In this document: piece by piece, positions 1 through 64,000 of the stretch
How the letters are laid out: every line of letters begins with the position of its first letter
Position numbering within the stretch: the first letter of the stretch is position 1
Origin: Streptomyces graminofaciens
Lineage (GTDB): Bacteria; Actinomycetota; Actinomycetes; Streptomycetales; Streptomycetaceae
Assembly (NCBI RefSeq): GCF_030294945.1
Contig: NZ_AP018448.1
Coordinates: 1,798,001 to 1,862,000 of the forward strand
DNA: 64,000 nucleotides
Direction of reading: 5' to 3'
The notes under the pieces: generated by a model
Seen by the model: the letters and a program-made list of their open reading frames with translations, nothing else
Databases searched by the model: none
Told to the model about the DNA's origin: nothing
Position numbers and translations under genes: made by a program

Positions 1-36
1 GATGGTTCCACGCACGACCCGACGAGAGGGCACAAC

Positions 37-540
37 GTGATCGGACCGGCAGCCATCAGGCCCGTACTCGACGACCAGACGTTCAAGAACGCGCTGTCGA
101 TGCTCGCGGCGCCGCTGACGGTCGTGACGACACAGGACGAGGACGGACGCCGGTGGGGGCTCACCGCCAGCTCGGTCACCTCCGCCTCGCTCACCCCGCC
201 GTTGATCATCGTCGCCATCGCCCGCACCTCCAGTTGCGCCGCGGCGTTCGCCGAGGCACCCGAGTTCGTCATCAATGTGCTGGCCGAGCAGCACCGGGGG
301 CTCGCCCGAAGGTTCGCCGCCAGCAGCATCGACCGGTTCGACGGCCAGGACTTCGCCGTCTGGCCCGGGTCCCGGCTGCCGTTCGTCGCGGACGCGCACG
401 CCGCGTTCCACTGCGAGGCGGCCGACCGGATCCGGGTCGGCGATCACGATCTGCTGGTCGGTCGGCCGACGGAAGTCTGTGTCAACGGCAGCACGGCTCC
501 GCTGTTCTGGTACCGAAGGGACTTCCGCACCCCGGCGTGA
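37..540 (+). CDS. Flavin reductase (ActVB-type, FMN-binding)
   Basis: This 167-residue protein has the flavin reductase-like FMN-binding fold along its whole length. Visible marks are the MLAAPLTVVTT start of the domain, the GLTASSVTSASLTPPLIIVAI strand-loop and the FVINVLAEQH segment. The family supplies reduced FMN from NAD(P)H to a partner flavin monooxygenase, as ActVB does for ActVA in aromatic polyketide tailoring. The length is normal. The GTG start is preceded by a GAGAGGG ribosome site. It converges with the adenosine kinase gene. No oxygenase partner lies in the window, so it is presumably to the left. Family call firm, partner inferred. Confidence 0.85.
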   Translation: MIGPAAIRPVLDDQTFKNALSMLAAPLTVVTTQDEDGRRWGLTASSVTSASLTPPLIIVAIARTSSCAAAFAEAPEFVINVLAEQHRGLARRFAASSIDRFDGQDFAVWPGSRLPFVADAHAAFHCEAADRIRVGDHDLLVGRPTEVCVNGSTAPLFWYRRDFRTPA

Positions 541-546
541 CCGGGG

Positions 547-577
547 CGCCGGCCCGGGTGGGCATCCCGGGCCGGCG
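547..577. terminator. Bidirectional hairpin between convergent genes
   Basis: A perfect inverted repeat pairs 547-558 with 566-577 (12 bp, 7-nt loop) in the 42-bp gap between the convergent flavin reductase and adenosine kinase genes. There is no T tract, which is usual for Streptomyces terminators. Confidence 0.7.
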
Positions 578-582
578 TCCGC

Positions 583-1599
583 TCAGGGGCTGACCGCCGA
601 GAGGGGCGCGGTGGGCCGTACGGCTTCGAGCCCCGGGGCCAGGGCTGCCGCCGCGTCGGCCCCGTAGGTGTCGCGAAGCCGGGCGAGGAGCCGTTCGCCG
701 GTCACCCGGTAGTGCGGGCCCACGGACTCCAGTGCGCTGGTGGCCAGCGTGGCTCCGAGGCGCGCCGCGTGCTCCCGGTCACCCGTCCCGGCCATGGCGG
801 CGAGGAACCCGGCGCGGAAGGCGTCCCCGGCTCCGGTCGGTTCCACGGGGCCGGTGGCGGGAACGGCCGCCACGTCGAGGGTGGCTCCGTCCTCGGACAC
901 GATCCGCGCTCCCCGCGCTCCTCGGGTGATCACCCAGGTTCCCACGCGTTCCAGCACTTGGTCCTCGGTCCATCCCGTCTTCTCCTGGACGAGGTGGGCC
1001 TCGTACTCGTTGGTGAACAGATACCGCGGCCCCCGCAGCAGGGAACGGACGTCGTCCCGGCCCATCCGGGCCAGTTGCTGGGAGGGGTCGGCGCAGAACG
1101 GCACGCCGAGTGCGACCGCCTCGCGGGTGTGCCGCAGCATCGCCTCCGGATCGTTCGGTGACACCAGGAGCAGGTCCACTCCCCCGGCCCTGGAAAGCAC
1201 CTGGCGCAGGGCTATGTGCCGGGCCTCGCTCATGGCACCGGCGTAGAAGGTGCCGATCTGGTTGAGGTCGTCGTCGGTCGTGCAGATGAACCGGGCGGTG
1301 TGCAGGGTCTCGCTGACGCGTACGGAGCCGGTGTCGACGCCATGTGCGTTCAGCCAGTGCCCGTACTCGGCGAAGTCCCGCCCCACGGCCCCCACCAGGA
1401 CGGGGCTCAGGCCGAGAACGCCGAGCCCGAAGGCGATGTTCGCCGCCACGCCGCCTCTGCGTACCTCCAGTTCGTCCGCGAGGAAGGAGAGGGAGACCTT
1501 GTCCAGTTCCCCCTCGATGAGCTGATCCCTGAACTTGCCGGGGAACGTCAGCAAGTGGTCGGTGGCGATGGATCCTGTCACCGCGATACGCACATGCAC
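583..1599 (-). CDS. adoK: Adenosine kinase (PfkB/ribokinase family)
   Basis: A PfkB-family kinase of 338 residues that closely follows mycobacterial adenosine kinase as I remember it: IAVTGSIATDHL at the start, KVSLSFLADEL, RGGVAANIAFGLGVLG, HTARFICTTD, GAMSEARHI and FCADPSQQLARM. The ATP/anion-hole signature PTGAGDAFRAGF, with the catalytic Asp, is present near residue 255. The family phosphorylates adenosine to AMP and so drains the adenosine released when S-adenosylhomocysteine is hydrolysed. It is the last gene of the deoxysugar run, downstream of a SAM-dependent methyltransferase. GTG at 1599 is the longest start; an in-frame GTG at 1593 would give an N terminus closer to the mycobacterial enzyme. 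Confidence 0.85.
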   Translation of the reverse strand: MHVRIAVTGSIATDHLLTFPGKFRDQLIEGELDKVSLSFLADELEVRRGGVAANIAFGLGVLGLSPVLVGAVGRDFAEYGHWLNAHGVDTGSVRVSETLHTARFICTTDDDLNQIGTFYAGAMSEARHIALRQVLSRAGGVDLLLVSPNDPEAMLRHTREAVALGVPFCADPSQQLARMGRDDVRSLLRGPRYLFTNEYEAHLVQEKTGWTEDQVLERVGTWVITRGARGARIVSEDGATLDVAAVPATGPVEPTGAGDAFRAGFLAAMAGTGDREHAARLGATLATSALESVGPHYRVTGERLLARLRDTYGADAAAALAPGLEAVRPTAPLSAVSP

Positions 1600-1638
1600 T
1601 CCAGGTGGTCCGAGAAGGTGGTGACGCCAGGGGCGCGC

Positions 1639-2601
1639 TCACGCGGCACGGGCGTGTACGTCCGTCCAGTACGACCTGACCGATTCCTCCAGGCTCCGCT
1701 TCGGCCGCCACCCCAGAAGGTCGCGAGCGGGGCCGAGGTCCACCTGGATCCAGTCGGTTTCCGCTCGGACACCGGGCTCCCGCGGCCGCTCCACGATGCG
1801 CGCCGGCACCCCGCTCACCTCGACGAGCAGGTCCACGAGGCGCCGCACGGGCACCGCCTCGCCGCGGCCGATGTCGACGGCAGCGCCACTCGCCCGCGAC
1901 CGGGCCGCGGCGAGGACGGCCTCGGACACATCGCGTACGTCGACGTAGTCGCGGTGGGCCCGCAAGGGCGCGAGCCGCACGGTCACCGGCTCCGCCCCGG
2001 CGGCACCTTCCAGCAGACACGCGGCGACCTTGCCCAGCAGGCTCACGTCCGGGGTACCGACGCCCGCCACATTGGCGACGCGCAGGACGAGCCCGTGGAC
2101 GGCGCCTCTCGCCGCGGCCTGAAGAACGGCGCGGGAGGCGGCCAGTTTCGCCTTGCCGTAGGCGGTCGTCGGCTCCGGGGTCCGCTCGGCGCCCACGGCG
2201 GCGCCTGGCGGGACCGGACCGTACTCCAGTACGGACCCGAGGTGGACGAGCCGGGGCCTGCGGCTCATCGAGCCCAATGCCTCGAGGAGCCGCAGGGCGG
2301 GAAGTGTGCAGATCCGTTCCATCGCGGCGTCTTCCCGGCTCCAGATACTCCCGGTGGCGTTGACGACCACATCGGGGCGCTGTGCTTCCAGCATCTCGGC
2401 GAGTGCCCCGGAGGGGGTCTCGGCCAGGTCCAGGGACAAGAACCGCGTCCCGTCCAGATCTTTCGGCGCGTGCCGCGCCACCGCCGTGACGGCCCAGCCC
2501 GCCGCGTGGAAGTCTGCGCAGACCCTGCGCCCCACGAAGCCGGTGCCGCCCAGCACGACGACCCCGGCACGCCCGCCCTCCCCCGGCGGGACGGGCGTCA
2601 C
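1639..2601 (-). CDS. NDP-sugar reductase/epimerase, probable dTDP-4-ketohexose 4-ketoreductase
   Basis: An extended short-chain dehydrogenase of 320 residues. GGTGFVG near the N terminus is the NAD(P)-binding loop, and HLGSVLEYG with TAYGKAK supplies the Ser and YxxxK catalytic residues. The protein resembles the 4-ketoreductases of deoxysugar pathways. It lies between a sugar N-methyltransferase and adenosine kinase, where it would reduce the C-4 keto group. I set the start at GTG 2601, which overlaps the methyltransferase stop by 4 bp (GTGA); the open frame continues upstream but only antisense-like sequence lies there. Reductase rather than epimerase is inferred from pathway logic. Confidence 0.75.
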   Translation of the reverse strand: MTPVPPGEGGRAGVVVLGGTGFVGRRVCADFHAAGWAVTAVARHAPKDLDGTRFLSLDLAETPSGALAEMLEAQRPDVVVNATGSIWSREDAAMERICTLPALRLLEALGSMSRRPRLVHLGSVLEYGPVPPGAAVGAERTPEPTTAYGKAKLAASRAVLQAAARGAVHGLVLRVANVAGVGTPDVSLLGKVAACLLEGAAGAEPVTVRLAPLRAHRDYVDVRDVSEAVLAAARSRASGAAVDIGRGEAVPVRRLVDLLVEVSGVPARIVERPREPGVRAETDWIQVDLGPARDLLGWRPKRSLEESVRSYWTDVHARAA

Positions 2602-3320
2602 TTGCGTACTCCGACGAGAAAGCCGCGGGCCGACAGGGAACTGTCCACCCGTTCCATGTCGAAGCCCGCACGGATGAAGGCCGCCTCGTACTGGTCCTGG
2701 CCGAACAGCCGGCACACATGGTCCTCGGAGAAGTGGCGCACCCCCTTGTCGGGGTGCGCGACGACATAGTGGACCTGCATGCGCGAGGCCTCTTGGGAAG
2801 GGGAGGCGAGCGAGGCGTGCGAGACGCGCGCGATGGTGGTGCCGTCGATGGTGAACACGTCTCCTGCGACATGCCCGGGGGTGAAGGCCTCCGGGGTCCA
2901 CCACGGTTCCACGACGAGGACGCCGCCGGGTGTCAGATGACGGGCGAAGCAGTGCAGGGTGGCATCGAGTTCGTCGGCCGAGTCCACGTATCCGATGGAG
3001 CCGAACAGGCAGACGGCGGAGTCGAATCGGCGTCCCAGGTCGAAGTCGCGCATGTCGCCCTGTGTGAAGGGGACGGAGGGCAGCCGCGACCGGGCGAGGG
3101 AGAGCATGGCATCGGACAGCTCCAGACCCTCGACGTGGTCGTACCGCTCACGGAAGGAGGCGAGATGCGCTCCCGTGCCGCAGGCGATGTCGAGCAGGGA
3201 GGAGGCGCCGGGCAGCCGGTCGTCGATCAGCTGTGCGACCTCGGCGGCCTCGGCTCCGAAGTCCTTGCCGCGGGCTCGGTGCAGGAGTTCGTACACCTCG
3301 GACGAGTCGTTCCCGTACAT
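2598..3320 (-). CDS. dTDP-aminosugar N-methyltransferase (DesVI/TylM1 family)
   Basis: A class I SAM methyltransferase of 240 residues. LLDIACGTGAHL is motif I, followed by GDMRDFDLGRRFD, VCLFGSIGYV and LTPGGVLVVEPWW. These segments, and the N-terminal MYGNDSSEVYELLHRARGKD, match the enzymes that mono- or di-methylate the amino group of dTDP-aminosugars such as desosamine and mycaminose. The start is ATG 3320, 67 bp after the 2,3-dehydratase gene; its stop overlaps the next gene by 4 bp. The product would be a methylamino or dimethylamino sugar. The number of methyl groups cannot be read from sequence. Confidence 0.88.
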   Translation of the reverse strand: MYGNDSSEVYELLHRARGKDFGAEAAEVAQLIDDRLPGASSLLDIACGTGAHLASFRERYDHVEGLELSDAMLSLARSRLPSVPFTQGDMRDFDLGRRFDSAVCLFGSIGYVDSADELDATLHCFARHLTPGGVLVVEPWWTPEAFTPGHVAGDVFTIDGTTIARVSHASLASPSQEASRMQVHYVVAHPDKGVRHFSEDHVCRLFGQDQYEAAFIRAGFDMERVDSSLSARGFLVGVRK

Positions 3321-3387
3321 GGTTGTCCTTCGCGAAGGGGGCGTGGAGAGGGCTTGCGGGCAACGGCAGCAGGGCTGGGCTCGCCGG

Positions 3388-4809
3388 TCACAGGCCGGGG
3401 ACCGCGCCCGCGTTGAGGCAGGCCAGCAAGGTGCGGGCCTGGACGTTGACATAGCGCGCATGGCGGGCCAGGGCGCCCAGTTGGCCCGGCGTGATCCAGA
3501 GATAGCCCTCGGGGGCCGTCGGTGGGCTCTCCGGATCGGCCTCGACGATCAGATAGCGGCTCTCGGCGTTGAGGAAGCGGCCTCCCTCCTCGGAGTGGAC
3601 CGCCGCGTAGCGCGTGCGCTCCGGGTCGGCGGCCAGAATCTCGTCGAGGAACAACGGACGGTCCGCGCCGTCGAGATGGGTGTAGTTCTCCGGTGTGTAC
3701 TGGACGGTCGGAGCGAGCTCCAGGACGTCGAGCAGGCCGGCCTCCACCCGTGCGTGGACCAGCAGATGGGGAACTCCGCCGATCCTCCGGGTGAGAAAGG
3801 CGGTCACGCCTCGGCCCGTCGGCTCGATCAGCGGTTGGGTCCAGCCCGTGACCTCGCGGCTCCCGGCCTCGACCGCGACGGCCACGACCCGGAAGTAGCG
3901 GCCGTCCTCCCGTTCGACGGCCCAGGGGCCACGGTGCCAGTCCCGGACCTCGTCGAGCGGCATCCGCTCGACGCGCACGTCGTGCCGGGCGCGCTGGGCG
4001 GTGATCCAGGACAGCAGTTCGAGGTCCGTGTGCAGCGCCGGGGCCCGGGAGTCGTCGGAGTGCGGTGTCGGCAGGCCCGCCAGAACCGTGCGCGCGTCCA
4101 TGTTGACGACGTTCTCCACGCGCAGCAGCTCGCCGATCTGTCCGAGGGTCAGCCAGCGGAAGTCGTCGTGCGGCTGCACCTCCTCGTCCGTCTCCACCAG
4201 CATGTTCCGGTTGGCCTTGCGCAGGAACCAGGAGCCGTGTTCGGACTGGAGTACGTCGGCGAGCACATCCCCGGGGCGCGCCTCGGTGAAGTACCGCAGG
4301 TACCGCACGTCCGCGCCCTTGTGCACCTTGGTGTAGTTGCTGCGGGTGGCCTGGACGGTCGGTGACAGCTGGAGGAGATTCCGGTTTCCCGGCTCCATCT
4401 TGGCCTGCATCAGAAAGTGCAGGACGCCGTCGATCTCCTTGGCCAGGATGCCCAGGATGCCGACCTCGCTCTGGTGGATGATCGGCTGCTGCCACTGCCG
4501 GAAGGGACCGTGGTCGACGGCGACCCGCAGACCCTCGACCGTGAAGAAGCGGCCGCTGCGGTGGACGAGGTTCCCGGTTCGCCGCTCGAAGGACCAGCCG
4601 TCCAGGTCGGCGAAGGGGATCCTGTCCACGCGGAAGCTGTGCGCCCGCCGACGGGCGGCGAGCCAGTCGGGGACCTCCGCCGTACGCAGCTGGGCGCCCT
4701 CCCGGGCGGCCGCGGACCGGGCCAGGCGCTGGGGCAGGCCGGCGTCCGCGCGACGGCGCAGGGCGGTGTCGGCAGCCGAGACCCGGGCCTTGTCCGTGCG
4801 TACGCTCAC
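3388..4809 (-). CDS. dTDP-4-keto-6-deoxyglucose 2,3-dehydratase
   Basis: A 473-residue protein with the internally duplicated architecture of NDP-hexose 2,3-dehydratases (EvaA/TylX3/UrdS type). The two halves show parallel segments: QPIIHQSEVGILGIL and QPLIEPTGRGVTAFL, LQLSPTVQATRSNY and LELAPTVQYTPENY, then FRWLTLGQIGELLR and YLWITPGQLGALAR. The enzyme removes the C-2 hydroxyl, the committed step to 2-deoxysugars, giving a 3,4-diketo intermediate for the next enzyme. The GTG start at 4809 overlaps the rmlB stop (GTGA). Length and duplication are typical. Confidence 0.9.
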   Translation of the reverse strand: MSVRTDKARVSAADTALRRRADAGLPQRLARSAAAREGAQLRTAEVPDWLAARRRAHSFRVDRIPFADLDGWSFERRTGNLVHRSGRFFTVEGLRVAVDHGPFRQWQQPIIHQSEVGILGILAKEIDGVLHFLMQAKMEPGNRNLLQLSPTVQATRSNYTKVHKGADVRYLRYFTEARPGDVLADVLQSEHGSWFLRKANRNMLVETDEEVQPHDDFRWLTLGQIGELLRVENVVNMDARTVLAGLPTPHSDDSRAPALHTDLELLSWITAQRARHDVRVERMPLDEVRDWHRGPWAVEREDGRYFRVVAVAVEAGSREVTGWTQPLIEPTGRGVTAFLTRRIGGVPHLLVHARVEAGLLDVLELAPTVQYTPENYTHLDGADRPLFLDEILAADPERTRYAAVHSEEGGRFLNAESRYLIVEADPESPPTAPEGYLWITPGQLGALARHARYVNVQARTLLACLNAGAVPGL

Positions 4810-5807
4810 GTGGCCACCGCCCGGCCCGGACCGGACTGCGAACGGTGCTTGACCGGCTTCCACCACTGGGGGTTCTCGCGATACCAGGCGACGGTCTCGG
4901 CCAGGCCCCGGTCGAAGGGGACCAGGGGCTCGTACCCGAGCTGTTCCCGGATCTTGGTGTCGTCCAGGGCGTAGCGCAGATCGTGTCCCTTGCGGTCGGC
5001 CACAGGACGGATCATCGACTCGTCGGCTCCGCACAGTTCCAGAATCCGGTGCGTGAGCGAGAGATTGGTGATCTCGTTCCCGCCTCCGACGTTGTAGGTC
5101 TCGCCGGCGCCGCCGCCGGTGAGCACCATCTGTACGGCCCGGCAGTGGTCGTCGACATGCAGCCACTCACGGATGTTCCGGCCGTCCCCGTACAGCGGAA
5201 GGGGGATTCCCTCCAGCAGGTTGGTGACGAACAGCGGGACAAGCTTCTCAGGGTGCTGATGGGCGCCGTAGTTGTTCGAGCATCGGGTGATGGACAGATC
5301 GAGCCGGTGGGTCCGCCAGTACGAGCGGGCCACCAGATCGGCGCCCGCCTTCGACGCCGCATACGGGGAGTTGGGCTGCAGCGGCCAGTCCTCCGTCCAG
5401 GAGCCCACGTCGATGGAGCCGTAGACCTCGTCGGTCGAGACATGCACGGCCCTGCTGACGCCCGTCTCCACACAGGCGTCGAGGACGGTCTGGGTGCCGC
5501 CCACGTTCGTACGGACGAACTCGGCGGCGGACTCCACCGAGCGGTCCACATGCGACTCGGCGGCGAAGTGGACGAGGGCGTCGTGTCCCGGGAACACGTC
5601 GAGCAGCAGCGGGAGATCGCAGATGTCGCCGTGTACGAACTCGAGGCGCGGATGGTCCGCCGGGAGGTTGTCGCGGTTGCCCGCGTAGCTGAGCTTGTCG
5701 ACAACGGTGACCCGCGCGTCCTCGAAACCGGGGTAGCGGCCCGCCAGCAGCGAGCGCACATAGTGCGCCCCGATGAATCCGGCTCCGCCGGTCACCAGCA
5801 CTCTCAT
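4806..5807 (-). CDS. rmlB: dTDP-glucose 4,6-dehydratase
   Basis: A 333-residue extended SDR. GGAGFIG binds NAD, STDEVYG carries the catalytic Thr-Asp-Glu triad of 4,6-dehydratases, and YAASK gives the Tyr/Lys pair. HFAAESHVDRS and GDGRNIREWLHVDDHC are further RmlB hallmarks. It converts dTDP-glucose to dTDP-4-keto-6-deoxyglucose. Its ATG overlaps the rmlA stop (ATGA at 5804-5807) and its stop overlaps the 2,3-dehydratase start, so the three genes are translationally coupled. Confidence 0.95.
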   Translation of the reverse strand: MRVLVTGGAGFIGAHYVRSLLAGRYPGFEDARVTVVDKLSYAGNRDNLPADHPRLEFVHGDICDLPLLLDVFPGHDALVHFAAESHVDRSVESAAEFVRTNVGGTQTVLDACVETGVSRAVHVSTDEVYGSIDVGSWTEDWPLQPNSPYAASKAGADLVARSYWRTHRLDLSITRCSNNYGAHQHPEKLVPLFVTNLLEGIPLPLYGDGRNIREWLHVDDHCRAVQMVLTGGGAGETYNVGGGNEITNLSLTHRILELCGADESMIRPVADRKGHDLRYALDDTKIREQLGYEPLVPFDRGLAETVAWYRENPQWWKPVKHRSQSGPGRAVAT

Positions 5808-6868
5808 GCCGCCACCTCGACACGGGTGTGGTCGCCGACCACGAGCCGGTGGCCTTCGCCCTCGGCTCCGGTGTCGACGACGGCGTTGCGGCCGATGAGG
5901 GAGCCGCGCAGCCCGGTGACGGCGGTGATGGAGGCGCCGTCCATCACGATGGAGTCCAGCAGTGTGGTGCGGCGCAGGGCGCAGCCACGGCCGATGGAGG
6001 TGCCGGGGCCGATGGCGCTGTCCTCGACGAGCGTTCCGGCTCCTATGACAGCGGGCCCGTCGATGCGGGAGCGCACGACGCGTGCGCCGGCCTCGACCAC
6101 GACCCGGCCCGTCAGCTCGCTCGCCCCGTCGACCTCTCCGTCGGCCCGGGCGCTCAGGGAGCCCAGCAACTGCCGGTTGCAGTCCAGGACTTCCTCGGCG
6201 CGTCCGGTGTCCCTCCAGTAGCCGTCGTACTCACTGGCCGTGACCCTGGCCTCGTGGGTGACGAGCCACTGGACCGCGTCGGTGATCTCCAGCTCGCCGC
6301 GGGCCCCGGGCTCGATGGCGGCGACGGCGCGGTGGATGGCCGCGGTGAAGAAGTACACCCCGATGAGGGCGAGATCGCTCTGCGGCTGCTGGGGTTTCTC
6401 CACCAACCGCCGCACGGCGCCGTCGGGTGCCAGCTCGGCCACCCCGAAGGCCCGCGGGTCGCTGACCTTGTGCACGACGATGTGGGCCTCGGGACGCCGG
6501 GCGGTGAAGTCGGCCGCGATGTCGGCGACACCGCCGGGAAGCATGTTGTCACCGAGGTACATGACGAAGTCGTCGTCTCCCAGGAAGGGCTGCGCGATGG
6601 CCACGCAGTGGGCGAGGCCGAGCGGTTTCTCCTGCGGGATCAGTGTGATGCGCAGACCGAAGCGCGAACCGTCGCCGATGGCCTCGGAGATCTCCTGGGC
6701 CCAGTCGCCGACGATGACGCCGACATCGGTGACACCCACATCGCGGATGTTCTCCAGGACGTGTTCGAGTACGGGTTTGTTGGCGATCGGGATCAGTTGC
6801 TTGGGCATGGAGTAGCTGAAGGGGCGCAGGCGGGTACCTGCCCCGCCGGCCAGAACCAGAGCCTTCAT
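5804..6868 (-). CDS. rmlA: Glucose-1-phosphate thymidylyltransferase (long form)
   Basis: The 354-residue protein starts with the nucleotidyltransferase signature LAGGAGTRLRPFSYSMPKQL; GLAHCVAIA and YLGDNML follow. The length and the C-terminal hexapeptide-repeat-like region (residues about 250-340) mark the long StrD-like form common in antibiotic clusters rather than the 290-residue primary-metabolism form. It makes dTDP-glucose from glucose-1-phosphate and dTTP. It lies 39 bp after the aminotransferase gene and is coupled to rmlB by ATGA. Confidence 0.95.
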   Translation of the reverse strand: MKALVLAGGAGTRLRPFSYSMPKQLIPIANKPVLEHVLENIRDVGVTDVGVIVGDWAQEISEAIGDGSRFGLRITLIPQEKPLGLAHCVAIAQPFLGDDDFVMYLGDNMLPGGVADIAADFTARRPEAHIVVHKVSDPRAFGVAELAPDGAVRRLVEKPQQPQSDLALIGVYFFTAAIHRAVAAIEPGARGELEITDAVQWLVTHEARVTASEYDGYWRDTGRAEEVLDCNRQLLGSLSARADGEVDGASELTGRVVVEAGARVVRSRIDGPAVIGAGTLVEDSAIGPGTSIGRGCALRRTTLLDSIVMDGASITAVTGLRGSLIGRNAVVDTGAEGEGHRLVVGDHTRVEVAA

Positions 6869-6907
6869 GCGGAGTCCTCTCTCACATCGGTGCGCGGCTC
6901 GTGGGCG

Positions 6908-8029
6908 TCAGACCGTGGCGAGGACGTCCCTCAAGGCGGAGATCACCTTGTCCTGGAGGTCCGGAGGGAGCGAGGGATACATCGGCAGGGAGAAGATCTC
7001 CCCGGCCAGCCTCTCGGTCACGGGCAGCGAACCCTCGCCGTATCCCAGGTGCCGGAATCCGGTCATCGTGTGCACCGGCCACGGGTAGCTGATGTTCAGT
7101 TCGATGCCATAGGCCTTGAGCCGCTCGATGATCTCGTCGCGGCGCGGATGCCGCACGACGTAGACGTAGTAGACGTGCTCGTTGCCCTCGTTGACGGACG
7201 GCAGACGGAGGCCGCCGGGTCCGACGAGGTCCCCCAACCCCTCTTCGTAGCGCCGGGCCACGGCGCGTCGACGGGCGATGTAGGCGTCGAGCCGCCGGAG
7301 TTTACGGCGGAGGATCTCGGCCTGCACCTCGTCGAGCCGGGAGTTGTGCCCGGGCGTCCGGACGACGTAGTAGACCTTCTCCATGCCGTAGTAGCGGAGC
7401 CGCCGCAGATGCGCGTCGATGTCGGCGTCGCCGGTGATGACCGCGCCGCCGTCGCCGTACGCGCCCAGGACCTTGGTCGGGTAGAACGAGAAGGCGGCGG
7501 CATCCCCCATGGTGCCCGCCGTCCGGCCGTGGTGCCGGGCGCCGTGGGACTGGGCGCAGTCTTCGACGATCTTCAGCCCGTGCTGCTCGGCGAGACCCCG
7601 CAACGGGGCCATGTCGACGCACTGCCCGTACAGGTGCACCGGCAGCAGGGCCTTGGTCCGTGGGGTGATCGCGGCTGCCACCTGGCCGGTGTCCATGAGG
7701 AAGTCCTCCTCGCGGATGTCCACGAGGACGGGGGTCGCGCCGGCTCCGTCGATCGCCACGACGGTGGGTGCGGCGGTGTTGGACACGGTGATGACCTCGT
7801 CGCCGGGGCCGACCCCAACCGCCTGGAGGGCGAGTTTCACCGCGTTGGTGCCGTTGTCGACGCCCGTGCAGTGGGCGAGCCCGTGGTATCCGGCGAACTC
7901 CTCCTCGAAGCCGCGGACGGACGCCCCGAGGACCAGCCGACCGGAGCGGAAGACGGTCTCCACCGCGTCGAGGATGTCCTCGCGCTCTTCCTCGTACTCC
8001 GGGAGGTAGTCCCAGACGTGGGTGGTCAT
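6908..8029 (-). CDS. DegT/DnrJ/EryC1-type sugar aminotransferase, probable 3-aminotransferase
   Basis: A PLP-dependent fold type I aminotransferase of 373 residues. [20 protein letters not shown] binds the cofactor phosphate, EDCAQSHGA carries the PLP-ring Asp, and [16 protein letters not shown] holds the internal-aldimine Lys. The family transaminates keto sugars with glutamate as donor. Placed with a 2,3-dehydratase and an N-methyltransferase of the DesVI type, it most likely installs the C-3 amino group, as DesV and TylB do. I chose ATG 8029 because an AAGGAG site lies just upstream and homologous sequence begins there. Confidence 0.9.
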
Positions 8030-8085
8030 AGTGCTCCTTCTGAAGTACCGATACGGGATTGCCTGCCGTCCTCCCTCAGGGGACG

Positions 8086-9033
8086 TCAGCGCCGTGCTGC
8101 GGCGTACTCTCGGGCGTGGCTCAGGGTGGCCAGGCTGTTGCCGCCCAGGGCCTCGCGCAGGAAGCGGCGCGCCTCGGGGAGGCCCGCGCCTTCTCCGAGT
8201 ACCCGGGAGATGTTGCGTGTCTCGACCTCGGCTGTGTGCCGTGAGGTGACGACGGTGGTTCCGGTCCCGTCCTCCTCGAAACGCCACTCACCGGTGTGCA
8301 GGGACATGAGCGGCGGCAGGGTGGTCTGTTTGTAGACGATCCGCTGGTACGGGAAGCAGATGCGCACCGACTCCGTGGTGTGGGGGCGGCCGTCCTTGGT
8401 GAGCGTGTCCATGGCCAGGATCTGTACCCCGGGGCCGACGTCCTTCAGGGACACCGCGGTGACGTGCGGCAGCCGGTCGGCCCAGTGCTGGGCTTCGTTG
8501 ATGAAGTCGTAGACGTCCTTCGCCGCACCGTCGACGCGCACGGTGTCCTCGAAGGTGAGGAAGGTGTCCGCGGTCGCGGTGCCGAGTTCGGCATGGCGCT
8601 TGAGAGCCGCGAGTTCCGCACGGCTGTTGGCGTCCACGGCGCGCTCGATCCAGCGCAGGGTCTCGGGGTCGTCGCCGACAGCTTCGAAGTCGTGCAGGAG
8701 TCGCACCGTGCACTCCTGGGGCCCGGTGGGGTCGATGATCCAGGCACCGCCCATCGCCGCGAACGGCGGGCTGGGGACCTCTTGACGGAAGTCGACGCGC
8801 AGTGCTCCACGGTCGAGTGTGCGCCGGGACGTCCAGTGTTTGACCTGTCCGTCGACCGTGGCCCAGATGCGGATGCGCTCCTCGGTCCCGCCACGCTCCA
8901 CATGGTCGACGTGGACGGACGGCGGGAAGACCGAGGCCCAGTTGCCCACATCGGCGATCAGGTCGTAGAGCCGCTCGGCCGTGGCGAGCACGGTGATCTC
9001 GTGGGAGGTCGCCGCGCTGGTGTGCGAGGTCAT
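8086..9033 (-). CDS. Didomain polyketide aromatase/cyclase (SRPBCC repeat)
   Basis: The 315-residue protein holds two START/SRPBCC domains, about residues 10-150 and 165-305. Each begins with a similar helix-grip segment ([18 protein letters not shown], then [20 protein letters not shown]). This is the layout of ActVII-type aromatase/cyclases, which close and aromatise the first ring of C7-C12-folded type II polyketides after C-9 ketoreduction. The ATG at 9033 has an AAGGAG site. It is the clearest sign that a type II PKS lies next door, although no ketosynthase is in the window. Confidence 0.9.
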
Positions 9034-9296
9034 GCTCAACTCCTTGTTCTCGGCGATCGGGGTGCTCGGCGGCCGGGCGGGCGCGTCCTCCGGTCGGCGT
9101 CGGACGCCCTTTTCCCCCGTCCGCCGGAGGACGGCGTGCCCGCCGGGCACGGACGGTTTCCCGGCCGGTGCCCGTCGCGTGGGTGGGGCGGCTCGTCGCT
9201 ATCCGGCTCCAAGCCGTTCTCCGCGCGAGATCCGCGGTGAAGACGCCGACCAGGCCGCTGTGTCGGCGGCTCGGCTGCTCCGCGGGTTCGCGCCGG

Positions 9297-10013
9297 TCAC
9301 TCGGCGGGGGCCTCTTCGCTCAGGAAGGACGCGGAACACTCGCGCAGTTCCACCGAACCGATCTTTTCGGAGCGGACCGCGACCGCGGCCGCGTACGCCC
9401 TGTCTCCCGCCAGGTCCAGATCGATGACGGTCCATCCCGGGGGCCGTCCGGGGGCGCCGGCGCCGAGGTAGTCGGCGGCCGCCCCGTGGACGAGACCCGC
9501 GCCGGTCCCCTTGAGATAAGCCTCCTTGCGCGTCCACAGGCGTACGAACGCGTTGGGCCGCGCACTCTCGGGAAGCCCCTCGAGCTCCGCCCGTTCGGTG
9601 GGGTGAAGCGCGGGCAGACAGGCCTCGACGGTGCCGCCGCCGGGCGAGCGCCGGACGTCGGCACCCACAGCGGTGGCGGCGACAGCGATGACGACCAGCC
9701 CGTGGCTGTGCGAGAGGGAGAAACGGACAGGCGGCGGATAGCTCGCGAGTTCGGGCCTGCCATGAGGTCCGCCGCAGCGGGTGCACGACGCACGCCTGAA
9801 CCGAAGGCGGCCGGGGGCGGTTCCGGTGTGGCGCGCGAGGACACGCCTGAGCGCGATGCGGGCCGAGACATAGCGGAGCCGGTCGCCCGGATGAACGAAC
9901 CGGTCCGCCTGCCGCCGCTCCGCGTGATCCAGCTCCGCGAGGGCGAACGGCGCGTCATCAGGCCGCGGCACCCGTGGTCGTACGAGCCACACCTCCAGGC
10001 GCGTCCGGGTCAT
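9297..10013 (-). CDS. Sfp-type 4'-phosphopantetheinyl transferase
   Basis: A 238-residue protein with the two Sfp signatures: SLSHSHGLVVIAVA followed by VGADVRR, and LWTRKEAYLKGTGAGL. It would attach phosphopantetheine from CoA to the Ser of carrier proteins. It lies directly downstream of a type II PKS acyl carrier protein, its likely substrate. One oddity: the acidic residue two places after the conserved Asp (D-x-E in Sfp) is Arg here (ADVRR), while the WxxKEA acidic ligand is intact. Start ATG 10013; an upstream ATG at 10020 is out of frame. Confidence 0.88.
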   Translation of the reverse strand: MTRTRLEVWLVRPRVPRPDDAPFALAELDHAERRQADRFVHPGDRLRYVSARIALRRVLARHTGTAPGRLRFRRASCTRCGGPHGRPELASYPPPVRFSLSHSHGLVVIAVAATAVGADVRRSPGGGTVEACLPALHPTERAELEGLPESARPNAFVRLWTRKEAYLKGTGAGLVHGAAADYLGAGAPGRPPGWTVIDLDLAGDRAYAAAVAVRSEKIGSVELRECSASFLSEEAPAE

Positions 10014-10138
10014 GAGGCATCACCTGGCACGGCCGGGTGGGGCATCGTCCCACCACGACGGCAGCGCGGGTGGGCGGGGCGGCCGCAGCGCCGCACACCC
10101 GCGGTGAGGGCGCACCGCCTCGGGGGCACCGACGCCAC

Positions 10139-10414
10139 TCAGCCGGCCGGCGTGGAACGCAACTGGGCGTTCACAGCGTCGATCAGCTCGCGCGGTGTGG
10201 CGACCTCGGTAAGAGTCTCGTCCGCGAGCTTAATTCTGAACTCGCGCTCTATACGTCCGCCGGTCTCCAGCCTCGCGAGCGAGTCATAGCCAAGCGCCTC
10301 GAAGTCGACATCGAGTATGTCACCTTCGAGGTCGACGTTTTCGTCCGCACCGGCCCCTTCTCGCAGAATTCTCCTCAGGTCACCCACGTCGAAGATCTCG
10401 GTTTCGGAAGGCAT
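10139..10414 (-). CDS. Type II polyketide acyl carrier protein
   Basis: A 91-residue carrier protein. LGYDSLARLETGGRIE contains the phosphopantetheine-bearing Ser in the form typical of aromatic PKS carriers such as ActI-ORF3 (GYDSLALMETA). The acidic helical region and the ATPRELIDAVN C terminus also fit. The ATG at 10414 has an AAAGGA site 7 bases upstream; the longer open frame reaching 10657 lacks homology in its first 80 codons. Finding the ACP next to a phosphopantetheinyl transferase, away from KS/CLF, is less usual than the compact minimal-PKS order. Confidence 0.92.
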   Translation of the reverse strand: MPSETEIFDVGDLRRILREGAGADENVDLEGDILDVDFEALGYDSLARLETGGRIEREFRIKLADETLTEVATPRELIDAVNAQLRSTPAG

Positions 10415-10840
10415 ATTCGTCCTTTCATGGGTTCGGATGGGGCCGCTTTCCCCGGCCCGCTTCCCCTCGGCGAGCGTCCTCGCACTGCGCCCGCGCCCTG
10501 CCAGAGGCGCGGCACTGACCTTCTGAAATGGGAAGACGCCGGAACTGAGAGGCCTACGCCTCATGCCGCCCGCACCGGCTCGCTGAGCGGCCGGGGGCTG
10601 GGCACATTCCTGTGGAACGTAGCCAACAGCTTCTTCGCCACACCGCCCCAACGTCAAGCAATCACCTTAAAGTTACCTACAAGAGAGTGTCAATTAAACG
10701 TAAAGTCGACAGAATTGCGTTAATAAGGGGACGACCGACGGCCCACGACAAAACCCTCTTGCCCTCACCACCACCGCCTTTTAGGCTTCCTGCGCCGGTA
10801 AAGCCGGATGAGCGGAATCCACTGCGGGAGGCAAACGGAC
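10415..10840. promoter_or_regulatory. Divergent promoter region, AT-rich
   Basis: This 426-bp gap separates the minus-strand cluster operon from a plus-strand gene. Its middle (about 10650-10760) is strikingly AT-rich for this genome. On the minus strand a perfect TTGACA lies at 10693-10688, with TTAAGG 17 bp downstream (10670-10665); this is a candidate promoter for the acp-to-adoK series. No coding sequence is convincing here. Confidence 0.5.
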
Positions 10841-11755
10841 ATGAATTTCGGCGGGGGTCGCACAACCCGGGTACTTCGCCCATGCGCGGGCGCCGGGTGC
10901 CGGCGGGGACAGGCCACAGCACCCGGGCACGGGAGAAGAGCCACGGAAGGATCCGCCCTCTGCCGGGACTGCCGCAACGAGCTTCTCGCCAACCTCCGCC
11001 GACTTCCCTCGCTGTACCGGGCCTGCGGTCAGGCCCTCGACGGCAGCAGGGCCGTGAGCGGGCCGCTCGCGCGCACCTCAGGGGGGTCATCACCCGGCAT
11101 CCCCTTCAACACCGCCGCGTCCGAGGTGCGTTCGGAGATCCTCGCGCTGCTCGGTTCATGGGCCGGAATGGTCGCCGAGGGCCGCCGGCTGCCGCCTCCG
11201 CCGCGCACGGTGGAGACCCTGGCGGCCTTTCTGCTGCGGCACGCGGGCTGGCTCACCGCCTGCAGTGCGGCAGGGGACGCCTCGCGCGAGGTCGAGCGGT
11301 TGACCCGCCGGGCCGCCCAGGTGTCCGACCCGGCAGACCGGCGTCTGATCACTGTCGGTCTGTGCCCGGAACCCGGATGCGCGGGGGCGCTTCAGGCCTC
11401 GGTCCGTCCGGACGCCGATGAACCCCTGCTGGAGGTGCGGTGCCGGACCGAGTCGGCTCATCGGTGGGCGGGGCACGAACTGATCCTGCTCAAGCGTCGA
11501 ATGCGCCCGACTCACACCGCGGCACCCGACCCGTCGGCACCACCCGCCCCGGGCGAGACGCCCGACGCACAGGCGGCCTCGGCCGTATGGCTCACGGCCT
11601 CCGACATCACCCGGCTGTGGGGTGTTCCGCCCGGTAGCGTCTACCGGCTCGCCAGTCAGCGCGCCTGGCGGCGTCGAAGCCATGGCGGCCGTACGCGCTA
11701 TCACGAGGCCGACGTCGTACGGGCATTGGGCGACCGCGAGTCCCGCTCCGCCTGA
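10841..11755 (+). CDS. Cys-rich protein with C-terminal helix-turn-helix, OvmZ-like
   Basis: A 304-residue protein of unknown function. The N terminus has Cys pairs (CAGAGC, later LCRDCRNELLANLRRL) suggestive of a zinc-binding region, then a helical middle. The last 60 residues (TASDITRLWGVPPGSVYRLASQRAWRR) look like a MerR/excisionase-type winged helix. The N-terminal CRDCRNELLANLRRLPSLYRAC segment recalls the streptomycete OvmZ family, from memory. I prefer ATG 10841, preceded by GGGAGG, over the first ATG at 10808. It diverges from the ACP operon and could regulate it; that is inference. Confidence 0.6.
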   Translation: MNFGGGRTTRVLRPCAGAGCRRGQATAPGHGRRATEGSALCRDCRNELLANLRRLPSLYRACGQALDGSRAVSGPLARTSGGSSPGIPFNTAASEVRSEILALLGSWAGMVAEGRRLPPPPRTVETLAAFLLRHAGWLTACSAAGDASREVERLTRRAAQVSDPADRRLITVGLCPEPGCAGALQASVRPDADEPLLEVRCRTESAHRWAGHELILLKRRMRPTHTAAPDPSAPPAPGETPDAQAASAVWLTASDITRLWGVPPGSVYRLASQRAWRRRSHGGRTRYHEADVVRALGDRESRSA

Positions 11756-11777
11756 GCATCGGCCCGGGGCGGGGGGC

Positions 11778-12437
11778 TCACCGCCCGGGGTCGTGCTCCC
11801 AGCGCTCGGCGAGCAGGTCGGCGTCCGGCACGCGCCCCGGCAGCGGCGGGTGCCCCGCCCGCAGTCCGTCGAGGGCGATGGCGATGGTGCGGTTGCGGGC
11901 GTTCACGGCTTCGACGGCGAGATCCTCGGACCCCCGCTCCTCGAAATGCTCCACCAGTGAGGACCTGCCGAGCTGCTCGATGAGGAGCGAGATGTCCACC
12001 GCCATGGCGTCCGCCCGGAGCACACCGGCTTCGTGAGCGCGGGCCACGAGCGCCTGCATCAACTGATCGGACCTGGTGAACTTCTCCGCCATCTCGTCGG
12101 TGACGGAGATCGTGCCGGCCAGCGGCCCGAGCGCGCCGCCGCCGAACTCGATGGTCGCGGTGACGTAGTGGACGAGCCCTTCCCAGGCGTCGTCATGTTT
12201 CAGTCCGCGCTCCGCCGCCTCGATCCACCGCCCGAGCGACAGCGCGCACAGGTGCTGGAAGAGCTCCTCCTTAGTGCGGTAACGCCGGTAGAGGCTGGCG
12301 ATACCCACTCCCGCACGAGCGGCGATCGCCGCCACCGAGGCGTGGGCGCCGTCCCTGGCGAGGACCTTCTTGGCGGCCTCCAGCAGGGCGCGGTCATTGC
12401 GTTCGGCTTCTGCGTGCCGGGGAGCTTTTCGAGCCAT
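11778..12437 (-). CDS. TetR-family regulator
   Basis: A 219-residue repressor. The N-terminal helix-turn-helix reads AIAARAGVGIASLYRRYRTKEELF, followed by an all-helical ligand domain. It is transcribed divergently from a quinone oxidoreductase/MFS/DsbA operon, and a perfect 9-bp inverted repeat lies in the 80-bp space between them. The natural reading is that it represses that operon and itself, released by a toxic or antibiotic ligand exported by the MFS pump. The ligand is unknown. Confidence 0.88.
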   Translation of the reverse strand: MARKAPRHAEAERNDRALLEAAKKVLARDGAHASVAAIAARAGVGIASLYRRYRTKEELFQHLCALSLGRWIEAAERGLKHDDAWEGLVHYVTATIEFGGGALGPLAGTISVTDEMAEKFTRSDQLMQALVARAHEAGVLRADAMAVDISLLIEQLGRSSLVEHFEERGSEDLAVEAVNARNRTIAIALDGLRAGHPPLPGRVPDADLLAERWEHDPGR

Positions 12438-12481
12438 GCGCCCACCCTAGCCGCTTGCGAAGCAAATCACTCCGTTATACG

Positions 12482-12512
12482 CTCCAAACGAAGTGAAACT
12501 ATCCGTTTGGAG
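12482..12512. promoter_or_regulatory. Probable TetR operator
   Basis: CTCCAAACG at 12482-12490 is perfectly inverted as CGTTTGGAG at 12504-12512, with a 13-bp spacer. It sits between the divergent TetR and oxidoreductase starts, and its right arm overlaps the AGGAG ribosome site of the latter. Binding here would block the operon. Confidence 0.65.
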
Positions 12513-12517
12513 GAGCC

Positions 12518-13504
12518 GTGCTGTCCGTGGTGATGGAGGAGTTCGGAGGACCTGAAGTCCTGCGCGTCAGGCAGGTGGAGGATCCCGTCCCCGGCCCCGG
12601 GCAGGTACTCGTCGAGGTGGCGTACGCGAGTGTCACGTTCGTCGAGACCCAGGTCCGTTCCGGCAACGGTCCTTTCGGCAGGCCTTCGTTACCCCGGGTA
12701 CCGGGCAATGGCGTGGGCGGCCGTGTCCTCGCCGTCGGCCCCGGTGCGGACCCGGCCCTGACGGGCACGGTCGTGGTCACCACCACGGGCGGAGTGGGCG
12801 GATACGCCGAACTCGCCCTGGCACGGGCCGATGAGACGGTGCCGGTCCCCCCGGGCCTGGCCCTCGAGGACGCGGTCGCGCTGCTGGCCGACGGACGCAC
12901 CGCACTGCTGCTGTTCAAGCAGGCGGAGATCAAGCCGGGTGAGCGTGTCCTGGTCGAGGCGGCCGCCGGCGGCGTCGGCAGTCTCCTCGTCCAGCTGGCG
13001 GCGGGCGCGGGGGCACGAGTGATCGGCGCGGCCCGAGGGGCGAACAAGGCCGAGCTGATCACCTCACTGGGCGCCGCCTTCGTGGACTACTCCGAGTCCG
13101 ACTGGCTCGAGCAGGTCGGGGACTCGGCCGGCGGTGGCGATCTCGATGTCGTATTCGACGGGGTCGGCGGTGTGATCGGCACCGACGCCGCCGGGGCACT
13201 GGGTTCCGGCGGTCGGATCAGCGTGTACGGGATGGCCAGCGGCTCGGACGCCGAACTCGACATGGAGAAGCTGGGCGAGCGGTCGATCCGTGTGCTCGGG
13301 CTGTTCTCGGCGCCGAGCCCCGCCGAGACCCACGCCCTGATCGGAGAGGCGCTGCAGCTCGCGGCGGACGGGAAACTGCGGCCGATCGTGGGTCAAACCT
13401 TCCCGCTCTCCGAAGCCGCCGCGGCCCACGCGGCGATCGAGAACCGCTCCACCGTCGGCAAGACGCTGCTCGTCCCCGACGGCAGGGACGGCGGCGCCCG
13501 ATGA
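12518..13504 (+). CDS. Zinc-type (MDR) quinone oxidoreductase
   Basis: A 328-residue medium-chain reductase without zinc ligands. The NADPH-binding segment VLVEAAAGGVGSLLVQLAAGAGARVIGAARG lies mid-protein and is preceded by a GroES-like domain. The family reduces quinones or enones with NADPH. The GTG start at 12518 has a GGAGGAG site. It is the first gene of a three-gene operon coupled to the MFS gene by an ATGA overlap, which suggests detoxification or self-resistance linked to export of a quinone-like compound (inference). Confidence 0.85.
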   Translation: MLSVVMEEFGGPEVLRVRQVEDPVPGPGQVLVEVAYASVTFVETQVRSGNGPFGRPSLPRVPGNGVGGRVLAVGPGADPALTGTVVVTTTGGVGGYAELALARADETVPVPPGLALEDAVALLADGRTALLLFKQAEIKPGERVLVEAAAGGVGSLLVQLAAGAGARVIGAARGANKAELITSLGAAFVDYSESDWLEQVGDSAGGGDLDVVFDGVGGVIGTDAAGALGSGGRISVYGMASGSDAELDMEKLGERSIRVLGLFSAPSPAETHALIGEALQLAADGKLRPIVGQTFPLSEAAAAHAAIENRSTVGKTLLVPDGRDGGAR

Positions 13505-15069
13505 GTTCCCTGGCTCCCCAGGCTCCGGAGAGAGCCGGCGCCCGTGAGTGGATCGCGCTCGCCGTGCTGGGCGTTCCGGCCGTCCTGGTCATGATGAACA
13601 TGTCGGTGCTCTATCTGGCGCTGCCGACCCTCAGCGCCGATCTGGACCCCAGCGCTTCCCAACTCCTGTGGATCACCGACATCTACGGGTTCATGGTCGC
13701 CGGCTCCCTGATCACCATGGGCACGCTGGGCGACCGCCTCGGACATCGGCGGGTCCTGCTGATCGGTGCCGTGGCCTTCACCGCCGCCTCGGTGTTCGCC
13801 GCGTACTCCACCAGCGCCGGCATGCTCATCGCGGCGCGCGCCGTCCAGGGCGTCGCCGCCGCGTCCATGGCGCCGTCCTCGCTCTCGGTCATCCGGAACA
13901 TGTTCCGGGATCCGGGACAGCGCACGCTCGCCATCACGATCTGGATGATGAGCTTCATGGGCGGCGGGGCGCTCGGTCCCCTCGTCGGCGGTGCCCTGCT
14001 CCAGTTCTTCTGGTGGGGCGCGGTGTTCCTGGTCGCCGTACCCACCATGGCGCTGCTGCTCGCCACGGGCCCGTTCCTCATGCCCGAGTTCCGCTCCGCG
14101 GACTCCGGGCGGCTGGACCTGGTCAGTGTGGCGATGTCCCTGCTGACACCGCTCGCGATCGTATACGGGATCAAGAGCCTGGCCGTCGACGGTTTCGGGC
14201 TGACCTCCCTGGGCTTCATCGCCGCCGGGCTGGTGATCGGCGCGGCGTTCGTGCGGCGCCAGCGGCGGCTCGCCTCGCCGCTGCTCGATCTGGCCCTCTT
14301 CCGCATCCCCTCCTTCGCCGTCTCGGCCGGAGGCATGGTGGTCGTCGGCATACTGCTCTTCGGCACGAGCCTCCTCACCTCGCAGTACCTCCAACTGGTG
14401 GTCGGTCTCAGCCCCTTGAAGGCAGGCCTGTGGCAGTTGCCCAGCGCGGTGACCGGGACCGTCGTGGCGCTGTGGGTGTCCGGTCTGGCCGCCCGGTTCC
14501 ATCCGGCGGTGCTCATGAGCGCGGGAGCGGCCTTCGCCGTCCTGGGGCCGGTCATGCTCACCCAGGCGAACCGGAGTCCGGGCTTCCTGGTGGCCGGATC
14601 AGTGCTGCTGTTCGCCGGTCTGACGCCGTTCATGGCCCTCGGCACCGGCCTGGTCGTGGGCGCGGCACCTCCGGAGCGCGCCGGGGCCGCATCGGCCATA
14701 TCCGAGACGGGCGGGGAACTCGGCGGCGCCCTGGGCATCGCGATCCTGGGCAGTGTCGCCACCGCCGTCTACGGCGGCTACATGGCCGACCACATGCCCG
14801 AAGGAACGCCGCCCGACCTCGCCGGATCCGCCCGCGAGACGCTTGCCGGGGCGCTTGAGGCCGCCCGTCAGCTTCCCGGCACGCGAGGGACCTCGCTGGC
14901 CGAGACCGCGCGTGACGCGTTCACCCACAGCGTCCATGTGCACGGCTTCATCCTGATCCCGCTCCTCGTGGCCCTGGCGCTGCTGACACTGACGCTCCGC
15001 CGCCGCAACCAGCCGGAGGAGGCCGACCGGACCGATCAGGCAGCGGCACCCACACCGGTCACCGACTGA
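13501..15069 (+). CDS. MFS drug exporter, DHA2 (EmrB/QacA) 14-helix family
   Basis: A 522-residue integral membrane protein with about 14 hydrophobic segments. LDPSASQLLWITDIYGFMVA and GTLGDRLGHRRVLLIG are the classic helix-1 and loop 2-3 motifs; the helix-5 antiporter motif is seen as GGGALGPLVGGALL. The family exports drugs or antibiotics in exchange for protons. It overlaps the oxidoreductase stop by 4 bp and lies 15 bp before the DsbA-like gene. The neighbouring polyketide cluster makes self-resistance a plausible role. Confidence 0.9.
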   Translation: MSSLAPQAPERAGAREWIALAVLGVPAVLVMMNMSVLYLALPTLSADLDPSASQLLWITDIYGFMVAGSLITMGTLGDRLGHRRVLLIGAVAFTAASVFAAYSTSAGMLIAARAVQGVAAASMAPSSLSVIRNMFRDPGQRTLAITIWMMSFMGGGALGPLVGGALLQFFWWGAVFLVAVPTMALLLATGPFLMPEFRSADSGRLDLVSVAMSLLTPLAIVYGIKSLAVDGFGLTSLGFIAAGLVIGAAFVRRQRRLASPLLDLALFRIPSFAVSAGGMVVVGILLFGTSLLTSQYLQLVVGLSPLKAGLWQLPSAVTGTVVALWVSGLAARFHPAVLMSAGAAFAVLGPVMLTQANRSPGFLVAGSVLLFAGLTPFMALGTGLVVGAAPPERAGAASAISETGGELGGALGIAILGSVATAVYGGYMADHMPEGTPPDLAGSARETLAGALEAARQLPGTRGTSLAETARDAFTHSVHVHGFILIPLLVALALLTLTLRRRNQPEEADRTDQAAAPTPVTD

Positions 15070-15084
15070 AAGGAACGGCTCCTC

Positions 15085-15705
15085 ATGCGAGTCGAGGTGT
15101 ACTTCGACATCCTGTGCCCCTGGTGCTACATCGGGAAGCGACGACTGACCACCGCCCTCGCGAACCGGAGCGACGCCGAGGTCGTCTGGCGCAGTCTGGA
15201 ACTCGACCCCGAGGGCAGCCCGGTGGCAGGTCCGACGGCGGCGGAAGTGATCGCCCAGTACCAGAGCAGCCCTCAGCGGGCAGCCGCCCGCGTGCAGCAC
15301 ATCCAGGCTCTCGGTGCGGCGGAGGGTCTGGAACTGAACCTCCACAAGGCGCGGCCGGTCAATTCCTTCGACGCCCATCGTCTGGTCCATCTGGCCGCCT
15401 CCCACGGTCTGGCCGACCAGTCGCTCGAAGCGCTGCTGCACGGCTATCACACCGAAGGCCTCGACATCGCCGCCCCCGATGTCCTCGTGGCGCTCGGCGC
15501 CTCGGCGGGCCTCGATCCGGACGAGGTGCGCCAGACGCTGGCCGAGGACACGTTCGCCCGGAACGTACGCGCCGACGAGCGCAGTGCCGTCGAGCGCGGG
15601 ATCCGGGGCGTGCCCACCCTCGTCGTCGACGGAGGACCGCCGGTCTCCGCCGTCCAGGACCCCGTTGTCCTGGACGGTCTGCTGGAGAGCCCACCACGTG
15701 TCTGA
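15085..15705 (+). CDS. DsbA-family oxidoreductase (FrnE-like)
   Basis: A 206-residue cytosolic thioredoxin-fold protein of the FrnE/2-hydroxychromene-2-carboxylate isomerase branch. The CPWC redox motif lies at residues 12-15 in DILCPWCYIGKRRL, and the conserved cis-Pro is in RGVPTLVV. There is no signal peptide. FrnE-like genes are common in polyketide clusters, and the name comes from frenolicin, but the substrate is not settled. It is the last gene of the TetR-controlled operon. Confidence 0.85.
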   Translation: MRVEVYFDILCPWCYIGKRRLTTALANRSDAEVVWRSLELDPEGSPVAGPTAAEVIAQYQSSPQRAAARVQHIQALGAAEGLELNLHKARPVNSFDAHRLVHLAASHGLADQSLEALLHGYHTEGLDIAAPDVLVALGASAGLDPDEVRQTLAEDTFARNVRADERSAVERGIRGVPTLVVDGGPPVSAVQDPVVLDGLLESPPRV

Positions 15706-15754
15706 AGGCATCGCCGGCCGAGCACTCGAGGCCGGTACGGGCTGTCGGTGCGGT

Positions 15755-16423
15755 TCAGTTCCGCCCGAACCGGAAGCCCACGCCTCGCACCGTGATGATC
15801 CAGTCGGGGTCACGCAACTTGCCGCGCAGCGAGCTGACATGCGTGTCGATCGTCCGGCTCGCCTGCGCGCTCAGTACGGCCTGGGACGGATGGCCCCACA
15901 CGTCGATCATCAGCCGTTGTCTGGAGACCACCACATCGGGCCGGCTCGCGAGATAGTGCAGCAGGTCGAATTCCTTACGGGTCGCCTCGATAAGTTTCCC
16001 GTGAAGTCTGACTTCCCGTGACTCGCTGTCGATCAATAGCCCGCCACGGGCAACGGCGGTCATCCGCTGCGTTTTACTCCTTCGCATGACGGCATCGATT
16101 CGAGCCATCAGCTCCCGAAAGACATAAGGGCGGTCGAGACAGTCGTCGGAGCCCGCTTGAAGCCCTAGGATCCTATCGACTTCGGTTGCCTGGTCGACAA
16201 AGGATATGATGGGCGTCTCACTCGCGGATCGTATACGTCGGCACACTTCGAGCCCATCGATATCAGGCAGACTCAGGTCGAGCAGTATCAAATCGACACT
16301 CATATGCTCGGCCAGCGCTTCCGCTCCGGATCCGACGGCGACGATGTCATGACCGTGCCGCCGGAGGCCGTCTATCAGCGGCTTCGCTTCCTCGTCCCGG
16401 CCCTCGACCACAAGGACACGCAT
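15755..16423 (-). CDS. Atypical OmpR-type response regulator
   Basis: A 222-residue protein with an N-terminal receiver domain (1-118) and a C-terminal winged helix (about 130-222; LMIDVWGH, RTIDTHVSSLRGKLRD, VRGVGFRF). The phospho-acceptor region LILLDLSLPDIDG is kept. The acidic pocket near the N terminus reads VVEGRDEE rather than VVEDD, and the conserved Lys is Arg (CLDRPYVFREL). Such receivers often work without phosphorylation, as reported for JadR1 and relatives in angucycline clusters. No histidine kinase is adjacent. A cluster-situated regulator is the likely role. Confidence 0.8.
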   Translation of the reverse strand: MRVLVVEGRDEEAKPLIDGLRRHGHDIVAVGSGAEALAEHMSVDLILLDLSLPDIDGLEVCRRIRSASETPIISFVDQATEVDRILGLQAGSDDCLDRPYVFRELMARIDAVMRRSKTQRMTAVARGGLLIDSESREVRLHGKLIEATRKEFDLLHYLASRPDVVVSRQRLMIDVWGHPSQAVLSAQASRTIDTHVSSLRGKLRDPDWIITVRGVGFRFGRN

Positions 16424-16471
16424 TCCAGCCCCCCCTTCGAATCCCCCTTCGACCGGTTGTCCGAAGGGGGA
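16424..16471 (-). promoter_or_regulatory. Leader with alternative hairpins at the regulator start
   Basis: On the minus strand, arm A (16471-16462, TCCCCCTTCG) can pair with arm B (16451-16442) or with a near-identical copy C (about 16440-16430) that contains the AAGGGGGG ribosome site of the regulator gene. A:B leaves the ribosome site open and A:C covers it. The pairing is read directly; the regulatory role is inferred. Confidence 0.5.
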
Positions 16472-17052
16472 TAAGTAAGCGCTTCCACGGCAGGCATAAA
16501 TGAGCCCAGCCGCATAGTCAGAAGCTTAACAAGACCGGCCGGACTGTTCCACGGAACCCAAGCAAAATTTGCCCGAAAGCCATTGCAAACAACCGGTGCT
16601 CCGCCCACATTTCTCGATAGTTCGGAATAATTTCACGCCACACCGGGTGTGTGTATCAAGCCCTTTTCGGACCGCCACACCCGTTCCCCTGGAAGCACCC
16701 GAACGCTGACACGGCCGCGGGGCCGCCGGTGCCCGCTCTTACGTTGCTCTAAACCATGGCCGCTCATTATCGCGAGCGTTACAGCGGGATCTCGCCACAC
16801 TCGCCGTCCCCTTCTCGCCGTCGCGGCAGGTCACCACAAGCTCCACGACACCCGCGGGTACGACCCGTTCACCGAAGCGGTCACGGGCCGTTCCCCTCGA
16901 CGGCCGGTCCCGGCCCCGGGGCGGTGACGTCCCCGGCTCGACGGGCCGGAAATGGTCTCAACATGCTTGAAATGCCATAAGAGGGGATGATTTACCCATC
17001 GTGGCGACGCATGGCCGTCGTCCCCAATGACCATGAACAGGCAGGTCGGACC
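16472..17052. other. Intergenic region without a recognisable gene
   Basis: About 580 bp between the response regulator and a small plus-strand gene. The left part (to about 16660) is AT-rich and probably holds divergent promoters. I find no RNA gene and no convincing coding sequence; the short open frames here look random. Confidence 0.5.
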
Positions 17053-17442
17053 ATGTCGAAGAAAACACCTTCGTCCGAGCCACCGCACGGAAAGGGCCCG
17101 AGCCGTCACCAGGGCACCAGCCAGCACGGCTGGTCGCCCGATGTGGATGAGACACGTCAGCAGGACAACCCGAGCGCTCACCGCTCCTTCCATGCGGCTG
17201 AGCACGCCGGCGAAAAGGGCCGGGGCCGCACGAAGTCCGCGGAGGAGACGAAGTCCGTTCCGGGTGACACGGTCGAGAGTGGCGGTGCACGCGGCGAGGA
17301 GTACGGCGACGCGGACGAGAAGGGCAGGCGCGACACCGGACGCAGGGGCCGCTCCCAGCGTCCCAGCGGCGCCAAGGACGCTTCTGCCAAGACCGGCGTG
17401 GACCCGCAGGACCCGCCGCCGTCCGGGCGCCGACGGGGTTAG
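17053..17442 (+). CDS. Small disordered hydrophilic protein, unknown
   Basis: A 129-residue protein made almost wholly of charged and small residues (Lys, Glu, Arg, Gly, Ser), with no hydrophobic core, signal or membrane segment. It is predicted to be disordered. I chose ATG 17053, in MSKKTPSSEPPHGKG, from the change in composition; in-frame starts lie upstream. Function unknown. It converges with the hydrogenase maturation operon. Confidence 0.5.
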   Translation: MSKKTPSSEPPHGKGPSRHQGTSQHGWSPDVDETRQQDNPSAHRSFHAAEHAGEKGRGRTKSAEETKSVPGDTVESGGARGEEYGDADEKGRRDTGRRGRSQRPSGAKDASAKTGVDPQDPPPSGRRRG

Positions 17443-17483
17443 GACCTGCCGTTCGGACAGACCCCGGCGTTCCGTTCGGCGCG

Positions 17484-17516
17484 GATACGGCTTCTCGCCG
17501 CGCGAGAAGCCGTATC
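17484..17516. terminator. Hairpin terminator at the end of the hyp operon
   Basis: A perfect 14-bp inverted repeat pairs 17484-17497 with 17503-17516 (5-nt loop). It overlaps the last bases of hypE, including part of its stop, and lies between convergent genes. No T tract. Confidence 0.7.
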
Positions 17517-18588
17517 AGCAGATCCGCGGCAGTTGCTCGCCGATCGGCAGATCGACCACCCGCGTTCCCCCCAGCCCGGTCCGGGCCACGACCATGCCGG
17601 GATGCTCCTCGACGGCCTCGCCGATGATCACGGAGTCCGCGCCCAGAGGGTGGGCTCGCATCGCCTCCAGGACGGCGTCGGCGTGCTCGCGCGGGACGAA
17701 GGCCACCAGCTTGCCCTCGTTGGCGATGTACATGGGGTCCAGGCCGAGGATGGCGCAGGCATTGGCCACGGTCGCCGGGACCGGGACGTCGCGTTCGCGG
17801 ATGACGACGCCGGTCCCGGAGGCGACCGCGATCTCGTTGAGCGCGGCCGCCAGGCCGCCTCGGGTGGGGTCGCGCAGTACGTGCAGATCAGGGGTGACGG
17901 CGAGCATGGCGTCGACGAGGCCGCCGAGTGCCGCGCAGTCGCTCTTGATCTCCACGCCGAATTCCAGGCCCTCGCGCACGCTCATGATCGCCACCCCGTG
18001 GACACCGATGGCACCGCTGACGATCACGACGTCGCCGGGGACGACCCGCTGGGGACGCAGATCGACACCCGCCGGGACGAGACCGATGCCCGCCGTGTTG
18101 ATGAAGATCCCGTCGCCGTGGCCGGCCTCCACCACCTTGGTGTCACCCGTGGCCACCTCCACACCGGCGGTGCGAGCGGCCGCACCCAGCGCCTGGGACA
18201 CCCGTGTCACCACGTCCAGCTCGACGCCCTCCTCCAGGATGAATCCGCAGGAGAGGTAGGCGGCGCGGGCGCCGCTCATGGCGAGGTCGTTGACGGTTCC
18301 GTTGACCGCGAGGTCGCCGATGCTGCCGCCGGGGAAGAACAGCGGCCGCACCACGTACGAGTCGGTGGAGAAGGCGAGCCTGGCTCCGCCCAGGGAGAGG
18401 ACGGCGGCATCACCCATCTGGGCGAGCACCTCGCCCCCGAACGAGGGGGCGAAGATCTGCTGGACCAGTTCGGCGGAGAGGACTCCGCCGCCGCCGTGGC
18501 CCATGACGACCCGGGGGCGGTCACGCACGGGCGCCGGGCATGTCCACCCCTCGACGTCGAGAACGGGGAGATCGGTGGTGTCAGACAA
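17515..18588 (-). CDS. hypE: [NiFe]-hydrogenase maturation protein HypE
   Basis: A 357-residue PurM/AIR-synthase-like ATPase. [10 protein letters not shown] near residue 30 and [15 protein letters not shown] are family marks, and the protein ends in PRIC, whose Cys accepts the carbamoyl group from HypF and is dehydrated to thiocyanate as the source of the cyanide ligands. The TTG start at 18588 overlaps the hypD stop by 8 bp. It is the last gene of the locus. Confidence 0.96.
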
Positions 18589-19711
18589 CGGGGCTCGCCT
18601 CCCGAACCGTCGTGGTGGCGGGCATGTCCAACCGCCGGTAGAGGTAGTACGCCGCGCAGGCCCCCTCGCTGGAGACCATCGTGGCGCCCAGCGGCGTGCG
18701 CGGGGTGCACAAGGTGCCGAAGGCCTCGCACTCGTGCGGCTTGAGCAGCCCCTGCAGAACCTCTCCGCTGCGGCACTCGGCGGGTTCGGCCGTCCGGATG
18801 TCGCCGACCGCGAAGCGGTGCTCGGCGTCGTGGTCGCGGTACTTCGACGACAGCCGCCAGCCGCTGTCGGGGATCACCCCGATGCCGCGCCAGGCACGGT
18901 CGGTGACCTCGAAGACGTCCTCCAGCATGGCCCGGGCGGCCGGGTTGCCCTCCGGCCGAACGGCACGGGCGTAGGCGTTGTCGACGGTGTGCTCACCGCG
19001 TTCCAGCAGGCGGACGGCCCGGCGCACGCCTTCGAGGATGTCCAGTGGCTCGAAGCCCGTCACGACGATCGGGACGCGGAAGCGCTCCGCCAGTTCCGGG
19101 TACTCCCCCACACCCATCACGCTGCAGACATGCCCGGCCGCGAGGAAGCCCTGCACCCGACAGCTCGGCGAGGACATGATCGCCTCGATGGCCGGAGGCA
19201 CGCGGACATGCGACACCAGCATGCTGAAGTTCCCGATGCCCAGCTTTCGGGCCTGATGGACCGTCATGGCGTTGGGGGGAGCCGTCGTCTCGAAGCCGAT
19301 GCCGAAGAACACCACCTCGCGGTCCGGGTTCTGCTGCGCGATGCGCAGCGCGTCGAGGGGTGAGTAGACGACACGCACGTCACCGCCTTCGCCCCGGACC
19401 TGGAACAGGTCCCGTCCCGTGCCCGGCACCCGCAGCATGTCCCCGAAGGAGCAGAAGATCACCTCCGGCCGGGAGGCGATCTCCAGCGCCTTGTCGATGA
19501 CCTCCAGCGGGGTCACGCACACCGGACACCCGGGACCGTGGATCAACTCGACCTGATCCGGGAGGAGTTGATCGATGCCATGGCGGATGATGCTGTGCGT
19601 CTGCCCTCCGCACACCTCCATCAGCGCCCACGGTCTGGTCACCGTGGCGTGGATGTCGTCGAGGAGCCGACGTGCCAGCTCCGGGTCCTGGAACTCGTCG
19701 ATGTACTTCAC
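18581..19711 (-). CDS. hypD: [NiFe]-hydrogenase maturation protein HypD
   Basis: A 376-residue scaffold protein. [12 protein letters not shown] (near residue 32), [10 protein letters not shown] (near 60), GFETTAP and the C-terminal Cys cluster ([20 protein letters not shown]) are all present; the family holds a [4Fe-4S] cluster and assembles Fe(CN)2CO with HypC. The GTG start at 19711 overlaps the hypC stop by 4 bp. The open frame extends to 20011 but homology begins at VKYIDEF. Confidence 0.96.
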
Positions 19712-20013
19712 TGGTTGCGCACCTCTTCCACCGGGTCCACGCCCGCCTCGACCGCCGCCATCTCCCAGGGGTCGCCGAACTCCTCCTGCAACACGCCGAG
19801 TTCGGCGAAGAGTTCGAGCGTCTGGCGCGCCGACTCCTCGTCCAGCCGTTGCAGGGCGAATCCGACGTGGACGATGGCGTACTCGCCGACCTGGAGGTCG
19901 GGCAGATACTCCAGGCACACCTCCTTGACCACGCCGCCGAAGTCGACGGTGGCCATCCGGGTGCCGTCCCGTTCCTCGATGTCCAGCACTCTGCCGGGTA
20001 CCGCCAGGCACAT
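19708..20013 (-). CDS. hypC: [NiFe]-hydrogenase maturation chaperone HypC
   Basis: A 101-residue protein starting MCLAVPGRV. The Cys at position 2 must be near the N terminus to carry the Fe(CN)2CO group, so I place the start at ATG 20013 (GAGGAG site upstream) and not at the in-frame start 8 codons earlier. [31 protein letters not shown] is the OB-fold core. It lies 31 bp after hypF and is coupled to hypD. Confidence 0.95.
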
Positions 20014-20044
20014 GAGCCTCTCCTCGCTGTGGGTCACGCGTCGC

Positions 20045-22422
<2,378 letters not shown>

Positions 22423-22426
<4 letters not shown>

Positions 22427-23178
22427 GGGTGGCTGTGGGCCATGGCGTCGGTGGCCTCCGGATGCGCGTGGGTGTGACCGTGGTGGTGGGGCCGACGGGC
22501 CATGACCGGCGAGTGGACGGGTGCGCCGTCGGCGACCGCCAGCGCCCTGTCGAGCAGTACGCCGACTCCCTGCCCCCGGCGTGCCGAGGTCAGGACCACC
22601 TCGACGCCGGGGTTGACCTGCTCCACGTGCGCGCGGAACGCGGTCTCGTCGAACTCGACGGCCTCCGCGATGTCGGTCTTGGTGACCACGACCAGGTGGG
22701 CGAGGCCGAAGGCGGTGGGGTACTTGAGCGGCTTGTCCTCGCCCTCCGTCACGGAGGCGAGGGTGACCCTCAGCGTCTCCCCCAGGTCGTAGGAGGCAGG
22801 GCAGACCAGGTTGCCGACGTTCTCCACGAACAGCAGCCGGGTGTCCTCGGGCAGCCACCCGTCCAGGTGCCCGGCGAGCATCCCCGCCTCCAGGTGGCAC
22901 AGTCCGTCGGTGAGCACCTGCTTCACGGGGGCACCCGAACGCGCCAGGCGGACCGCGTCGTTCTCGGTCGCGAGATCGGCGCTCAGCGCCGCTACGGGAA
23001 CGGACCGCTCCCGTGCCCGCAGCAGTTCCTGCTCCAGCAGCGCGGTCTTGCCGCTGCCCGGACTGGACAGCAGGTTGACGACCGCGGTGCCTCGGGCCGT
23101 GAGGTGTGCGCGCAGTTCGTGGGCGCTCTCGTCGTTCTTCGCGAGTACGGCCTGCCGCAGGTCGACGACACGGCACAT
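22423..23178 (-). CDS. hypB: Nickel-insertion GTPase HypB
   Basis: A 251-residue SIMIBI GTPase. SSPGSGKTALLEQEL is the P-loop, FVENVGNLVCPASYDLGE the HypB signature and VVVTKTDIAE the base-specificity motif. The nickel-storing His stretch is at the C terminus (RRPHHHGHTHAHPEATDAMAHSHP, final 24 residues of the protein) rather than in the usual N-terminal position. It delivers nickel together with HypA. The ATG at 23178 lies 3 bp after hypA. Confidence 0.96.
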
Positions 23179-23181
23179 GGT

Positions 23182-23580
23182 TCAGCGCTCCTCGGAGATC
23201 GGTTCGCGGGTGGGCGGGTGCGCGGGGCCGCCGTCCTCCCAGTGCACGTCGACGATCTGCAGTTCCCGGCCCGCGAGCAGGTCGGTCCGCGTCCCGCCGC
23301 ATGCGGGGCAGGTCAGCCGGGGCGGCATGCCGGCGGCCCATTCGTGTGCGCAGGGCGTGCAGCGGGCCCACGCCGGCACCGCCTCGGTGACCAGTTCGGC
23401 ACCTTCCAGCAGGGTTCCGGCGCAGGCCAGTTCGAAGGAGAAGGCGAGCGCATCCGGTACGACACCGGCGAGTTCGCCCACCTGGAGTCGTACCGATCGC
23501 ACCGCCGTGACACCTCCGGCCCGGCCGGCGGCCTCTGCCACCTGGTCGACGACGGCCAGCGCGACGGACATCTCGTGCAT
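23182..23580 (-). CDS. hypA: Nickel metallochaperone HypA
   Basis: A 132-residue protein starting MHEMSVA, where His2 is the nickel ligand; this fixes the start at ATG 23580. The zinc site is the Cys pair CTPC (about residue 73) plus CPAC (about 91). It hands nickel to the large subunit with HypB. The open frame extends 38 codons upstream without homology. Confidence 0.95.
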   Translation of the reverse strand: MHEMSVALAVVDQVAEAAGRAGGVTAVRSVRLQVGELAGVVPDALAFSFELACAGTLLEGAELVTEAVPAWARCTPCAHEWAAGMPPRLTCPACGGTRTDLLAGRELQIVDVHWEDGGPAHPPTREPISEER

Positions 23581-23725
23581 GGGTCCTTGTCCTTCCGCTG
23601 CCTGCCTCCCACCGGGGTTCATTAGAGGCGTGCGCACCCCGTTCGCACGGCCCGGCACGCCGTCACCGGTCGGCAGGTACGCCGTTCGCCGCAACCGCGC
23701 GGCACCACGGGGTGGCGCCCCCGGT

Positions 23726-23830
23726 TCACATCCGTCGGATCCGCAGGTAGCGCCTGAGGTCGGGAAGCACCTCGGCGACGACGACGGCCATGGCGGCGAC
23801 GGCCGCTCCTCCGATGACGATTTTCTTCAT
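23726..23830 (-). CDS. 34-residue membrane peptide of the hydrogenase locus
   Basis: A 34-codon gene that begins MKKIVIGGAAVAAMAVVV and ends with a strongly basic tail (RRYLRIRRM). A single hydrophobic helix followed by Arg residues predicts a one-pass membrane peptide with its tail inside. A strong GAGGAG site stands before ATG 23830, and it lies 11 bp after the maturation protease gene on the same strand. I believe such peptides are annotated as a DUF6893 family in Streptomyces (from memory). Role unknown. Confidence 0.7.
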   Translation of the reverse strand: MKKIVIGGAAVAAMAVVVAEVLPDLRRYLRIRRM

Positions 23831-23841
23831 CCCGTCTCTCC

Positions 23842-24387
23842 TCATGTAGAAGCCTCAGCGGTTGAGGCCTGCGCCACGGACGGTTCGCCGTTCCGCAGCA
23901 ATTCTTCGATCAGCCGGACCGCCTCCGGTACGGCGTCGGACACCGGCGCACTGAGACCGATGCCCTCGTCCACCGAGGCCGGTTCGCATCCGACGACCAT
24001 GACGCGGCGTGGTGGCTCCGCGCCGGTCCCGGCGCAGAGGGTGCCCAGCAGCGCCAGTACGGTGTCGGGGGTCATCCGGTGGCCGTCCAGCGCGGGGGTG
24101 CCTGGCGCAGCGCTCCCGCCGCCGACGTCGTGCTCGATCACGTACAGCGTGCCGGGGGCTTCGCCGCGTGCCGTGGCGTCCACGAGGACGAGGGTGTCGT
24201 AGCCGTCCAGCAGCTGATAGGCGAGGTGTACCCCGCGCACCCCGATGTCCTCGACCTCGACGTGTCCGGGCAGGTCGCGTTCGGCGAACCTGCGCGCGGT
24301 CTCCACACCGAAGCCGTCGTCGCCGAGGAAGATGTTGCCGATGCCGGCGACGAGGGTCCTGGGGGCCGACTGCGGGGGAAGGTTCAC
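23842..24387 (-). CDS. Hydrogenase maturation endopeptidase (HybD/HycI type)
   Basis: A 181-residue protease of the M52 family. GIGNIFLGDDGFGV carries the first nickel-sensing acidic residue, DATARGEAPG the second region, and LDGHRMTP the His. It removes the C-terminal tail of the large subunit once nickel is inserted. The GTG start at 24387 overlaps the upstream stop (GTGA). The last 20 residues are an extra tail of no clear function. Confidence 0.92.
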   Translation of the reverse strand: MNLPPQSAPRTLVAGIGNIFLGDDGFGVETARRFAERDLPGHVEVEDIGVRGVHLAYQLLDGYDTLVLVDATARGEAPGTLYVIEHDVGGGSAAPGTPALDGHRMTPDTVLALLGTLCAGTGAEPPRRVMVVGCEPASVDEGIGLSAPVSDAVPEAVRLIEELLRNGEPSVAQASTAEAST

Positions 24388-25814
24388 GCGTCGTCCTCCA
24401 GCGGTGTGACCTCGTCGGGCTGGAAGTACAGGAACCGTCCCTGCTCGCGGCGGATGTCGGCGCCCGGGTCACCCTCGACCGTGACCGCCAGGTGCACTCC
24501 GCCGTCGACGTCGTGCAGCACGGCCTCGACCTTCGCGGTGCGGCCCCGCAGGAAGATGTCCTGCGCGTCGGTGCGCCGCAGGCCCGGGTGCAACTCGACG
24601 CGGGTGCCCTTGCCCACCTGCCGGCCGTCCACGACCACACGGTCCCGCGCCGGGTCGAAGCCGGCGTCGCTCGCGGGGTCCCACCAGGGCGTGTCGGGCC
24701 GCGGCACCCCGTACTCGTCGGGGAAGCCGCCGTCCGGCGCGGCGGGACCCGGACCCGTCACCTCGCGCAGACTCCGCACCGCCCCGTGCAGCCGCTCCAG
24801 AACCTCGGCCGGCATCGAGTCCGCGAGTTCGATCACGGCGGCCGCCCGCTCGTCGGTGCCCCGGGCCTCACGTTTCTCCTCGTCGGTGAGGGCCGCGGTG
24901 CGCAGCGCGAGGATCTCGTCGATCTCGGTGGCGTCGTAGAGCGCGCCGGGGCTCTCCGGGGCGATGGCCGGATGGTCCTCCAGGATGATCGGCGAGGACA
25001 GCACCAGGTCGGCGCGGCCGGGTTCACCGGCGAGTACGGGCCAGGTGTGCAGGTTGCGGCAGGCGGCGACCGCGCCCTTCGCCCACTCGGGGGGATCGGT
25101 CATCGACAGGAACGATCCGGCGCTGAGGGCCATGAGGAGGTGGGTGGCCACCAGGGAGTGCGGCAGCGCCGCGTCCCGGTCGGCGCCGTGGCCCTCGGGC
25201 GGTGTCCAGTCGCTGGTGTTGTCGACGACGGCGGTCAGCCGCAGGACCCGATAGGGGCCGTCGAGTTCACGGGCGGACAGCCGGATCGTCCCGCTGATCT
25301 CCTCGCACCGCCGGACCAGCCGGCCGACGGTACGGCCGGCCGCGTCCAGGACCGGTGCGGTGTCCTCGCGGGCGGGGCGCCGGAAGGGATGGGTGACGCC
25401 GTCACCGAGGAGATCGTCCACCGACGCGACCACCTCGACGCGCTCCTCGGCCCCCTCGTCCCAGGGCACCAGCACCCGGTCGTCGAGGCGGAGCTCGCCG
25501 ACCGTCTCGTAGCCGCCGTCCGGGCGGGCCCGCTGCACCGTGCGGCGTCGGGCGTGCAGGAAGCGCACCTCGACCGAGAGGGTCGCGCCCGGCTTCGGTT
25601 CCATCAGGCATTCGGTGTGCTGGAAGTCGTGTTCCTCCCACGCTGTGCCCCAGCCGGGCGGCACGAGCACCCCGAACTGCCAGCGCAGCCGGTTCTTGGC
25701 CGCGGAGGCGCGGTACGGATAGAGCACATAGCCCTCGAAGAGGACGGCGTCGGCCACCTGCCGGGCGTGGGCGAACCGCTCCTCGGTCTCGGGAGCGAAC
25801 GCGGTGACAGTCAC
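24384..25814 (-). CDS. Conserved hydrogenase-locus protein, unknown
   Basis: A 476-residue soluble protein without signal or membrane segment. I recognise no catalytic motif. It contains several beta-rich segments (ATLSVEVRFLHARRRTV, TVGRLVRRCEEISGTIRLSAREL, HSLVATHLLMALSAGSF), and the C-terminal 120 residues, with RVVVDGRQVGKGTRVELHPG and FLRGRTAKVEAVLHDVDG, look like a separate small beta domain. It sits inside the actinobacterial hydrogenase operon with overlaps on both sides, so a role in assembly or electron transfer is inferred. GTG start at 25814. Confidence 0.75.
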   Translation of the reverse strand: MTVTAFAPETEERFAHARQVADAVLFEGYVLYPYRASAAKNRLRWQFGVLVPPGWGTAWEEHDFQHTECLMEPKPGATLSVEVRFLHARRRTVQRARPDGGYETVGELRLDDRVLVPWDEGAEERVEVVASVDDLLGDGVTHPFRRPAREDTAPVLDAAGRTVGRLVRRCEEISGTIRLSARELDGPYRVLRLTAVVDNTSDWTPPEGHGADRDAALPHSLVATHLLMALSAGSFLSMTDPPEWAKGAVAACRNLHTWPVLAGEPGRADLVLSSPIILEDHPAIAPESPGALYDATEIDEILALRTAALTDEEKREARGTDERAAAVIELADSMPAEVLERLHGAVRSLREVTGPGPAAPDGGFPDEYGVPRPDTPWWDPASDAGFDPARDRVVVDGRQVGKGTRVELHPGLRRTDAQDIFLRGRTAKVEAVLHDVDGGVHLAVTVEGDPGADIRREQGRFLYFQPDEVTPLEDDA

Positions 25815-26503
25815 GGTTCGGTCCTTCCCGTGGTGCCGGTGAGCGCGCGGAACGGGTCGCTCACCGGCGGGTCGGCGGCGGTGCTGTCGTCGAGCAGGGC
25901 CTTGAGGGTCGCGTCCCAGGAGGGCAGTGCGTGGCGGGAGCGGTAGGCGAGGAGGGCGTCCATGGTGTCGCGCGGGAGCCGGATCCAGCCGCAGCCGGGG
26001 AAGTGCTGCTCGATCATCTCCCGCCAGGTGGCGACCGGCATCCGGAAGGCCGCCTCCCGGTCCCACGGGACCGGCTCCACCCGGAAACCGCCGGCTCCCG
26101 TGAACGCCGTACCGGAGAAGAGCATCAGCAGGGGGACCTCGCCGTCGGTGAGGGCGGTGAGGTAGCGGGTGGCGGCGATGTCCATGTCGTAGGTACAGGG
26201 CACGACGAGGTCGGCTTCGATCTCTCCGGTGAAGCTCGGGACCATGAGCGGGACCTGGGCGAACTGCACGGGCTGGAGCGTGCTGCCCCAACGTGAGCGC
26301 TCACCGAAGAGGTCCGCCAGCCCGTCGGCCTCTGCGGGCTCGTAGCCGCGGCGGGCGGGTTCGATGCGGATCTGGCAGCGCAGCGCGACGGCGTGCACGC
26401 GTGCGTTGTCGGCGGCGGTCACGCGCAGCCGGAAGACGAGGGTCGGCCCGGCGGCGTACCGGTCGGCGCGGACGCCGGTGCAGGCGAAGGAGAACTCCGT
26501 CAC
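25811..26503 (-). CDS. Hydrogenase-locus accessory protein (DUF6084-like)
   Basis: A 230-residue protein of unknown function, with a beta-rich N-terminal half (LVFRLRVTAAD, HAVALRCQIRIEPARRGY) and a C-terminal half ending in a helical tail. From memory it matches the family named DUF6084 that accompanies nickel hydrogenases in Streptomyces. The GTG start at 26503 overlaps the upstream stop and its own stop overlaps the next start, so it is translated as part of the unit. No cofactor motif is visible. Confidence 0.7.
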   Translation of the reverse strand: MTEFSFACTGVRADRYAAGPTLVFRLRVTAADNARVHAVALRCQIRIEPARRGYEPAEADGLADLFGERSRWGSTLQPVQFAQVPLMVPSFTGEIEADLVVPCTYDMDIAATRYLTALTDGEVPLLMLFSGTAFTGAGGFRVEPVPWDREAAFRMPVATWREMIEQHFPGCGWIRLPRDTMDALLAYRSRHALPSWDATLKALLDDSTAADPPVSDPFRALTGTTGRTEP

Positions 26504-27180
26504 GGGCGCACCGCCTCGTCGGACGGGTGCCGCGACTCGTCCAACGGGTGCCCGGACTCGTTCACGGGCCGGACGCGTCGCGCGACGTCCGCGAAGAACG
26601 CGTCCAGCGCGGCGCGGGCCTCGGCCCCGCCGTCGAAGCCCTGCCACAACAGGCGCATACGGCCGACGAGTTCGTAGCAGATGTCGACCGGTACGAGGTG
26701 GCACTCGAAGCGGCCGTCGGTGCGGCGCAGTAGCAGTGCCTCCACGTCGGGTTCGAGCATTTCGGCGAGGCGGCTGCCGCCGAGCACCGCCGTCCAGGTG
26801 GCCGGTTCCAGTTCGCTCTCGGTGGCTCCGGCCGGGCTCGGGTAGAGGGCGACCAGCCGGTCGAGCGCCGCGTTGCGGAACAGGAAGGCGACGCCGACCG
26901 GGATCTGCAGCGCCTCCCACGCGCTGTCGTCGAGGCGGTGTCCGGGGTCGGTGAGGTAGCGGGCCGGGACCGTGCGGAAGCGGCCCGCCGCGGCGCCCGG
27001 CTGTTCCATCAGCAGCGCGCACGGGGCGCAGGCGCAGACGAGGGCGCGTTGCTCGGTGTCGACCAGATGGCGGTGCTCCTCGGGCACCACCACCGCGCAC
27101 AGTTCGCACCGCTCCGGCTGCGGCGGACGCTCGGTGAGGAACCTCCGCAGCCCGGCGGTGGTGGCGGTGGTCGCGCTCAT
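26500..27180 (-). CDS. Hydrogenase-locus accessory protein (DUF5947-like)
   Basis: A 226-residue protein. An N-terminal Cys cluster (CELCAVVVPEEHRH, then CACAPC) resembles a metal or Fe-S site; the rest is mixed alpha/beta with YRCEL-like segments (FECHLVPVDICYELVGRMR). From memory it belongs to DUF5947, again found beside actinobacterial hydrogenases. Because the operon lacks an obvious Rieske or ferredoxin partner, the Cys cluster makes it a candidate electron carrier; this is speculation. Coupled by ATGA to the NifU-like gene. Confidence 0.68.
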   Translation of the reverse strand: MSATTATTAGLRRFLTERPPQPERCELCAVVVPEEHRHLVDTEQRALVCACAPCALLMEQPGAAAGRFRTVPARYLTDPGHRLDDSAWEALQIPVGVAFLFRNAALDRLVALYPSPAGATESELEPATWTAVLGGSRLAEMLEPDVEALLLRRTDGRFECHLVPVDICYELVGRMRLLWQGFDGGAEARAALDAFFADVARRVRPVNESGHPLDESRHPSDEAVRP

Positions 27181-27710
27181 CGGGTCCCCGTCGGAGCCGT
27201 ACCGATCTGGAGGAGCGGGGGCCCCACCGGGGCCGTCTCCACGTCGACGGCCCTGACCTCGGGTGCGAAGCAGGCGAGAGCCGCCTCCGCGGCCTGCCGG
27301 GCATCCGCGCCGGAGCCGCAACCGCACCCACCGCCCGCCCGGGCGCGCACCCTCAGCGTGCCGCTCTCCTCGTCGAAGGTCATGACGTCCAGTGCGTGTT
27401 CCCGGACGCTGTCGAGGGCTCGGGCGATGCGGGTGTCGCGGTCCTCGGGGTGCAGGTCGTGCAGGACGAGCAGGCTCGCGACCAGTTCGTCGCCCAGCAG
27501 TCCCGCCGACGGTTCGCCGGGTGCGGAGGACAGCAGGTGGAGGATGCGGGCCAGGCCGGCACCGTAGAAGTCCATGAGGGTGCGGACGAGTTCCTCCGCC
27601 GCCGTGGCGGCGGCCGGGTCGCCGCTCGCGCCCAGTCGGTCCAGCACCTCCTCGACCCGGCGTCCGGCCTGCTCCGCGTCGACCGGCGCCGCCACCGTCG
27701 GCGCGCTCAT
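27177..27710 (-). CDS. NifU-like protein
   Basis: A 177-residue protein. A helical N-terminal half is followed by a NifU C-terminal-like domain, in which GGGCGCGSGADARQAAEAAL holds a CxC pair in place of the usual CxxC. NifU-type domains carry and transfer Fe-S clusters. Next to the hydrogenase large subunit it probably supports assembly of the Fe-S clusters of the small subunit. ATG 27710 overlaps the large-subunit stop. Confidence 0.75.
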   Translation of the reverse strand: MSAPTVAAPVDAEQAGRRVEEVLDRLGASGDPAAATAAEELVRTLMDFYGAGLARILHLLSSAPGEPSAGLLGDELVASLLVLHDLHPEDRDTRIARALDSVREHALDVMTFDEESGTLRVRARAGGGCGCGSGADARQAAEAALACFAPEVRAVDVETAPVGPPLLQIGTAPTGTR

Positions 27711-29491
27711 CCGCCCAGTCCGCTCAGGCCGGTGGGCACGTGCATCGACTTCACGGTCTTGCCGCCGCCGACGTACATGTGGACGCCGCAGGGCAGACAG
27801 GGGTCGAAGCTGCGGACGGCGCGCATGATGTCGATGCCCTTGAAGTTATCCGGGGTGTTCTCCTCGAAGATGGGGGTGTTCTGCACCGCGTCCTCGTACG
27901 GACCCGGCGTGCCGAAGGTGTCCCTGGTGCTGGCGTTCCAGGGGGTGGGCGGGTACGGGTGGTAGTTGGCGATCTTGCCGTCGCGGATCACCATGTGGTG
28001 GGAGAGCACACCGCGGACCGCCTCGGTGAAGCCGACGCCGATGCTCTCGTCCGGGACTTCGAACTTCTCCCAGGTCTGGGTGCGTCCGGCGCGGACCTCC
28101 GCCAGGCCCTGCTCCGCGCAGTGCAGGGCGACGGCGGCGGCGTACGCCTGGAAGTAGGTGCGGGCGCGGTTGCGCTCCAGGGCGTTGGACCACTGCGGGA
28201 TCTTCCACTCGAAGGTGGTCTCCGGCTTGGTCATGGTGCGGGGCAGGTTGATGACCACGCTGTGGCCGGTGGCCTTGACGTACCCGATGTCGACGAGGCC
28301 GGACAGGGCGGTGGACCACAGGCGGGCGATGGGGCCGCCGCCGGTGTCCAGGGCGAGGTGGTCCTTGCCGTCGAACCAGCGCGGGGACATGACCCAGCTG
28401 TACTTGTCGTCGAAGTTCCGCTTCTGCGGGGCGGGGATGGTGTGCTGGTTCCACGGGTGGCGCGGGTCCACCGGGTTGCCGAGCGGGTCGTGGGTGACGA
28501 ACTGCTCCTGGCCCTGCCAGTCCTCGTAGTAGGAGCTGCCCAGCAGGATGCGGATGCCGAGGTTGATCTCGGTGAGGTCGTTGGTGACGAGCTTGCCGTC
28601 GACGATGATGCCGGGCGTGACGAACATGCGCCGACCCCAGTCGGTCATGTTGGCGTAGGTGAAGTCGCAGTGTTCGGGGTCGTTGAGCGCGCCCCAGCAG
28701 CCGAGCATGACCCGGCGGCGGCCGACCTCCTCGTACCCGGGCAGCGCCTCGTAGAAGAAGTCGAACAGGTCGTCGTGCAGGGGCACGACGCGCTTCATGA
28801 ACTCGACGTACCGCATGAGGCGGCTCATGTAGTCCGTGAAGAGCTGTACCGAGGCGATGGTTCCGACGCCGCCCGGGTAGAGCGTGGAGGGGTGCACATG
28901 GCGGCCCTCCATCAGGCAGAACATCTCGCGTGTGTAGCGGCTGACCTGGAGGGCCTCGCGGTAGAACTCGCCCTCGAGGGGGTTGAGCGAGCGCATGATG
29001 TCGGCGATCGTGCGGTAGCCGTGCTCCGCGGCGTGCGGTGCCTCGGTGCGTTCGGCGAGTTCGAGGACGCCGGGGTTGGTCTCCTTGACCATCTTCTCGC
29101 AGTAGTCGACCCCGACCAGGTTCTCCTGGAAGATGTTGTGGTCGAACATGTACTCCGCGGACTCGCCGAGGTTGATGATCCACTCACCGAGGTGCGGGGG
29201 CTTCACGCCGTACGCCATGTTCTGCGTGTACACCGAGCAGGTGGCGTGGTTGTCGCCGCAGATCCCGCAGATGCGGCTGGTGATGAAGTGGGCGTCGCGG
29301 GGGTCCTTGCCGCGCATGAAGACGCTGTAGCCGCGGAAGACCGACGACGTGCTGTAGCACTCCGCGACCCGCTTCTGCTTGAAGTCGATCTTCGTGTGGA
29401 TGCCCAGGCTGCCCACGATCCGCGTGATCGGGTCCCAGGCCATCTCCACCAGGCCGCTGCCTTCGCCGGCCGCCTTCGTCGTCGGTGCCAT
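27707..29491 (-). CDS. hhyL: [NiFe]-hydrogenase large subunit, group 1h (Hhy) type
   Basis: A 594-residue catalytic subunit. RICGICGDNHATC near residue 73 and DPCLPCGVH near the end (Cys565, Cys568, His571) provide the four Cys ligands of the Ni-Fe centre. A 23-residue tail after His571 is the part removed by the maturation protease. The RICGICGDNHATCS form of the first motif is characteristic of the actinobacterial high-affinity group (1h, formerly group 5), known for scavenging atmospheric H2. It starts 87 bp after the small-subunit stop. Confidence 0.95.
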   Translation of the reverse strand: MAPTTKAAGEGSGLVEMAWDPITRIVGSLGIHTKIDFKQKRVAECYSTSSVFRGYSVFMRGKDPRDAHFITSRICGICGDNHATCSVYTQNMAYGVKPPHLGEWIINLGESAEYMFDHNIFQENLVGVDYCEKMVKETNPGVLELAERTEAPHAAEHGYRTIADIMRSLNPLEGEFYREALQVSRYTREMFCLMEGRHVHPSTLYPGGVGTIASVQLFTDYMSRLMRYVEFMKRVVPLHDDLFDFFYEALPGYEEVGRRRVMLGCWGALNDPEHCDFTYANMTDWGRRMFVTPGIIVDGKLVTNDLTEINLGIRILLGSSYYEDWQGQEQFVTHDPLGNPVDPRHPWNQHTIPAPQKRNFDDKYSWVMSPRWFDGKDHLALDTGGGPIARLWSTALSGLVDIGYVKATGHSVVINLPRTMTKPETTFEWKIPQWSNALERNRARTYFQAYAAAVALHCAEQGLAEVRAGRTQTWEKFEVPDESIGVGFTEAVRGVLSHHMVIRDGKIANYHPYPPTPWNASTRDTFGTPGPYEDAVQNTPIFEENTPDNFKGIDIMRAVRSFDPCLPCGVHMYVGGGKTVKSMHVPTGLSGLGG

Positions 29492-29577
29492 CGTCTGTGC
29501 CGTGCCCTTCGTTGCGGTCGGATCGTGTGGGGGTGTTGCACGAAGCGTGCGGGGAGCGGGTCACTGTCGGCAGGGGT

Positions 29578-30666
29578 TCACCACGGGGGTCGGTAGCCGG
29601 TGGTGATCTTGTCTCCGGTGCTGCGCCACTTGGGCTCCTTGTCCACCGTCCTGGCCGTGATCGACCGGAGCTTGCGGATCACGGCGCCGTACGCTCCGCT
29701 GGCGCCGCTCGACACCTTGGCGCCGGGAGGCTCGTCCATGAACGGCATGAACTTGTCGGGGAAGCCGGGCATGGTGCAGGCGATGCAGATGCCGCCGACA
29801 TTGGGGCAGCCGCCGATCCCGTTCATCCAGCCGCGCTTGGGCACGTTGCACTTGACGACCGGTCCCCAGCAGCCGAGCTTGACCAGGCACGTCGGTGAGT
29901 CGTACGACATGGCGAACTGGCCCTGTTCGTAATAGCCGGCGCGGTCGCAGCCCTCGTGCACGGTGGCCCCGAACAGCCAGGTGGGACGCAGCTTGTCGTC
30001 CAGCGGGATCATCGGGGCGGCGCCGGCCGCCTGGTAGAGCAGGTAGGTGAGCGTCTCGGAGAAGTTGTCGGGCTGGATCGGACAGCCCGGGACGCACACG
30101 ATGGGGATGCCGGCGTGGGACTTCCAGTTCCAGCCGAGGTAGTCCGGTACGCCCATCGCGCCGGTGGGGTTGCCCGCCATGGCGTGGATGCCGCCGTAGG
30201 TGGCGCAGGTGCCGATGGCGACGACCGCCAGCGCCTTCGGGGCGAGCCGGTCGATCCACTCGCTGGTGGTGATCGGCTGGCCGGTCTCCGGGTTGTCGCC
30301 GAAGCCGCACCAGTAGCCCTCGCGCTTGATCGCCTCGTTCGGGATGGAGCCCTCGACGACCAGGACGAACGGGTCGATCTCGCCCCGCTCCCCCTTGAAG
30401 AACCACTCGATGAACGTGTCCGAGCCACCGACCGGACCGCACTCGAAGTCGATGAGCGGCCAGTGGACGGCGATCTTCGGAAGCCCCGGCAGCGCACCGA
30501 GCACGATCTCCTCGATGCTGGGCTGCATGGCCGCCGTCAACGCGACCGAGTCGCCGTCACAGCTCAGCCCCGCGTTGATCCAGAGAATGTGGATCGTGGG
30601 TGTCTCGTCGGCGGGTACGCCGCCTGCGTCCGCGGCATCGACCGTGCCCGGCGTCGCCTGAGTCAT
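29578..30666 (-). CDS. hhyS: [NiFe]-hydrogenase small subunit, group 1h (Hhy) type
   Basis: A 362-residue Fe-S subunit. At the proximal cluster the usual CxxC is CDGD (Cys36...Asp39), matching the 3Cys-1Asp cluster described for the Ralstonia eutropha actinobacterial-type hydrogenase. GTCATYGGI, PGCPIQPDN, HEGCDRAGYYE, CLVKLGCWGPVVKC and GGCPNVGGICIACTMPGFPD supply further cluster ligands. There is no Tat signal and no C-terminal anchor, so the enzyme is probably cytosolic. It follows HypX by 63 bp. Confidence 0.95.
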   Translation of the reverse strand: MTQATPGTVDAADAGGVPADETPTIHILWINAGLSCDGDSVALTAAMQPSIEEIVLGALPGLPKIAVHWPLIDFECGPVGGSDTFIEWFFKGERGEIDPFVLVVEGSIPNEAIKREGYWCGFGDNPETGQPITTSEWIDRLAPKALAVVAIGTCATYGGIHAMAGNPTGAMGVPDYLGWNWKSHAGIPIVCVPGCPIQPDNFSETLTYLLYQAAGAAPMIPLDDKLRPTWLFGATVHEGCDRAGYYEQGQFAMSYDSPTCLVKLGCWGPVVKCNVPKRGWMNGIGGCPNVGGICIACTMPGFPDKFMPFMDEPPGAKVSSGASGAYGAVIRKLRSITARTVDKEPKWRSTGDKITTGYRPPW

Positions 30667-30729
30667 GGGACCGCCTCCTGGGGAGGTAAGGGATGAAGAC
30701 CTACATTTCGACCGTCGACCTACTTCGTA

Positions 30730-32505
30730 TCAGCCGACCGGTCGTGACGAGATGTCATCGAGGGCCGTTCCGGTGACAGCGGCGGCAGAGGGGGGCAAAC
30801 CGGTTTGCGCAACCGGGGCGGTGGCGAGGTGCGGCGGGGTGCACGGTGGCCGCTGCTTGTGGACGAAGGAGCGACGCAGGGCGTGATACGGGGCGCCCGG
30901 GTCGTCGAAGGTGCGGCGCATCCGGGCCAGCTCCCGCGCACGGAAGCCGGCCAGCGGGGTCGTGCTCTCCAGCCGGTCCAGTTCCGTCTTCTTCGCGGTG
31001 ATCCGTGACGCCGTCGCCGGCAGGGACGCCAGACGCGCCGCCAGGCCGCCGACCTGCCGTGCGAACTGGTCAGGACCGCAGTCGACCACCCGGTCGACGA
31101 GCCCGAGGCGCAGTGCGTTCGCCGAGCTCACCGGCAGAGCCTCACCCATGAGCCGTTCGGCCGTCGCGTGGCCCACCCTGCGCGGCAGGGTGTGCGTCCA
31201 GTACTCCGAGCCGTACAGGCCCATCAGACGGTAGTGAGGGTTGAGCACGGCGCCCGAACGGCACCACACCTCGTCGGCCGCCAGGGCGAGCATCACTCCG
31301 CCCGCCGCGGCGTTGCCCGCGACCGCCGAGACCACCAGCCGGTCCGTCGTCGTCAGGACGGCCTCGACCAGATCGTCGATGGCGTCGATGTTCGCCCAGG
31401 ACTCGGCGGCGGGGTCGTCGGCGGCCTCGATGACGTTGAGGTGGATGCCGTTGGAGAAGAAGTCCCGTTCGCCGCCCAGCACCAGCACGGTCGTGGGCCG
31501 CGCGCATGCTTCCCGGTAGGCGGACAGCAGACGTCGGCACTGCTCGGTGCTCATGGCGCCGCCGGGGAAGGAGAACGACAGGAACCCCACGTTCCCGTCC
31601 TCCCGGTAGCGGATGTCCGCCCAGGTAGGGTGCCGCACCTCGGGCAACCGGGGCAGGTCGTCCTCGGGCAGCGGCGGCAGCCGGTCGCCCAGGGCCGACA
31701 CGGCGGGCAGTTTGAACGTGGGCGGCCGGCCGGGCACACGCCGGGGCCGTAGCTCGGGGATCCACACGGCGCCGTCCTTGGTGGCCCGGCAGATCGCCCC
31801 CGCCCGGGTGGCCAGGAGCTCGCCGGGCCGGCCACGCAACACGCTCTCGGGATGACCGCCGTGCAGATACCACTCACCGCCGAGCAGCGTGTCCAGCACA
31901 CCGGGCTGCGAGTCCGCCGCCCTCAGCTTGCGCAGGACGGTCCGCGTGGAGTCCTCGTCCCAGTCGATCCGCCGGACACTCTGGTCGAGGTACGGACGCG
32001 GACGGGCGTCGGCCGTGCCTGCCGCGTCCTGCCTGCGCGGTACGTGGGTCCCCCCGGCGAAACGCTCCACCGCGAGCAGGACGGCCTCGATCGCGGCGTC
32101 GGCGATCTCGCCCCGGTACAGCTCGCTCTTGGACACCTCGGGAATCCGGCACGGTACACAGGCCCACACGTCACCGGCGTCCATCTCCCCGTCGGCCTGC
32201 AGAACGGTGACGCCCCACTCGTCGACGCCCTCGTGGATCGCCCAGTCCAGGGAGGACGGTCCGCGGTCGCCCACGGGCCCCGGATGGACGACGAGGCATG
32301 TGTGCGCCGCCCACACCTCCTCGGGAATCACCGTCTTCAGCATCGGCGCCACGATGAGCTGGGGTGCGTGCCGCCGCACGGCGTCCGGCAACGAGCCGCC
32401 CGGGAGGGCGAGTTCCACCGCCACACTGTGGCCGCGGTCGCGCAGCTCGGCGTGAGCGCGCTGGGTGAGGCTGTTGAACGCGGTGGCTAGGAGCAGGATG
32501 TGCAC
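30730..32505 (-). CDS. hypX: HypX, CO-ligand synthesis for aerobic hydrogenase maturation
   Basis: A 591-residue two-part enzyme. The N-terminal half is formyltransferase-like (VVHPGPVGDRGPSSLDWAI, about residues 72-90); the C-terminal half is an enoyl-CoA hydratase fold (FSNGIHLNVIEAADDP, VSAVAGNAAAGGVMLALAADEVW). HypX makes the CO ligand from formyl-tetrahydrofolate through formyl-CoA and is found in aerobes. Its place as first gene before the structural subunits fits oxic H2 uptake. GTG start with a GGAGG site; the last 40 residues are a loose Pro/Ala tail. Confidence 0.92.
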   Translation of the reverse strand: MHILLLATAFNSLTQRAHAELRDRGHSVAVELALPGGSLPDAVRRHAPQLIVAPMLKTVIPEEVWAAHTCLVVHPGPVGDRGPSSLDWAIHEGVDEWGVTVLQADGEMDAGDVWACVPCRIPEVSKSELYRGEIADAAIEAVLLAVERFAGGTHVPRRQDAAGTADARPRPYLDQSVRRIDWDEDSTRTVLRKLRAADSQPGVLDTLLGGEWYLHGGHPESVLRGRPGELLATRAGAICRATKDGAVWIPELRPRRVPGRPPTFKLPAVSALGDRLPPLPEDDLPRLPEVRHPTWADIRYREDGNVGFLSFSFPGGAMSTEQCRRLLSAYREACARPTTVLVLGGERDFFSNGIHLNVIEAADDPAAESWANIDAIDDLVEAVLTTTDRLVVSAVAGNAAAGGVMLALAADEVWCRSGAVLNPHYRLMGLYGSEYWTHTLPRRVGHATAERLMGEALPVSSANALRLGLVDRVVDCGPDQFARQVGGLAARLASLPATASRITAKKTELDRLESTTPLAGFRARELARMRRTFDDPGAPYHALRRSFVHKQRPPCTPPHLATAPVAQTGLPPSAAAVTGTALDDISSRPVG

Positions 32506-32693
32506 GGCTGCCTCCGGGCGGACGAACGGCAGGCAGGAATGACCGCCGACCGAGATCCTCCGCCACGGCGGTCCGCCGTCCCCCGACGACAGACGGCAAG
32601 GTCATCCGAAAGCGCGTGCCGATCCGCCGTCCGGCGTCACCGGCAATCGCCCGCGGCGGCCCGGCTCGCCGAGCAGTCAGCCGCAGTGCATGA

Positions 32694-32951
32694 TCACCAT
32701 CGGCGCAGGCCGCTGGTGATGCGCTCCCACGGGGTGCGGGTGGCACCGAAGTGCGTCTCGTGGGTCCAGATGTGGGTGCACGAGCGGCACTGCAGGTGGA
32801 GCAGGCTGCCGACGTTGGAGAGCAGGTAGCGCCAGTGCTCGGAGCAGGTACGCCCCTGTTCACAGGTGGCACACCCGCGGTGGTCGGCGCAGTTCGGGCA
32901 GGCCACCCAGGCGCGACGCCCGACGTCGGCCTGCGGATCAAGCGGCAGCAT
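32694..32951 (-). CDS. Small multi-Cys protein, probable zinc ribbon
   Basis: An 85-residue protein with CPNC, CATC, CSEHWRYLLSNVGSLLHLQC and a final CTH; the Cys residues suggest two metal sites. The ATG at 32951 has a GAGGAGG site and overlaps the upstream gene by 14 bp. It lies 188 bp upstream of hypX on the same strand. Function unknown; the link with the hydrogenase is positional only. Confidence 0.65.
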   Translation of the reverse strand: MLPLDPQADVGRRAWVACPNCADHRGCATCEQGRTCSEHWRYLLSNVGSLLHLQCRSCTHIWTHETHFGATRTPWERITSGLRRW

Positions 32952-33252
32952 GGCCACCCCCTCCTCGCGGAAGCACTCCGGCCGAGACGAGCTCGTCGTA
33001 CACGCGCTGCTGCTCCGCGCTGAGGCCGGAATAGAGCAGCTCGTACGCCGCTTCCTCGCCGCGCAGTGCCGCGCCGGGGTCCCAGTCGGAGCCGAGAGCG
33101 GCCAGGACATGAGCACGCCGGAGCATCTCGTGCGAGCTCAGGTCGACGGCGAAGTCGACCAGCGGAAGAGCGTCGGGCCGATCCGCCGCACAGTTGCTCT
33201 CTGCGGCGGATTCGTCCGGTTCACCAGGAAGGGCGCGACCATCGGGGGACAT
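32938..33252 (-). CDS. Small conserved protein (DUF6400-like)
   Basis: A 104-residue soluble helical protein with HEMLRRAHVLAALGSDWDP and GEEAAYELLYSGLSAEQQR followed by VYDELVSAGVLP. From memory this pattern matches DUF6400, a short streptomycete family of unknown function. The start is ATG 33252; the open frame continues upstream to 33456 without homology. It is coupled to the following zinc-ribbon gene. Confidence 0.6.
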   Translation of the reverse strand: MSPDGRALPGEPDESAAESNCAADRPDALPLVDFAVDLSSHEMLRRAHVLAALGSDWDPGAALRGEEAAYELLYSGLSAEQQRVYDELVSAGVLPRGGGGHAAA

Positions 33253-33507
33253 GCGACCGAACGTAGGTAAGCGTTCCTCGCCCCGGCAAGAGCAGGTGGG
33301 AGAAGTCACAACGCGCTCGCGACTCCCGAGCGGGCGCCGGACCCCGCGTCGGACGCCTCCGAGTTCGTGGTGGCGGCCCGGCGGAGCACTGGCGCCAGGG
33401 CCCACACACCTCGACCACTGGCATCCGGAGGGACGACTCCCATCCATCGGTGACAACCGCCGACGCGACGGCCGGAGCTCGCGGTTGTATGGGGGCGCCG
33501 TTGGCGG

Positions 33508-34989
33508 CTATGCGCCGCGACGGACCCGGGCGGCCTTACGGGCCTCGGCGATCTGGCGGGCCTCAGCAGACCGGCGGGACTCGCCGCCGCCGACCCGCCC
33601 CGGGCGGGTACCCAGACCGCGGAAGGGGGCACCGCCGCGCTTCGGGCGCTCCGCGATCGGCCCGCTGCCGCTGACCGGGACACCGGAGGGAGCCTGAGCG
33701 CCGGTGATACGGCTCAGCTCGGCCTCGCCGGAGCGGACCTGCGTGATCTGCGGCCTGATGCCTGCGTCGGACATGAGACGGGCCATGTCCCGGCGCTGGC
33801 TGGGGAGGACCAGCGTGACGACACTGCCGGATTCGCCGGCGCGGGCAGTACGGCCACCGCGGTGCAGGTAGTCCTTGTGGTCGTTCGGCGGGTCGACGTT
33901 GACGACGAGTTCGAGGTCGTCGACGTGGATGCCCCGAGCCGCGACATTGGTGGCCACGAGCGTCGTGACGTCACCGCTCATGAACTGTGCCAGAGTGCGG
34001 GTGCGCTGCGGCTGCGACTTGCCGCCGTGCAGCGCCGCGGCCTTCACGCCACTGCTCAGCAGGTGCCTGGTGAACTGGTCGACAGCATGCTTGGTGTCCA
34101 GGAACATGATCACGCGCCCGTCACGGGCAGCGATCTCGGTGGCGGTGGCGATCTTGTCGGCACCGTGCACCTGCAGCACGTGATGCTCCATCGTGGTGAC
34201 CGCGCCCGCCGACGGGTCGACCGAGTGGACCACCGGGTCATGGAGGTAACGACGGACCAGCAGGTCGATGTTGCGGTCCAGCGTGGCCGAGAACAGCATG
34301 CGCTGACCGTCGGGGCGTACCTGGTCCAGCAACTCGGTGACCTGGGGCATGAAGCCCATGTCCGCCATCTGGTCGGCCTCGTCCAGGACGGTGATGTTCA
34401 CCCGGTCCAGGCGGCAGTCCTTGCGCTCGACGAGATCCGCGAGGCGGCCGGGAGTCGCGACGACCACCTCGGCCCCGGCACGCAGCGCGCCGGCCTGCCT
34501 GCCGATCGACATGCCGCCGACCACAGTGGCCAGGCGCAGCTTCAGCAATCGGGCGTACGGGGCGAGCGCATCGGTGACCTGCTGGGCCAGTTCGCGCGTG
34601 GGGACAAGGATCAGGGCCAGCGGCTTCCGCGACTCGGCACGCTGCCCGGCCGTGCGCACGAGCAGCGCCAGACCGAAGGCGAGCGTCTTCCCCGATCCGG
34701 TGCGCCCGCGGCCCAGGACGTCGCGCCCCGCGAGGGAGTTCGGCAACGTGGCGGCCTGGATCGGGAACGGCTCGTTCAGGCCGAGACCGGTGAGCATCTT
34801 CAACAACTCGACGGGCATGTCCAGTTCACCGAAGGTCGCAGCCGGGGGGAGGGCCGGGGTGACGGTGACCGGCAGCGCGAACTCCCCCTGTGGCGCGGAG
34901 GGACGGCGCCCGGTGTCGCCTGGACCGGCGCCGGGGCGCCCCTGGCCCTGTGGCCGGAAACGGTCGTTCGTGCGAGCTGAACGGCTCAT
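33508..34989 (-). CDS. DEAD-box ATP-dependent RNA helicase
   Basis: A 493-residue helicase. Motifs in order: Q motif near EPFPIQAATLP, motif I GRGRTGSGKT, PTRELAQQ, TPGRL, DEAD in VLDEADQMADMGF, SAT, and the C-terminal ARGIHVDD and HRGGRTARAG. A basic Arg/Gly-rich tail (about the last 70 residues) probably binds RNA. It follows cspA on the same strand after a strong terminator, so it is likely expressed by read-through or its own promoter, as expected for a cold-shock helicase. ATG 34989. Confidence 0.94.
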   Translation of the reverse strand: MSRSARTNDRFRPQGQGRPGAGPGDTGRRPSAPQGEFALPVTVTPALPPAATFGELDMPVELLKMLTGLGLNEPFPIQAATLPNSLAGRDVLGRGRTGSGKTLAFGLALLVRTAGQRAESRKPLALILVPTRELAQQVTDALAPYARLLKLRLATVVGGMSIGRQAGALRAGAEVVVATPGRLADLVERKDCRLDRVNITVLDEADQMADMGFMPQVTELLDQVRPDGQRMLFSATLDRNIDLLVRRYLHDPVVHSVDPSAGAVTTMEHHVLQVHGADKIATATEIAARDGRVIMFLDTKHAVDQFTRHLLSSGVKAAALHGGKSQPQRTRTLAQFMSGDVTTLVATNVAARGIHVDDLELVVNVDPPNDHKDYLHRGGRTARAGESGSVVTLVLPSQRRDMARLMSDAGIRPQITQVRSGEAELSRITGAQAPSGVPVSGSGPIAERPKRGGAPFRGLGTRPGRVGGGESRRSAEARQIAEARKAARVRRGA

Positions 34990-35091
34990 GGAGAACCTTC
35001 CTCGGCAGGGCGCGCATCGAGGAATTCCCGACAGGAATGAGCCGGATGAATTGCAAGAACGAGCCGAATGTGAGACCAAAAGAATTCATTG

Positions 35092-35142
35092 GAACAGAAA
35101 AAACAGCAAGCTGGGGCCCCGCCGTAAGGCGGGGCCCCAGCT
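35092..35142 (-). terminator. Strong intrinsic terminator between cspA and the helicase gene
   Basis: A perfect 15-bp stem pairs 35109-35123 with 35128-35142 around a 4-nt loop. On the minus strand it is followed by a T-rich run (six T at about 35102-35097). A classical T-tailed terminator is unusual at this GC content and would cap cspA transcripts. Confidence 0.85.
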
Positions 35143-35160
35143 GTCTCATATACTTCGACG

Positions 35161-35364
35161 TCAGGCGGGAGTAATGTTCTCCGCCTGCGGGCCCTTCTGG
35201 CCCTGCGTGATGTCGAAGTTCACCTTCTGGCCCTCCTGGAGCTCACGGAAGCCCTGGGCGGCGATGTTCGAGTAGTGGGCGAAGACGTCAGGGCCGCCGC
35301 CGTCCTGCTCGATGAAGCCGAAGCCCTTTTCCGCGTTGAACCACTTGACGGTGCCAGTAGCCAT
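35161..35364 (-). CDS. cspA: Cold-shock protein CspA family
   Basis: A 67-residue single-domain RNA chaperone. [20 protein letters not shown] contains RNP1 (KGFGFI) and RNP2 (VFAHY). Full-length and typical. AAAGGAG precedes ATG 35364. T-tailed hairpins lie both upstream in its leader and downstream. Confidence 0.96.
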
Positions 35365-35800
35365 GTCACATCTCCTTTGGGGGCAGTGCCCGCGGGCCCA
35401 CTCCGTGTGAACCCTAGCGTTGCCACAAATGAACCCCGTCCGGACAGCACCGGAGATACAAAAAATGCCCGACGACGTACAGTCGTCGAGGCACTTGAAG
35501 TTTCGGGAACCACAACTGCAACTACTGACCAGTTTAGCACGGCACACACATCCGCACCACTTTCACCCGTGCCGTAAAGCCTCGGCCTCGCGGCAGCGCC
35601 GGATCAGTACGCCAGTCGGCGCTGCCGCTCAATTACGCCCATTTCACAGCCGAGGAAAGTCGATCGCACCACTCGGATCGGATTGCCTCGATGAGGCTTG
35701 GTACACGAGCACGTCGGCCATCACGTAGCAACGGTGGCCCGGACTCAATGAGCCCTTTCCAACCTCGTGCGTCGGCCGGGCAGTTGGCCTGACGGCGCCG
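35365..35800 (-). promoter_or_regulatory. cspA leader and promoter region
   Basis: This 436-bp stretch holds no gene. On the minus strand, TAAACT at 35536-35531 is a possible -10 element. Downstream of it lies a hairpin (35488-35482 pairing with 35476-35470, plus 4 bp more across a 1-nt bulge), followed at once by six T (about 35464-35459), some 95 nt before the cspA start. It could be the terminator of the gene ending at 35801 or an attenuator in the cspA leader. Confidence 0.55.
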
Positions 35801-37045
35801 TCATGCGTCGGCGCCACCCTCACCCGGCCGCCGGTAGGGCCGCACGGCACGGCGCGCGATGGCGAAACGGTGCGTCTCCGACGGCCCGTCGTAGATCCGG
35901 AACGGTCGCACTTCCCTGAGCAGGCGGGCCAGCGGGGCGTCGGCGGCCGAGATGCCGAGTGCTCCGCAGATCTGCACCGCCCGGTCGACCACCCGGTTCA
36001 CGGCCTCCGCCACGAAGGTCTTGGACACGGAGGTGAGCTGCGCGGCGGCGGAGCCGGTGTCCAACTCCCAGGCGGTACGCAGGATAAGGGCGCGGCTCGC
36101 CTCGATGTCGATCTCGGAGTCGGCCAGCATCTGCTGCACCATGCCGAGATCCCCCAGGACGGAGCCGAACGCCATGCGGCTGCCCGCCCGTTCCAGTGCG
36201 ACGTCCTGGGCGCGCCGCGCGGCTCCCAGCCAGCGCATGCAGTGCGTCATACGGGCGGGGCCGAGCCGGACCTGGGCGCCCGCGAAGCCGTGGCCGACCT
36301 CGCCGAGCACCTGGTCGTCCCCCACCACGCACGCGTCGAAGACGATCTCGCTGTGCCCGGCGAAGAGCCCTTCGTCCAGGGTCTCGATGTCCCGGACGAT
36401 GCTCATGCCGGCAGTACCGGCGTCGACCAGGAACATGGTGGCGCCGCCCGGGTCCCCGGGGCTGCCGGAGGTGCGGGCCATGACGATGGCGAAGCCGGCG
36501 CCGTTGGCCCCGCTGATGAACCACTTGCGCCCGTCGATGCGCCACCCGCCGGGAACCCGTATCGCGGTGGTCCGCAGGGAGCGGGGATCGGCACCGGCTC
36601 CCGGTGCCGGTTCGGTCATGGCGAAGCAGGACCGCACCTCGCCGGCGGCGAGCGGGCGCAGATAGCGTTCCTTCTGGTCCTCGGTGGCCACCATCTCCAG
36701 CAGGTGCATGTTGCCCTCGTCCGGGGCCGCGCAGTTCAGTGCCAGGGGTCCGAGCAGCGAGTAGCCCGCGGCTTCGAACACCACCGCCTGCCCGCGCAGG
36801 TCGAGTCCGTGCCCGCCCCACCTCGTCGGCACGTGCGGAGCGAACACGCCCGCATCATGGGCGCCTTTCTGCAGGGTTTCCCGCAGGGTCTCGGGAGCGT
36901 CGTGCACGGACCCGCCGCAGGCGCGCTCGGCCGGGATCACCACTTCGCGCACGAACGCGGAAGTGGCCTCCGCGAGTTGGGCAACAGTCGGATCGACATC
37001 GAACTGGATGGGCACGGGACCTCCCGCCGACGGGCGCACGGGCAT
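35801..37045 (-). CDS. Acyl-CoA dehydrogenase
   Basis: A 414-residue flavoprotein of the acyl-CoA dehydrogenase superfamily. FAMTEPAPGAGADPRSL and WFISGANGAGFAIVMART are the FAD-contact regions, and RIYDGPSETHRFAIARR ends the domain. The usual catalytic Glu region before the C terminus reads ALGISAADAPLARLLREVRPFRIYDGPSE, like the ACAD10/11 and FadE-type branch. It oxidises an acyl-CoA to the enoyl-CoA. It diverges from an enoyl-CoA hydratase gene across a promoter with a shared operator-like motif. The exact start is uncertain; a GTG 11 codons in also fits. Confidence 0.88.
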   Translation of the reverse strand: MPVRPSAGGPVPIQFDVDPTVAQLAEATSAFVREVVIPAERACGGSVHDAPETLRETLQKGAHDAGVFAPHVPTRWGGHGLDLRGQAVVFEAAGYSLLGPLALNCAAPDEGNMHLLEMVATEDQKERYLRPLAAGEVRSCFAMTEPAPGAGADPRSLRTTAIRVPGGWRIDGRKWFISGANGAGFAIVMARTSGSPGDPGGATMFLVDAGTAGMSIVRDIETLDEGLFAGHSEIVFDACVVGDDQVLGEVGHGFAGAQVRLGPARMTHCMRWLGAARRAQDVALERAGSRMAFGSVLGDLGMVQQMLADSEIDIEASRALILRTAWELDTGSAAAQLTSVSKTFVAEAVNRVVDRAVQICGALGISAADAPLARLLREVRPFRIYDGPSETHRFAIARRAVRPYRRPGEGGADA

Positions 37046-37066
37046 CGGGTCCCGCCGCGTCCTAGA

Positions 37067-37087
37067 AACTGTATAGCGTCTTCAGTA
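37067..37087. promoter_or_regulatory. Operator-like repeat, copy 1
   Basis: AACTG-N11-CAGTA in the 91-bp divergent promoter between the acyl-CoA dehydrogenase and enoyl-CoA hydratase genes. It shares half-site sequence and spacing with sites at 44844, 49072 and 57034. Confidence 0.5.
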
Positions 37088-37136
37088 TCTTGCCGAGAGA
37101 GACCCGGTGACGGGAAGACGACAGGAGAGACGTCCC

Positions 37137-37973
37137 ATGAACCATCCTGTGAACATCCAGCCGGTCCGGGTCGTCCGCCACCTCGACGGAGTCGTCGAGC
37201 TGAGGCTGGACGATCCCGGGCGGGGCAACGCCCTGGACCTGGCAACGGCCGAGGCACTGCGGGACGCGACCGCCGAGATGGCCGCCGACCCGGGCGGCGC
37301 GGTCCTCCTGCGGGCGGCGGGCGGCACCTTCTGCGTGGGCGGTGACCTGCGCGCCTTCACCGGTCGCGGCGAGGGGACGGGCACCTATGTGCATGCCGTG
37401 GCGACCGCCGCGCACGCCGCGATACTGGCGCTGCACGAACTGCCGGTGCCGGTGGTGACCGCCGTGCGTGGCGCGGCCGCGGGCGGCGGGGTCGGCCTCG
37501 CCCTCGTGGGTGACATCGTCCTGGCGGCCCGGTCCGCACGCTTCCGGCTGGCGTACACGGATGTCGGGCTCACGCCGGACTGCGGGGCCTCCTGGTTCCT
37601 GCCCCGCCTGGTCGGCCCCCGGCTGGCGGCGGACCTGATCCTGACCAACCGGGTCCTGACCGGGGAAGACGCCGAACGGTGGGGCCTGGTCACCCGGTCC
37701 GTGGACGACGAGGAGCTGGACCTGGAGGCGCACCGGACCGCCGCCGGACTGGCCGCCGGCTCCGGTGACGCGCTGCGCGCCGCGAAGGGCCTGCTGCGCG
37801 GCCGTGCCGGGCACGGACTGGGCCGCCACCTCGCCGAGGAGGCACGGCAGATCGCCGCCCTGGCGGATGGGCGGGAGGCACAGGACCGCATGGCGTCGTT
37901 CCTCGCCGCCCGGGACCGCGCCCGGGCGGGCGACAGCCGGACCCGACCCAGGGAACCGGAAAGTGTTTCTTGA
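37137..37973 (+). CDS. Enoyl-CoA hydratase/isomerase
   Basis: A 278-residue crotonase-fold protein. GGTFCVGGDLRAF forms the first part of the oxyanion hole and VRGAAAGGGVGLALVGDIVLAA the second. The second catalytic acid region reads YTDVGLTPDCGASWFLPRLVG, with Asp where many hydratases have Glu, closer to isomerase-type members. I chose ATG 37137 with its AGGAGA site over an upstream in-frame start at 37107. It diverges from an acyl-CoA dehydrogenase and heads the run through the thiolase-like gene. Confidence 0.88.
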   Translation: MNHPVNIQPVRVVRHLDGVVELRLDDPGRGNALDLATAEALRDATAEMAADPGGAVLLRAAGGTFCVGGDLRAFTGRGEGTGTYVHAVATAAHAAILALHELPVPVVTAVRGAAAGGGVGLALVGDIVLAARSARFRLAYTDVGLTPDCGASWFLPRLVGPRLAADLILTNRVLTGEDAERWGLVTRSVDDEELDLEAHRTAAGLAAGSGDALRAAKGLLRGRAGHGLGRHLAEEARQIAALADGREAQDRMASFLAARDRARAGDSRTRPREPESVS

Positions 37974-38061
37974 ATCCCTCTTCACTAACAGGGCCGCCGG
38001 AGCGTAACCTCCGGGCAACACAGAACCGAGGAACCGGTCACCACAGAACCGGGGAAAAGGT

Positions 38062-38700
38062 GTGGCGATGCAACCTCCTGCCGTGGACCTTTCGGACGCT
38101 CTCGACGAGACGCTCACCGAAACCGTCGTCGACCTCGTTCTGCGTGGCATGTGGCGCGGCAGGCCCGAGGCCGAGCACCGTCCCCTGGTCGACGCCGGGC
38201 TGGCGATGGTGAAGGGCCCGATGGTGCTGCCGACCGAGCGTGCCAAGGCCGCCGCCTCGCGAATCCTGCGGATCTCCGCGGGATCGGCTCAGGAGGAGCG
38301 GATCACCGCGGCGTACGAGGCCTTCCTGCCGGTCAACAGGAGGATCCGCGAGGTGTGCACGGCATGGCAGTGCCGCCCCGACGGCACCGCCAACGACCAC
38401 TCGGACAGCGTCTACGACGCCGGGGTGCGCGAGTCGCTGGAAGACGTGCACGAAGCCATCCAGCCCGTGCTGCGCAGGCTGGAGCGGGTGCTCGAAGGCA
38501 GCGGACGGTACCTCACGGCCCTGGAGGAAGCCCTCGACCGCTTCGACGACGGCGAGTCCCAGTGGCTGGCCTCGCCGCTGTGCGACTCGTACCACACCGT
38601 GTGGATGCGACTGCACCAGGAACTGCTGCTCGTGCTGGGGATCAGCCGGGCCGAGGACGAGGCCCGTGAAGAGGAACTGGTCACGAGGAGTCGGGGTTGA
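38062..38700 (+). CDS. Helical protein paired with the PPDK-like gene, unknown
   Basis: A 212-residue, mostly helical soluble protein without recognised motifs. The acidic helix RESLEDVHEAIQPVLRRLER and the C-terminal HQELLLVLGISRAEDEARE are typical segments. Start GTG 38062 or ATG 38068 after GGGGAAAAGG. It overlaps the start of the PPDK-like gene (TTGA at 38697-38700), so the two are probably made together and may form a complex. Function not known. Confidence 0.65.
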   Translation: MAMQPPAVDLSDALDETLTETVVDLVLRGMWRGRPEAEHRPLVDAGLAMVKGPMVLPTERAKAAASRILRISAGSAQEERITAAYEAFLPVNRRIREVCTAWQCRPDGTANDHSDSVYDAGVRESLEDVHEAIQPVLRRLERVLEGSGRYLTALEEALDRFDDGESQWLASPLCDSYHTVWMRLHQELLLVLGISRAEDEAREEELVTRSRG

Positions 38701-41291
38701 GCGTCACCGACCGCGAGGCGGGCCCCCTCGGACGATCCGAGGCTCCGCCGGCGCCGCCCGAGGCCCCGGGCCGGGTCCTGGTGCCCTACGGGCAGGGACG
38801 GATCCGGGGGCTCGACGCCGACGAGCTGGGCGCCCACGGCACGGCGATGGACCGGCTGGTGGCCCTCGGGCTGCCGGTCGTGCCAGGGCTCACCGTGCCC
38901 GTCGATGCCTCCGCGTCGCTGTGTGAACCCGGTACCGCCCGAGCCGCCGTCGACCTGATCGAACAGCTCTCGGGGCGCCGGATCGGCGACGCGGGCCGGC
39001 CGCTGCTGCTGCGCCTGTCGGCAAGCGCGCCGAGCGAGATCGCCGGGTTGCCCCCCGACCTGGCCTGTCTCGGCGTCACACCCGCCACCGCCGACGATCT
39101 GTGCGCCGTCATCGGACGCGAGGAGGCACTGTGCGAGGTGTGGGCTGCCACCGTGCGGATGATCGCCGAGTACGCCCTCGACGTGCCCGGCGCGGTGCTC
39201 GACGACGCCCTCCTCGACACTCCCGAGCCGCGGGCACGGGTCGACGCGCTGCTGTCCCTGGTCGCGCGGCACGGCTCCCAGCCCTTCCCCGGCGACCCGG
39301 CACAGCAGCTCGCGCTGGCCGCCCGCGCCCTCCTCGGACGGTGGGACTCACCACGCGCGAGGAGATCCCGCAAGGCCCAGCGGCTCCCCGCCGATCTCGG
39401 TATCGCCCTGCACGTGCAGGCGCTGCGCATCGGCCCGGCGGACCACTCGGGCTACGGTACGGCGGTCAGCCGCCATCCCGAGACGGGCCGTCTCTCCCCC
39501 CAGGGCTCGTTCTTCCGGGGGGTGCGCCGCAGCGCCCCACCCCCGCACACCAGTGAACCGCTGGACCGGCTCGCGGGTGGTACGGCTCTGCTGGAGCATT
39601 CCCTGCTCACCCTCGAACGTCATCTGCACGCGCCCGTCTCGGTCGACTTCGAGGTGCGCGACGACGAGATCTCCCTGCTCGCCGCGTCCACACAGCAACG
39701 GCCGCCGCTGCGGGCCTCGGTGTGCCTCGCCGCCGACCTGGCACGGGACGGGGCGCTCGGCCCCGAGGAGGCCGTACTGCGGATCAGCCCCGCGCAGGTG
39801 CAGGAACTGCTGCACCCCCAACTCCGGCTCACCGGCGGCGAGGAGCTCCTGGTGAAGGGGCTGCCGGCCTCCCCGGGCGCGGCGACCGGCGTGATCGTCC
39901 TGTCCAGCGAACGGGCCCTCGAACTGAGCGCGGACGGCACCCATGTCGTGCTCGTGTCCCATGAGACGACCCCGGCGGACGTCCCCGGGATGCTGGCCTC
40001 CGCCGCCGTACTGACCGGCAGCGGCGGTATCGCCTCGCACGCCGCGGTGGTGGCGCGGGGCGCCGGCAAGCCCGCGGTGTGCGGGGCGGAGGGGCTGCGC
40101 GTGGACCGGACCGCCGGGACAGCGCGGATCGGGGGCCGGGTGCTGCGCGAGGGCGACCCCGTCTCGCTGGACGGCCGTACCGGCGCCGTCTACGCGGGGA
40201 CGCTGAGCGTCAGTGTCGCCGGACCGCCGCCCGAACTGTCCACCCTGCTCGCATGGGCGGACGGCATGCGTCGGCTGGGCGTGCGGGTCAACGCCGACAC
40301 CGCCACCGAGGTCGGCACCGCCGTCGCCCTGGGGGCGGAGGGTGTCGGGCTGTGCCGTACGGAGCACCAGTTCCTCGGCGAGCGGCTGCCCCTGATCCGC
40401 CGGGTGATCCTGGCCGCCGACCCGGCCGCCCGCGACGAGGCGCTGGTGGCGCTGGAACACGCTCAGCACGAGGACTTCAAGGCTCTGCTGGCCGCGGTCG
40501 GGAACCGCCCGGTGACCGTGCGCCTGCTGGACGCCCCGCTGCACGAGTTCCTGCCCGCTCCCGGCCACGCCCCGGACGCGGCCGAGGAGCAGCGGGCCGC
40601 CGCGCTGCGTGAGGCGAATCCGATGCTCGGGCTGCGCGGAGTGCGGCTGGCGCTGCTGCACGAGCGGCTCTACCCGGCGCAGGCCGAGGCGCTCTTCGCC
40701 GCCTGGGCGGACGTCGCCGCCACCGGAGTCCGGCCCGAGCTGGAGGTGATGATCCCGCTCGTCAGCCTGCCGGAGGAACTGGCCGCCGCGGCCTCGTACG
40801 TGCGCGGAGCCGCCGAGGCGGTCGCCGCCCGCACCGGGGTGGAGGTCCCGTACCGGCTCGGCACGATGATCGAGACCCCGCGGGCCGCGCTGCTGGCCGG
40901 CGAACTCGCCGAACACGCCGAGTTCTTCTCCTTCGGCACCAACGACCTCACCCAGCTGACCTACGGATTCTCCCGGGACGACGTCGAGCGCCAGGTGCTC
41001 GCCAACTATCAGGAGCGCGGCTTCCTGACCGCCAGCCCCTTCGCGCGGCTCGACCCGCACGGGGTGGGCGCCCTGATCGCTCTGGCAGCCGAGCGGGCAC
41101 GGAAGGTACGGCCCGGTATCAAGCTGGGCGTGTGCGGGGAGCACGGCGGGGATCCTGAGTCGATCGCGTTCTGCGACGACCTCGGCCTCGACTACGTCTC
41201 CTGTTCCGCGCACCGCGTGCCGGTGGCCCGGATGGCGGCCGCGCACAGTGCCCTGCGCGAGCGGCGTGACGAGAGCGGGAGCGCACGATGA
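38697..41291 (+). CDS. Pyruvate phosphate dikinase-like protein with degraded ATP domain
   Basis: An 864-residue PEP-utilising protein. The central swivelling domain holds the phosphoryl-carrier His448 in GGIASHAAVVARGAGKPAVCG. The C-terminal PEP/pyruvate barrel keeps the family's key residues: GLCRTEHQF, RLLDAPLHEFLP, GTMIETPRAAL, SFGTNDLTQ and Cys836 in YVSCSAHRVP. The N-terminal ATP-grasp domain is poor: no GGKG lysine motif, the Arg of VRSG is lost (LRLSASAPS), and the LQTR strand reads LAASTQQ. It may therefore move phosphate from PEP to His without ATP. TTG start, coupled on both sides. Confidence 0.82.
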   Translation: MSVTDREAGPLGRSEAPPAPPEAPGRVLVPYGQGRIRGLDADELGAHGTAMDRLVALGLPVVPGLTVPVDASASLCEPGTARAAVDLIEQLSGRRIGDAGRPLLLRLSASAPSEIAGLPPDLACLGVTPATADDLCAVIGREEALCEVWAATVRMIAEYALDVPGAVLDDALLDTPEPRARVDALLSLVARHGSQPFPGDPAQQLALAARALLGRWDSPRARRSRKAQRLPADLGIALHVQALRIGPADHSGYGTAVSRHPETGRLSPQGSFFRGVRRSAPPPHTSEPLDRLAGGTALLEHSLLTLERHLHAPVSVDFEVRDDEISLLAASTQQRPPLRASVCLAADLARDGALGPEEAVLRISPAQVQELLHPQLRLTGGEELLVKGLPASPGAATGVIVLSSERALELSADGTHVVLVSHETTPADVPGMLASAAVLTGSGGIASHAAVVARGAGKPAVCGAEGLRVDRTAGTARIGGRVLREGDPVSLDGRTGAVYAGTLSVSVAGPPPELSTLLAWADGMRRLGVRVNADTATEVGTAVALGAEGVGLCRTEHQFLGERLPLIRRVILAADPAARDEALVALEHAQHEDFKALLAAVGNRPVTVRLLDAPLHEFLPAPGHAPDAAEEQRAAALREANPMLGLRGVRLALLHERLYPAQAEALFAAWADVAATGVRPELEVMIPLVSLPEELAAAASYVRGAAEAVAARTGVEVPYRLGTMIETPRAALLAGELAEHAEFFSFGTNDLTQLTYGFSRDDVERQVLANYQERGFLTASPFARLDPHGVGALIALAAERARKVRPGIKLGVCGEHGGDPESIAFCDDLGLDYVSCSAHRVPVARMAAAHSALRERRDESGSAR

Positions 41292-42406
41292 CGAGCACCG
41301 TGACCGACGGCACGGCCCTGTCGGACGCCGAACTGGACGACCTGCGAGAGACCGTACGGTCGGTGTGCGCGGACGCCGGAGGCACGGCCGCGGTGCGGCG
41401 GCTGCCCGAGCGCTCCCCCGGCATCGACGCCGAGTTGTGGCACACCCTCGGCCGGCAGGTCGGCCTCGCGGCCCTCGGGCTGCCCGAGTCGGCCGGAGGC
41501 ATCGGCGGCCTCGCCGAGATCGCCGTGGTCTGCGAGGAACTGGGCAGGACGCTGACACCGGTACCGCTGCTGTCCTCCACCGTGCTGGCCGGGCAGGTGC
41601 TGGCCGGCTGCGGTGCGACCGACAAAGCGCTGGCCGAGCTGGCCGAAGGTACGGTGCACGCCCTGGCGGTGGCGGCTCCCGACGGAGCGTGGCGGTCCGA
41701 CGCCGTGCCGGTGGCCGTCTCCTGGCAGGGCGGTGTCCCGGTCCTCGACGGCACCGTGCCGTTCGTACTCGACGGCGCCGACGCCGAAGCGCTGGTCGTG
41801 GCCGCCACCGGGGCCGACGGCGTGGACCTCTTCGTCGCCGACCCGGGCGGGCCGGGGGTCACGGTTCGCCGGGTGCCCACCCTGGACCTCAGCCGGGGCC
41901 AGGCGGTGGTCACCTTCTCCGGCGCCCGGGCCCGGGCGCTGACCGCCGGGGGCGAGGGGGCGAATGTCGTCTCCCGGGCTCTGGACGTGGCCCTGGTCGC
42001 TCTGGCCGCCGAGCAACTCGGCGGTGCGCAGGCCGCGTTGGACATGACGGTGGCCCATGTGCGGGACCGTACCCAGTTCGGCAGGGCGATCGGCGGCTTC
42101 CAGGCGGTCAAGCACGCCTGTGCCGACATGCTGCTCCAGGTCGAGGGCGCCCGGTCGGCGGTGGTGCGCGCGGTCCGTGCGGCCGACTCTCCCGAGGCGC
42201 TGGCCGAAGCGGCGGCGGTGGCACAGGCATGGTGCTGCGAGGCCTTCGTGTCCGTCGCCGCCGAGTGCGTGCAGCTGCACGGCGGCATGGGCTTCACCTG
42301 GGAGCACGACGCCCACCTGTACTTCCGGCGGGCCCAGTCCGACGCCGTACTGCTGGGCGGCGCCGCACACCACCGGGAACGGCTGGCCGGGCTGCTGGGC
42401 TGGTGA
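41288..42406 (+). CDS. Acyl-CoA dehydrogenase (short FadE-like subunit)
   Basis: A 372-residue acyl-CoA dehydrogenase-fold protein. The C-terminal part has RTQFGRAIGGFQAVKHACADM and QLHGGMGFTWEHDAHLYFRRA, typical of the partner subunits in actinobacterial heteromeric dehydrogenases for side-chain or branched substrates. The middle FAD-binding strands are less conserved. It overlaps the PPDK-like gene by 4 bp (ATGA) and precedes the DUF35 gene by 19 bp. Its partner may be the dehydrogenase ending at 35801. Confidence 0.85.
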   Translation: MTSTVTDGTALSDAELDDLRETVRSVCADAGGTAAVRRLPERSPGIDAELWHTLGRQVGLAALGLPESAGGIGGLAEIAVVCEELGRTLTPVPLLSSTVLAGQVLAGCGATDKALAELAEGTVHALAVAAPDGAWRSDAVPVAVSWQGGVPVLDGTVPFVLDGADAEALVVAATGADGVDLFVADPGGPGVTVRRVPTLDLSRGQAVVTFSGARARALTAGGEGANVVSRALDVALVALAAEQLGGAQAALDMTVAHVRDRTQFGRAIGGFQAVKHACADMLLQVEGARSAVVRAVRAADSPEALAEAAAVAQAWCCEAFVSVAAECVQLHGGMGFTWEHDAHLYFRRAQSDAVLLGGAAHHRERLAGLLGW

Positions 42407-42425
42407 CATGGAGGACGGAACCGGT

Positions 42426-42845
42426 ATGACCACCAGACTCATTGATGACTCGCTGTTCGACGGTGGGATCCCACCGCGTCTCTCGGGCGCGCGCTGCTCC
42501 GGGTGCGGCACCGTCGTCTTCCCCCGTCAGCACTCGTGCCCCAGGTGTTCGGACGGGCCCATGTCCGGTCACGTGCTGCCGGTGAGCGGGCGCGTGTGGT
42601 CGTGGACGCTCCAGGCGTTCCCGCCCAAGCCGCCGTACCGGCCGCCGGCCGACGGCTACCGGCCGTACCACGTGGGTTATGTGGACCTCGGTGAGGTGCT
42701 GGTCGAGGCGCAGCTGGCGGTTCCCCGCGCGGAGATGAGGATCGGGCTGCCGGTCCGGCTCACCATGGTGCCCGCGTACCACGACGAGGACGGAACCGAG
42801 GTACTGACCTTCGCGTTCCGCCCGGACCGGGAAGGGGAGCGATGA
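42426..42845 (+). CDS. DUF35 OB-fold acyl-CoA-associated protein with zinc ribbon
   Basis: A 139-residue protein with CSGCGTVVFPRQHSCPRC, a four-Cys rubredoxin-like zinc ribbon, followed by an OB fold (SGRVWSWTLQAFPPKPP). DUF35 proteins pair with thiolase-like enzymes and enoyl-CoA hydratases, as in the steroid side-chain aldolase Ltp2/ChsH2. I prefer ATG 42426 (GAGGACGGA site) to ATG 42408. It overlaps the thiolase-like gene by 4 bp. Confidence 0.88.
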   Translation: MTTRLIDDSLFDGGIPPRLSGARCSGCGTVVFPRQHSCPRCSDGPMSGHVLPVSGRVWSWTLQAFPPKPPYRPPADGYRPYHVGYVDLGEVLVEAQLAVPRAEMRIGLPVRLTMVPAYHDEDGTEVLTFAFRPDREGER

Positions 42846-43996
42846 GCCGGACCGACGACGTCTACGTGGTCGGATGCGGGATGCGTCCCTTCGGCCGCGA
42901 CGAGAACGTCACGGGGATGGACATGGCCGAGCGGGCGGTGCGCGAGGCACTGGCCGACGCCGGGGTCTCCTGGGAGGACATCGGCTACGCGGCCGGCGGC
43001 TCCGACGTGTCCGGCAAGCCCGACACGCTGGTGGGCCGCCTGGGTCTGACCGGTGTGCCGTTCGTCAACGTGCAGAACGGCTGCGCCACCGGTGCCTCCA
43101 CGGTGCTCGCTGTGGCGAGCGCGCTGCGCGCGGGCGAGGCCTCCCTGGGGCTGGCGGTGGGGTTCGACAAACACGAACGGGGCGCGTTCAACGTCTCCGC
43201 GGCCCGCTACGGCCTGGGCGACTGGTACGCCGAGACCGGCCTGATGCTGACCACCCAGTTCTTCGCCCTGAAGACACAGCGGTACCTGCACGAGCACGGA
43301 ATCTCGCAACGGGCGCTGGCGATGGTCGCCGCGCGGGCCTTCCGCAACGGCTCGCACCACCCGCTGGCGTGGCGGCGCGAACCGCTGACCGAGCAGGAGA
43401 TCCTGGACTCCGCCGAAGTCAGTCCTCCGCTCACCCAGTACATGTTCTGCTCACCGGGACAGGGCGCGGCGGCGCTGGTGCTGGCGCGCGGCGACCGCGC
43501 CTTCGACCTGTGCGAACGACCGGTCAGGCTGGCGTCGTTGGCCTTCCGTACCCGGCGGTTCGGTTCGTTCGAGGTGTTCGCACCCTGGCTGCCGCCGGGA
43601 CCGCACCGCAGCCCCAGCGTCGATGCCGCGGAGGCGGCCTTCCGCACGGCCGGTGTGGGGCCCGCGGACGTCCGGGTCGCCCAGTTGCAGGACACCGACA
43701 GCGGCTCGGAGCTGATCCACCTGGCGGAGACCGGGCTGTGCGGGCACGGCGAGCAGGAAGAGCTGCTGGCCGGCGGGGACACCGATCCCTCGGGCCGGAT
43801 ACCGGTCAACACCGACGGCGGCTGTCTGGCCGGCGGGGAGCCCGTCGGCGCTTCGGGGCTGCGGCAGTTCCACGAGGTCGTACGGCAGTTGCAGGGCCGG
43901 GCGCCGGGCGTGCAGGTACCGGGGGCTCCCCGGGTGGGCTTCACCCACGTGTACGGGGCGCCCGGGATCAGCGCCTGCTCGGTCCTCACGGTGTGA
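42842..43996 (+). CDS. Thiolase-like protein (Ltp2/SCP2-type, possible aldolase)
   Basis: A 384-residue thiolase fold. The nucleophile-region Cys is kept (VQNGCATGAST). The catalytic His of the GHP loop is changed (AGGEPVGASG), and the C-terminal Cys motif is replaced by HVYGAPGISACS. This pattern resembles Ltp2-type enzymes that cleave C-C bonds by retro-aldol chemistry together with a DUF35 partner, rather than true thiolases. It is the last gene of the run and is coupled to the DUF35 gene. The aldolase role is inferred. Confidence 0.82.
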   Translation: MSRTDDVYVVGCGMRPFGRDENVTGMDMAERAVREALADAGVSWEDIGYAAGGSDVSGKPDTLVGRLGLTGVPFVNVQNGCATGASTVLAVASALRAGEASLGLAVGFDKHERGAFNVSAARYGLGDWYAETGLMLTTQFFALKTQRYLHEHGISQRALAMVAARAFRNGSHHPLAWRREPLTEQEILDSAEVSPPLTQYMFCSPGQGAAALVLARGDRAFDLCERPVRLASLAFRTRRFGSFEVFAPWLPPGPHRSPSVDAAEAAFRTAGVGPADVRVAQLQDTDSGSELIHLAETGLCGHGEQEELLAGGDTDPSGRIPVNTDGGCLAGGEPVGASGLRQFHEVVRQLQGRAPGVQVPGAPRVGFTHVYGAPGISACSVLTV

Positions 43997-44142
43997 AAGG
44001 CGGCAGCTCGCCATGCGGCACGGCAACGGCAGAACCGCTCTGCTCACCACGGGACGACGGGTGGGCTGTTCGCCGGCCGCGAGCCGCTTTTCCGGTGAAC
44101 CGCCCGCCCCGGCAGACGGTGGCCGGTCCTGAGCGGGGGGTC

Positions 44143-44799
44143 TCAGGCCCGTGTCCCGGCCGACTTCCGATCAGCGGCGACGATGCGCAGCGCCAGCGCC
44201 CTGACCGCCTCCAGTACGGATCGCGAGGGCATCTGGGACAGTGGCCCTCCCTCCGCCCGCAGTGCCATGACGAGCATGGTCGTACTGATCAGGGTGCGGA
44301 CCGCGAGCGCCTGCGCCGCGTGCCTGGCCTTGGCCGCCCGGGGGCCGCGGGAGGTGCCCTCGGGCAGATAGTCGTAGCCGCGCTGGATGTGCCGCTGCTC
44401 GAACTCGTCCCGCAGCGCCTTGACGCTGCCGTTCGCGGAGGCGATCTGGACCTGGTACAGGCGGGCCTCGTCCGGGTTCTGCTCCACCCAGTCCCACACG
44501 GCGTCGATGACGCGCAGCAGCCCCTCCGCATCGCCCGGCTCGGACTCCGGCCGGGCCGCCTCCACGACCGCGTTCAGCTGGTCGAAGACCCGTCGCATGG
44601 CGAGTTCGAGCAGTTCCTCCTTGCCGTCGAAGTGGTAGTAGACGGCCGTGGGCACCACCTGTGCCTCGTCCGCGATGTCCTGGATGCTGGTCTCCGCGAA
44701 TCCGTTGCGGCCGAACACCCGCACGGCGGCGTTGATGATGTGCTGCCGCCGCGAGGGTCGGTGAGCGGGCTGCTTGCCGTTCTTCGTGGTGGCCATCAT
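44143..44799 (-). CDS. TetR-family regulator, candidate regulator of the catabolic region
   Basis: A 218-residue repressor with a clear helix-turn-helix (DIADEAQVVPTAVYYHFDGKEELL) and a long helical ligand domain. Tandem start codons (44799, 44796) follow a GGGGAG site. An inverted repeat, TACTG-N11-CAGTA, lies 45 bp upstream of its start, and similar repeats lie at three other catabolic promoters. It is therefore the likeliest owner of that motif, perhaps with an acyl-CoA or aromatic ligand. Confidence 0.85.
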   Translation of the reverse strand: MMATTKNGKQPAHRPSRRQHIINAAVRVFGRNGFAETSIQDIADEAQVVPTAVYYHFDGKEELLELAMRRVFDQLNAVVEAARPESEPGDAEGLLRVIDAVWDWVEQNPDEARLYQVQIASANGSVKALRDEFEQRHIQRGYDYLPEGTSRGPRAAKARHAAQALAVRTLISTTMLVMALRAEGGPLSQMPSRSVLEAVRALALRIVAADRKSAGTRA

Positions 44800-44843
44800 G
44801 CTCCCCTGGCGACTGCCGTGGACCCGCGTGCGTGGGCCCTGTG

Positions 44844-44864
44844 TACTGACCATGCTATCCAGTA
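44844..44864. promoter_or_regulatory. Operator-like repeat, copy 2 (best copy)
   Basis: A perfect TACTG-N11-CAGTA inverted repeat upstream of the minus-strand TetR gene, in the 141-bp divergent space between two tetR genes. Confidence 0.55.
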
Positions 44865-44908
44865 ACTCCCACCGGCCGACGGTGTAATTCCTGCTACGCG
44901 TGTGCCTC

Positions 44909-44933
44909 AGGGACACCGAGGTCCCTGCATACT
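44909..44933 (+). promoter_or_regulatory. Promoter and palindrome of the second tetR, possibly leaderless
   Basis: AGGGAC-N6-GTCCCT (44909-44926) directly precedes CATACT (44928-44933), a possible -10 element only 7 bp before ATG 44941. No ribosome site is visible, so a leaderless transcript is plausible and the palindrome could be the repressor's own operator. Confidence 0.45.
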
Positions 44934-44940
44934 TGACATC

Positions 44941-45549
44941 ATGACGACATCCGGGACCCGCGCCGCTCACCGTCCGTCGCGCAAGCAGTGGGTGATCGAA
45001 GCAGCCACGGAGCTGTTCGCCACCCAGCCGCCGGACGAGGTGACGGTGGCCGACATCGCCGCTCGTGCGGAGATGACCTCGGCAGCGGTGTACTACCACT
45101 TCTCCTCCAAGGACCAGGTCCTGGTGGAAGGTATGCGGGTGTTCGCCGCCGCGCTGTGCGAGCAGCTGGAGGCGATCACGGAGGCTCACGGGCCCGACTC
45201 GGACATCGGACCCGCGATCACCACGCTGGTGGCCTGGCTGGGCGAACACCGGTCCGCGGCCACCGTGTTCTTCGTGTCGTCGGCCGGTATGAGCCAGGAG
45301 GCCGAGGCGCTGCGCCAGGAGAGCCGTACGAAGCTGCTGGCCGGACTGGTGCGCTTGATCCACAAGGCCCGGGAGTCGGTCTCCGACGCGGAGGCGGCGG
45401 TGATCGGCCTGGGCCTGCTGGCGCTGCTGGAGACCGCGGCGATCTCGCAGGTCCGGGGTGACGACCTGTACCGGTCGCTCGGGCACCGCTCCTTCGTCCG
45501 CGAGGTCAGCCACCTTGCCGAGCGGATCGCCGACCCGACGGCCGAGTGA
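44941..45549 (+). CDS. TetR-family regulator
   Basis: A 202-residue repressor. The N-terminal helix-turn-helix reads DIAARAEMTSAAVYYHFSSKDQVL. It is transcribed divergently from the other tetR and converges with the E2 gene. I chose ATG 44941 because homology starts there; the open frame begins upstream at 44902. Its N terminus resembles that of its neighbour, so the two may descend from one ancestor. Targets unknown. Confidence 0.85.
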   Translation: MTTSGTRAAHRPSRKQWVIEAATELFATQPPDEVTVADIAARAEMTSAAVYYHFSSKDQVLVEGMRVFAAALCEQLEAITEAHGPDSDIGPAITTLVAWLGEHRSAATVFFVSSAGMSQEAEALRQESRTKLLAGLVRLIHKARESVSDAEAAVIGLGLLALLETAAISQVRGDDLYRSLGHRSFVREVSHLAERIADPTAE

Positions 45550-45571
45550 GCCGGGCCTGCCGGCCGGTGGA

Positions 45572-47008
45572 TCACATCAGCAGACGGAGTGGTTTTCGCA
45601 GCAGCTCTCCGACCGTGCGCAGATACTCGGCCGCTGGTGCTCCGTCGACGGCGCGGTGGTCGAAGGTGAGGCTCAGAGTGAGCACCCGCGTCCGCAGCGG
45701 TCGGTCGTCCCTCCACTCGACGCCGTCCCTGAGTCTGCCCACCCCGAGGATCGCGACGTTGCCGGGGTTGATCACTGGTGTGAAGAAGTCGACGCCGTAT
45801 CCGCCCAGCGAGGTGACGGTGAAGGTGGCGCCTTCCAGCTGGGCCGGGGAGACCCGCCCCTCGCGCGCGGCCTGGGCCAGGGCCCTCGACCGGCGGGCGA
45901 TCTCGGGCAGTGGCAGAGCCACCGCGTCCTCGATCACAGGGACCATCAGGCCGCCCGGAACGGCCACGGCGAACCCCAGGTGGATGTCGTCGAGCAGATG
46001 GACGCCGTCCTCGCGCACCGTCGCGTTGAGCAGCGGGTGTTCGCGCAGGGCCGATGCGGCGGCCTTCAGCAGGAAGTCGTTGAGGCTGGGCACGGGCAGT
46101 TCGCTGTCGGCCCATTCCTCCTTGAGCCGGTTCCGCAGGGCCACCACGGCGTCCATCCGCACCTCGTAACCGTGCGTCAGCTGGGCCATCTCCTGGAGGC
46201 TGGCGTGCATCCGGCGGGCGATGGTGCCGCGCATCCCGGTGAGGGGGAGGACGTCTCCCGGCCGAGGTGCGGTGTTCCGGCGGACGGGCGCCGGTGCGGG
46301 CGCCGGGGTGACGGAGTCGAGGTCGGACCTGCGGATCCGGCCGCCGGGCCCGGTGCCGTTCACCTGCGAGAGTTCGATGCCTCGCTCCTTCGCCAGTCGG
46401 CGGACCAGCGGCGAGACAGGGAGGACGGGGTCGGCCGGCAGGACCGCGGGCGATGCCTGGGCCGCCGGGGAAGCCTCGGCGTCGGCGAGGAACTCCTCCA
46501 CGTCCTCCGAGACGATCCGGCCTCCGGGCCCGGTGCCGCGGACGAGCGTGAGATCGACGCCGCCCTCGGACGCAACCCGTCGGGCGTTCGGTGAGACCAG
46601 GAGTCGGTTCCCGGTGCCGCCGGTGGCGGAGCTGCCGTTGAGGGACGGCGCAACCGACGCCGTGGGAGCGGATGCGGCGCCCGAAACCGCCGGCGCGGCG
46701 GCCGTACCGCTGGTCCCGGACCCGGCGGGCATCGGCGTACCCACCGGGTCCGGTGGCTGCTCGCCCTCGGCCAGCAGCCAGCCGATGAGGGCCCCGGCCG
46801 GGAGGGTGGCTCCCGCCGGGACCACCGGGTGGAAGAGTCCCCCGGCCTCCGCCTCGACATCCACGTCGACCTTGTCGGTGGCCAGCCGCAGCAGTGCGTC
46901 GCCCTCCTCGACGGCGGCGCCGGTGGCCACGAGCCATTCGTCGATCGTGCCTTCCTGCATGGTCAGGCCGATCTTCGGCAGCAGAACCTCGACCGCCACG
47001 TCGGTCAC
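45572..47008 (-). CDS. 2-Oxoacid (acetoin-type) dehydrogenase E2 with two E3-binding domains
   Basis: A 478-residue dihydrolipoyl acyltransferase. A single lipoyl domain (residues about 1-80, lipoyl Lys in ATDKVDVDV) is followed by a Gly/Ala/Pro linker and two peripheral-subunit-binding domains (SPNARRVASEGGVDL...GTGPGGRIVSEDV and SPLVRRLAKERGIEL...GTGPGGRIRRSDL), then the catalytic domain ending in FDHRAVDGAPAAEYL. One binding domain is usual. The GTG start at 47008 overlaps the E1b stop. The E3 is presumably shared and encoded elsewhere. Confidence 0.92.
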   Translation of the reverse strand: MTDVAVEVLLPKIGLTMQEGTIDEWLVATGAAVEEGDALLRLATDKVDVDVEAEAGGLFHPVVPAGATLPAGALIGWLLAEGEQPPDPVGTPMPAGSGTSGTAAAPAVSGAASAPTASVAPSLNGSSATGGTGNRLLVSPNARRVASEGGVDLTLVRGTGPGGRIVSEDVEEFLADAEASPAAQASPAVLPADPVLPVSPLVRRLAKERGIELSQVNGTGPGGRIRRSDLDSVTPAPAPAPVRRNTAPRPGDVLPLTGMRGTIARRMHASLQEMAQLTHGYEVRMDAVVALRNRLKEEWADSELPVPSLNDFLLKAAASALREHPLLNATVREDGVHLLDDIHLGFAVAVPGGLMVPVIEDAVALPLPEIARRSRALAQAAREGRVSPAQLEGATFTVTSLGGYGVDFFTPVINPGNVAILGVGRLRDGVEWRDDRPLRTRVLTLSLTFDHRAVDGAPAAEYLRTVGELLRKPLRLLM

Positions 47009-48039
47009 GACCTTTCGAGGAGGCGTCGGCAGCCCTGGACGATGCGGGCGCGATCGGGCACGTACGCCTTCTCCAGGACCGGGGAGAAGGGCACCGGAGA
47101 GAAGGGGGCGCCGATGCGCAGGACCGGCGCGTCCAGATGGTCGAAGACCGTGTCCTGGATCTGCGCGGCGATCTCCGCGCCGAGCCCGCCGAACGTGACG
47201 GCCTCGTGCACCACGAGCACCCGGTTGGTGCGGCGGACGGAGGCGAACATCGTCTCGGTGTCCAGCGGCTGCACCGTGCGGGGGTCGATCACCTCGACCT
47301 CCACGCCCTCGGTGGCGAGTTCGTCGGCCGCTGCGAGGGCCTCCCCCACCATCCGGCCCAGGGCGATCACGGTGACGTCGGAGCCCTGCCGGGCGATGTG
47401 CGCCTGGCCCAGCGGGATGCCGTAGATCTCCTCCGGCACCTCGCAGGTGCTGCCGAGCAGAACCTTGTTGAGCATGACGACGACCGGGTTGTCGTCCCGG
47501 ATCGCCGAGACGGTCAGGCCCTTGGCGGTGTACGCGTCGCACGGCATCACCACCTTGAGGCCGGGCACATGGGCCAGCCAGGCCTCCAGGCTCTGACTGT
47601 GCTGGGCCGCGGCGCCGAGGCCCGCCCCGGAAGCGGTGGTGATGGTGAGCGGCACGGACACCGAGCCGCCGAACATGTACTTCATCTTGGCGGCCTGGTT
47701 GACGATCTGGTCGAGGCAGACACCGATGAAGTCCATGAACATCAGGTCGACGACAGGGCGCAGCCCGCGAGCGGCGGCACCCACCCCGAGGCCGACCAGG
47801 GCGGCTTCGGAGATCGGGGTGTCGATCATGCGACGGGGGCCGAACTCGTCGAGCAGGTTGTCGAACATACGGAAGACGCCGCCGTAGCCGGCCACGTCCT
47901 CGCCGGCGACGAAGACGTTCTCGTCCTCGCGCATGGCCTGGGCGAGGCCTTCGTTGAAGGCCTTGACGTAGGACAGTTTGCGGGCCGTGCGGTTCGGGGC
48001 GACGGCCTGTGTTTCGGTGAGCGTGGTCATGGCGGTCAT
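47005..48039 (-). CDS. 2-Oxoacid (acetoin-type) dehydrogenase E1 beta subunit
   Basis: A 344-residue transketolase-like beta subunit. VFVAGEDVAGYGGVFRMF, DTPISEAALVGLGVGAA and VDLMFMDFIG are the conserved cofactor and interface segments; the C-terminal domain has VIDPRTVQPLDTET. It pairs with E1 alpha to decarboxylate a 2-oxo acid or cleave acetoin. The ATG at 48039 overlaps the E1a stop by 4 bp. Confidence 0.93.
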   Translation of the reverse strand: MTAMTTLTETQAVAPNRTARKLSYVKAFNEGLAQAMREDENVFVAGEDVAGYGGVFRMFDNLLDEFGPRRMIDTPISEAALVGLGVGAAARGLRPVVDLMFMDFIGVCLDQIVNQAAKMKYMFGGSVSVPLTITTASGAGLGAAAQHSQSLEAWLAHVPGLKVVMPCDAYTAKGLTVSAIRDDNPVVVMLNKVLLGSTCEVPEEIYGIPLGQAHIARQGSDVTVIALGRMVGEALAAADELATEGVEVEVIDPRTVQPLDTETMFASVRRTNRVLVVHEAVTFGGLGAEIAAQIQDTVFDHLDAPVLRIGAPFSPVPFSPVLEKAYVPDRARIVQGCRRLLERS

Positions 48040-49028
48040 CCCGAGTAGACGTTGAGCAGCAGGTCGGCGGTGTCGGGCAGAGGGCTCGCCTCGGCGTACG
48101 CGATGGCCTCGGCGATCTCGTCGCGGGTGCGCTGCCAGGCGTCGTCCAGCTCCGCGCGGGTGGCGGTGCCGTCGGCGACGGCGCGGGCCTCGAGCAGGTC
48201 GATGGGGTCGCGGGCCTTCCACTCGGCGACCTCCTCGTCGGAGCGGTAGGGGTGGCGCAGACCCTTGACGCCCTGGTGGTCGAAGTAGCGGTAGGTCTTG
48301 GCCTCGATCATCATCGGGCCCTCGCCTGACCGGGCCCGATCGACGGCTTCGGCGGCGGCGCGGTGGACCGCGACCGCGTCCATGCCGTCGACGATCACGC
48401 TGGGCATGCCGTAGGCGGCGGCCCGCTCGGCGACGTCGGTGATCAGCATGTGCTTCGACTGTGGCGTGAATTCGGCGTAGCCGTTGTTCTCGCAGACGAA
48501 GACGACGGGCAGGCCGAGGATGGCGGCCATGTTGGCTCCCTCGTGGAAGGCTCCGATGTTCGTGGCGCCGTCGCCGAAGAAGGTCACCGCGACGCTGTCC
48601 TCGCCCTTGTACCGGGCGGCGAAGGCGGCGCCCACCGCGATCGGGACGCCCGCTCCGACGATGCCGTTGGCGCCGAGCATGCCGCGGGTGACGTCGTTGA
48701 TGTGCATGCTTCCGCCGCGGCCGAGACAGGCGCCGGTGGCGCGGCCGTACAGCTCGGCGTACATCTCCCGGAAGCCGACGCCCTTGGCCACGGCGTGCCC
48801 GTGTCCGCGGTGGGTGGAGGTGATCTGGTCGTCGTCGCGCAGGGCGGCCATCACGCCGGCGGCCACGGCTTCCTGGCCGACGTAGAGGTGCAGGAAGCCG
48901 GGCAGTTTGCCTGCCTCCATGAGCTTGCCCGCCTCGGTCTCGAACAGTCGGATACGCACCATGCGCTCGTGCAGATCCTTGATGACCTGCGCGGATTCTT
49001 TTGACGCCGTCGACGCTCGTTGAGCCAT
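48036..49028 (-). CDS. 2-Oxoacid (acetoin-type) dehydrogenase E1 alpha subunit
   Basis: A 330-residue ThDP-binding subunit. GDGATNIGAFHEGANMAAILGLPVVFVCENN is the ThDP motif (about residues 160-190), and THRGHGHAVAKG and GRGGSMHI also match AcoA/PDH-E1a. The short length and the operon order alpha, beta, E2 fit acetoin dehydrogenase (AcoABC), but branched-chain or other substrates are possible. I set the start at ATG 49028 with an AAGGGG site. An operator-like repeat lies about 45 bp upstream. Confidence 0.92.
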   Translation of the reverse strand: MAQRASTASKESAQVIKDLHERMVRIRLFETEAGKLMEAGKLPGFLHLYVGQEAVAAGVMAALRDDDQITSTHRGHGHAVAKGVGFREMYAELYGRATGACLGRGGSMHINDVTRGMLGANGIVGAGVPIAVGAAFAARYKGEDSVAVTFFGDGATNIGAFHEGANMAAILGLPVVFVCENNGYAEFTPQSKHMLITDVAERAAAYGMPSVIVDGMDAVAVHRAAAEAVDRARSGEGPMMIEAKTYRYFDHQGVKGLRHPYRSDEEVAEWKARDPIDLLEARAVADGTATRAELDDAWQRTRDEIAEAIAYAEASPLPDTADLLLNVYSG

Positions 49029-49071
49029 CGTCCGCCCCTTCGCCCGAGGGAGGTTGCCAAGCAATCTGACT

Positions 49072-49092
49072 TACTTGTACCGGTCTACAGTA
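49072..49092. promoter_or_regulatory. Operator-like repeat, copy 3
   Basis: TACTT-N11-CAGTA in the promoter of the E1a-E1b-E2 operon, with flanking symmetry (TTACT...AGTAA). A second, weaker half-match begins with TACTG at 49110. Confidence 0.5.
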
Positions 49093-49124
49093 ACCAGCAC
49101 GGGGCACCTTACTGAACAGCATCT

Positions 49125-49586
49125 CTAATTACTACGCCCCGGACCCGAGTCTTCACCCCGCGCGTCCACCAGCTCGACGGCATTGCCCTCCGGATCCGAC
49201 CAGAAGCTGACGCGCCGCCCTCGCGCCAGGACCACGACCGGCTCCGAAAGGGGCCGGGCACCCGCGGCCGCCAGCGCCGCCACCACCGGGTCCAGGTCGT
49301 CGAGGTGGAAGGTCAGATACGACAGCCCGGTGCACCCTACGAGCGGGAGCGCCTCATGCGCCGACGCCGCGGGCGACGAGGGAAGGAGCAGCTTGACGCA
49401 CCCCCCGGAGGGCACCTGGAGCCAGACCACGACCAGCTCTCCACCGAGGCCGGCCGGACCCCCGACGGACTCCGGTACGCGCGAGCGGTGCACGGCGCGA
49501 CAACCGAGCAGGTCGCAGTAGAAGCGCTCCATCGGCTCCAAGTCCCGCACCACCACGCCCACCTCGAACGGCCGGGTCATGACCAT
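49125..49586 (-). CDS. Glyoxalase/VOC-family protein
   Basis: A 153-residue protein of the vicinal-oxygen-chelate fold with paired beta-alpha-beta modules: FEVGVVVRDLEPMERFYCDLLG at the start and LSYLTFHLDDLDPVVAALAAAG later, ending in VSFWSDPEGNAVELVD with the metal-ligand Glu. VOC enzymes include lyases, isomerases and dioxygenases, so the reaction is open. I prefer ATG 49586; the frame extends to a GTG at 49640. It lies upstream of the E1a operon on the same strand. Confidence 0.8.
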   Translation of the reverse strand: MVMTRPFEVGVVVRDLEPMERFYCDLLGCRAVHRSRVPESVGGPAGLGGELVVVWLQVPSGGCVKLLLPSSPAASAHEALPLVGCTGLSYLTFHLDDLDPVVAALAAAGARPLSEPVVVLARGRRVSFWSDPEGNAVELVDARGEDSGPGRSN

Positions 49587-49735
49587 CGCACCCACCCCCA
49601 CAGGACGCCGCGCAGCGACTTCGTCACTTTCTATTGACACACCACACTAAGTCCTGTTGTCGTTTCGGACACAGCCCAGCTGTCGCATTCCGAAGCCGGT
49701 CACCGGCTCGCGGCTGGGAGGATTGTGAGGACATC

Positions 49736-51013
49736 GTGGTCCAGACCAGTTCGCCGGAGATTCGGGAGACTGACGCCGGGCGCGAGCCGCCCTCGGCCCC
49801 CGAATACTCCTCGTGGATCAGCCAGGACCGGTCCACCGACGCCGCGTCCGTGACGATGCGGCGGGAGGCCGCCGAACTCGTCGAACGCGTGGTGGCGCAC
49901 TACCGCGACAACACGACGCACGAGGCGGACGGCCAGTGGACGGAACCTGTCGCCAACTACCTCGACGCCGACCGCTGGCGACGGGAGACGGAAGCCGTCC
50001 ACCGGAGCGTTCCGCTGCCGCTCGCCATGTCCTGCGAGCTGCCCGGACCGAACACCTACAAGGCGCTGGACGTGCTGGGTGTACCGGTGCTGATCACCCG
50101 GGACCGCCAGGGCGCCGTGCACGCGATGATCAACGCCTGTCGGCACCGGGGGGCCAAGCTCCTGGAACCCGGCTGCGGAGTGTCGAGGCGGCTCACCTGC
50201 CCGTACCACTCCTGGTCCTACGACCTGGCCGGTGAGCTGCGCGGCGTATACGCCGAGAAGACCTTCGGAGAGGTTCCGCGGGAGGGCCGCGGCCTCGTCA
50301 GGCTTCCGGCCGGGGAGCGGGCGGGGATCGTCTTCGTCTCGCTGGACCCGGCCGCGGAACCCGACCTGGACGCCTGGCTGGGCGACCTCCAGCCACTCCT
50401 GGAGGGCCTCCGGCTGGCCGAGTGCCACCACTACTCCACCGGCGAGCTGACCAGCCCCAACTGGAAGGTCACCCTCGACGGGTATCTGGAGACGTACCAC
50501 TTCGCCTCGCTGCACCCGAAGACGGTGTTCGAGACGAACCTCTCCAACATGATGGCCCACGACACCTGGGGCCCCCACCAGCGCATCGCACCGGCCCTGC
50601 GTCCGATCGCGCAGGCGGTCGAGCTGTCCCCGGACCAGCGCGACCCGGGAGACTGCGTCGGCCCCATCTACTGGCTCTTCCCCGGCCTGGCGATCGCCGG
50701 CGGCTGGCGGCAGAAGATCGCCGTCTCCCTGGTGCTCCCCCGGACGGCCACCGAGTCGGTGACCCAGCAGATCATCCTGCTGCGGGAACCGCCGGTCACC
50801 GAGGAGGAGCGCCAGGCCGCCGACCGGTTCGGCGAGTGGTTCCACGAGGTGGTCCGCGACGAGGACTACGCGACCACCTACGGAGTCCAGCAGGGCCTCG
50901 CCGCCCTCAACGGGACCGACTTCGTCTTCGGACGCAACGAGCCCGGACTCCAGCACTTCCACCGCACCATTCACCAGCACCTGGACGAAGCAGCCCCCAG
51001 AGCCGCCAGGTGA
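49736..51013 (+). CDS. Rieske non-haem iron oxygenase, alpha subunit (first)
   Basis: A 425-residue ring-hydroxylating-type oxygenase. The Rieske site is C135-R-H137 with C155-P-Y-H158, and the mononuclear iron site is in DGYLETYHFASLHP. It would need a ferredoxin and reductase; the ferredoxin gene near 55.4 kb is a candidate donor. The GTG start at 49736 follows GAGG. It heads a plus-strand run with an SDR, a PEP-family protein and a monooxygenase-fold protein. Substrate unknown. Confidence 0.9.
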   Translation: MVQTSSPEIRETDAGREPPSAPEYSSWISQDRSTDAASVTMRREAAELVERVVAHYRDNTTHEADGQWTEPVANYLDADRWRRETEAVHRSVPLPLAMSCELPGPNTYKALDVLGVPVLITRDRQGAVHAMINACRHRGAKLLEPGCGVSRRLTCPYHSWSYDLAGELRGVYAEKTFGEVPREGRGLVRLPAGERAGIVFVSLDPAAEPDLDAWLGDLQPLLEGLRLAECHHYSTGELTSPNWKVTLDGYLETYHFASLHPKTVFETNLSNMMAHDTWGPHQRIAPALRPIAQAVELSPDQRDPGDCVGPIYWLFPGLAIAGGWRQKIAVSLVLPRTATESVTQQIILLREPPVTEEERQAADRFGEWFHEVVRDEDYATTYGVQQGLAALNGTDFVFGRNEPGLQHFHRTIHQHLDEAAPRAAR

Positions 51014-51042
51014 CGAACCAACAAGACTCGCGGGAGAACACC

Positions 51043-51834
51043 ATGGTGGCTACGGGCAGCCTCGACGGACGTGTCGCGGTGATCACGGGCAGCACGCGCA
51101 GCATCGGCCGCGCCATCGCCGAAAAATTCCTGGCCGACGGCGCCACGGTCGTCATCAGCGGCCGTAGCGAGCTCAAGGGCAAGCAGGCCCTGGAGGAGAT
51201 CGGCGCCGGCGACCGGGCCGTCTTCCACCCCTGCGACGCCAACAGCCAGGAAGACATCGAGAACCTCGCCGACTTCGCCGCCGAGCGCTTCGGCCGGCTC
51301 GACATCTGGGTCAACAACGCCGGCGGCACCTCGGGCTTCGCCCCGGTCCACGAGCTGAGCGACGAGGCCTGGCACGACGCCCTCAGGCTGAACCTCAACG
51401 CCTACTTCTACGGCACCCGGCGCGCGCTGCCGAAGATGCTGGCGGGCGGCTGGGGCCGGATCATCAACATCTCCTCGGTCGAGGGCAAGCAGGCCAACAA
51501 GCCCGCGATCAGCCACTACATCACCAACAAGCACGCCATCCACGGCCTGACCAAGGCCACCGCCTTCGAGTACGGCACCCAGGGCATCACCTGCAACGCC
51601 ATCTGCCCCGGCGCCGTCGACACCGACCTGATGCGGGCGGCGGGCCCGGCCGCGGCGGAGGCCGAGGGCATCTCGTACGAGGAGTGGCTGGGCCGCTTCG
51701 CGGAGCACGCGGCCACCAAGCAGATCACCACCGTGGAACAGATCGCGGCCGTCGCCTCGCTGCTGGCGAGCGACGCCGGTGCCGGCATCACGGGCACGCT
51801 GATCAGCGTCGACGGCGGTACGGCGCAGTGGTAG
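51043..51834 (+). CDS. Short-chain dehydrogenase/reductase
   Basis: A 263-residue classical SDR. TGSTRSIGRAIA binds NAD(P), NNAGG is the structural motif, ISSVEG gives the Ser and HYITNK the Tyr/Lys pair, and CPGAVDTDL follows. It would oxidise an alcohol or dihydrodiol, or reduce a ketone. ATG 51043 lies 29 bp after the Rieske gene, so it probably acts on that enzyme's product. Confidence 0.9.
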   Translation: MVATGSLDGRVAVITGSTRSIGRAIAEKFLADGATVVISGRSELKGKQALEEIGAGDRAVFHPCDANSQEDIENLADFAAERFGRLDIWVNNAGGTSGFAPVHELSDEAWHDALRLNLNAYFYGTRRALPKMLAGGWGRIINISSVEGKQANKPAISHYITNKHAIHGLTKATAFEYGTQGITCNAICPGAVDTDLMRAAGPAAAEAEGISYEEWLGRFAEHAATKQITTVEQIAAVASLLASDAGAGITGTLISVDGGTAQW

Positions 51835-51866
51835 GCACCGGGACGGACGGCAGGAGATCTTCGGCC

Positions 51867-53603
51867 ATGAAGAGCTGGATCACGGACTGGCAGCGCAGTG
51901 AGCGGCTGCCGCACTACACGCGGGCCAACGCGGGCGAGACCCTGCCGGAGCCGGCCAGCCCCCTGGGCTGGACCCTGGTCTGGGGGCGCGGTCTGCACGG
52001 CTGGCGCAAGGGCTTCGTCGGCTTCGGCATCTACCACGAGGAGGAGGTGGCCGGCCCTCGACCGCCGTTCGTCGGGATGTTCGGCGGCTACTTCTACCTC
52101 AACCTGTCGCACATGCGGCTGTTCGGCATCCGTATGGGCCAGACGGCGGACCAGATCGACGCCGCCTTCGTCGGCCAGCGCTCGGACACCCCGGTGTACG
52201 TGGCGCACCCCGACGACCAGGACGCCGAACTGACCGCCAAGGCCGGCGGCACGCTCCAGCGGATGCTGGGGCAGGCCAATTTCCCGGAGGCCGACGCCGA
52301 CCGGGAACGGCTGCGCCGCCTGCGCCGCGAGCGACCGGACCCGACCGGACTGTCGGACGCCGCGCTGGTGGCGCACGCACGGTCGTTGCTGGACGAGGTG
52401 GAGACGACCTTCCAACGGCACGTCGAGTCGTCGCTGCCCGCGTCCGTCGGCCCCGCGATCCTCGGGCCGCTGTGCGCGAGCGTGGACCGCCCCGGCGCCA
52501 TGCTGGACCTCATCGGCGGTCTCGGTGACGTCGACTCGGCCTCCCCCTCGGACGGGCTGTGGACACTGTCCCGCCAGGTGGCGGCCTCGGCCGAGCTGAC
52601 CGCTCTGTTCGACCAGGGTCCGGCGGCGGTGGAGCATGCGCTCGACGGCGCGAGCGGGGACGTGAAGGCGTTCCGTGACGCCTTCGAGGAGTTCCTGGCC
52701 GAGTCCGGTGACCGCGGCCCCAACGAGTGGGACATCCACGCACTGTCCTGGGAGGCGGCTCCGGTGCAGGCACTGGCGCTGGTCGACCGGATCCGACACA
52801 GCTCCGACGACGACTCCCCGGCCGCCCGACGGGCTCGCCTGACCGAGCGGCGCGAGCGGACCGCGCAGGAGATCCGGGCCGTGCTGGCCGAGGACGCGCG
52901 GCCGATGTTCGACGCCGGCATGCACGCCTCCCAGGTGTGGATCCCGGCCCGCGAGCGCACCAAGGCCAACTGTGTGACCGTCGTCAACGAGATCCGGATG
53001 GCACTGCGCGAGCTCGGCCGCCGCGGGGTCGAGGCGGGGCGCTTCGCCAAGCCCGAGGACGTGATGATGCTGCTGGACACCGAACTCGACGACTATGTCG
53101 CCGACCCGGAGTCCTTCGGCCCCGTCATCGCGCGACGGCTTCAGGAGTACGCGGGGCTGCATGAGCTGGAACCGCCGTTCTTCGTCGCGGACGACGCGCG
53201 GACCGAGATCGACACCTGGCCGCGGCGCGCCGAGGAGCGCACCGAGGCCGCGGTCGAGGGCGATGTGCTCAGCGGCGTGGGTGGCAGCCACGGCATGTAC
53301 ACCGGCCGGGTGCGGGTGGTCACGGATCCGGCCTCGTGCGAGGCGCTGGAGCCGGGTGAGGTGTTGGTCGCGCCGATCACGGACGCGGCCTGGACCCCAC
53401 TGTTCCTGGTCGCCGGAGCGGCCGTGGTGGACGTCGGCGCAATCAACAGCCACGCCGTCGTGGTCTGCCGGGAGCTGGGCATCCCGGCCGTCATCTCCGT
53501 CGAAGGCGGAACGCGACGGTTGCGGGACGGCATGGTGATCACGGTCGACGGCAACCGGGGCACGGTCACCGTGGACGGCGTCCCGGCGCCGCTCGGCGTC
53601 TGA
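51867..53603 (+). CDS. PEP-utiliser mobile-domain protein, PpsA/phenylphosphate-synthase-like
   Basis: A 578-residue protein that lacks the ATP-grasp domain. The N-terminal third (YTRANAGETLPEPASPLGWT) and helical middle resemble the substrate-binding part of PEP-synthase-like phosphotransferases; the C-terminal swivelling domain (about 490-575) carries the phospho-His529 in NSHAVVVCRELGIPAV. Thauera PpsA, about 70 kDa, has the same layout and phosphorylates phenol with help from a separate ATP-binding subunit. None is adjacent here. ATG 51867 with CAGGAG. Substrate unknown, possibly a hydroxylated aromatic or enol. Confidence 0.75.
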   Translation: MKSWITDWQRSERLPHYTRANAGETLPEPASPLGWTLVWGRGLHGWRKGFVGFGIYHEEEVAGPRPPFVGMFGGYFYLNLSHMRLFGIRMGQTADQIDAAFVGQRSDTPVYVAHPDDQDAELTAKAGGTLQRMLGQANFPEADADRERLRRLRRERPDPTGLSDAALVAHARSLLDEVETTFQRHVESSLPASVGPAILGPLCASVDRPGAMLDLIGGLGDVDSASPSDGLWTLSRQVAASAELTALFDQGPAAVEHALDGASGDVKAFRDAFEEFLAESGDRGPNEWDIHALSWEAAPVQALALVDRIRHSSDDDSPAARRARLTERRERTAQEIRAVLAEDARPMFDAGMHASQVWIPARERTKANCVTVVNEIRMALRELGRRGVEAGRFAKPEDVMMLLDTELDDYVADPESFGPVIARRLQEYAGLHELEPPFFVADDARTEIDTWPRRAEERTEAAVEGDVLSGVGGSHGMYTGRVRVVTDPASCEALEPGEVLVAPITDAAWTPLFLVAGAAVVDVGAINSHAVVVCRELGIPAVISVEGGTRRLRDGMVITVDGNRGTVTVDGVPAPLGV

Positions 53604-53673
53604 AGCACCTCGGGCCCGCCGCCCCCGCACCGGGGCGGCGGGCCCGAGGGCATGACCGCGAAAGGAAACCCCC

Positions 53674-53988
53674 GTGACCGAGGAAGTCATCGTCGCCGGC
53701 TGGATGGACTACGAACCCGGTGACCGCGACACCATGCTCAAAGCCCTCGTCGAGCTGGGCCGGCACACCCGTGAGCGGGAACCCGGCTGCCTGGACTACG
53801 CCATGACCGCCGACCCCACCGACGCGCGGCGTATCCGGGTCTTCGAGCACTGGACCTCCCGGCAGGCCCTCGACGAGCACTTCACCACCGCGCACATCAA
53901 GGACTTCCGGGCGGCAGTGGCGGGGCTGACCCGGGTCGGGGTCGGTCTGACGGCCCACACGCTCGCCGCGTCACACCCCATGCGTTGA
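53674..53988 (+). CDS. Antibiotic-biosynthesis-monooxygenase-fold protein
   Basis: A 104-residue ABM ferredoxin-like fold protein. The core REPGCLDYAMTADPTDARRI plus FEHWTSRQALDEHFTTAH is typical. Members oxidise anthrones or quinols without cofactors or act as auxiliary stress proteins. The GTG start at 53674 has an AAAGGA site. It is the last gene of the plus-strand run, and its stop lies within a terminator hairpin. Confidence 0.82.
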   Translation: MTEEVIVAGWMDYEPGDRDTMLKALVELGRHTREREPGCLDYAMTADPTDARRIRVFEHWTSRQALDEHFTTAHIKDFRAAVAGLTRVGVGLTAHTLAASHPMR

Positions 53989-54017
53989 AACGGCGCCCCT
54001 GCCGGGGGCGCCGTTTC
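53987..54017. terminator. Bidirectional hairpin terminator
   Basis: A perfect 13-bp stem pairs 53987-53999 with 54005-54017 (5-nt loop). It starts at the stop codon of the ABM gene and precedes the end of a convergent oxidoreductase gene. Confidence 0.75.
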
Positions 54018-54038
54018 GCTGGGAGTCGTCCAGCCCGG

Positions 54039-55070
54039 TCAGTGGGCATCGTCCAGCCGGACCAGCATCTTGCCGACGTTGCCGCCGCCGAGCAGGGACA
54101 GCAGCGCCCCCGCGGCGTTCTCCAGGCCGTCCACGACCGTCTCGCGCGCGGTGATACGGCCCTCGGCGAGCCAGTGTGCGACCCGCTGCTCGAACTCCGG
54201 CCGCAGGTCGTCGTGGTCGCGGACGATGAAACCGCGCAGCGTCAGCCGTTTGAGGACCGCCTGGATCAGCTGGTTGATGTCCACCGGCCGTCGCTCGCCG
54301 CCGAACTGCGACATCATGCCGCACAGGGCGACCCGGCCACCGGTGCGCAAAGCGTGCAGGGCGGCGGCCAGTTGCTCACCGCCGACATTGTCGAAGTAGA
54401 CGTCGACGCCGTCGGGTGCCAGCCGCGCCAGCGCCTCGCGCACGGGCTCGGCGCGGTAGTCCGCGGCGGCGTCATAGCCGAACTCCTTCACCAGCAGGGC
54501 GCACTTGTCCGGCCCTCCGGCGGTTCCGATGACCCGCCCCGCGCCCAGCAGGCGCGCGAACTGCCCGGCGGCAGTACCGACGGCCCCGGCCGCCGCCGAC
54601 ACGAAGACGGTGTCGCCGGGGCGGAGTTCGGCGATCCGGGTCAGGCCGACGTATGCGGTGAAACCGGTTTGGCCGAGCAGCCCCAACCAGGTGGGCAGCG
54701 GGGCGAGTCGCGGGTCTATGCGACCCGCGCCGTCGGTCTCCGCGGCCTCCAGGACGGCCCGCTCCCGCCAGCCCGACTGGTGTCGTACGAAGGCACCGGC
54801 CGGCACCGAGGAGCAGCGGCTCTCCTCCACGACTCCGAGAGCCCGGCCGTCGAGCGGCGAGCCGGGGGTGAAGTTGTGCGTGTAGTGCTTCTCGGTGCTC
54901 TCCAGCCGTCCGCGCATGGACGGGTCGACGCTCATGTAGAGGTTACGGACGAGCAGTTGTCCCTCGCCGAGGGGCGGCAGTGGGCGTTCCTCAACGGCGA
55001 AGTCACCGGGCACCGGTTCCCCGTCGGGCCGGCGCACCAGACAGACCACCCGAGTGGTCCGGGGTGTCAC
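54039..55070 (-). CDS. NADPH-dependent enone/alkenal reductase (MDR)
   Basis: A 343-residue medium-chain reductase of the zinc-free leukotriene/alkenal reductase branch. NLYMSVDPSMRGRL near residue 43 is a hallmark, and VSAAAGAVGTAAGQFARLLG is the NADPH loop. It would reduce a C=C bond conjugated to a carbonyl. The GTG start at 55070 lies 4 bp after a 71-codon gene in the Rieske operon, so it probably works on the same pathway. Confidence 0.87.
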   Translation of the reverse strand: MTPRTTRVVCLVRRPDGEPVPGDFAVEERPLPPLGEGQLLVRNLYMSVDPSMRGRLESTEKHYTHNFTPGSPLDGRALGVVEESRCSSVPAGAFVRHQSGWRERAVLEAAETDGAGRIDPRLAPLPTWLGLLGQTGFTAYVGLTRIAELRPGDTVFVSAAAGAVGTAAGQFARLLGAGRVIGTAGGPDKCALLVKEFGYDAAADYRAEPVREALARLAPDGVDVYFDNVGGEQLAAALHALRTGGRVALCGMMSQFGGERRPVDINQLIQAVLKRLTLRGFIVRDHDDLRPEFEQRVAHWLAEGRITARETVVDGLENAAGALLSLLGGGNVGKMLVRLDDAH

Positions 55071-55074
55071 AGGG

Positions 55075-55290
55075 TCACTCCCCCGGCTGCGGGACGCCGC
55101 GCCGCCGGGCGAGCCGGCCCACCCAGCCGGCCATCTGCAGATCGGCGTGGCGCAGTTCGCCCGACTGCCACCGGGCCTGGAAGTCGAAGACGCCCTGCGC
55201 GCCGGTCCTCGGGTCGGTCACCTCGACGAGGCCGTCCTCGGTGAGCCGGTACACATGCCCGGTCAGCGGGTGGATCACTTGTTTGGTCAT
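55075..55290 (-). CDS. Small protein of the Rieske operon, unknown
   Basis: A 71-residue protein (HPLTGHVYRLTEDGLVEVTD, then VFDFQARWQSGELRHADLQM). No Cys, no membrane segment. It lies 7 bp after the ferredoxin gene and 4 bp before the reductase gene, and has a good ATG at 55290. It might be a small oxygenase subunit or coupling protein, but no such motif is visible. Confidence 0.65.
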   Translation of the reverse strand: MTKQVIHPLTGHVYRLTEDGLVEVTDPRTGAQGVFDFQARWQSGELRHADLQMAGWVGRLARRRGVPQPGE

Positions 55291-55297
55291 GGGGCCC

Positions 55298-55612
55298 TCA
55301 CTCCTGCACTCGGCGGCGTACGCCGCGCTTGGTCACGGTCACCGGGCCCTCGACCCGGAGCCGGCAGGCGAGCCGGGTCAGGCCGTCCACCGGCTTGCGC
55401 AGGGCCTCGATGCCCTCGCGTTCCAGCGGGTCCACGGGGGAACAGTTCTCGGCACCTTCCTCGATCCGGACGAAGCAGGTGCGGCAGGTGCCCCTGCCGC
55501 CGCAGACGGTCGGCCAGCGGTAGCCGAGCCGCCCGGCGGCGCTGAACAGGTCCTCGCCGTCGAGGACTTCGATCTCGACGTCCGAGGGCCGGACCGCCAC
55601 GCGGTGGGTCAC
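55298..55612 (-). CDS. [2Fe-2S] ferredoxin
   Basis: A 104-residue ferredoxin. CGGRGTCRTC gives CX5CX2C, and the fourth Cys is in LACRLRV, about 37 residues on, matching adrenodoxin/putidaredoxin-type spacing. It would carry electrons to the Rieske oxygenase whose stop it overlaps (GTGA at 55609-55612). No ferredoxin reductase gene is in the window. Confidence 0.88.
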   Translation of the reverse strand: MTHRVAVRPSDVEIEVLDGEDLFSAAGRLGYRWPTVCGGRGTCRTCFVRIEEGAENCSPVDPLEREGIEALRKPVDGLTRLACRLRVEGPVTVTKRGVRRRVQE

Positions 55613-57018
55613 TTGTTCATCCAGTGGTCGAGCGTCCGGTTGAAGTGCCGGATGCGGCTCTCCTGGTAGTTGGCCAGGGTGATGCCCGGCTTGCGCATCG
55701 CCTTCAGGCCCTGCTGGACGTAGGGCAGGTTCTCGCAGTCCTGGTCGAAGACGGGCCCGAGTACGCCGAGTTCGGGGATGTCCGCGAAGAGCATGTCCTC
55801 CGGCACCCAGCGGATCTTCGCGGGAGGCGGCATCTCGCCGGGCTGCTTCGGGGCCGACATGAAGATGATCTCGGCGGTGCACGAGTCGGGGTCGAGCCCG
55901 TTGGGCCGGAACCGGTAGATGATGTTGGACTTGGCGCCGCCCCACGGGTTGAAGTTGGGGAACAGCAGGTAGTTGATGGCGTCCAGCAGTTCGGCGTCCG
56001 GGGTTTGCGAGAAGTCCTGCTGCGAGGTGGACGCCAGTTGCTCGCGCATCCGCTGGGCGAGGACCTGGCGGGCGGTGCCGCCCGGCGGGATCGCGGGCAG
56101 TTCGTCGCCCTCCCCCATCACCAGGTCGCGGCCCTGGGCCGCCGAGTAGAACGCACGCGAGTCGTAGAAGGTCTCCAGGACGTCCTCCTCCGTGACGGAG
56201 TCCGCCACGTGCGGACTGGGAGCACCCTGGATGTTGATCATGCGGTTCCAGTTCGGCTGGTCCGCCATCACGTCGTACTGCGAGTTGGCGTCGGCGAGCC
56301 ACGGCAGCATCTGCGGGTGGGTGGCGATCACATGGAAGGACTCGATGAACGCGTCCTGCGCGATCTTCCAGTTGCAGGGCAGCACCTTGGCGATGTGCAG
56401 CGACTTGTAGCGGTTCTCCAGCGGCCAGATGTAGTACTCGTCGAAGGTGCCGCGGTAGCTGTCGAAGGACTCCGCGTACGGGTCCATGTTGATGAAGACG
56501 AAGCCGCGCCAGGTGGCCACCCGGGCCTCGGGCAGCGCGAACTTCTCCGGAGCGACGTGCGGGAAGTCCCAGGCGCACGGCGGGGTCCGCATGGTGCCGT
56601 CGAGGTTCCAGGCGAAACCGTGGAACGGGCAGCGGAACTCGCCGACGTTGCCGCCGCTGGTGCGGAGCTTCCGGCCACGGTGCAGGCACACGTTGACGAA
56701 GGCGCGGATCTCGTCGGGGGCCGTGCGCACGACGATGAGCGAGTCGTCGCCGATCTCGTAGATCTCGTGGTCTCCGACCTCGGGGATCTCGCTCTCCAGG
56801 CAGGCGAACTGCCAGACGCGCCGCCACACCTGCCGCATCTCGCGTTCGGCCCACTCGCGGGAGGTGAAACGTGTGGCGTCGATGTCCTCGCTGCCGAGGT
56901 AGTCGTTCCTCTCGTACCTCAGGGCGGCGGGAACGGGCCGGCTGTCCTGGTCGAGGTAGTCCTGGACGCTTGGCCCGGGGCACCGTGCGGTGACCGTCTC
57001 CGACGTTTCGTCCATCAT
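55609..57018 (-). CDS. Rieske non-haem iron oxygenase, alpha subunit (second)
   Basis: A 469-residue oxygenase. The Rieske site is CLHRGRKLRTSGGNVGEFRC with CPFHGFAW; the iron site lies in QDAFIESFHVIATHP. It resembles the larger ring-hydroxylating oxygenases of actinobacterial catabolic clusters. Tandem ATG codons (57018, 57015) follow GGAGGAG. It leads a minus-strand operon with a ferredoxin, a 71-residue protein and an enone reductase. An operator-like repeat lies just upstream. Confidence 0.9.
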   Translation of the reverse strand: MMDETSETVTARCPGPSVQDYLDQDSRPVPAALRYERNDYLGSEDIDATRFTSREWAEREMRQVWRRVWQFACLESEIPEVGDHEIYEIGDDSLIVVRTAPDEIRAFVNVCLHRGRKLRTSGGNVGEFRCPFHGFAWNLDGTMRTPPCAWDFPHVAPEKFALPEARVATWRGFVFINMDPYAESFDSYRGTFDEYYIWPLENRYKSLHIAKVLPCNWKIAQDAFIESFHVIATHPQMLPWLADANSQYDVMADQPNWNRMINIQGAPSPHVADSVTEEDVLETFYDSRAFYSAAQGRDLVMGEGDELPAIPPGGTARQVLAQRMREQLASTSQQDFSQTPDAELLDAINYLLFPNFNPWGGAKSNIIYRFRPNGLDPDSCTAEIIFMSAPKQPGEMPPPAKIRWVPEDMLFADIPELGVLGPVFDQDCENLPYVQQGLKAMRKPGITLANYQESRIRHFNRTLDHWMNK

Positions 57019-57033
57019 CTCTCCTCCGGCAGA

Positions 57034-57054
57034 AACTTTAGAGTGAGTGTAGTT
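57034..57054. promoter_or_regulatory. Operator-like repeat, copy 4 (divergent variant)
   Basis: AACT-N13-AGTT about 16 bp upstream of the Rieske start. It keeps the spacing of the three other copies with A/T exchanged at the outer base. Confidence 0.4.
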
Positions 57055-57455
57055 AGCTGCCACCGTCGGGAGCAACACTCGCGACGGCGGACGGAGCCAC
57101 ATCGCCCGAGGTCATCACGAATACCGTCGCCCGGCCTGGAATTTTTTGCGACACCCCTCTCCCCAAGCTCGCCGGGGCGTGTCACACTCCGACGCACTTG
57201 AGGCTGTAGTGCCTCATAAGTTTCTTGTTCCGGGTCGGCGTCTGCCCGTCCCGGGCCCAGCGCCGCGGGGTCACCCCGGCGGCCCGCGCCGTGCCCCACG
57301 TCGGCGATCGACGCAGCCCGCTTCCCCTCAGCACCCCATGAGTGCCGTCCCGTCCCGGGCGGCACAGGATCCGCCTGCACGGAGCCGACCGCCGCGGACG
57401 CGGGAGCGACGCGGGTCGCGGCAGCGCAGGCGCCACACCACGGGAGTACTCAACG
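57055..57455. other. Divergent intergenic region
   Basis: About 400 bp between the second Rieske gene and the ABC transporter operon. It contains a TGAGGC-N6-GCCTCA palindrome at 57199-57216 that could be an operator of the transporter genes. No coding sequence is convincing; the in-frame extension of the binding-protein gene back to 57342 lacks signal-peptide character. Confidence 0.5.
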
Positions 57456-58598
57456 ATGAGTTCCACACCCGGTCGCGCGGTCCGCCGCGCCCTCACCGCG
57501 ATCGTGCCCGTCACCGCCCTGCTCACCCTGACGGCATGCGGTTCCGACTCCACTCCGGCCGCCGGGACGTCGCAGGCGGCGGCACCCGGCTCGCCCGGTC
57601 TGACGGCGGCCCGCGCGGCGCTGCAGAAGTACTCCGAACGCCCGGCCTCGATCTCCGTCACCCAGCCCGTCGGCAAGAAGATCCCCAAGGGCAAGGAGAT
57701 CGACTTCATTCTGTGCGGCGTCCAGTCCTGCAAGGACCTTGCCGACTTCTTCACCGAGGGCGCCGAGGAACTCGGCTGGAAGGTGAAGCAGATCGCGACC
57801 CAGGGAACCCCGGAGTCCGTCCAGGCCGCCTATGAGCAGGTCCTGCGCGACAAGCCGGACGCCGTCGTCGCCTCCGGTTTCCCGCGTGCCGTCTACGCCA
57901 AGCAACTGGCACGGCTGAAGGCGGCCGACATCCCCGTCATCCAGTCGAACGCCGACGACGTGGTGGGCGACGGCGTCTCCCTGCTGAAGAACGGGCCGAA
58001 GGACGTCGGCGTCCAGGGCGAGATGCTCGCCTCGTGGGTGGTGTCGGACAGCGGCGCCGAGGCGAACACCGTGTACTTCGATCTGCCGGCCTACTCGATC
58101 CTCAAGCCCGTCAAGGACTCCTTCGCGGCCAAGTACAGGGAATGGTGCGCCGGCTGTGCGCTGGACAACGTCGACGTGCCGATCACCGCGGTCGGCAAGG
58201 ACATGCCGGACCGGGTGGTGTCGTACCTGCGCTCGCACCCGAAGGTGACCCACGTCGTCTTCTCCCTGGGCCTGCTCAACGTGGGCGTCCCGGCCGCGCT
58301 GAAGACCGCCGGCGTCACCGGCAAGCACCTCGTGGTCAACGTCGGTGACGCACAGAACTACCAGTACATCCAGAGCGGTCTCAGCGACGGCGCGATGGCG
58401 CTGAACTCCCATGAGACGGCATGGATCCAGGTCGACGCGCTGGCGCGGCACTTCACCGGCCAGTCCATGGACGTGGACCAGCGGGCGGAGCTGCCGAACA
58501 TGCTGGTCACCAAGGGCAACCTGCCCTCCGCCGACGGCGACTTCCCGATCGTCGAGGACTATCAGGCACAGTTCAAGGCGCTGTGGGGGCTGAGTTGA
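57456..58598 (+). CDS. Sugar-type ABC transporter substrate-binding lipoprotein
   Basis: A 380-residue periplasmic-binding-protein-fold lipoprotein. The signal peptide (RRALTAIVPVTALLTLTAC) ends at a lipobox Cys near residue 28, followed by a Ser/Ala/Pro linker. The rest resembles ribose-type binding proteins (VIQSNADDVVGDG, KHLVVNVGDAQNYQYIQSG). Two close Cys pairs (CGVQSC and CAGC) are unusual for the family. ATG 57456 is preceded by GGGAG. It heads the transporter operon; ligand unknown. Confidence 0.88.
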   Translation: MSSTPGRAVRRALTAIVPVTALLTLTACGSDSTPAAGTSQAAAPGSPGLTAARAALQKYSERPASISVTQPVGKKIPKGKEIDFILCGVQSCKDLADFFTEGAEELGWKVKQIATQGTPESVQAAYEQVLRDKPDAVVASGFPRAVYAKQLARLKAADIPVIQSNADDVVGDGVSLLKNGPKDVGVQGEMLASWVVSDSGAEANTVYFDLPAYSILKPVKDSFAAKYREWCAGCALDNVDVPITAVGKDMPDRVVSYLRSHPKVTHVVFSLGLLNVGVPAALKTAGVTGKHLVVNVGDAQNYQYIQSGLSDGAMALNSHETAWIQVDALARHFTGQSMDVDQRAELPNMLVTKGNLPSADGDFPIVEDYQAQFKALWGLS

Positions 58599-60106
58599 CC
58601 CGGCCGGTGCTGCGGGTGGCCGGGCTGTCGAAGAGGTTCGGCGGAACCCAGGCGCTGAAGGAGATCGACCTGGAGGTCGCACAGGGCGAGATCCACGCTC
58701 TGATCGGCCCCAACGGCTCCGGCAAGTCCACCCTCATCAAGATCCTCGCCGGATACCACCACGCGGAGCCGGGAGCGGTCGCCGAACTCGACGGCGAACC
58801 GTTCGACCTCGGCCAGGTCACCGCCTCCCGGCACGACCGGCTCCGCTTCGTCCACCAGGAGCTGGGGCTGGTGGGCGAGTTGAGCGCCGTCGACAACCTC
58901 GCGCTCAGCCGCGGCTTCGCCCGTACGGCCCTCGGCAACATCCGCTGGCCGGAGATGGAGAGACGGACGACCGCACTGGTCGAACGGTTCGGTCTCGGCA
59001 TCGACGTGCGCCGGCCCCTGACGACGGCGACCCCCGTCCAGCGCGCGGTGGTGGCCATCGCCGCCGCGCTGCAGGGCTGGGAGGGCCGCCGCGGTGTCCT
59101 GGTGCTCGACGAGCCCACCGCCGTACTGCCGCCCGGTGAGGTGGCCCGGCTCTTCGACATCGTGCGGGAGGTCCGCGACGCCGGCGCCGGCGTGCTGTAC
59201 GTCTCGCACCGGATGGACGAGATCTTCGCGCTCGCCGACCGGGTCACCGTGATCCGCGGCGGACACCGCATCGCCACGCGCCCGGTCGCCGAACTCACCC
59301 CGCGCTCGCTGGCGGAGCTGATGGCGGGAGAGGAGACGGAGACCGACCACCGCCCGGCTCCTCGTTCCGGCACCGACGGGACCGTACTGGAGGTCCGCGA
59401 CCTGTGGGCCGGGCCCCTGCGGGGAATCGGCTTCGATCTCGCCGGGGGCGAGCGTCTGGGCATCACCGGGCTGGTCGGCTCCGGCCACGAGATCGTGCCG
59501 TACGCGGTGTGCGGCGCCCACTCCGGGCGGGTGAGCGGCAGGCTGCGGCTGCCGGAGCGCTCCGAGCGCTGGACCGACGCGCGCCACGCCGGCGGGCTGG
59601 GCCTCCCCCTGGTCCCCGCCGACCGGCCGGGCGAGGGAGTGATCGGTGACTTCTCGGTCGGCGAGAACCTCACCCTTCCTCTTCTGCACCGGCTCCGCGC
59701 CCGGGGCGGACGGCTGCACCGGCGCCGCGAGTCCTCCCTCGCCGAGGACTGGATCCAGCGGGTCGGGGTCCGCACGGCGGGCCGCGGAGCCCGCATCACC
59801 ACACTGAGCGGCGGCAACCAGCAGAAGGTCGTCATGGCCCGCTGTCTGGCCCAGCGTCCGCCGGTGCTGGCGCTGTGCGAACCCACTGCGGGCGTCGACA
59901 TCGCCACCCGTCTGCAGCTGTACGACCTGATAGAGCGTCAGGCGGACGAGGGCATGGGCGTCATCCTCTCCTCCTCCGACACCCAGGACCTGCTCGCCCT
60001 GTGCACCCGTGTCCTGGTGGTACGGGACGGCCGGATCGTACGGGAGCTCAGCGGTCGCGACATCACCGAGCCCGCGCTCGTGCACGCCATGGAAGGAACC
60101 GAGTGA
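58595..60106 (+). CDS. ABC transporter ATPase, RbsA-type (two NBDs)
   Basis: A 503-residue protein with two nucleotide-binding domains. In the first, GPNGSGKST is Walker A and VLVLDEPTAVLPPGE Walker B, while its signature reads ATPVQRAVVAIAAAL. In the second, Walker A is degenerate (GLVGSGHEIV) but the signature LSGGNQQKV and EPTAGVD are kept, as in RbsA relatives. The TTG start at 58595 overlaps the binding-protein stop (TTGA); a GTG 4 codons later is less well spaced from the GGGGG site. Confidence 0.9.
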   Translation: MTRPVLRVAGLSKRFGGTQALKEIDLEVAQGEIHALIGPNGSGKSTLIKILAGYHHAEPGAVAELDGEPFDLGQVTASRHDRLRFVHQELGLVGELSAVDNLALSRGFARTALGNIRWPEMERRTTALVERFGLGIDVRRPLTTATPVQRAVVAIAAALQGWEGRRGVLVLDEPTAVLPPGEVARLFDIVREVRDAGAGVLYVSHRMDEIFALADRVTVIRGGHRIATRPVAELTPRSLAELMAGEETETDHRPAPRSGTDGTVLEVRDLWAGPLRGIGFDLAGGERLGITGLVGSGHEIVPYAVCGAHSGRVSGRLRLPERSERWTDARHAGGLGLPLVPADRPGEGVIGDFSVGENLTLPLLHRLRARGGRLHRRRESSLAEDWIQRVGVRTAGRGARITTLSGGNQQKVVMARCLAQRPPVLALCEPTAGVDIATRLQLYDLIERQADEGMGVILSSSDTQDLLALCTRVLVVRDGRIVRELSGRDITEPALVHAMEGTE

Positions 60107-60136
60107 CATGCGCCCTGGAAGGAACCGACTGACATG
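60090..60136 (+). repeat. Direct microduplication spanning the ATPase stop and permease start
   Basis: A 21-bp unit at 60090-60110 recurs at 60116-60136 with one mismatch (GAGTGACATG versus GACTGACATG). Each copy has a GGAAGG site and an ATG. The first ATG now opens a 9-codon reading frame that stops at the permease start. Confidence 0.8.
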
Positions 60137-61270
60137 ACATCCACCCCGACCCGGTCGGCGGTGCTCAGGCCGTCCGCGCCGGACCGGCCCGCGGCGCTCG
60201 TCCCGGCCGCACCGGTCCGGCGGGCGGCGGCCGCCCTGTCGTTCCGGAACATCGGCGCCGTGTACGTGTGGCTGGTCATCGCCGTGCTCTTCTCCGTCTG
60301 GGCACCGGAGACGTTTCCGACCGCCACCACGGTCAAGCAGATACTCAACGGCAACGCCGTGGCCGGGCTGGTGGCACTCAGCGTCGTACCGCCGCTGGCC
60401 GCGCGTGTCTTCGACCTCTCGGTCGCCTACACCATGTCGCTGACCAGCGTGCTGACCGCCTACTTCCTGGTCTCCACCGGGCTGGGGCCTTCCGCCGCGA
60501 TCGCCCTGGCGATGACCGCCGCGCTGCTGATCGGGGTCGTCAACGGCATCGTGGTGGTGGTGCTGCGCGTCGACTCGTTCATCGCCACCCTGGCGACCGG
60601 TGCGCTGATCCAGTCCCTGATCACCATGGTCACCAACGACAGCTCCATCACTGGCGTGCAGCTGCTGGCCGAGCCGTTCGCGAACATCGCCCAGCTGGAC
60701 GCGGGCGGTATCACGCTGCCGGTGCTGTACCTGCTGCTCGCCGCGGTGGCCATCTGGTTCCTGCTGGAGCACACCGCCACCGGGCGCCGGTTGTACGCGA
60801 CCGGCTTCAACGCCGACGCGGCACGGCTGCAAGGGGTGCGCACCGACCGGCTGCGCTTCCTGACCCTGGTGACCTCCGCGCTGCTGGCCGGTTTCGCCGG
60901 AATCGTCTTCGCGTCCTCGGTCGGATCGGGATCGCCGACCGCGGGCACGCCGTATCTGCTGTCGGCCTACGCCGCGGCCTTCGTCGGGGCGACCCAGCTG
61001 CGCGCCGGCCGCTTCAACGCCTGGGGCACGGTGCTCGCGGTCCTGCTGCTCGGCACCGGCGTCACGGGGCTCGGGCTCGCCACCAGCGCCCCGTGGGCCG
61101 CGAGCCTGTTCACCGGCTCGGTCCTCATCGTCGCGCTGGTCCTGACGGGTGGCCGGATCACCCTGCCCGCCGTCCTGCGCCGCCGGAGGGGGCACTCGTC
61201 CGATGGCGGGCCCGAGACTCCCACGGAGGGCTCCGCCGTGCCGGCCACCGGTGAGGAGAGCAGAGGATGA
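60134..61270 (+). CDS. ABC transporter permease, RbsC-type
   Basis: A 378-residue membrane protein with about 8-10 hydrophobic segments. GRRLYATGFNADAARLQGVRTDRLR is the cytosolic coupling loop of ribose/xylose-type permeases; the C-terminal 35 residues are hydrophilic. It follows the ATPase gene and overlaps the alcohol dehydrogenase gene by 4 bp (ATGA), so importer and dehydrogenase are one transcript. Confidence 0.9.
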   Translation: MTSTPTRSAVLRPSAPDRPAALVPAAPVRRAAAALSFRNIGAVYVWLVIAVLFSVWAPETFPTATTVKQILNGNAVAGLVALSVVPPLAARVFDLSVAYTMSLTSVLTAYFLVSTGLGPSAAIALAMTAALLIGVVNGIVVVVLRVDSFIATLATGALIQSLITMVTNDSSITGVQLLAEPFANIAQLDAGGITLPVLYLLLAAVAIWFLLEHTATGRRLYATGFNADAARLQGVRTDRLRFLTLVTSALLAGFAGIVFASSVGSGSPTAGTPYLLSAYAAAFVGATQLRAGRFNAWGTVLAVLLLGTGVTGLGLATSAPWAASLFTGSVLIVALVLTGGRITLPAVLRRRRGHSSDGGPETPTEGSAVPATGEESRG

Positions 61271-62310
61271 AGGCTGTGCAGTACCGGAGGGTGGGACATG
61301 CCCCCGAGGTGGTCGAGGTTCCCGTACCCGAACCCGGCCCGGGTCAGGTGCTGTTGAAGGTGACGGCGGCCGGGCTGTGCCACTCCGACCTGGCGGTCAT
61401 GGGCTGGCCCGAGGAGCGGTTTCCGTACCCGCTGCCGATGACGCTCGGCCACGAGGGGGTCGGCACGGTCGCGGCCGTGGGCAGCGGCGTCGAGTGGCCG
61501 GCCGAAGGCGACGCGGTGGCGGTGTACGGCCCGTGGGGCTGTGGGCGCTGCCACAAGTGCGCCGAAGGAAAGGAGAACTGCTGTCCGCACGCCGCGGGGC
61601 TCGGCATCCTGCCGCCCGGGCTCGGCTCGCCCGGCGCCCTGGCCGAGTACATGCTGGTGGACTCGCCCCGCCATCTGGTTCCGTTGAACGGACTCGACCC
61701 GGTGCAGGCGGCACCGCTCACCGACGCCGGGCTGACGCCGTATCACGCGATCGTGAAGTCGCTGGCCAAGCTGGTGCCGGGCAGCACCGCGGTGGTGATG
61801 GGCGTCGGGGGGCTCGGCCATCTCGCCGTGCAGCTGCTGCGCGTGCTGACGCCGGCCCGGGTGGTCGCCCTCGACGTGAGCGAGGGGAAGCTGGAGCTGG
61901 CTAGGACCGTCGGCGCCCATGAGGCGCTGCTCTCCGACGACGCGGCGGCCGGGCGGATCCGGGAACTCACCGGTGGGAGGGGAGCGGAGGTGGTACTGGA
62001 CTTCGTGGGAGCCCAGGCCACGTTGGCCGTCGCCGCCGCGTCGGTGGCGGTGGAGGGCGATGTGACGATCGTCGGCATCGGCGGGGGCACCCTGGCGGTC
62101 GGCTTCGGCGGCGGTCTGCCGTTCGAGGTGTCCGCCACGTTCCCCTACTGGGGCAGCCGAGTGGAGCTCATGGAGGTCGTCGAGCTGGCGCGGCAGGGGC
62201 TTGTCTCCTCCCATGTCGAGACCTTCTCGATCGAGGAGGCGCCAGTGGCCTACGAGCGCCTGCACGCCGGGGACATCAACGGCCGGGCGGTGGTGCTGCC
62301 GCACGGCTGA
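61267..62310 (+). CDS. Zinc-dependent secondary alcohol dehydrogenase (ADH-A-like)
   Basis: A 347-residue zinc alcohol dehydrogenase. CHSD and GHEGVGTV provide the catalytic zinc ligands and GCGRCHKCAEGKENCC the structural zinc Cys residues; GVGGLGHLAVQLLR binds NAD. From memory it is very close to Rhodococcus ruber ADH-A (MKAVQY start, YGPWGCG, LTDAGLTPYHAI, PYWG), which oxidises secondary alcohols. Coupled to the permease gene, it probably oxidises the imported substrate or a downstream product. Confidence 0.92.
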   Translation: MKAVQYRRVGHAPEVVEVPVPEPGPGQVLLKVTAAGLCHSDLAVMGWPEERFPYPLPMTLGHEGVGTVAAVGSGVEWPAEGDAVAVYGPWGCGRCHKCAEGKENCCPHAAGLGILPPGLGSPGALAEYMLVDSPRHLVPLNGLDPVQAAPLTDAGLTPYHAIVKSLAKLVPGSTAVVMGVGGLGHLAVQLLRVLTPARVVALDVSEGKLELARTVGAHEALLSDDAAAGRIRELTGGRGAEVVLDFVGAQATLAVAAASVAVEGDVTIVGIGGGTLAVGFGGGLPFEVSATFPYWGSRVELMEVVELARQGLVSSHVETFSIEEAPVAYERLHAGDINGRAVVLPHG

Positions 62311-62352
62311 GCGGGGGCGCGCGGGCCCGGTCGGGGCTCCGCCCCCAGACCC

Positions 62353-62403
62353 CGCGCGCGAAGTTCCCCGCGCCCCTGAAGGGCGCGGGGAACTTCGCGC
62401 GCG
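62353..62403. terminator. Long palindromic terminator, Streptomyces repeat type
   Basis: A perfect 23-bp stem pairs 62353-62375 with 62381-62403 around CTGAA, between convergent genes. The arm containing GAAGTTCCCCGCGCC and the nearby GGGGCTCCGCCCCCAGACC follow a pattern repeated in many Streptomyces genomes. The rest of 62311-62528 holds no gene. Confidence 0.8.
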
Positions 62404-62528
62404 ACCACGAGGCACCCACACTCGACAAACCGGCCTGGGGGTCAGGGGGCGCAGCCTGCTCGTGATGGGACGGGTTGGGGCGGCGGGGGCGAAATCCCTC
62501 CGGCCGCTGCCCCCGGCACTCAGCGCAC

Positions 62529-63326
62529 TCAGCGATGCGCCGGGACCCCCTCCGGGCCCCGCCCACCCACCGTCCGCGCCACACAGCGCCGCAGCACCGT
62601 CAGGAACTCCGGTGTCTCCCACGGCCCCCGGTCCACCCGCCCGGTGTCCGCCACGCCGAGGTCCTGCGTGTCGTAGCGGCCCCGGCAGTGGCCGAGGGTG
62701 AAGTAGCAGACCTCGCCGAGGCCGTGCCGCTTGAGATACAGCACCGGCCGGGGCGCGTCGTCGACAGCCGCCGTGTCGCTCTCGGCGAAACCACGGCACG
62801 GACCCGTGTACTCGGCGTGCAGCAGCACCTCCAACTCCCCGTGCAGCTCGCACACGTACAGCTCGTCGGTGACCGTGAACGGTTCGATCCCGGCGACCAG
62901 CGGATGGCCGGGCCGGGTCACCCGCACCTCGTACGGCTCGATCGGCGGGTGGCCCAGGAACTGGCTGCCGAGCACGGCCGCCACCTCGCCGAGGAGCCGC
63001 GGGGTGGTGAACACCCGCGGTCCGCCGGGAGCCGGCGGCTCGATCACCGAGTTGGTGCCGTGCAGGGCCAACCAGCGCCCGCCCCGTTCGACGAACCGTG
63101 CCAGCGCGGCCCGCTCGGCCGGCCGGGGCCGGACGTCGCAGGTATAGGTGACCAACAGGTCGGCCCCCTCCAGCGCGGCGGCACAGTCGTAGTCCTGGAA
63201 GACCGTCGTCCGCACCCGCGGATGCTCACCGATCAGTTCCAGCAGTCGGAGCCGCGCGTAGTCGAAGTCGTGCCACCGCCCGCCGCAGACGAGTACGGCG
63301 TCCAGGCGGCCGGCCGGGCCCGCCAC
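62529..63326 (-). CDS. ThuA-like domain protein
   Basis: A 265-residue protein of the ThuA/glutamine-amidotransferase-like fold. AVLVCGGRWHDFDYARLRLLE at the start, WLALHGTNSV in the middle and CYFTLGHCRGRYDTQD near the end are family marks. ThuA proteins act in disaccharide (trehalose, sucrose) metabolism, though many are uncharacterised. The GTG start at 63326 lies 3 bp after the SDR stop, so they are co-transcribed. Confidence 0.8.
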   Translation of the reverse strand: MAGPAGRLDAVLVCGGRWHDFDYARLRLLELIGEHPRVRTTVFQDYDCAAALEGADLLVTYTCDVRPRPAERAALARFVERGGRWLALHGTNSVIEPPAPGGPRVFTTPRLLGEVAAVLGSQFLGHPPIEPYEVRVTRPGHPLVAGIEPFTVTDELYVCELHGELEVLLHAEYTGPCRGFAESDTAAVDDAPRPVLYLKRHGLGEVCYFTLGHCRGRYDTQDLGVADTGRVDRGPWETPEFLTVLRRCVARTVGGRGPEGVPAHR

Positions 63327-63329
63327 GGC

Positions 63330-64000
63330 TCAGTACTGGACGCGGGTCAGCAGCCCGCCGTCCACCACGAGGTTGACCCCGACGCAGAAGGAGCCGGTGC
63401 GGCCGAGCAGGAACGCCACGGCGGCCGCCACGTCCTCGGCGGTGCCGTAGCGGCCGATCGGCAGCTTGGCGAGGACCTCCTCGTACACCTCTGGACGGCT
63501 GGTGCGGATGGTCTCCCAGGCGCCGCCGGGGAAGTCGATCGGGCCGGGCGAGACGGTGTTGACGCGGATGCCCTTCGGCGCGAGGGCGTGCGCGAGGGCC
63601 GAGGCGTGCTGGACGACGGCGGCCTTCATGGCGGAGTAGGAGTTGGCGCCGGCGGGGCGGGCGGTGTCGGAGGCGTTGGTGGTGCCGATGGCGACGACGG
63701 CGGCCCGGTCGGAGGCCTCGAGGTGGGGCAGGGCCGCCTCGACGAGTCCCGCGAACGGGATCAGGTCGCCGCGCAGGCTGGCCTCCCACGACTCCGGGCC
63801 TTTGACGTTGCCCGCCGACACGTTGGACACCAGCAGGTCCAGGCCGCCGAGTTCACCGGCCGCCCGCTCCACGAAGCCCGCGAGCGCGGCCGGGTCGGTG
63901 ACGTCGACCGGCTCGGCGAACACCGTCGCCCCCTCGCCGCGCAGTTCGGCCGCGGCCTTGGCGAGCGCCTCCTCGCCCCGGGCGCACAGCGCCAGCTCGC
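63330..64000 (-). CDS. Short-chain dehydrogenase, partial at the window edge
   Basis: The C-terminal 222 residues of a classical SDR; the frame stays open to the right border. VSNVSAGN occupies the NNAG position, the catalytic region reads IGTTNASDTARPAGANSYSAMKAA (Tyr/Lys in YSAMK), and SPGPIDFPGG follows. The NAD-binding N terminus is outside the window. It would act in an oxidation or reduction linked with the ThuA-like protein. Confidence 0.87.
   Translation of the reverse strand, partial: ELALCARGEEALAKAAAELRGEGATVFAEPVDVTDPAALAGFVERAAGELGGLDLLVSNVSAGNVKGPESWEASLRGDLIPFAGLVEAALPHLEASDRAAVVAIGTTNASDTARPAGANSYSAMKAAVVQHASALAHALAPKGIRVNTVSPGPIDFPGGAWETIRTSRPEVYEEVLAKLPIGRYGTAEDVAAAVAFLLGRTGSFCVGVNLVVDGGLLTRVQY

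Follow-up and report, generated by a model that had tools for sequence, protein, structure and literature searches.

In Streptomyces graminofaciens, the 864-residue protein encoded at 38697..41291 (forward strand, TTG start as listed) of the 64,000-nucleotide stretch analyzed here (the window) is probably a descendant of PPDK that acts as a PEP-charged, ATP-independent phosphohistidine donor, with the 212-residue helical protein encoded at 38062..38700 (forward strand) as its docking or relay subunit and a kinase lacking a donor domain at 51867..53603 as the likeliest acceptor, a reading that we favor with moderate confidence from sequence comparison. Swivelling phosphohistidine domains are otherwise served by ATP-grasp donors, as in PPDK, PEP synthase, RPH, HpeHI and VadK, or, in the PTS, by PEP. 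In this system, PEP seems to have taken the place of the ATP donor while the partner family was retained, and the loss of the ATP site, the helical partner and the donor-less kinase together suggest an unrecognized PEP-powered phosphorylation in a catabolic pathway. The two adjacent reading frames overlap by 4 nt, which confirms the coupling reported in a preliminary description of this DNA.

The protein has the three-domain order of PPDK and shares its His and PEP domains, with an N-terminal ATP-grasp-derived domain (residues 29-376; 38781..39824, forward strand), a swivelling phosphohistidine domain (residues 377-505) and a PEP/pyruvate-binding barrel (residues 515-855; 40239..41261, forward strand). 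Solved PPDK structures align with it from end to end (1vbg, 552 bits over residues 31-850), and two complete PPDKs from the same genome are about 38-42% identical to it. Pfam searches with E up to 1 recognized two domains, the mobile His and the PEP-binding one, and gave no match to the ATP-grasp family PF01326, and the score against the NCBIfam PPDK model pyru_phos_dikin (TIGR01828), 686.7 bits, falls below the cut-off of 843.45. In the structure prediction, confidence was fair across much of the N-domain, which matched PPDK structures, and low in the His domain (26 close rows as input). PTS enzyme I has homologous His and PEP domains, and its transfer from PEP to histidine without ATP is the chemistry that would be expected of the 864-residue protein. 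The enzyme I model, however, reaches only 116 bits, short of its cut-off of 341.7, and in place of an HPr-binding N-domain the protein has one that aligns with the nucleotide-binding domain of PPDK.

The ATP site was compared using the residue numbering of C. symbiosum PPDK (chain without Met1), with the correspondence read from the alignment: K22, R92, D321, E323, Q335 and R337 fall on His47 (codon 38835..38837, forward strand), Ser108, Ser315, Asp317, Ala329 and Ser331, and H455 and C831 fall on His448 (codon 40038..40040, forward strand) and Cys836. Among 42 full-length rows (the window and 41 of 44 loci, leaving out L061, L063 and L077 as incomplete or broken), K22 is His throughout, R92 is Ser in 40 with one Ala and one Val, Q335 is Ala in 39 and Ser in three, and R337 is Ser in 35, Ala in six and Gly in one. 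Each of these four ATP/AMP/PPi-site residues is thus replaced in every row, consistent with the earlier claim that the ATP half is degraded. The predicted phosphohistidine, His448, and Arg554, Arg609, Glu726, Asn749, Asp750 and Cys836 are kept in 42/42 rows, and the His and PEP sites are intact as first described. At D321, the rows have Ser (35), Thr (4), Arg (2) or Tyr (1), a position that is not diagnostic because 11 VadK-type rows have Tyr there, and at E323 they have Asp (40) or Gly (1), with Glu kept in one. The DxE pair in the motif VDFEV, which the preliminary description took as possibly remaining, is off register and no remnant of the metal site: D317 aligns with E323 and the D321 position is Ser.

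R92 and Q335 are residues of the ATP/AMP/PPi site of PPDK, and K22 and R337 are named in the titles of PDB mutant structures. In RPH, a Lys22Ala substitution at the position equated with PPDK Lys22 left no activity, according to the available portion of that study (PMC4844700). Because these key nucleotide-site residues have been replaced in the sequence, the swivel domain would neither take a phosphoryl group from ATP nor pass one to AMP or PPi. The loss is less uniform in six rows from outside Streptomyces and Lentzea, in which K22 is His in three and Arg in three, R92 is lost in five, and Q335 and R337 are lost in all six. In the copy of genome G897 (L174), R92 and E323 are retained and D321 is Glu, and three aligned copies from family f103 have Arg at K22. 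This lack of uniformity over the clade counts against the PEP-donor model, as does the replacement of the catalytic Cys by Ala in L169 (G888). A residual or altered PPDK, in which new residues let the N-domain bind a different nucleotide or phosphate donor and the enzyme is a dikinase of changed specificity, would fit the residues kept in L174, the selection on the N-domain and its predicted likeness to PPDK structures. We regard it as improbable, given the replacement of all four residues in all 42 rows and the presence of two complete PPDKs in the same genome.

The N-domain is maintained by selection, as its median dN/dS is 0.20 compared to 1.02 for the N-terminal tail; the His and PEP domains have medians of 0.19 and 0.145. 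Loss of a catalytic site might also mark a decaying, pseudogene-like PPDK copy, a reading that we consider extremely improbable: values of 0.15-0.20 across all three domains contradict it, the order 212-residue protein, PPDK-like protein, acyl-CoA dehydrogenase is the same in 44/44 loci, and the PEP-type protein occurs in several bacterial families. Of the 345 genomes sampled from the class, 12 have a match to a profile of the PEP-type N-domain; absences here and in the other genome searches are soft, since only the best few candidates were scored per genome. In the tree, 11 PEP-type rows form one clade with support of 100/100.

The 212-residue protein is probably a docking or relay subunit dedicated to the PPDK-like protein, judging from gene association. 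Pfam gave nothing above a curated cut-off for it, with two weak matches (E 0.08 and 0.13), and NCBIfam models did not match it at E <= 0.01. A helical bundle is predicted at its C-terminus, with conserved N92, W102, Q103, N111-D112-H113, S176, H178 and H185, and the shortened N-terminus is HTH-like, an unconfirmed resemblance that is seen by eye in many members of its family (H212). H212 proteins were found in 66/345 genomes of the class. In 56 stretches covering about 6 kb around an H212 gene, less at contig ends, the neighbors were VadK-type in 32, PEP-type in six and other small swivel proteins in nine, so that the family occurs beside all three swivel architectures; one further stretch had only a relative of the donor-less kinase with a cut-off ATP-grasp ORF, eight had no recognized neighbor, and in none of the 56 was a complete PPDK seen beside the H212 gene. 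The conserved polar residues within the predicted bundle, the 4-nt gene overlap and this breadth of neighbors would also suit a 212-residue protein that itself accepts the phosphoryl group, on the conserved His178 or His185, or that binds the substrate, with the 51.9-kb kinase unrelated. We hold this to be unlikely, as its only matches are generic four-helix ones and the co-occurrence with the kinase described below would go unexplained.

A close precedent for the pair is VadK, M. tuberculosis Rv1127c, published in 2026 with its operonic partner Rv1126c; in the available part of that paper (PMC13400623), co-expression of the two improved solubility and a 2 M NaCl wash separated them. Like the 864-residue protein, VadK is a PPDK descendant with one donor site left and a phosphohistidine domain. 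In VadK, however, the ATP site survives and the PEP domain is missing, whereas the 864-residue protein shows the reverse. VadK-type loci share an H212-family neighbor with the locus studied here, and the candidate kinship of H212 with Rv1126c comes from gene order, H212 genes flanking VadK-type genes as the 212-residue gene overlaps the PPDK-like gene, and from a VadK motif in L186. From sequence, the 864-residue and 212-residue pair looks like VadK mirrored, with the same partner family and the donor changed from ATP to PEP. VadK is linked to propionate and cholesterol catabolism, and the 864-residue gene sits among acyl-CoA genes; one sentence of the same paper mentions full-length PPDK without kinase motifs in two named mycobacteria (PMC13400623). 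As methylcitrate cycle enzymes are recovered with VadK on purification and its proposed mode of action is interaction (PMC13400623), the 864-residue protein might instead be a regulatory pseudo-dikinase, in which phosphorylated His448 or PEP occupancy gauges PEP:pyruvate and alters pathway-enzyme binding through the 212-residue protein, with no small molecule phosphorylated. The H212 neighbors of VadK-type genes and the HTH-like N-termini lend themselves to this reading, which we rate as possible but rather doubtful; it leaves the donor-less kinase half in all 12 PEP-type genomes unexplained, and the VadK authors, in the text available, found no control of methylcitrate gene transcription (PMC13400623).

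The favored PEP-donor model draws further support from that kinase, at 51867..53603 (forward strand; the ORF is listed from 51684, and the start at 51867 is our choice). Residues 270-568 align to RPH chains, and RPH, PigC and RedH models match the second half of the protein below their cut-offs. With a substrate domain followed by a C-terminal phosphohistidine swivel, and no ATP-grasp or PEP domain found, ORF 51684-53603 is the substrate and His half of an RPH/HpeH-type kinase and not a PpsA, although it was initially called PpsA-like. Comparable systems are HpeHI, CreHI, phenylphosphate synthase and RPH; it matches the substrate-binding and swivel half of RPH, a likeness also described for HpeH (PMC12167813, available part). 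It differs in that no HpeI-like ATP-grasp partner was found in the island, with no PF01326 match in the window or in the island stretches of nine other genomes; a PEP-type donor is there instead.

Relatives of this orphan kinase were found in 17/345 genomes of the class. These include every one of the 12 PEP-type genomes (p 1e-18, by genus 6e-9), and all 17 lie within the 66 H212 genomes (p 1e-13, by genus 8e-6), values that are not corrected for kinship. Among nine strong swivel proteins in the S. graminofaciens genome, it is the only one without a donor domain in frame or adjoining, and G897 has no swivel proteins beyond one of enzyme I size, the PEP-type protein and a pair of orphan-kinase relatives, and no PPDK_N match at E <= 0.01. 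Several observations count against the PEP-donor model. Cross-charging is possible, since two complete PPDKs and free ATP-grasp proteins are encoded elsewhere in the S. graminofaciens genome, and the orphan kinase of G107 could be served by a PPDK_N match (131 bits, 734-residue frame) that lies about 0.6 Mb away from the island. In family f85, five genomes contain orphan-kinase relatives but no PEP-type protein; in three (G690, G709, G738), H212 has a VadK-type neighbor, and none was seen in the H212 stretches of the other two, of which G751 has a cut-off ATP-grasp ORF. Neither H212 nor VadK was found in the seven f85 stretches around orphan kinases other than L176, and an orphan kinase is missing from the surrounding 6 kb in most VadK stretches. 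The orphan-kinase relative closest in Frankia G816 lies on a separate contig, and a second one is 19 kb away.

Under the PEP-donor model, the C-terminal barrel would phosphorylate His448 from PEP with release of pyruvate, as conservation of the site suggests, and the phosphoryl group would leave the 864-residue protein through a partner. The 212-residue protein, associated by gene position, may dock or relay it, and the associated kinase at 51867..53603 would be the likeliest end acceptor, phosphorylating a small molecule of the island's catabolic pathway. The donor and dedicated partner with enzyme I-like logic proposed in the preliminary description are favored by the loss of the ATP site shared within one clade, purifying selection, the occurrence of H212 beside reduced dikinases and the orphan-kinase relatives in every PEP-type genome. 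More tentatively, and with less than even confidence, the three parts could form a PEP-powered small-molecule phosphotransferase outside the PTS, comprising a PPDK-derived enzyme I analogue, a helical relay and an orphan RPH/HpeH-type kinase that activates a terpenoid- or steroid-like pathway substrate, in which the donor module (ATP or PEP) was swapped in evolution with relay and acceptor unchanged. If so, the 212-residue family would be what several reduced dikinases have in common, with a role testable in the harmless Streptomyces proteins, and an energy source would be predicted for donor-less RPH-like kinases. The case is also a warning that certain genes resembling PPDK cannot encode that enzyme.

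Gene lists were made with a simple GC-position script, which missed some genes. The PPDK-like gene shares 4 nt with that of an acyl-CoA dehydrogenase (41288..42406, forward strand), whose top NCBIfam model, IpdE2, scores below its cut-off. Next on the same strand come a ChsH2-type zinc ribbon/OB-fold protein (42402..42845, start approximate) and a thiolase-like protein (42842..43996), for which "lipid-transfer protein" models rank highest in NCBIfam, again below cut-off. Upstream are an enoyl-CoA hydratase/isomerase family protein (37107..37973, forward strand) and a divergent acyl-CoA dehydrogenase (35801..37045, reverse strand). A Rieske oxygenase alpha subunit is encoded at 49634..51013 (forward strand), and a relative of it, divergently oriented, adjoins the PPDK-like and 212-residue pair in two Frankia loci. 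A sugar-type ABC importer (ATPase 58421-60106, permease 60134-61270) and a preceding ORF with no NCBIfam match (57342-58598) lie on the forward strand, and relatives of this 57342..61270 group are found near the pair in other families.

The 864-aa PPDK-like protein has lost its ATP-site residues and retained its PEP site, it is under purifying selection, and its tested relatives are monophyletic. Its ORF (38697-41291), in a genome of 11.6 Mb on a single contig, overlaps by 4 nt both the upstream ORF of the 212-aa helical protein (38062-38700) and the acyl-CoA dehydrogenase gene at 41288. PPDK structures align with the protein over its full length, and its His and PEP domains were matched, while a Pfam search gave no match to the ATP-grasp domain (PF01326). 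Alignment with C. symbiosum PPDK placed His47 at K22, Ser108 at R92, Ser315 at D321, Asp317 at E323, Ala329 at Q335 and Ser331 at R337; R92, D321, E323 and Q335 are presumably ATP or metal contacts, and the PPDK mutants K22A and R337A are named in PDB titles. In rifampin phosphotransferase (RPH), K22A abolished activity, and its authors treat this position as equivalent to PPDK Lys22 (PMC4844700). Across 42 full-length rows (the window protein and 41 of 44 loci, leaving out three that were incomplete or broken), K22, R92, Q335 and R337 were all replaced, E323 was Asp in 40, Gly in one and kept in one, and His448 and six checked PEP-site residues were invariant, bearing out the preliminary description of an intact PEP half and a degraded ATP half. 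K22, R92, E323, Q335 and R337 are retained in both complete PPDKs encoded by the window's own genome and in 11 VadK-type proteins, which have the ATP-grasp and His domains and no PEP domain; D321 is not diagnostic, since the VadK-type rows carry Tyr at this position.

Among six further relatives (PEP-type proteins) from outside Streptomyces and Lentzea, the loss was less even; one of the six, L164, was examined only over the N-domain. K22 was His in three and Arg in three, R92 was lost in five, and Q335 and R337 were lost in all six. The exception at R92, locus L174 of genome G897, keeps Arg there and Glu at E323, has Glu at D321 and lacks K22, Q335 and R337; it is perhaps an intermediate of ATP-site loss, judging by its sequence. 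At L169 (genome G888), Ala stands where the PEP domain has its catalytic Cys, a residue kept by the close relatives L170 and L172.

Median pairwise dN/dS among 25 Streptomyces and Lentzea sequences was 0.20 for the N-domain, 0.19 for the His domain and 0.145 for the PEP domain, with about 1.0 for the 28-residue N-tail. Decay of the PPDK-like gene was rejected on the domain values of 0.145-0.20 and on gene order, as the 212-aa gene was followed by the PPDK-like gene and the acyl-CoA dehydrogenase gene at 44/44 loci, the PPDK-like gene being only partly matched in a few (e.g., L061, L063, L077). Neither the hydratase nor the dehydrogenase gene located upstream in the window turned up next to the pair at the two Frankia loci. 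The Lentzea copies (L038, L040, L046) are 92-93% identical to the window protein, the best Streptomyces copy being 94%, and the single Lentzea row in the tree is the sister of the window protein; this identity and position suggest horizontal transfer, and the operon at these three loci likely reflects a recent transfer.

At E <= 1e-50, a profile of the altered N-domain had matches in 12 of the 345 genomes sampled from the class, spread over 6 of the 126 genera. When 396 genomes of the phylum were searched with the single sequence, the gene itself came back at 5.8e-244 and the next match, at 3.9e-38, was a complete PPDK by tree placement. The 11 PEP-type rows grouped as one clade (support 100/100) in a 76-protein tree, with long branches flagged at the stem of the clade. 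The VadK label required at least two changes on this tree, and VadK-type proteins of family f85 nested among complete PPDKs, which fits the authors' remark that VadK possibly evolved more than once (PMC13400623). Three f85 VadK-type proteins (L268, L269, L168) lie apart from the other VadKs and adjoin a gene of the family of the 212-aa protein (H212); they apparently arose independently of those VadKs, yet with a partner of that family.

VadK itself, M. tuberculosis Rv1127c, phosphorylates its own His422 in the presence of ATP and Mg, and methylcitrate cycle enzymes co-precipitate with it (PMC13400623, EMBO Reports 2026). The window protein is its mirror image, as VadK is without a PEP domain whereas the window protein is without an ATP site. 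In that paper, Rv1126c is named solely in the methods, as the operonic partner whose co-expression raised solubility and which a 2 M NaCl wash separated from Rv1127c. Locus L186 carries the VadK motif, as readable from a mutagenic primer in the same paper, with a 201-aa H212 gene directly 3', and this combination suggests that Rv1126c is an H212 protein. A one-sentence remark there notes full-length PPDKs without kinase motifs in two mycobacterial species; in the literature searched, which included few subscription papers, a PEP-only PPDK relative with an H212-type partner was undescribed save for one sentence of the VadK paper.

The H212 family was present in 66 of the 345 genomes. Around its members, 57 stretches were fetched (17 for 26 matches of one search and 40 for 78 listed matches of another), and H212 was scorable in 56, with neighbors scored within about 6 kb or less at contig ends. 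The neighbors were VadK-type proteins in 32, PEP-type proteins in six, other small proteins with the phospho-His (swivel) domain in nine and nothing recognized in eight, and in the remaining stretch, L176, the recognized neighbors were limited to an orphan-kinase relative and an ATP-grasp ORF. Within these limits, none of the stretches showed a complete PPDK beside H212, with the reservation that the ATP-grasp ORF of L176 is cut off by the stretch end. The small swivel proteins (L078, L093, L160, L162, L163, L166, L171, L173, L179), most with a weak ATP-grasp match, are by sequence a third architecture with this partner family. Genome G735 has both a PEP-type (L172) and a VadK-type gene (L177), each with its own H212. 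Invariant residues in an 18-row H212 alignment include N92, W102, Q103, S176, H178 and H185. The 212-aa structure model was confident in a C-terminal helical bundle and unsure at the N-terminus, and fold searches with this protein returned generic helical bundles only.

The PPDK-like protein is associated with H212 and also with orphan kinases. The orphan kinase of the window (ORF 51684-53603, preferred start 51867) shows below-cut-off matches to the second half, with substrate and swivel parts, of RPH, PigC and RedH, and neither an ATP-grasp nor a PEP domain was found in 51867-53603. In this it resembles HpeH, which is described likewise and supplies the substrate and swivel parts of the HpeHI dikinase (PMC12167813). 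It also matches the C-terminal part of PRK05865, a 'sugar epimerase family protein' (111 bits, below cut-off), possibly a donor-less swivel protein elsewhere and a candidate VadK acceptor. Relatives occurred in 17 of 345 genomes (E <= 1e-40), each genome search scoring the best few candidates per genome. All 12 PEP-type genomes fell within these 17, and all 17 within the 66 H212 genomes (hypergeometric p of 1e-18 and 1e-13, or 6e-9 and 8e-6 by genera, all uncorrected for shared descent). Longer flanks were available for 10 genomes or loci, and in nine of them the pair had an orphan-kinase relative no more than about 20 kb away, the tenth contig being too short to show one. The five orphan-kinase genomes without a PEP-type match were all f85; three had H212 with VadK-type neighbors, and in the other two none were seen within the stretches fetched. 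H212 occurred in one of eight f85 stretches around orphan kinases (L176), and the VadK stretches L190 and L192 also contain a more distant orphan-kinase relative.

An audit of possible donors in the window's own genome gave ten PF00391 matches, one a 25-bit fragment. Eight of the nine strong swivel proteins have a fused or adjacent donor, in frame in two PPDKs, two fused kinases, an enzyme-I-like protein and the PEP-type protein, with two more adjoining an ATP-grasp gene. Only 51867-53603 has neither, and the distance from it to the closest PF01326 match is about 0.21 Mb. Genome G897 has four swivel proteins: two are orphan kinases, encoded on either side of the PEP-type gene, and the others are the PEP-type protein itself and an enzyme-I-sized protein with a PEP domain. 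This genome gave no PF01326 match at E <= 0.01. In G816, the sole PF01326 protein is a complete PPDK. Counting against this pattern are one further PF01326 match in G107, far from the island, and ATP-grasp proteins elsewhere in several other genomes, VadK-type in G735; the PF01326 search covered genomes outside f85.

We judge the PEP-driven, ATP-independent donor logic of the preliminary description to be largely right, and the clade, selection test, VadK mirror relation, partner family and orphan-kinase link are additions to it. PEP would quite probably charge His448, the case for the 212-aa protein as a docking or relay subunit is about evenly balanced, and phosphoryl transfer from the PPDK-like protein to the orphan kinase is proposed slightly more tentatively. 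A small molecule as recipient of a phosphoryl group from PEP has a precedent, since rifampicin was reportedly phosphorylated in vitro by enzyme I acting alone, an activity undetectable in vivo (PMC13099321). The legend to one figure in the RPH paper compares the apex subdomain of RPH with PTS EIIA proteins (PMC4844700).

The 212-aa and PPDK-like genes have recurrent company in Streptomyces, Frankia, family f103 and G897, drawn wholly or partly from one gene set: a Rieske oxygenase (G897 gave just a weak match), 2-oxoacid dehydrogenase E1 genes, ABC importer genes, oxidoreductases and an SDR-like protein. The interval of the window from the acyl-CoA dehydrogenase (41288) to a TetR gene holds the genes of a ChsH2-like OB protein and a thiolase-like protein. 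Paired acyl-CoA dehydrogenases together with a ChsH2/Ltp2-like pair would suggest that the side chain of a polycyclic substrate, e.g., a steroid, is cleaved. The region 35801-63923 looks like mostly one catabolic island, whose substrate may be polycyclic and bear a short side chain. Its relatives occur in Streptomyces, Frankia, one f3 genome and f103 (2-3 Mb genomes), and only its left part was seen in Lentzea. Elsewhere in the window, 19708-30666 is presumably a NiFe hydrogenase operon with accessory genes, with the large subunit at 27707-29491 and the small subunit at 29578-30666.
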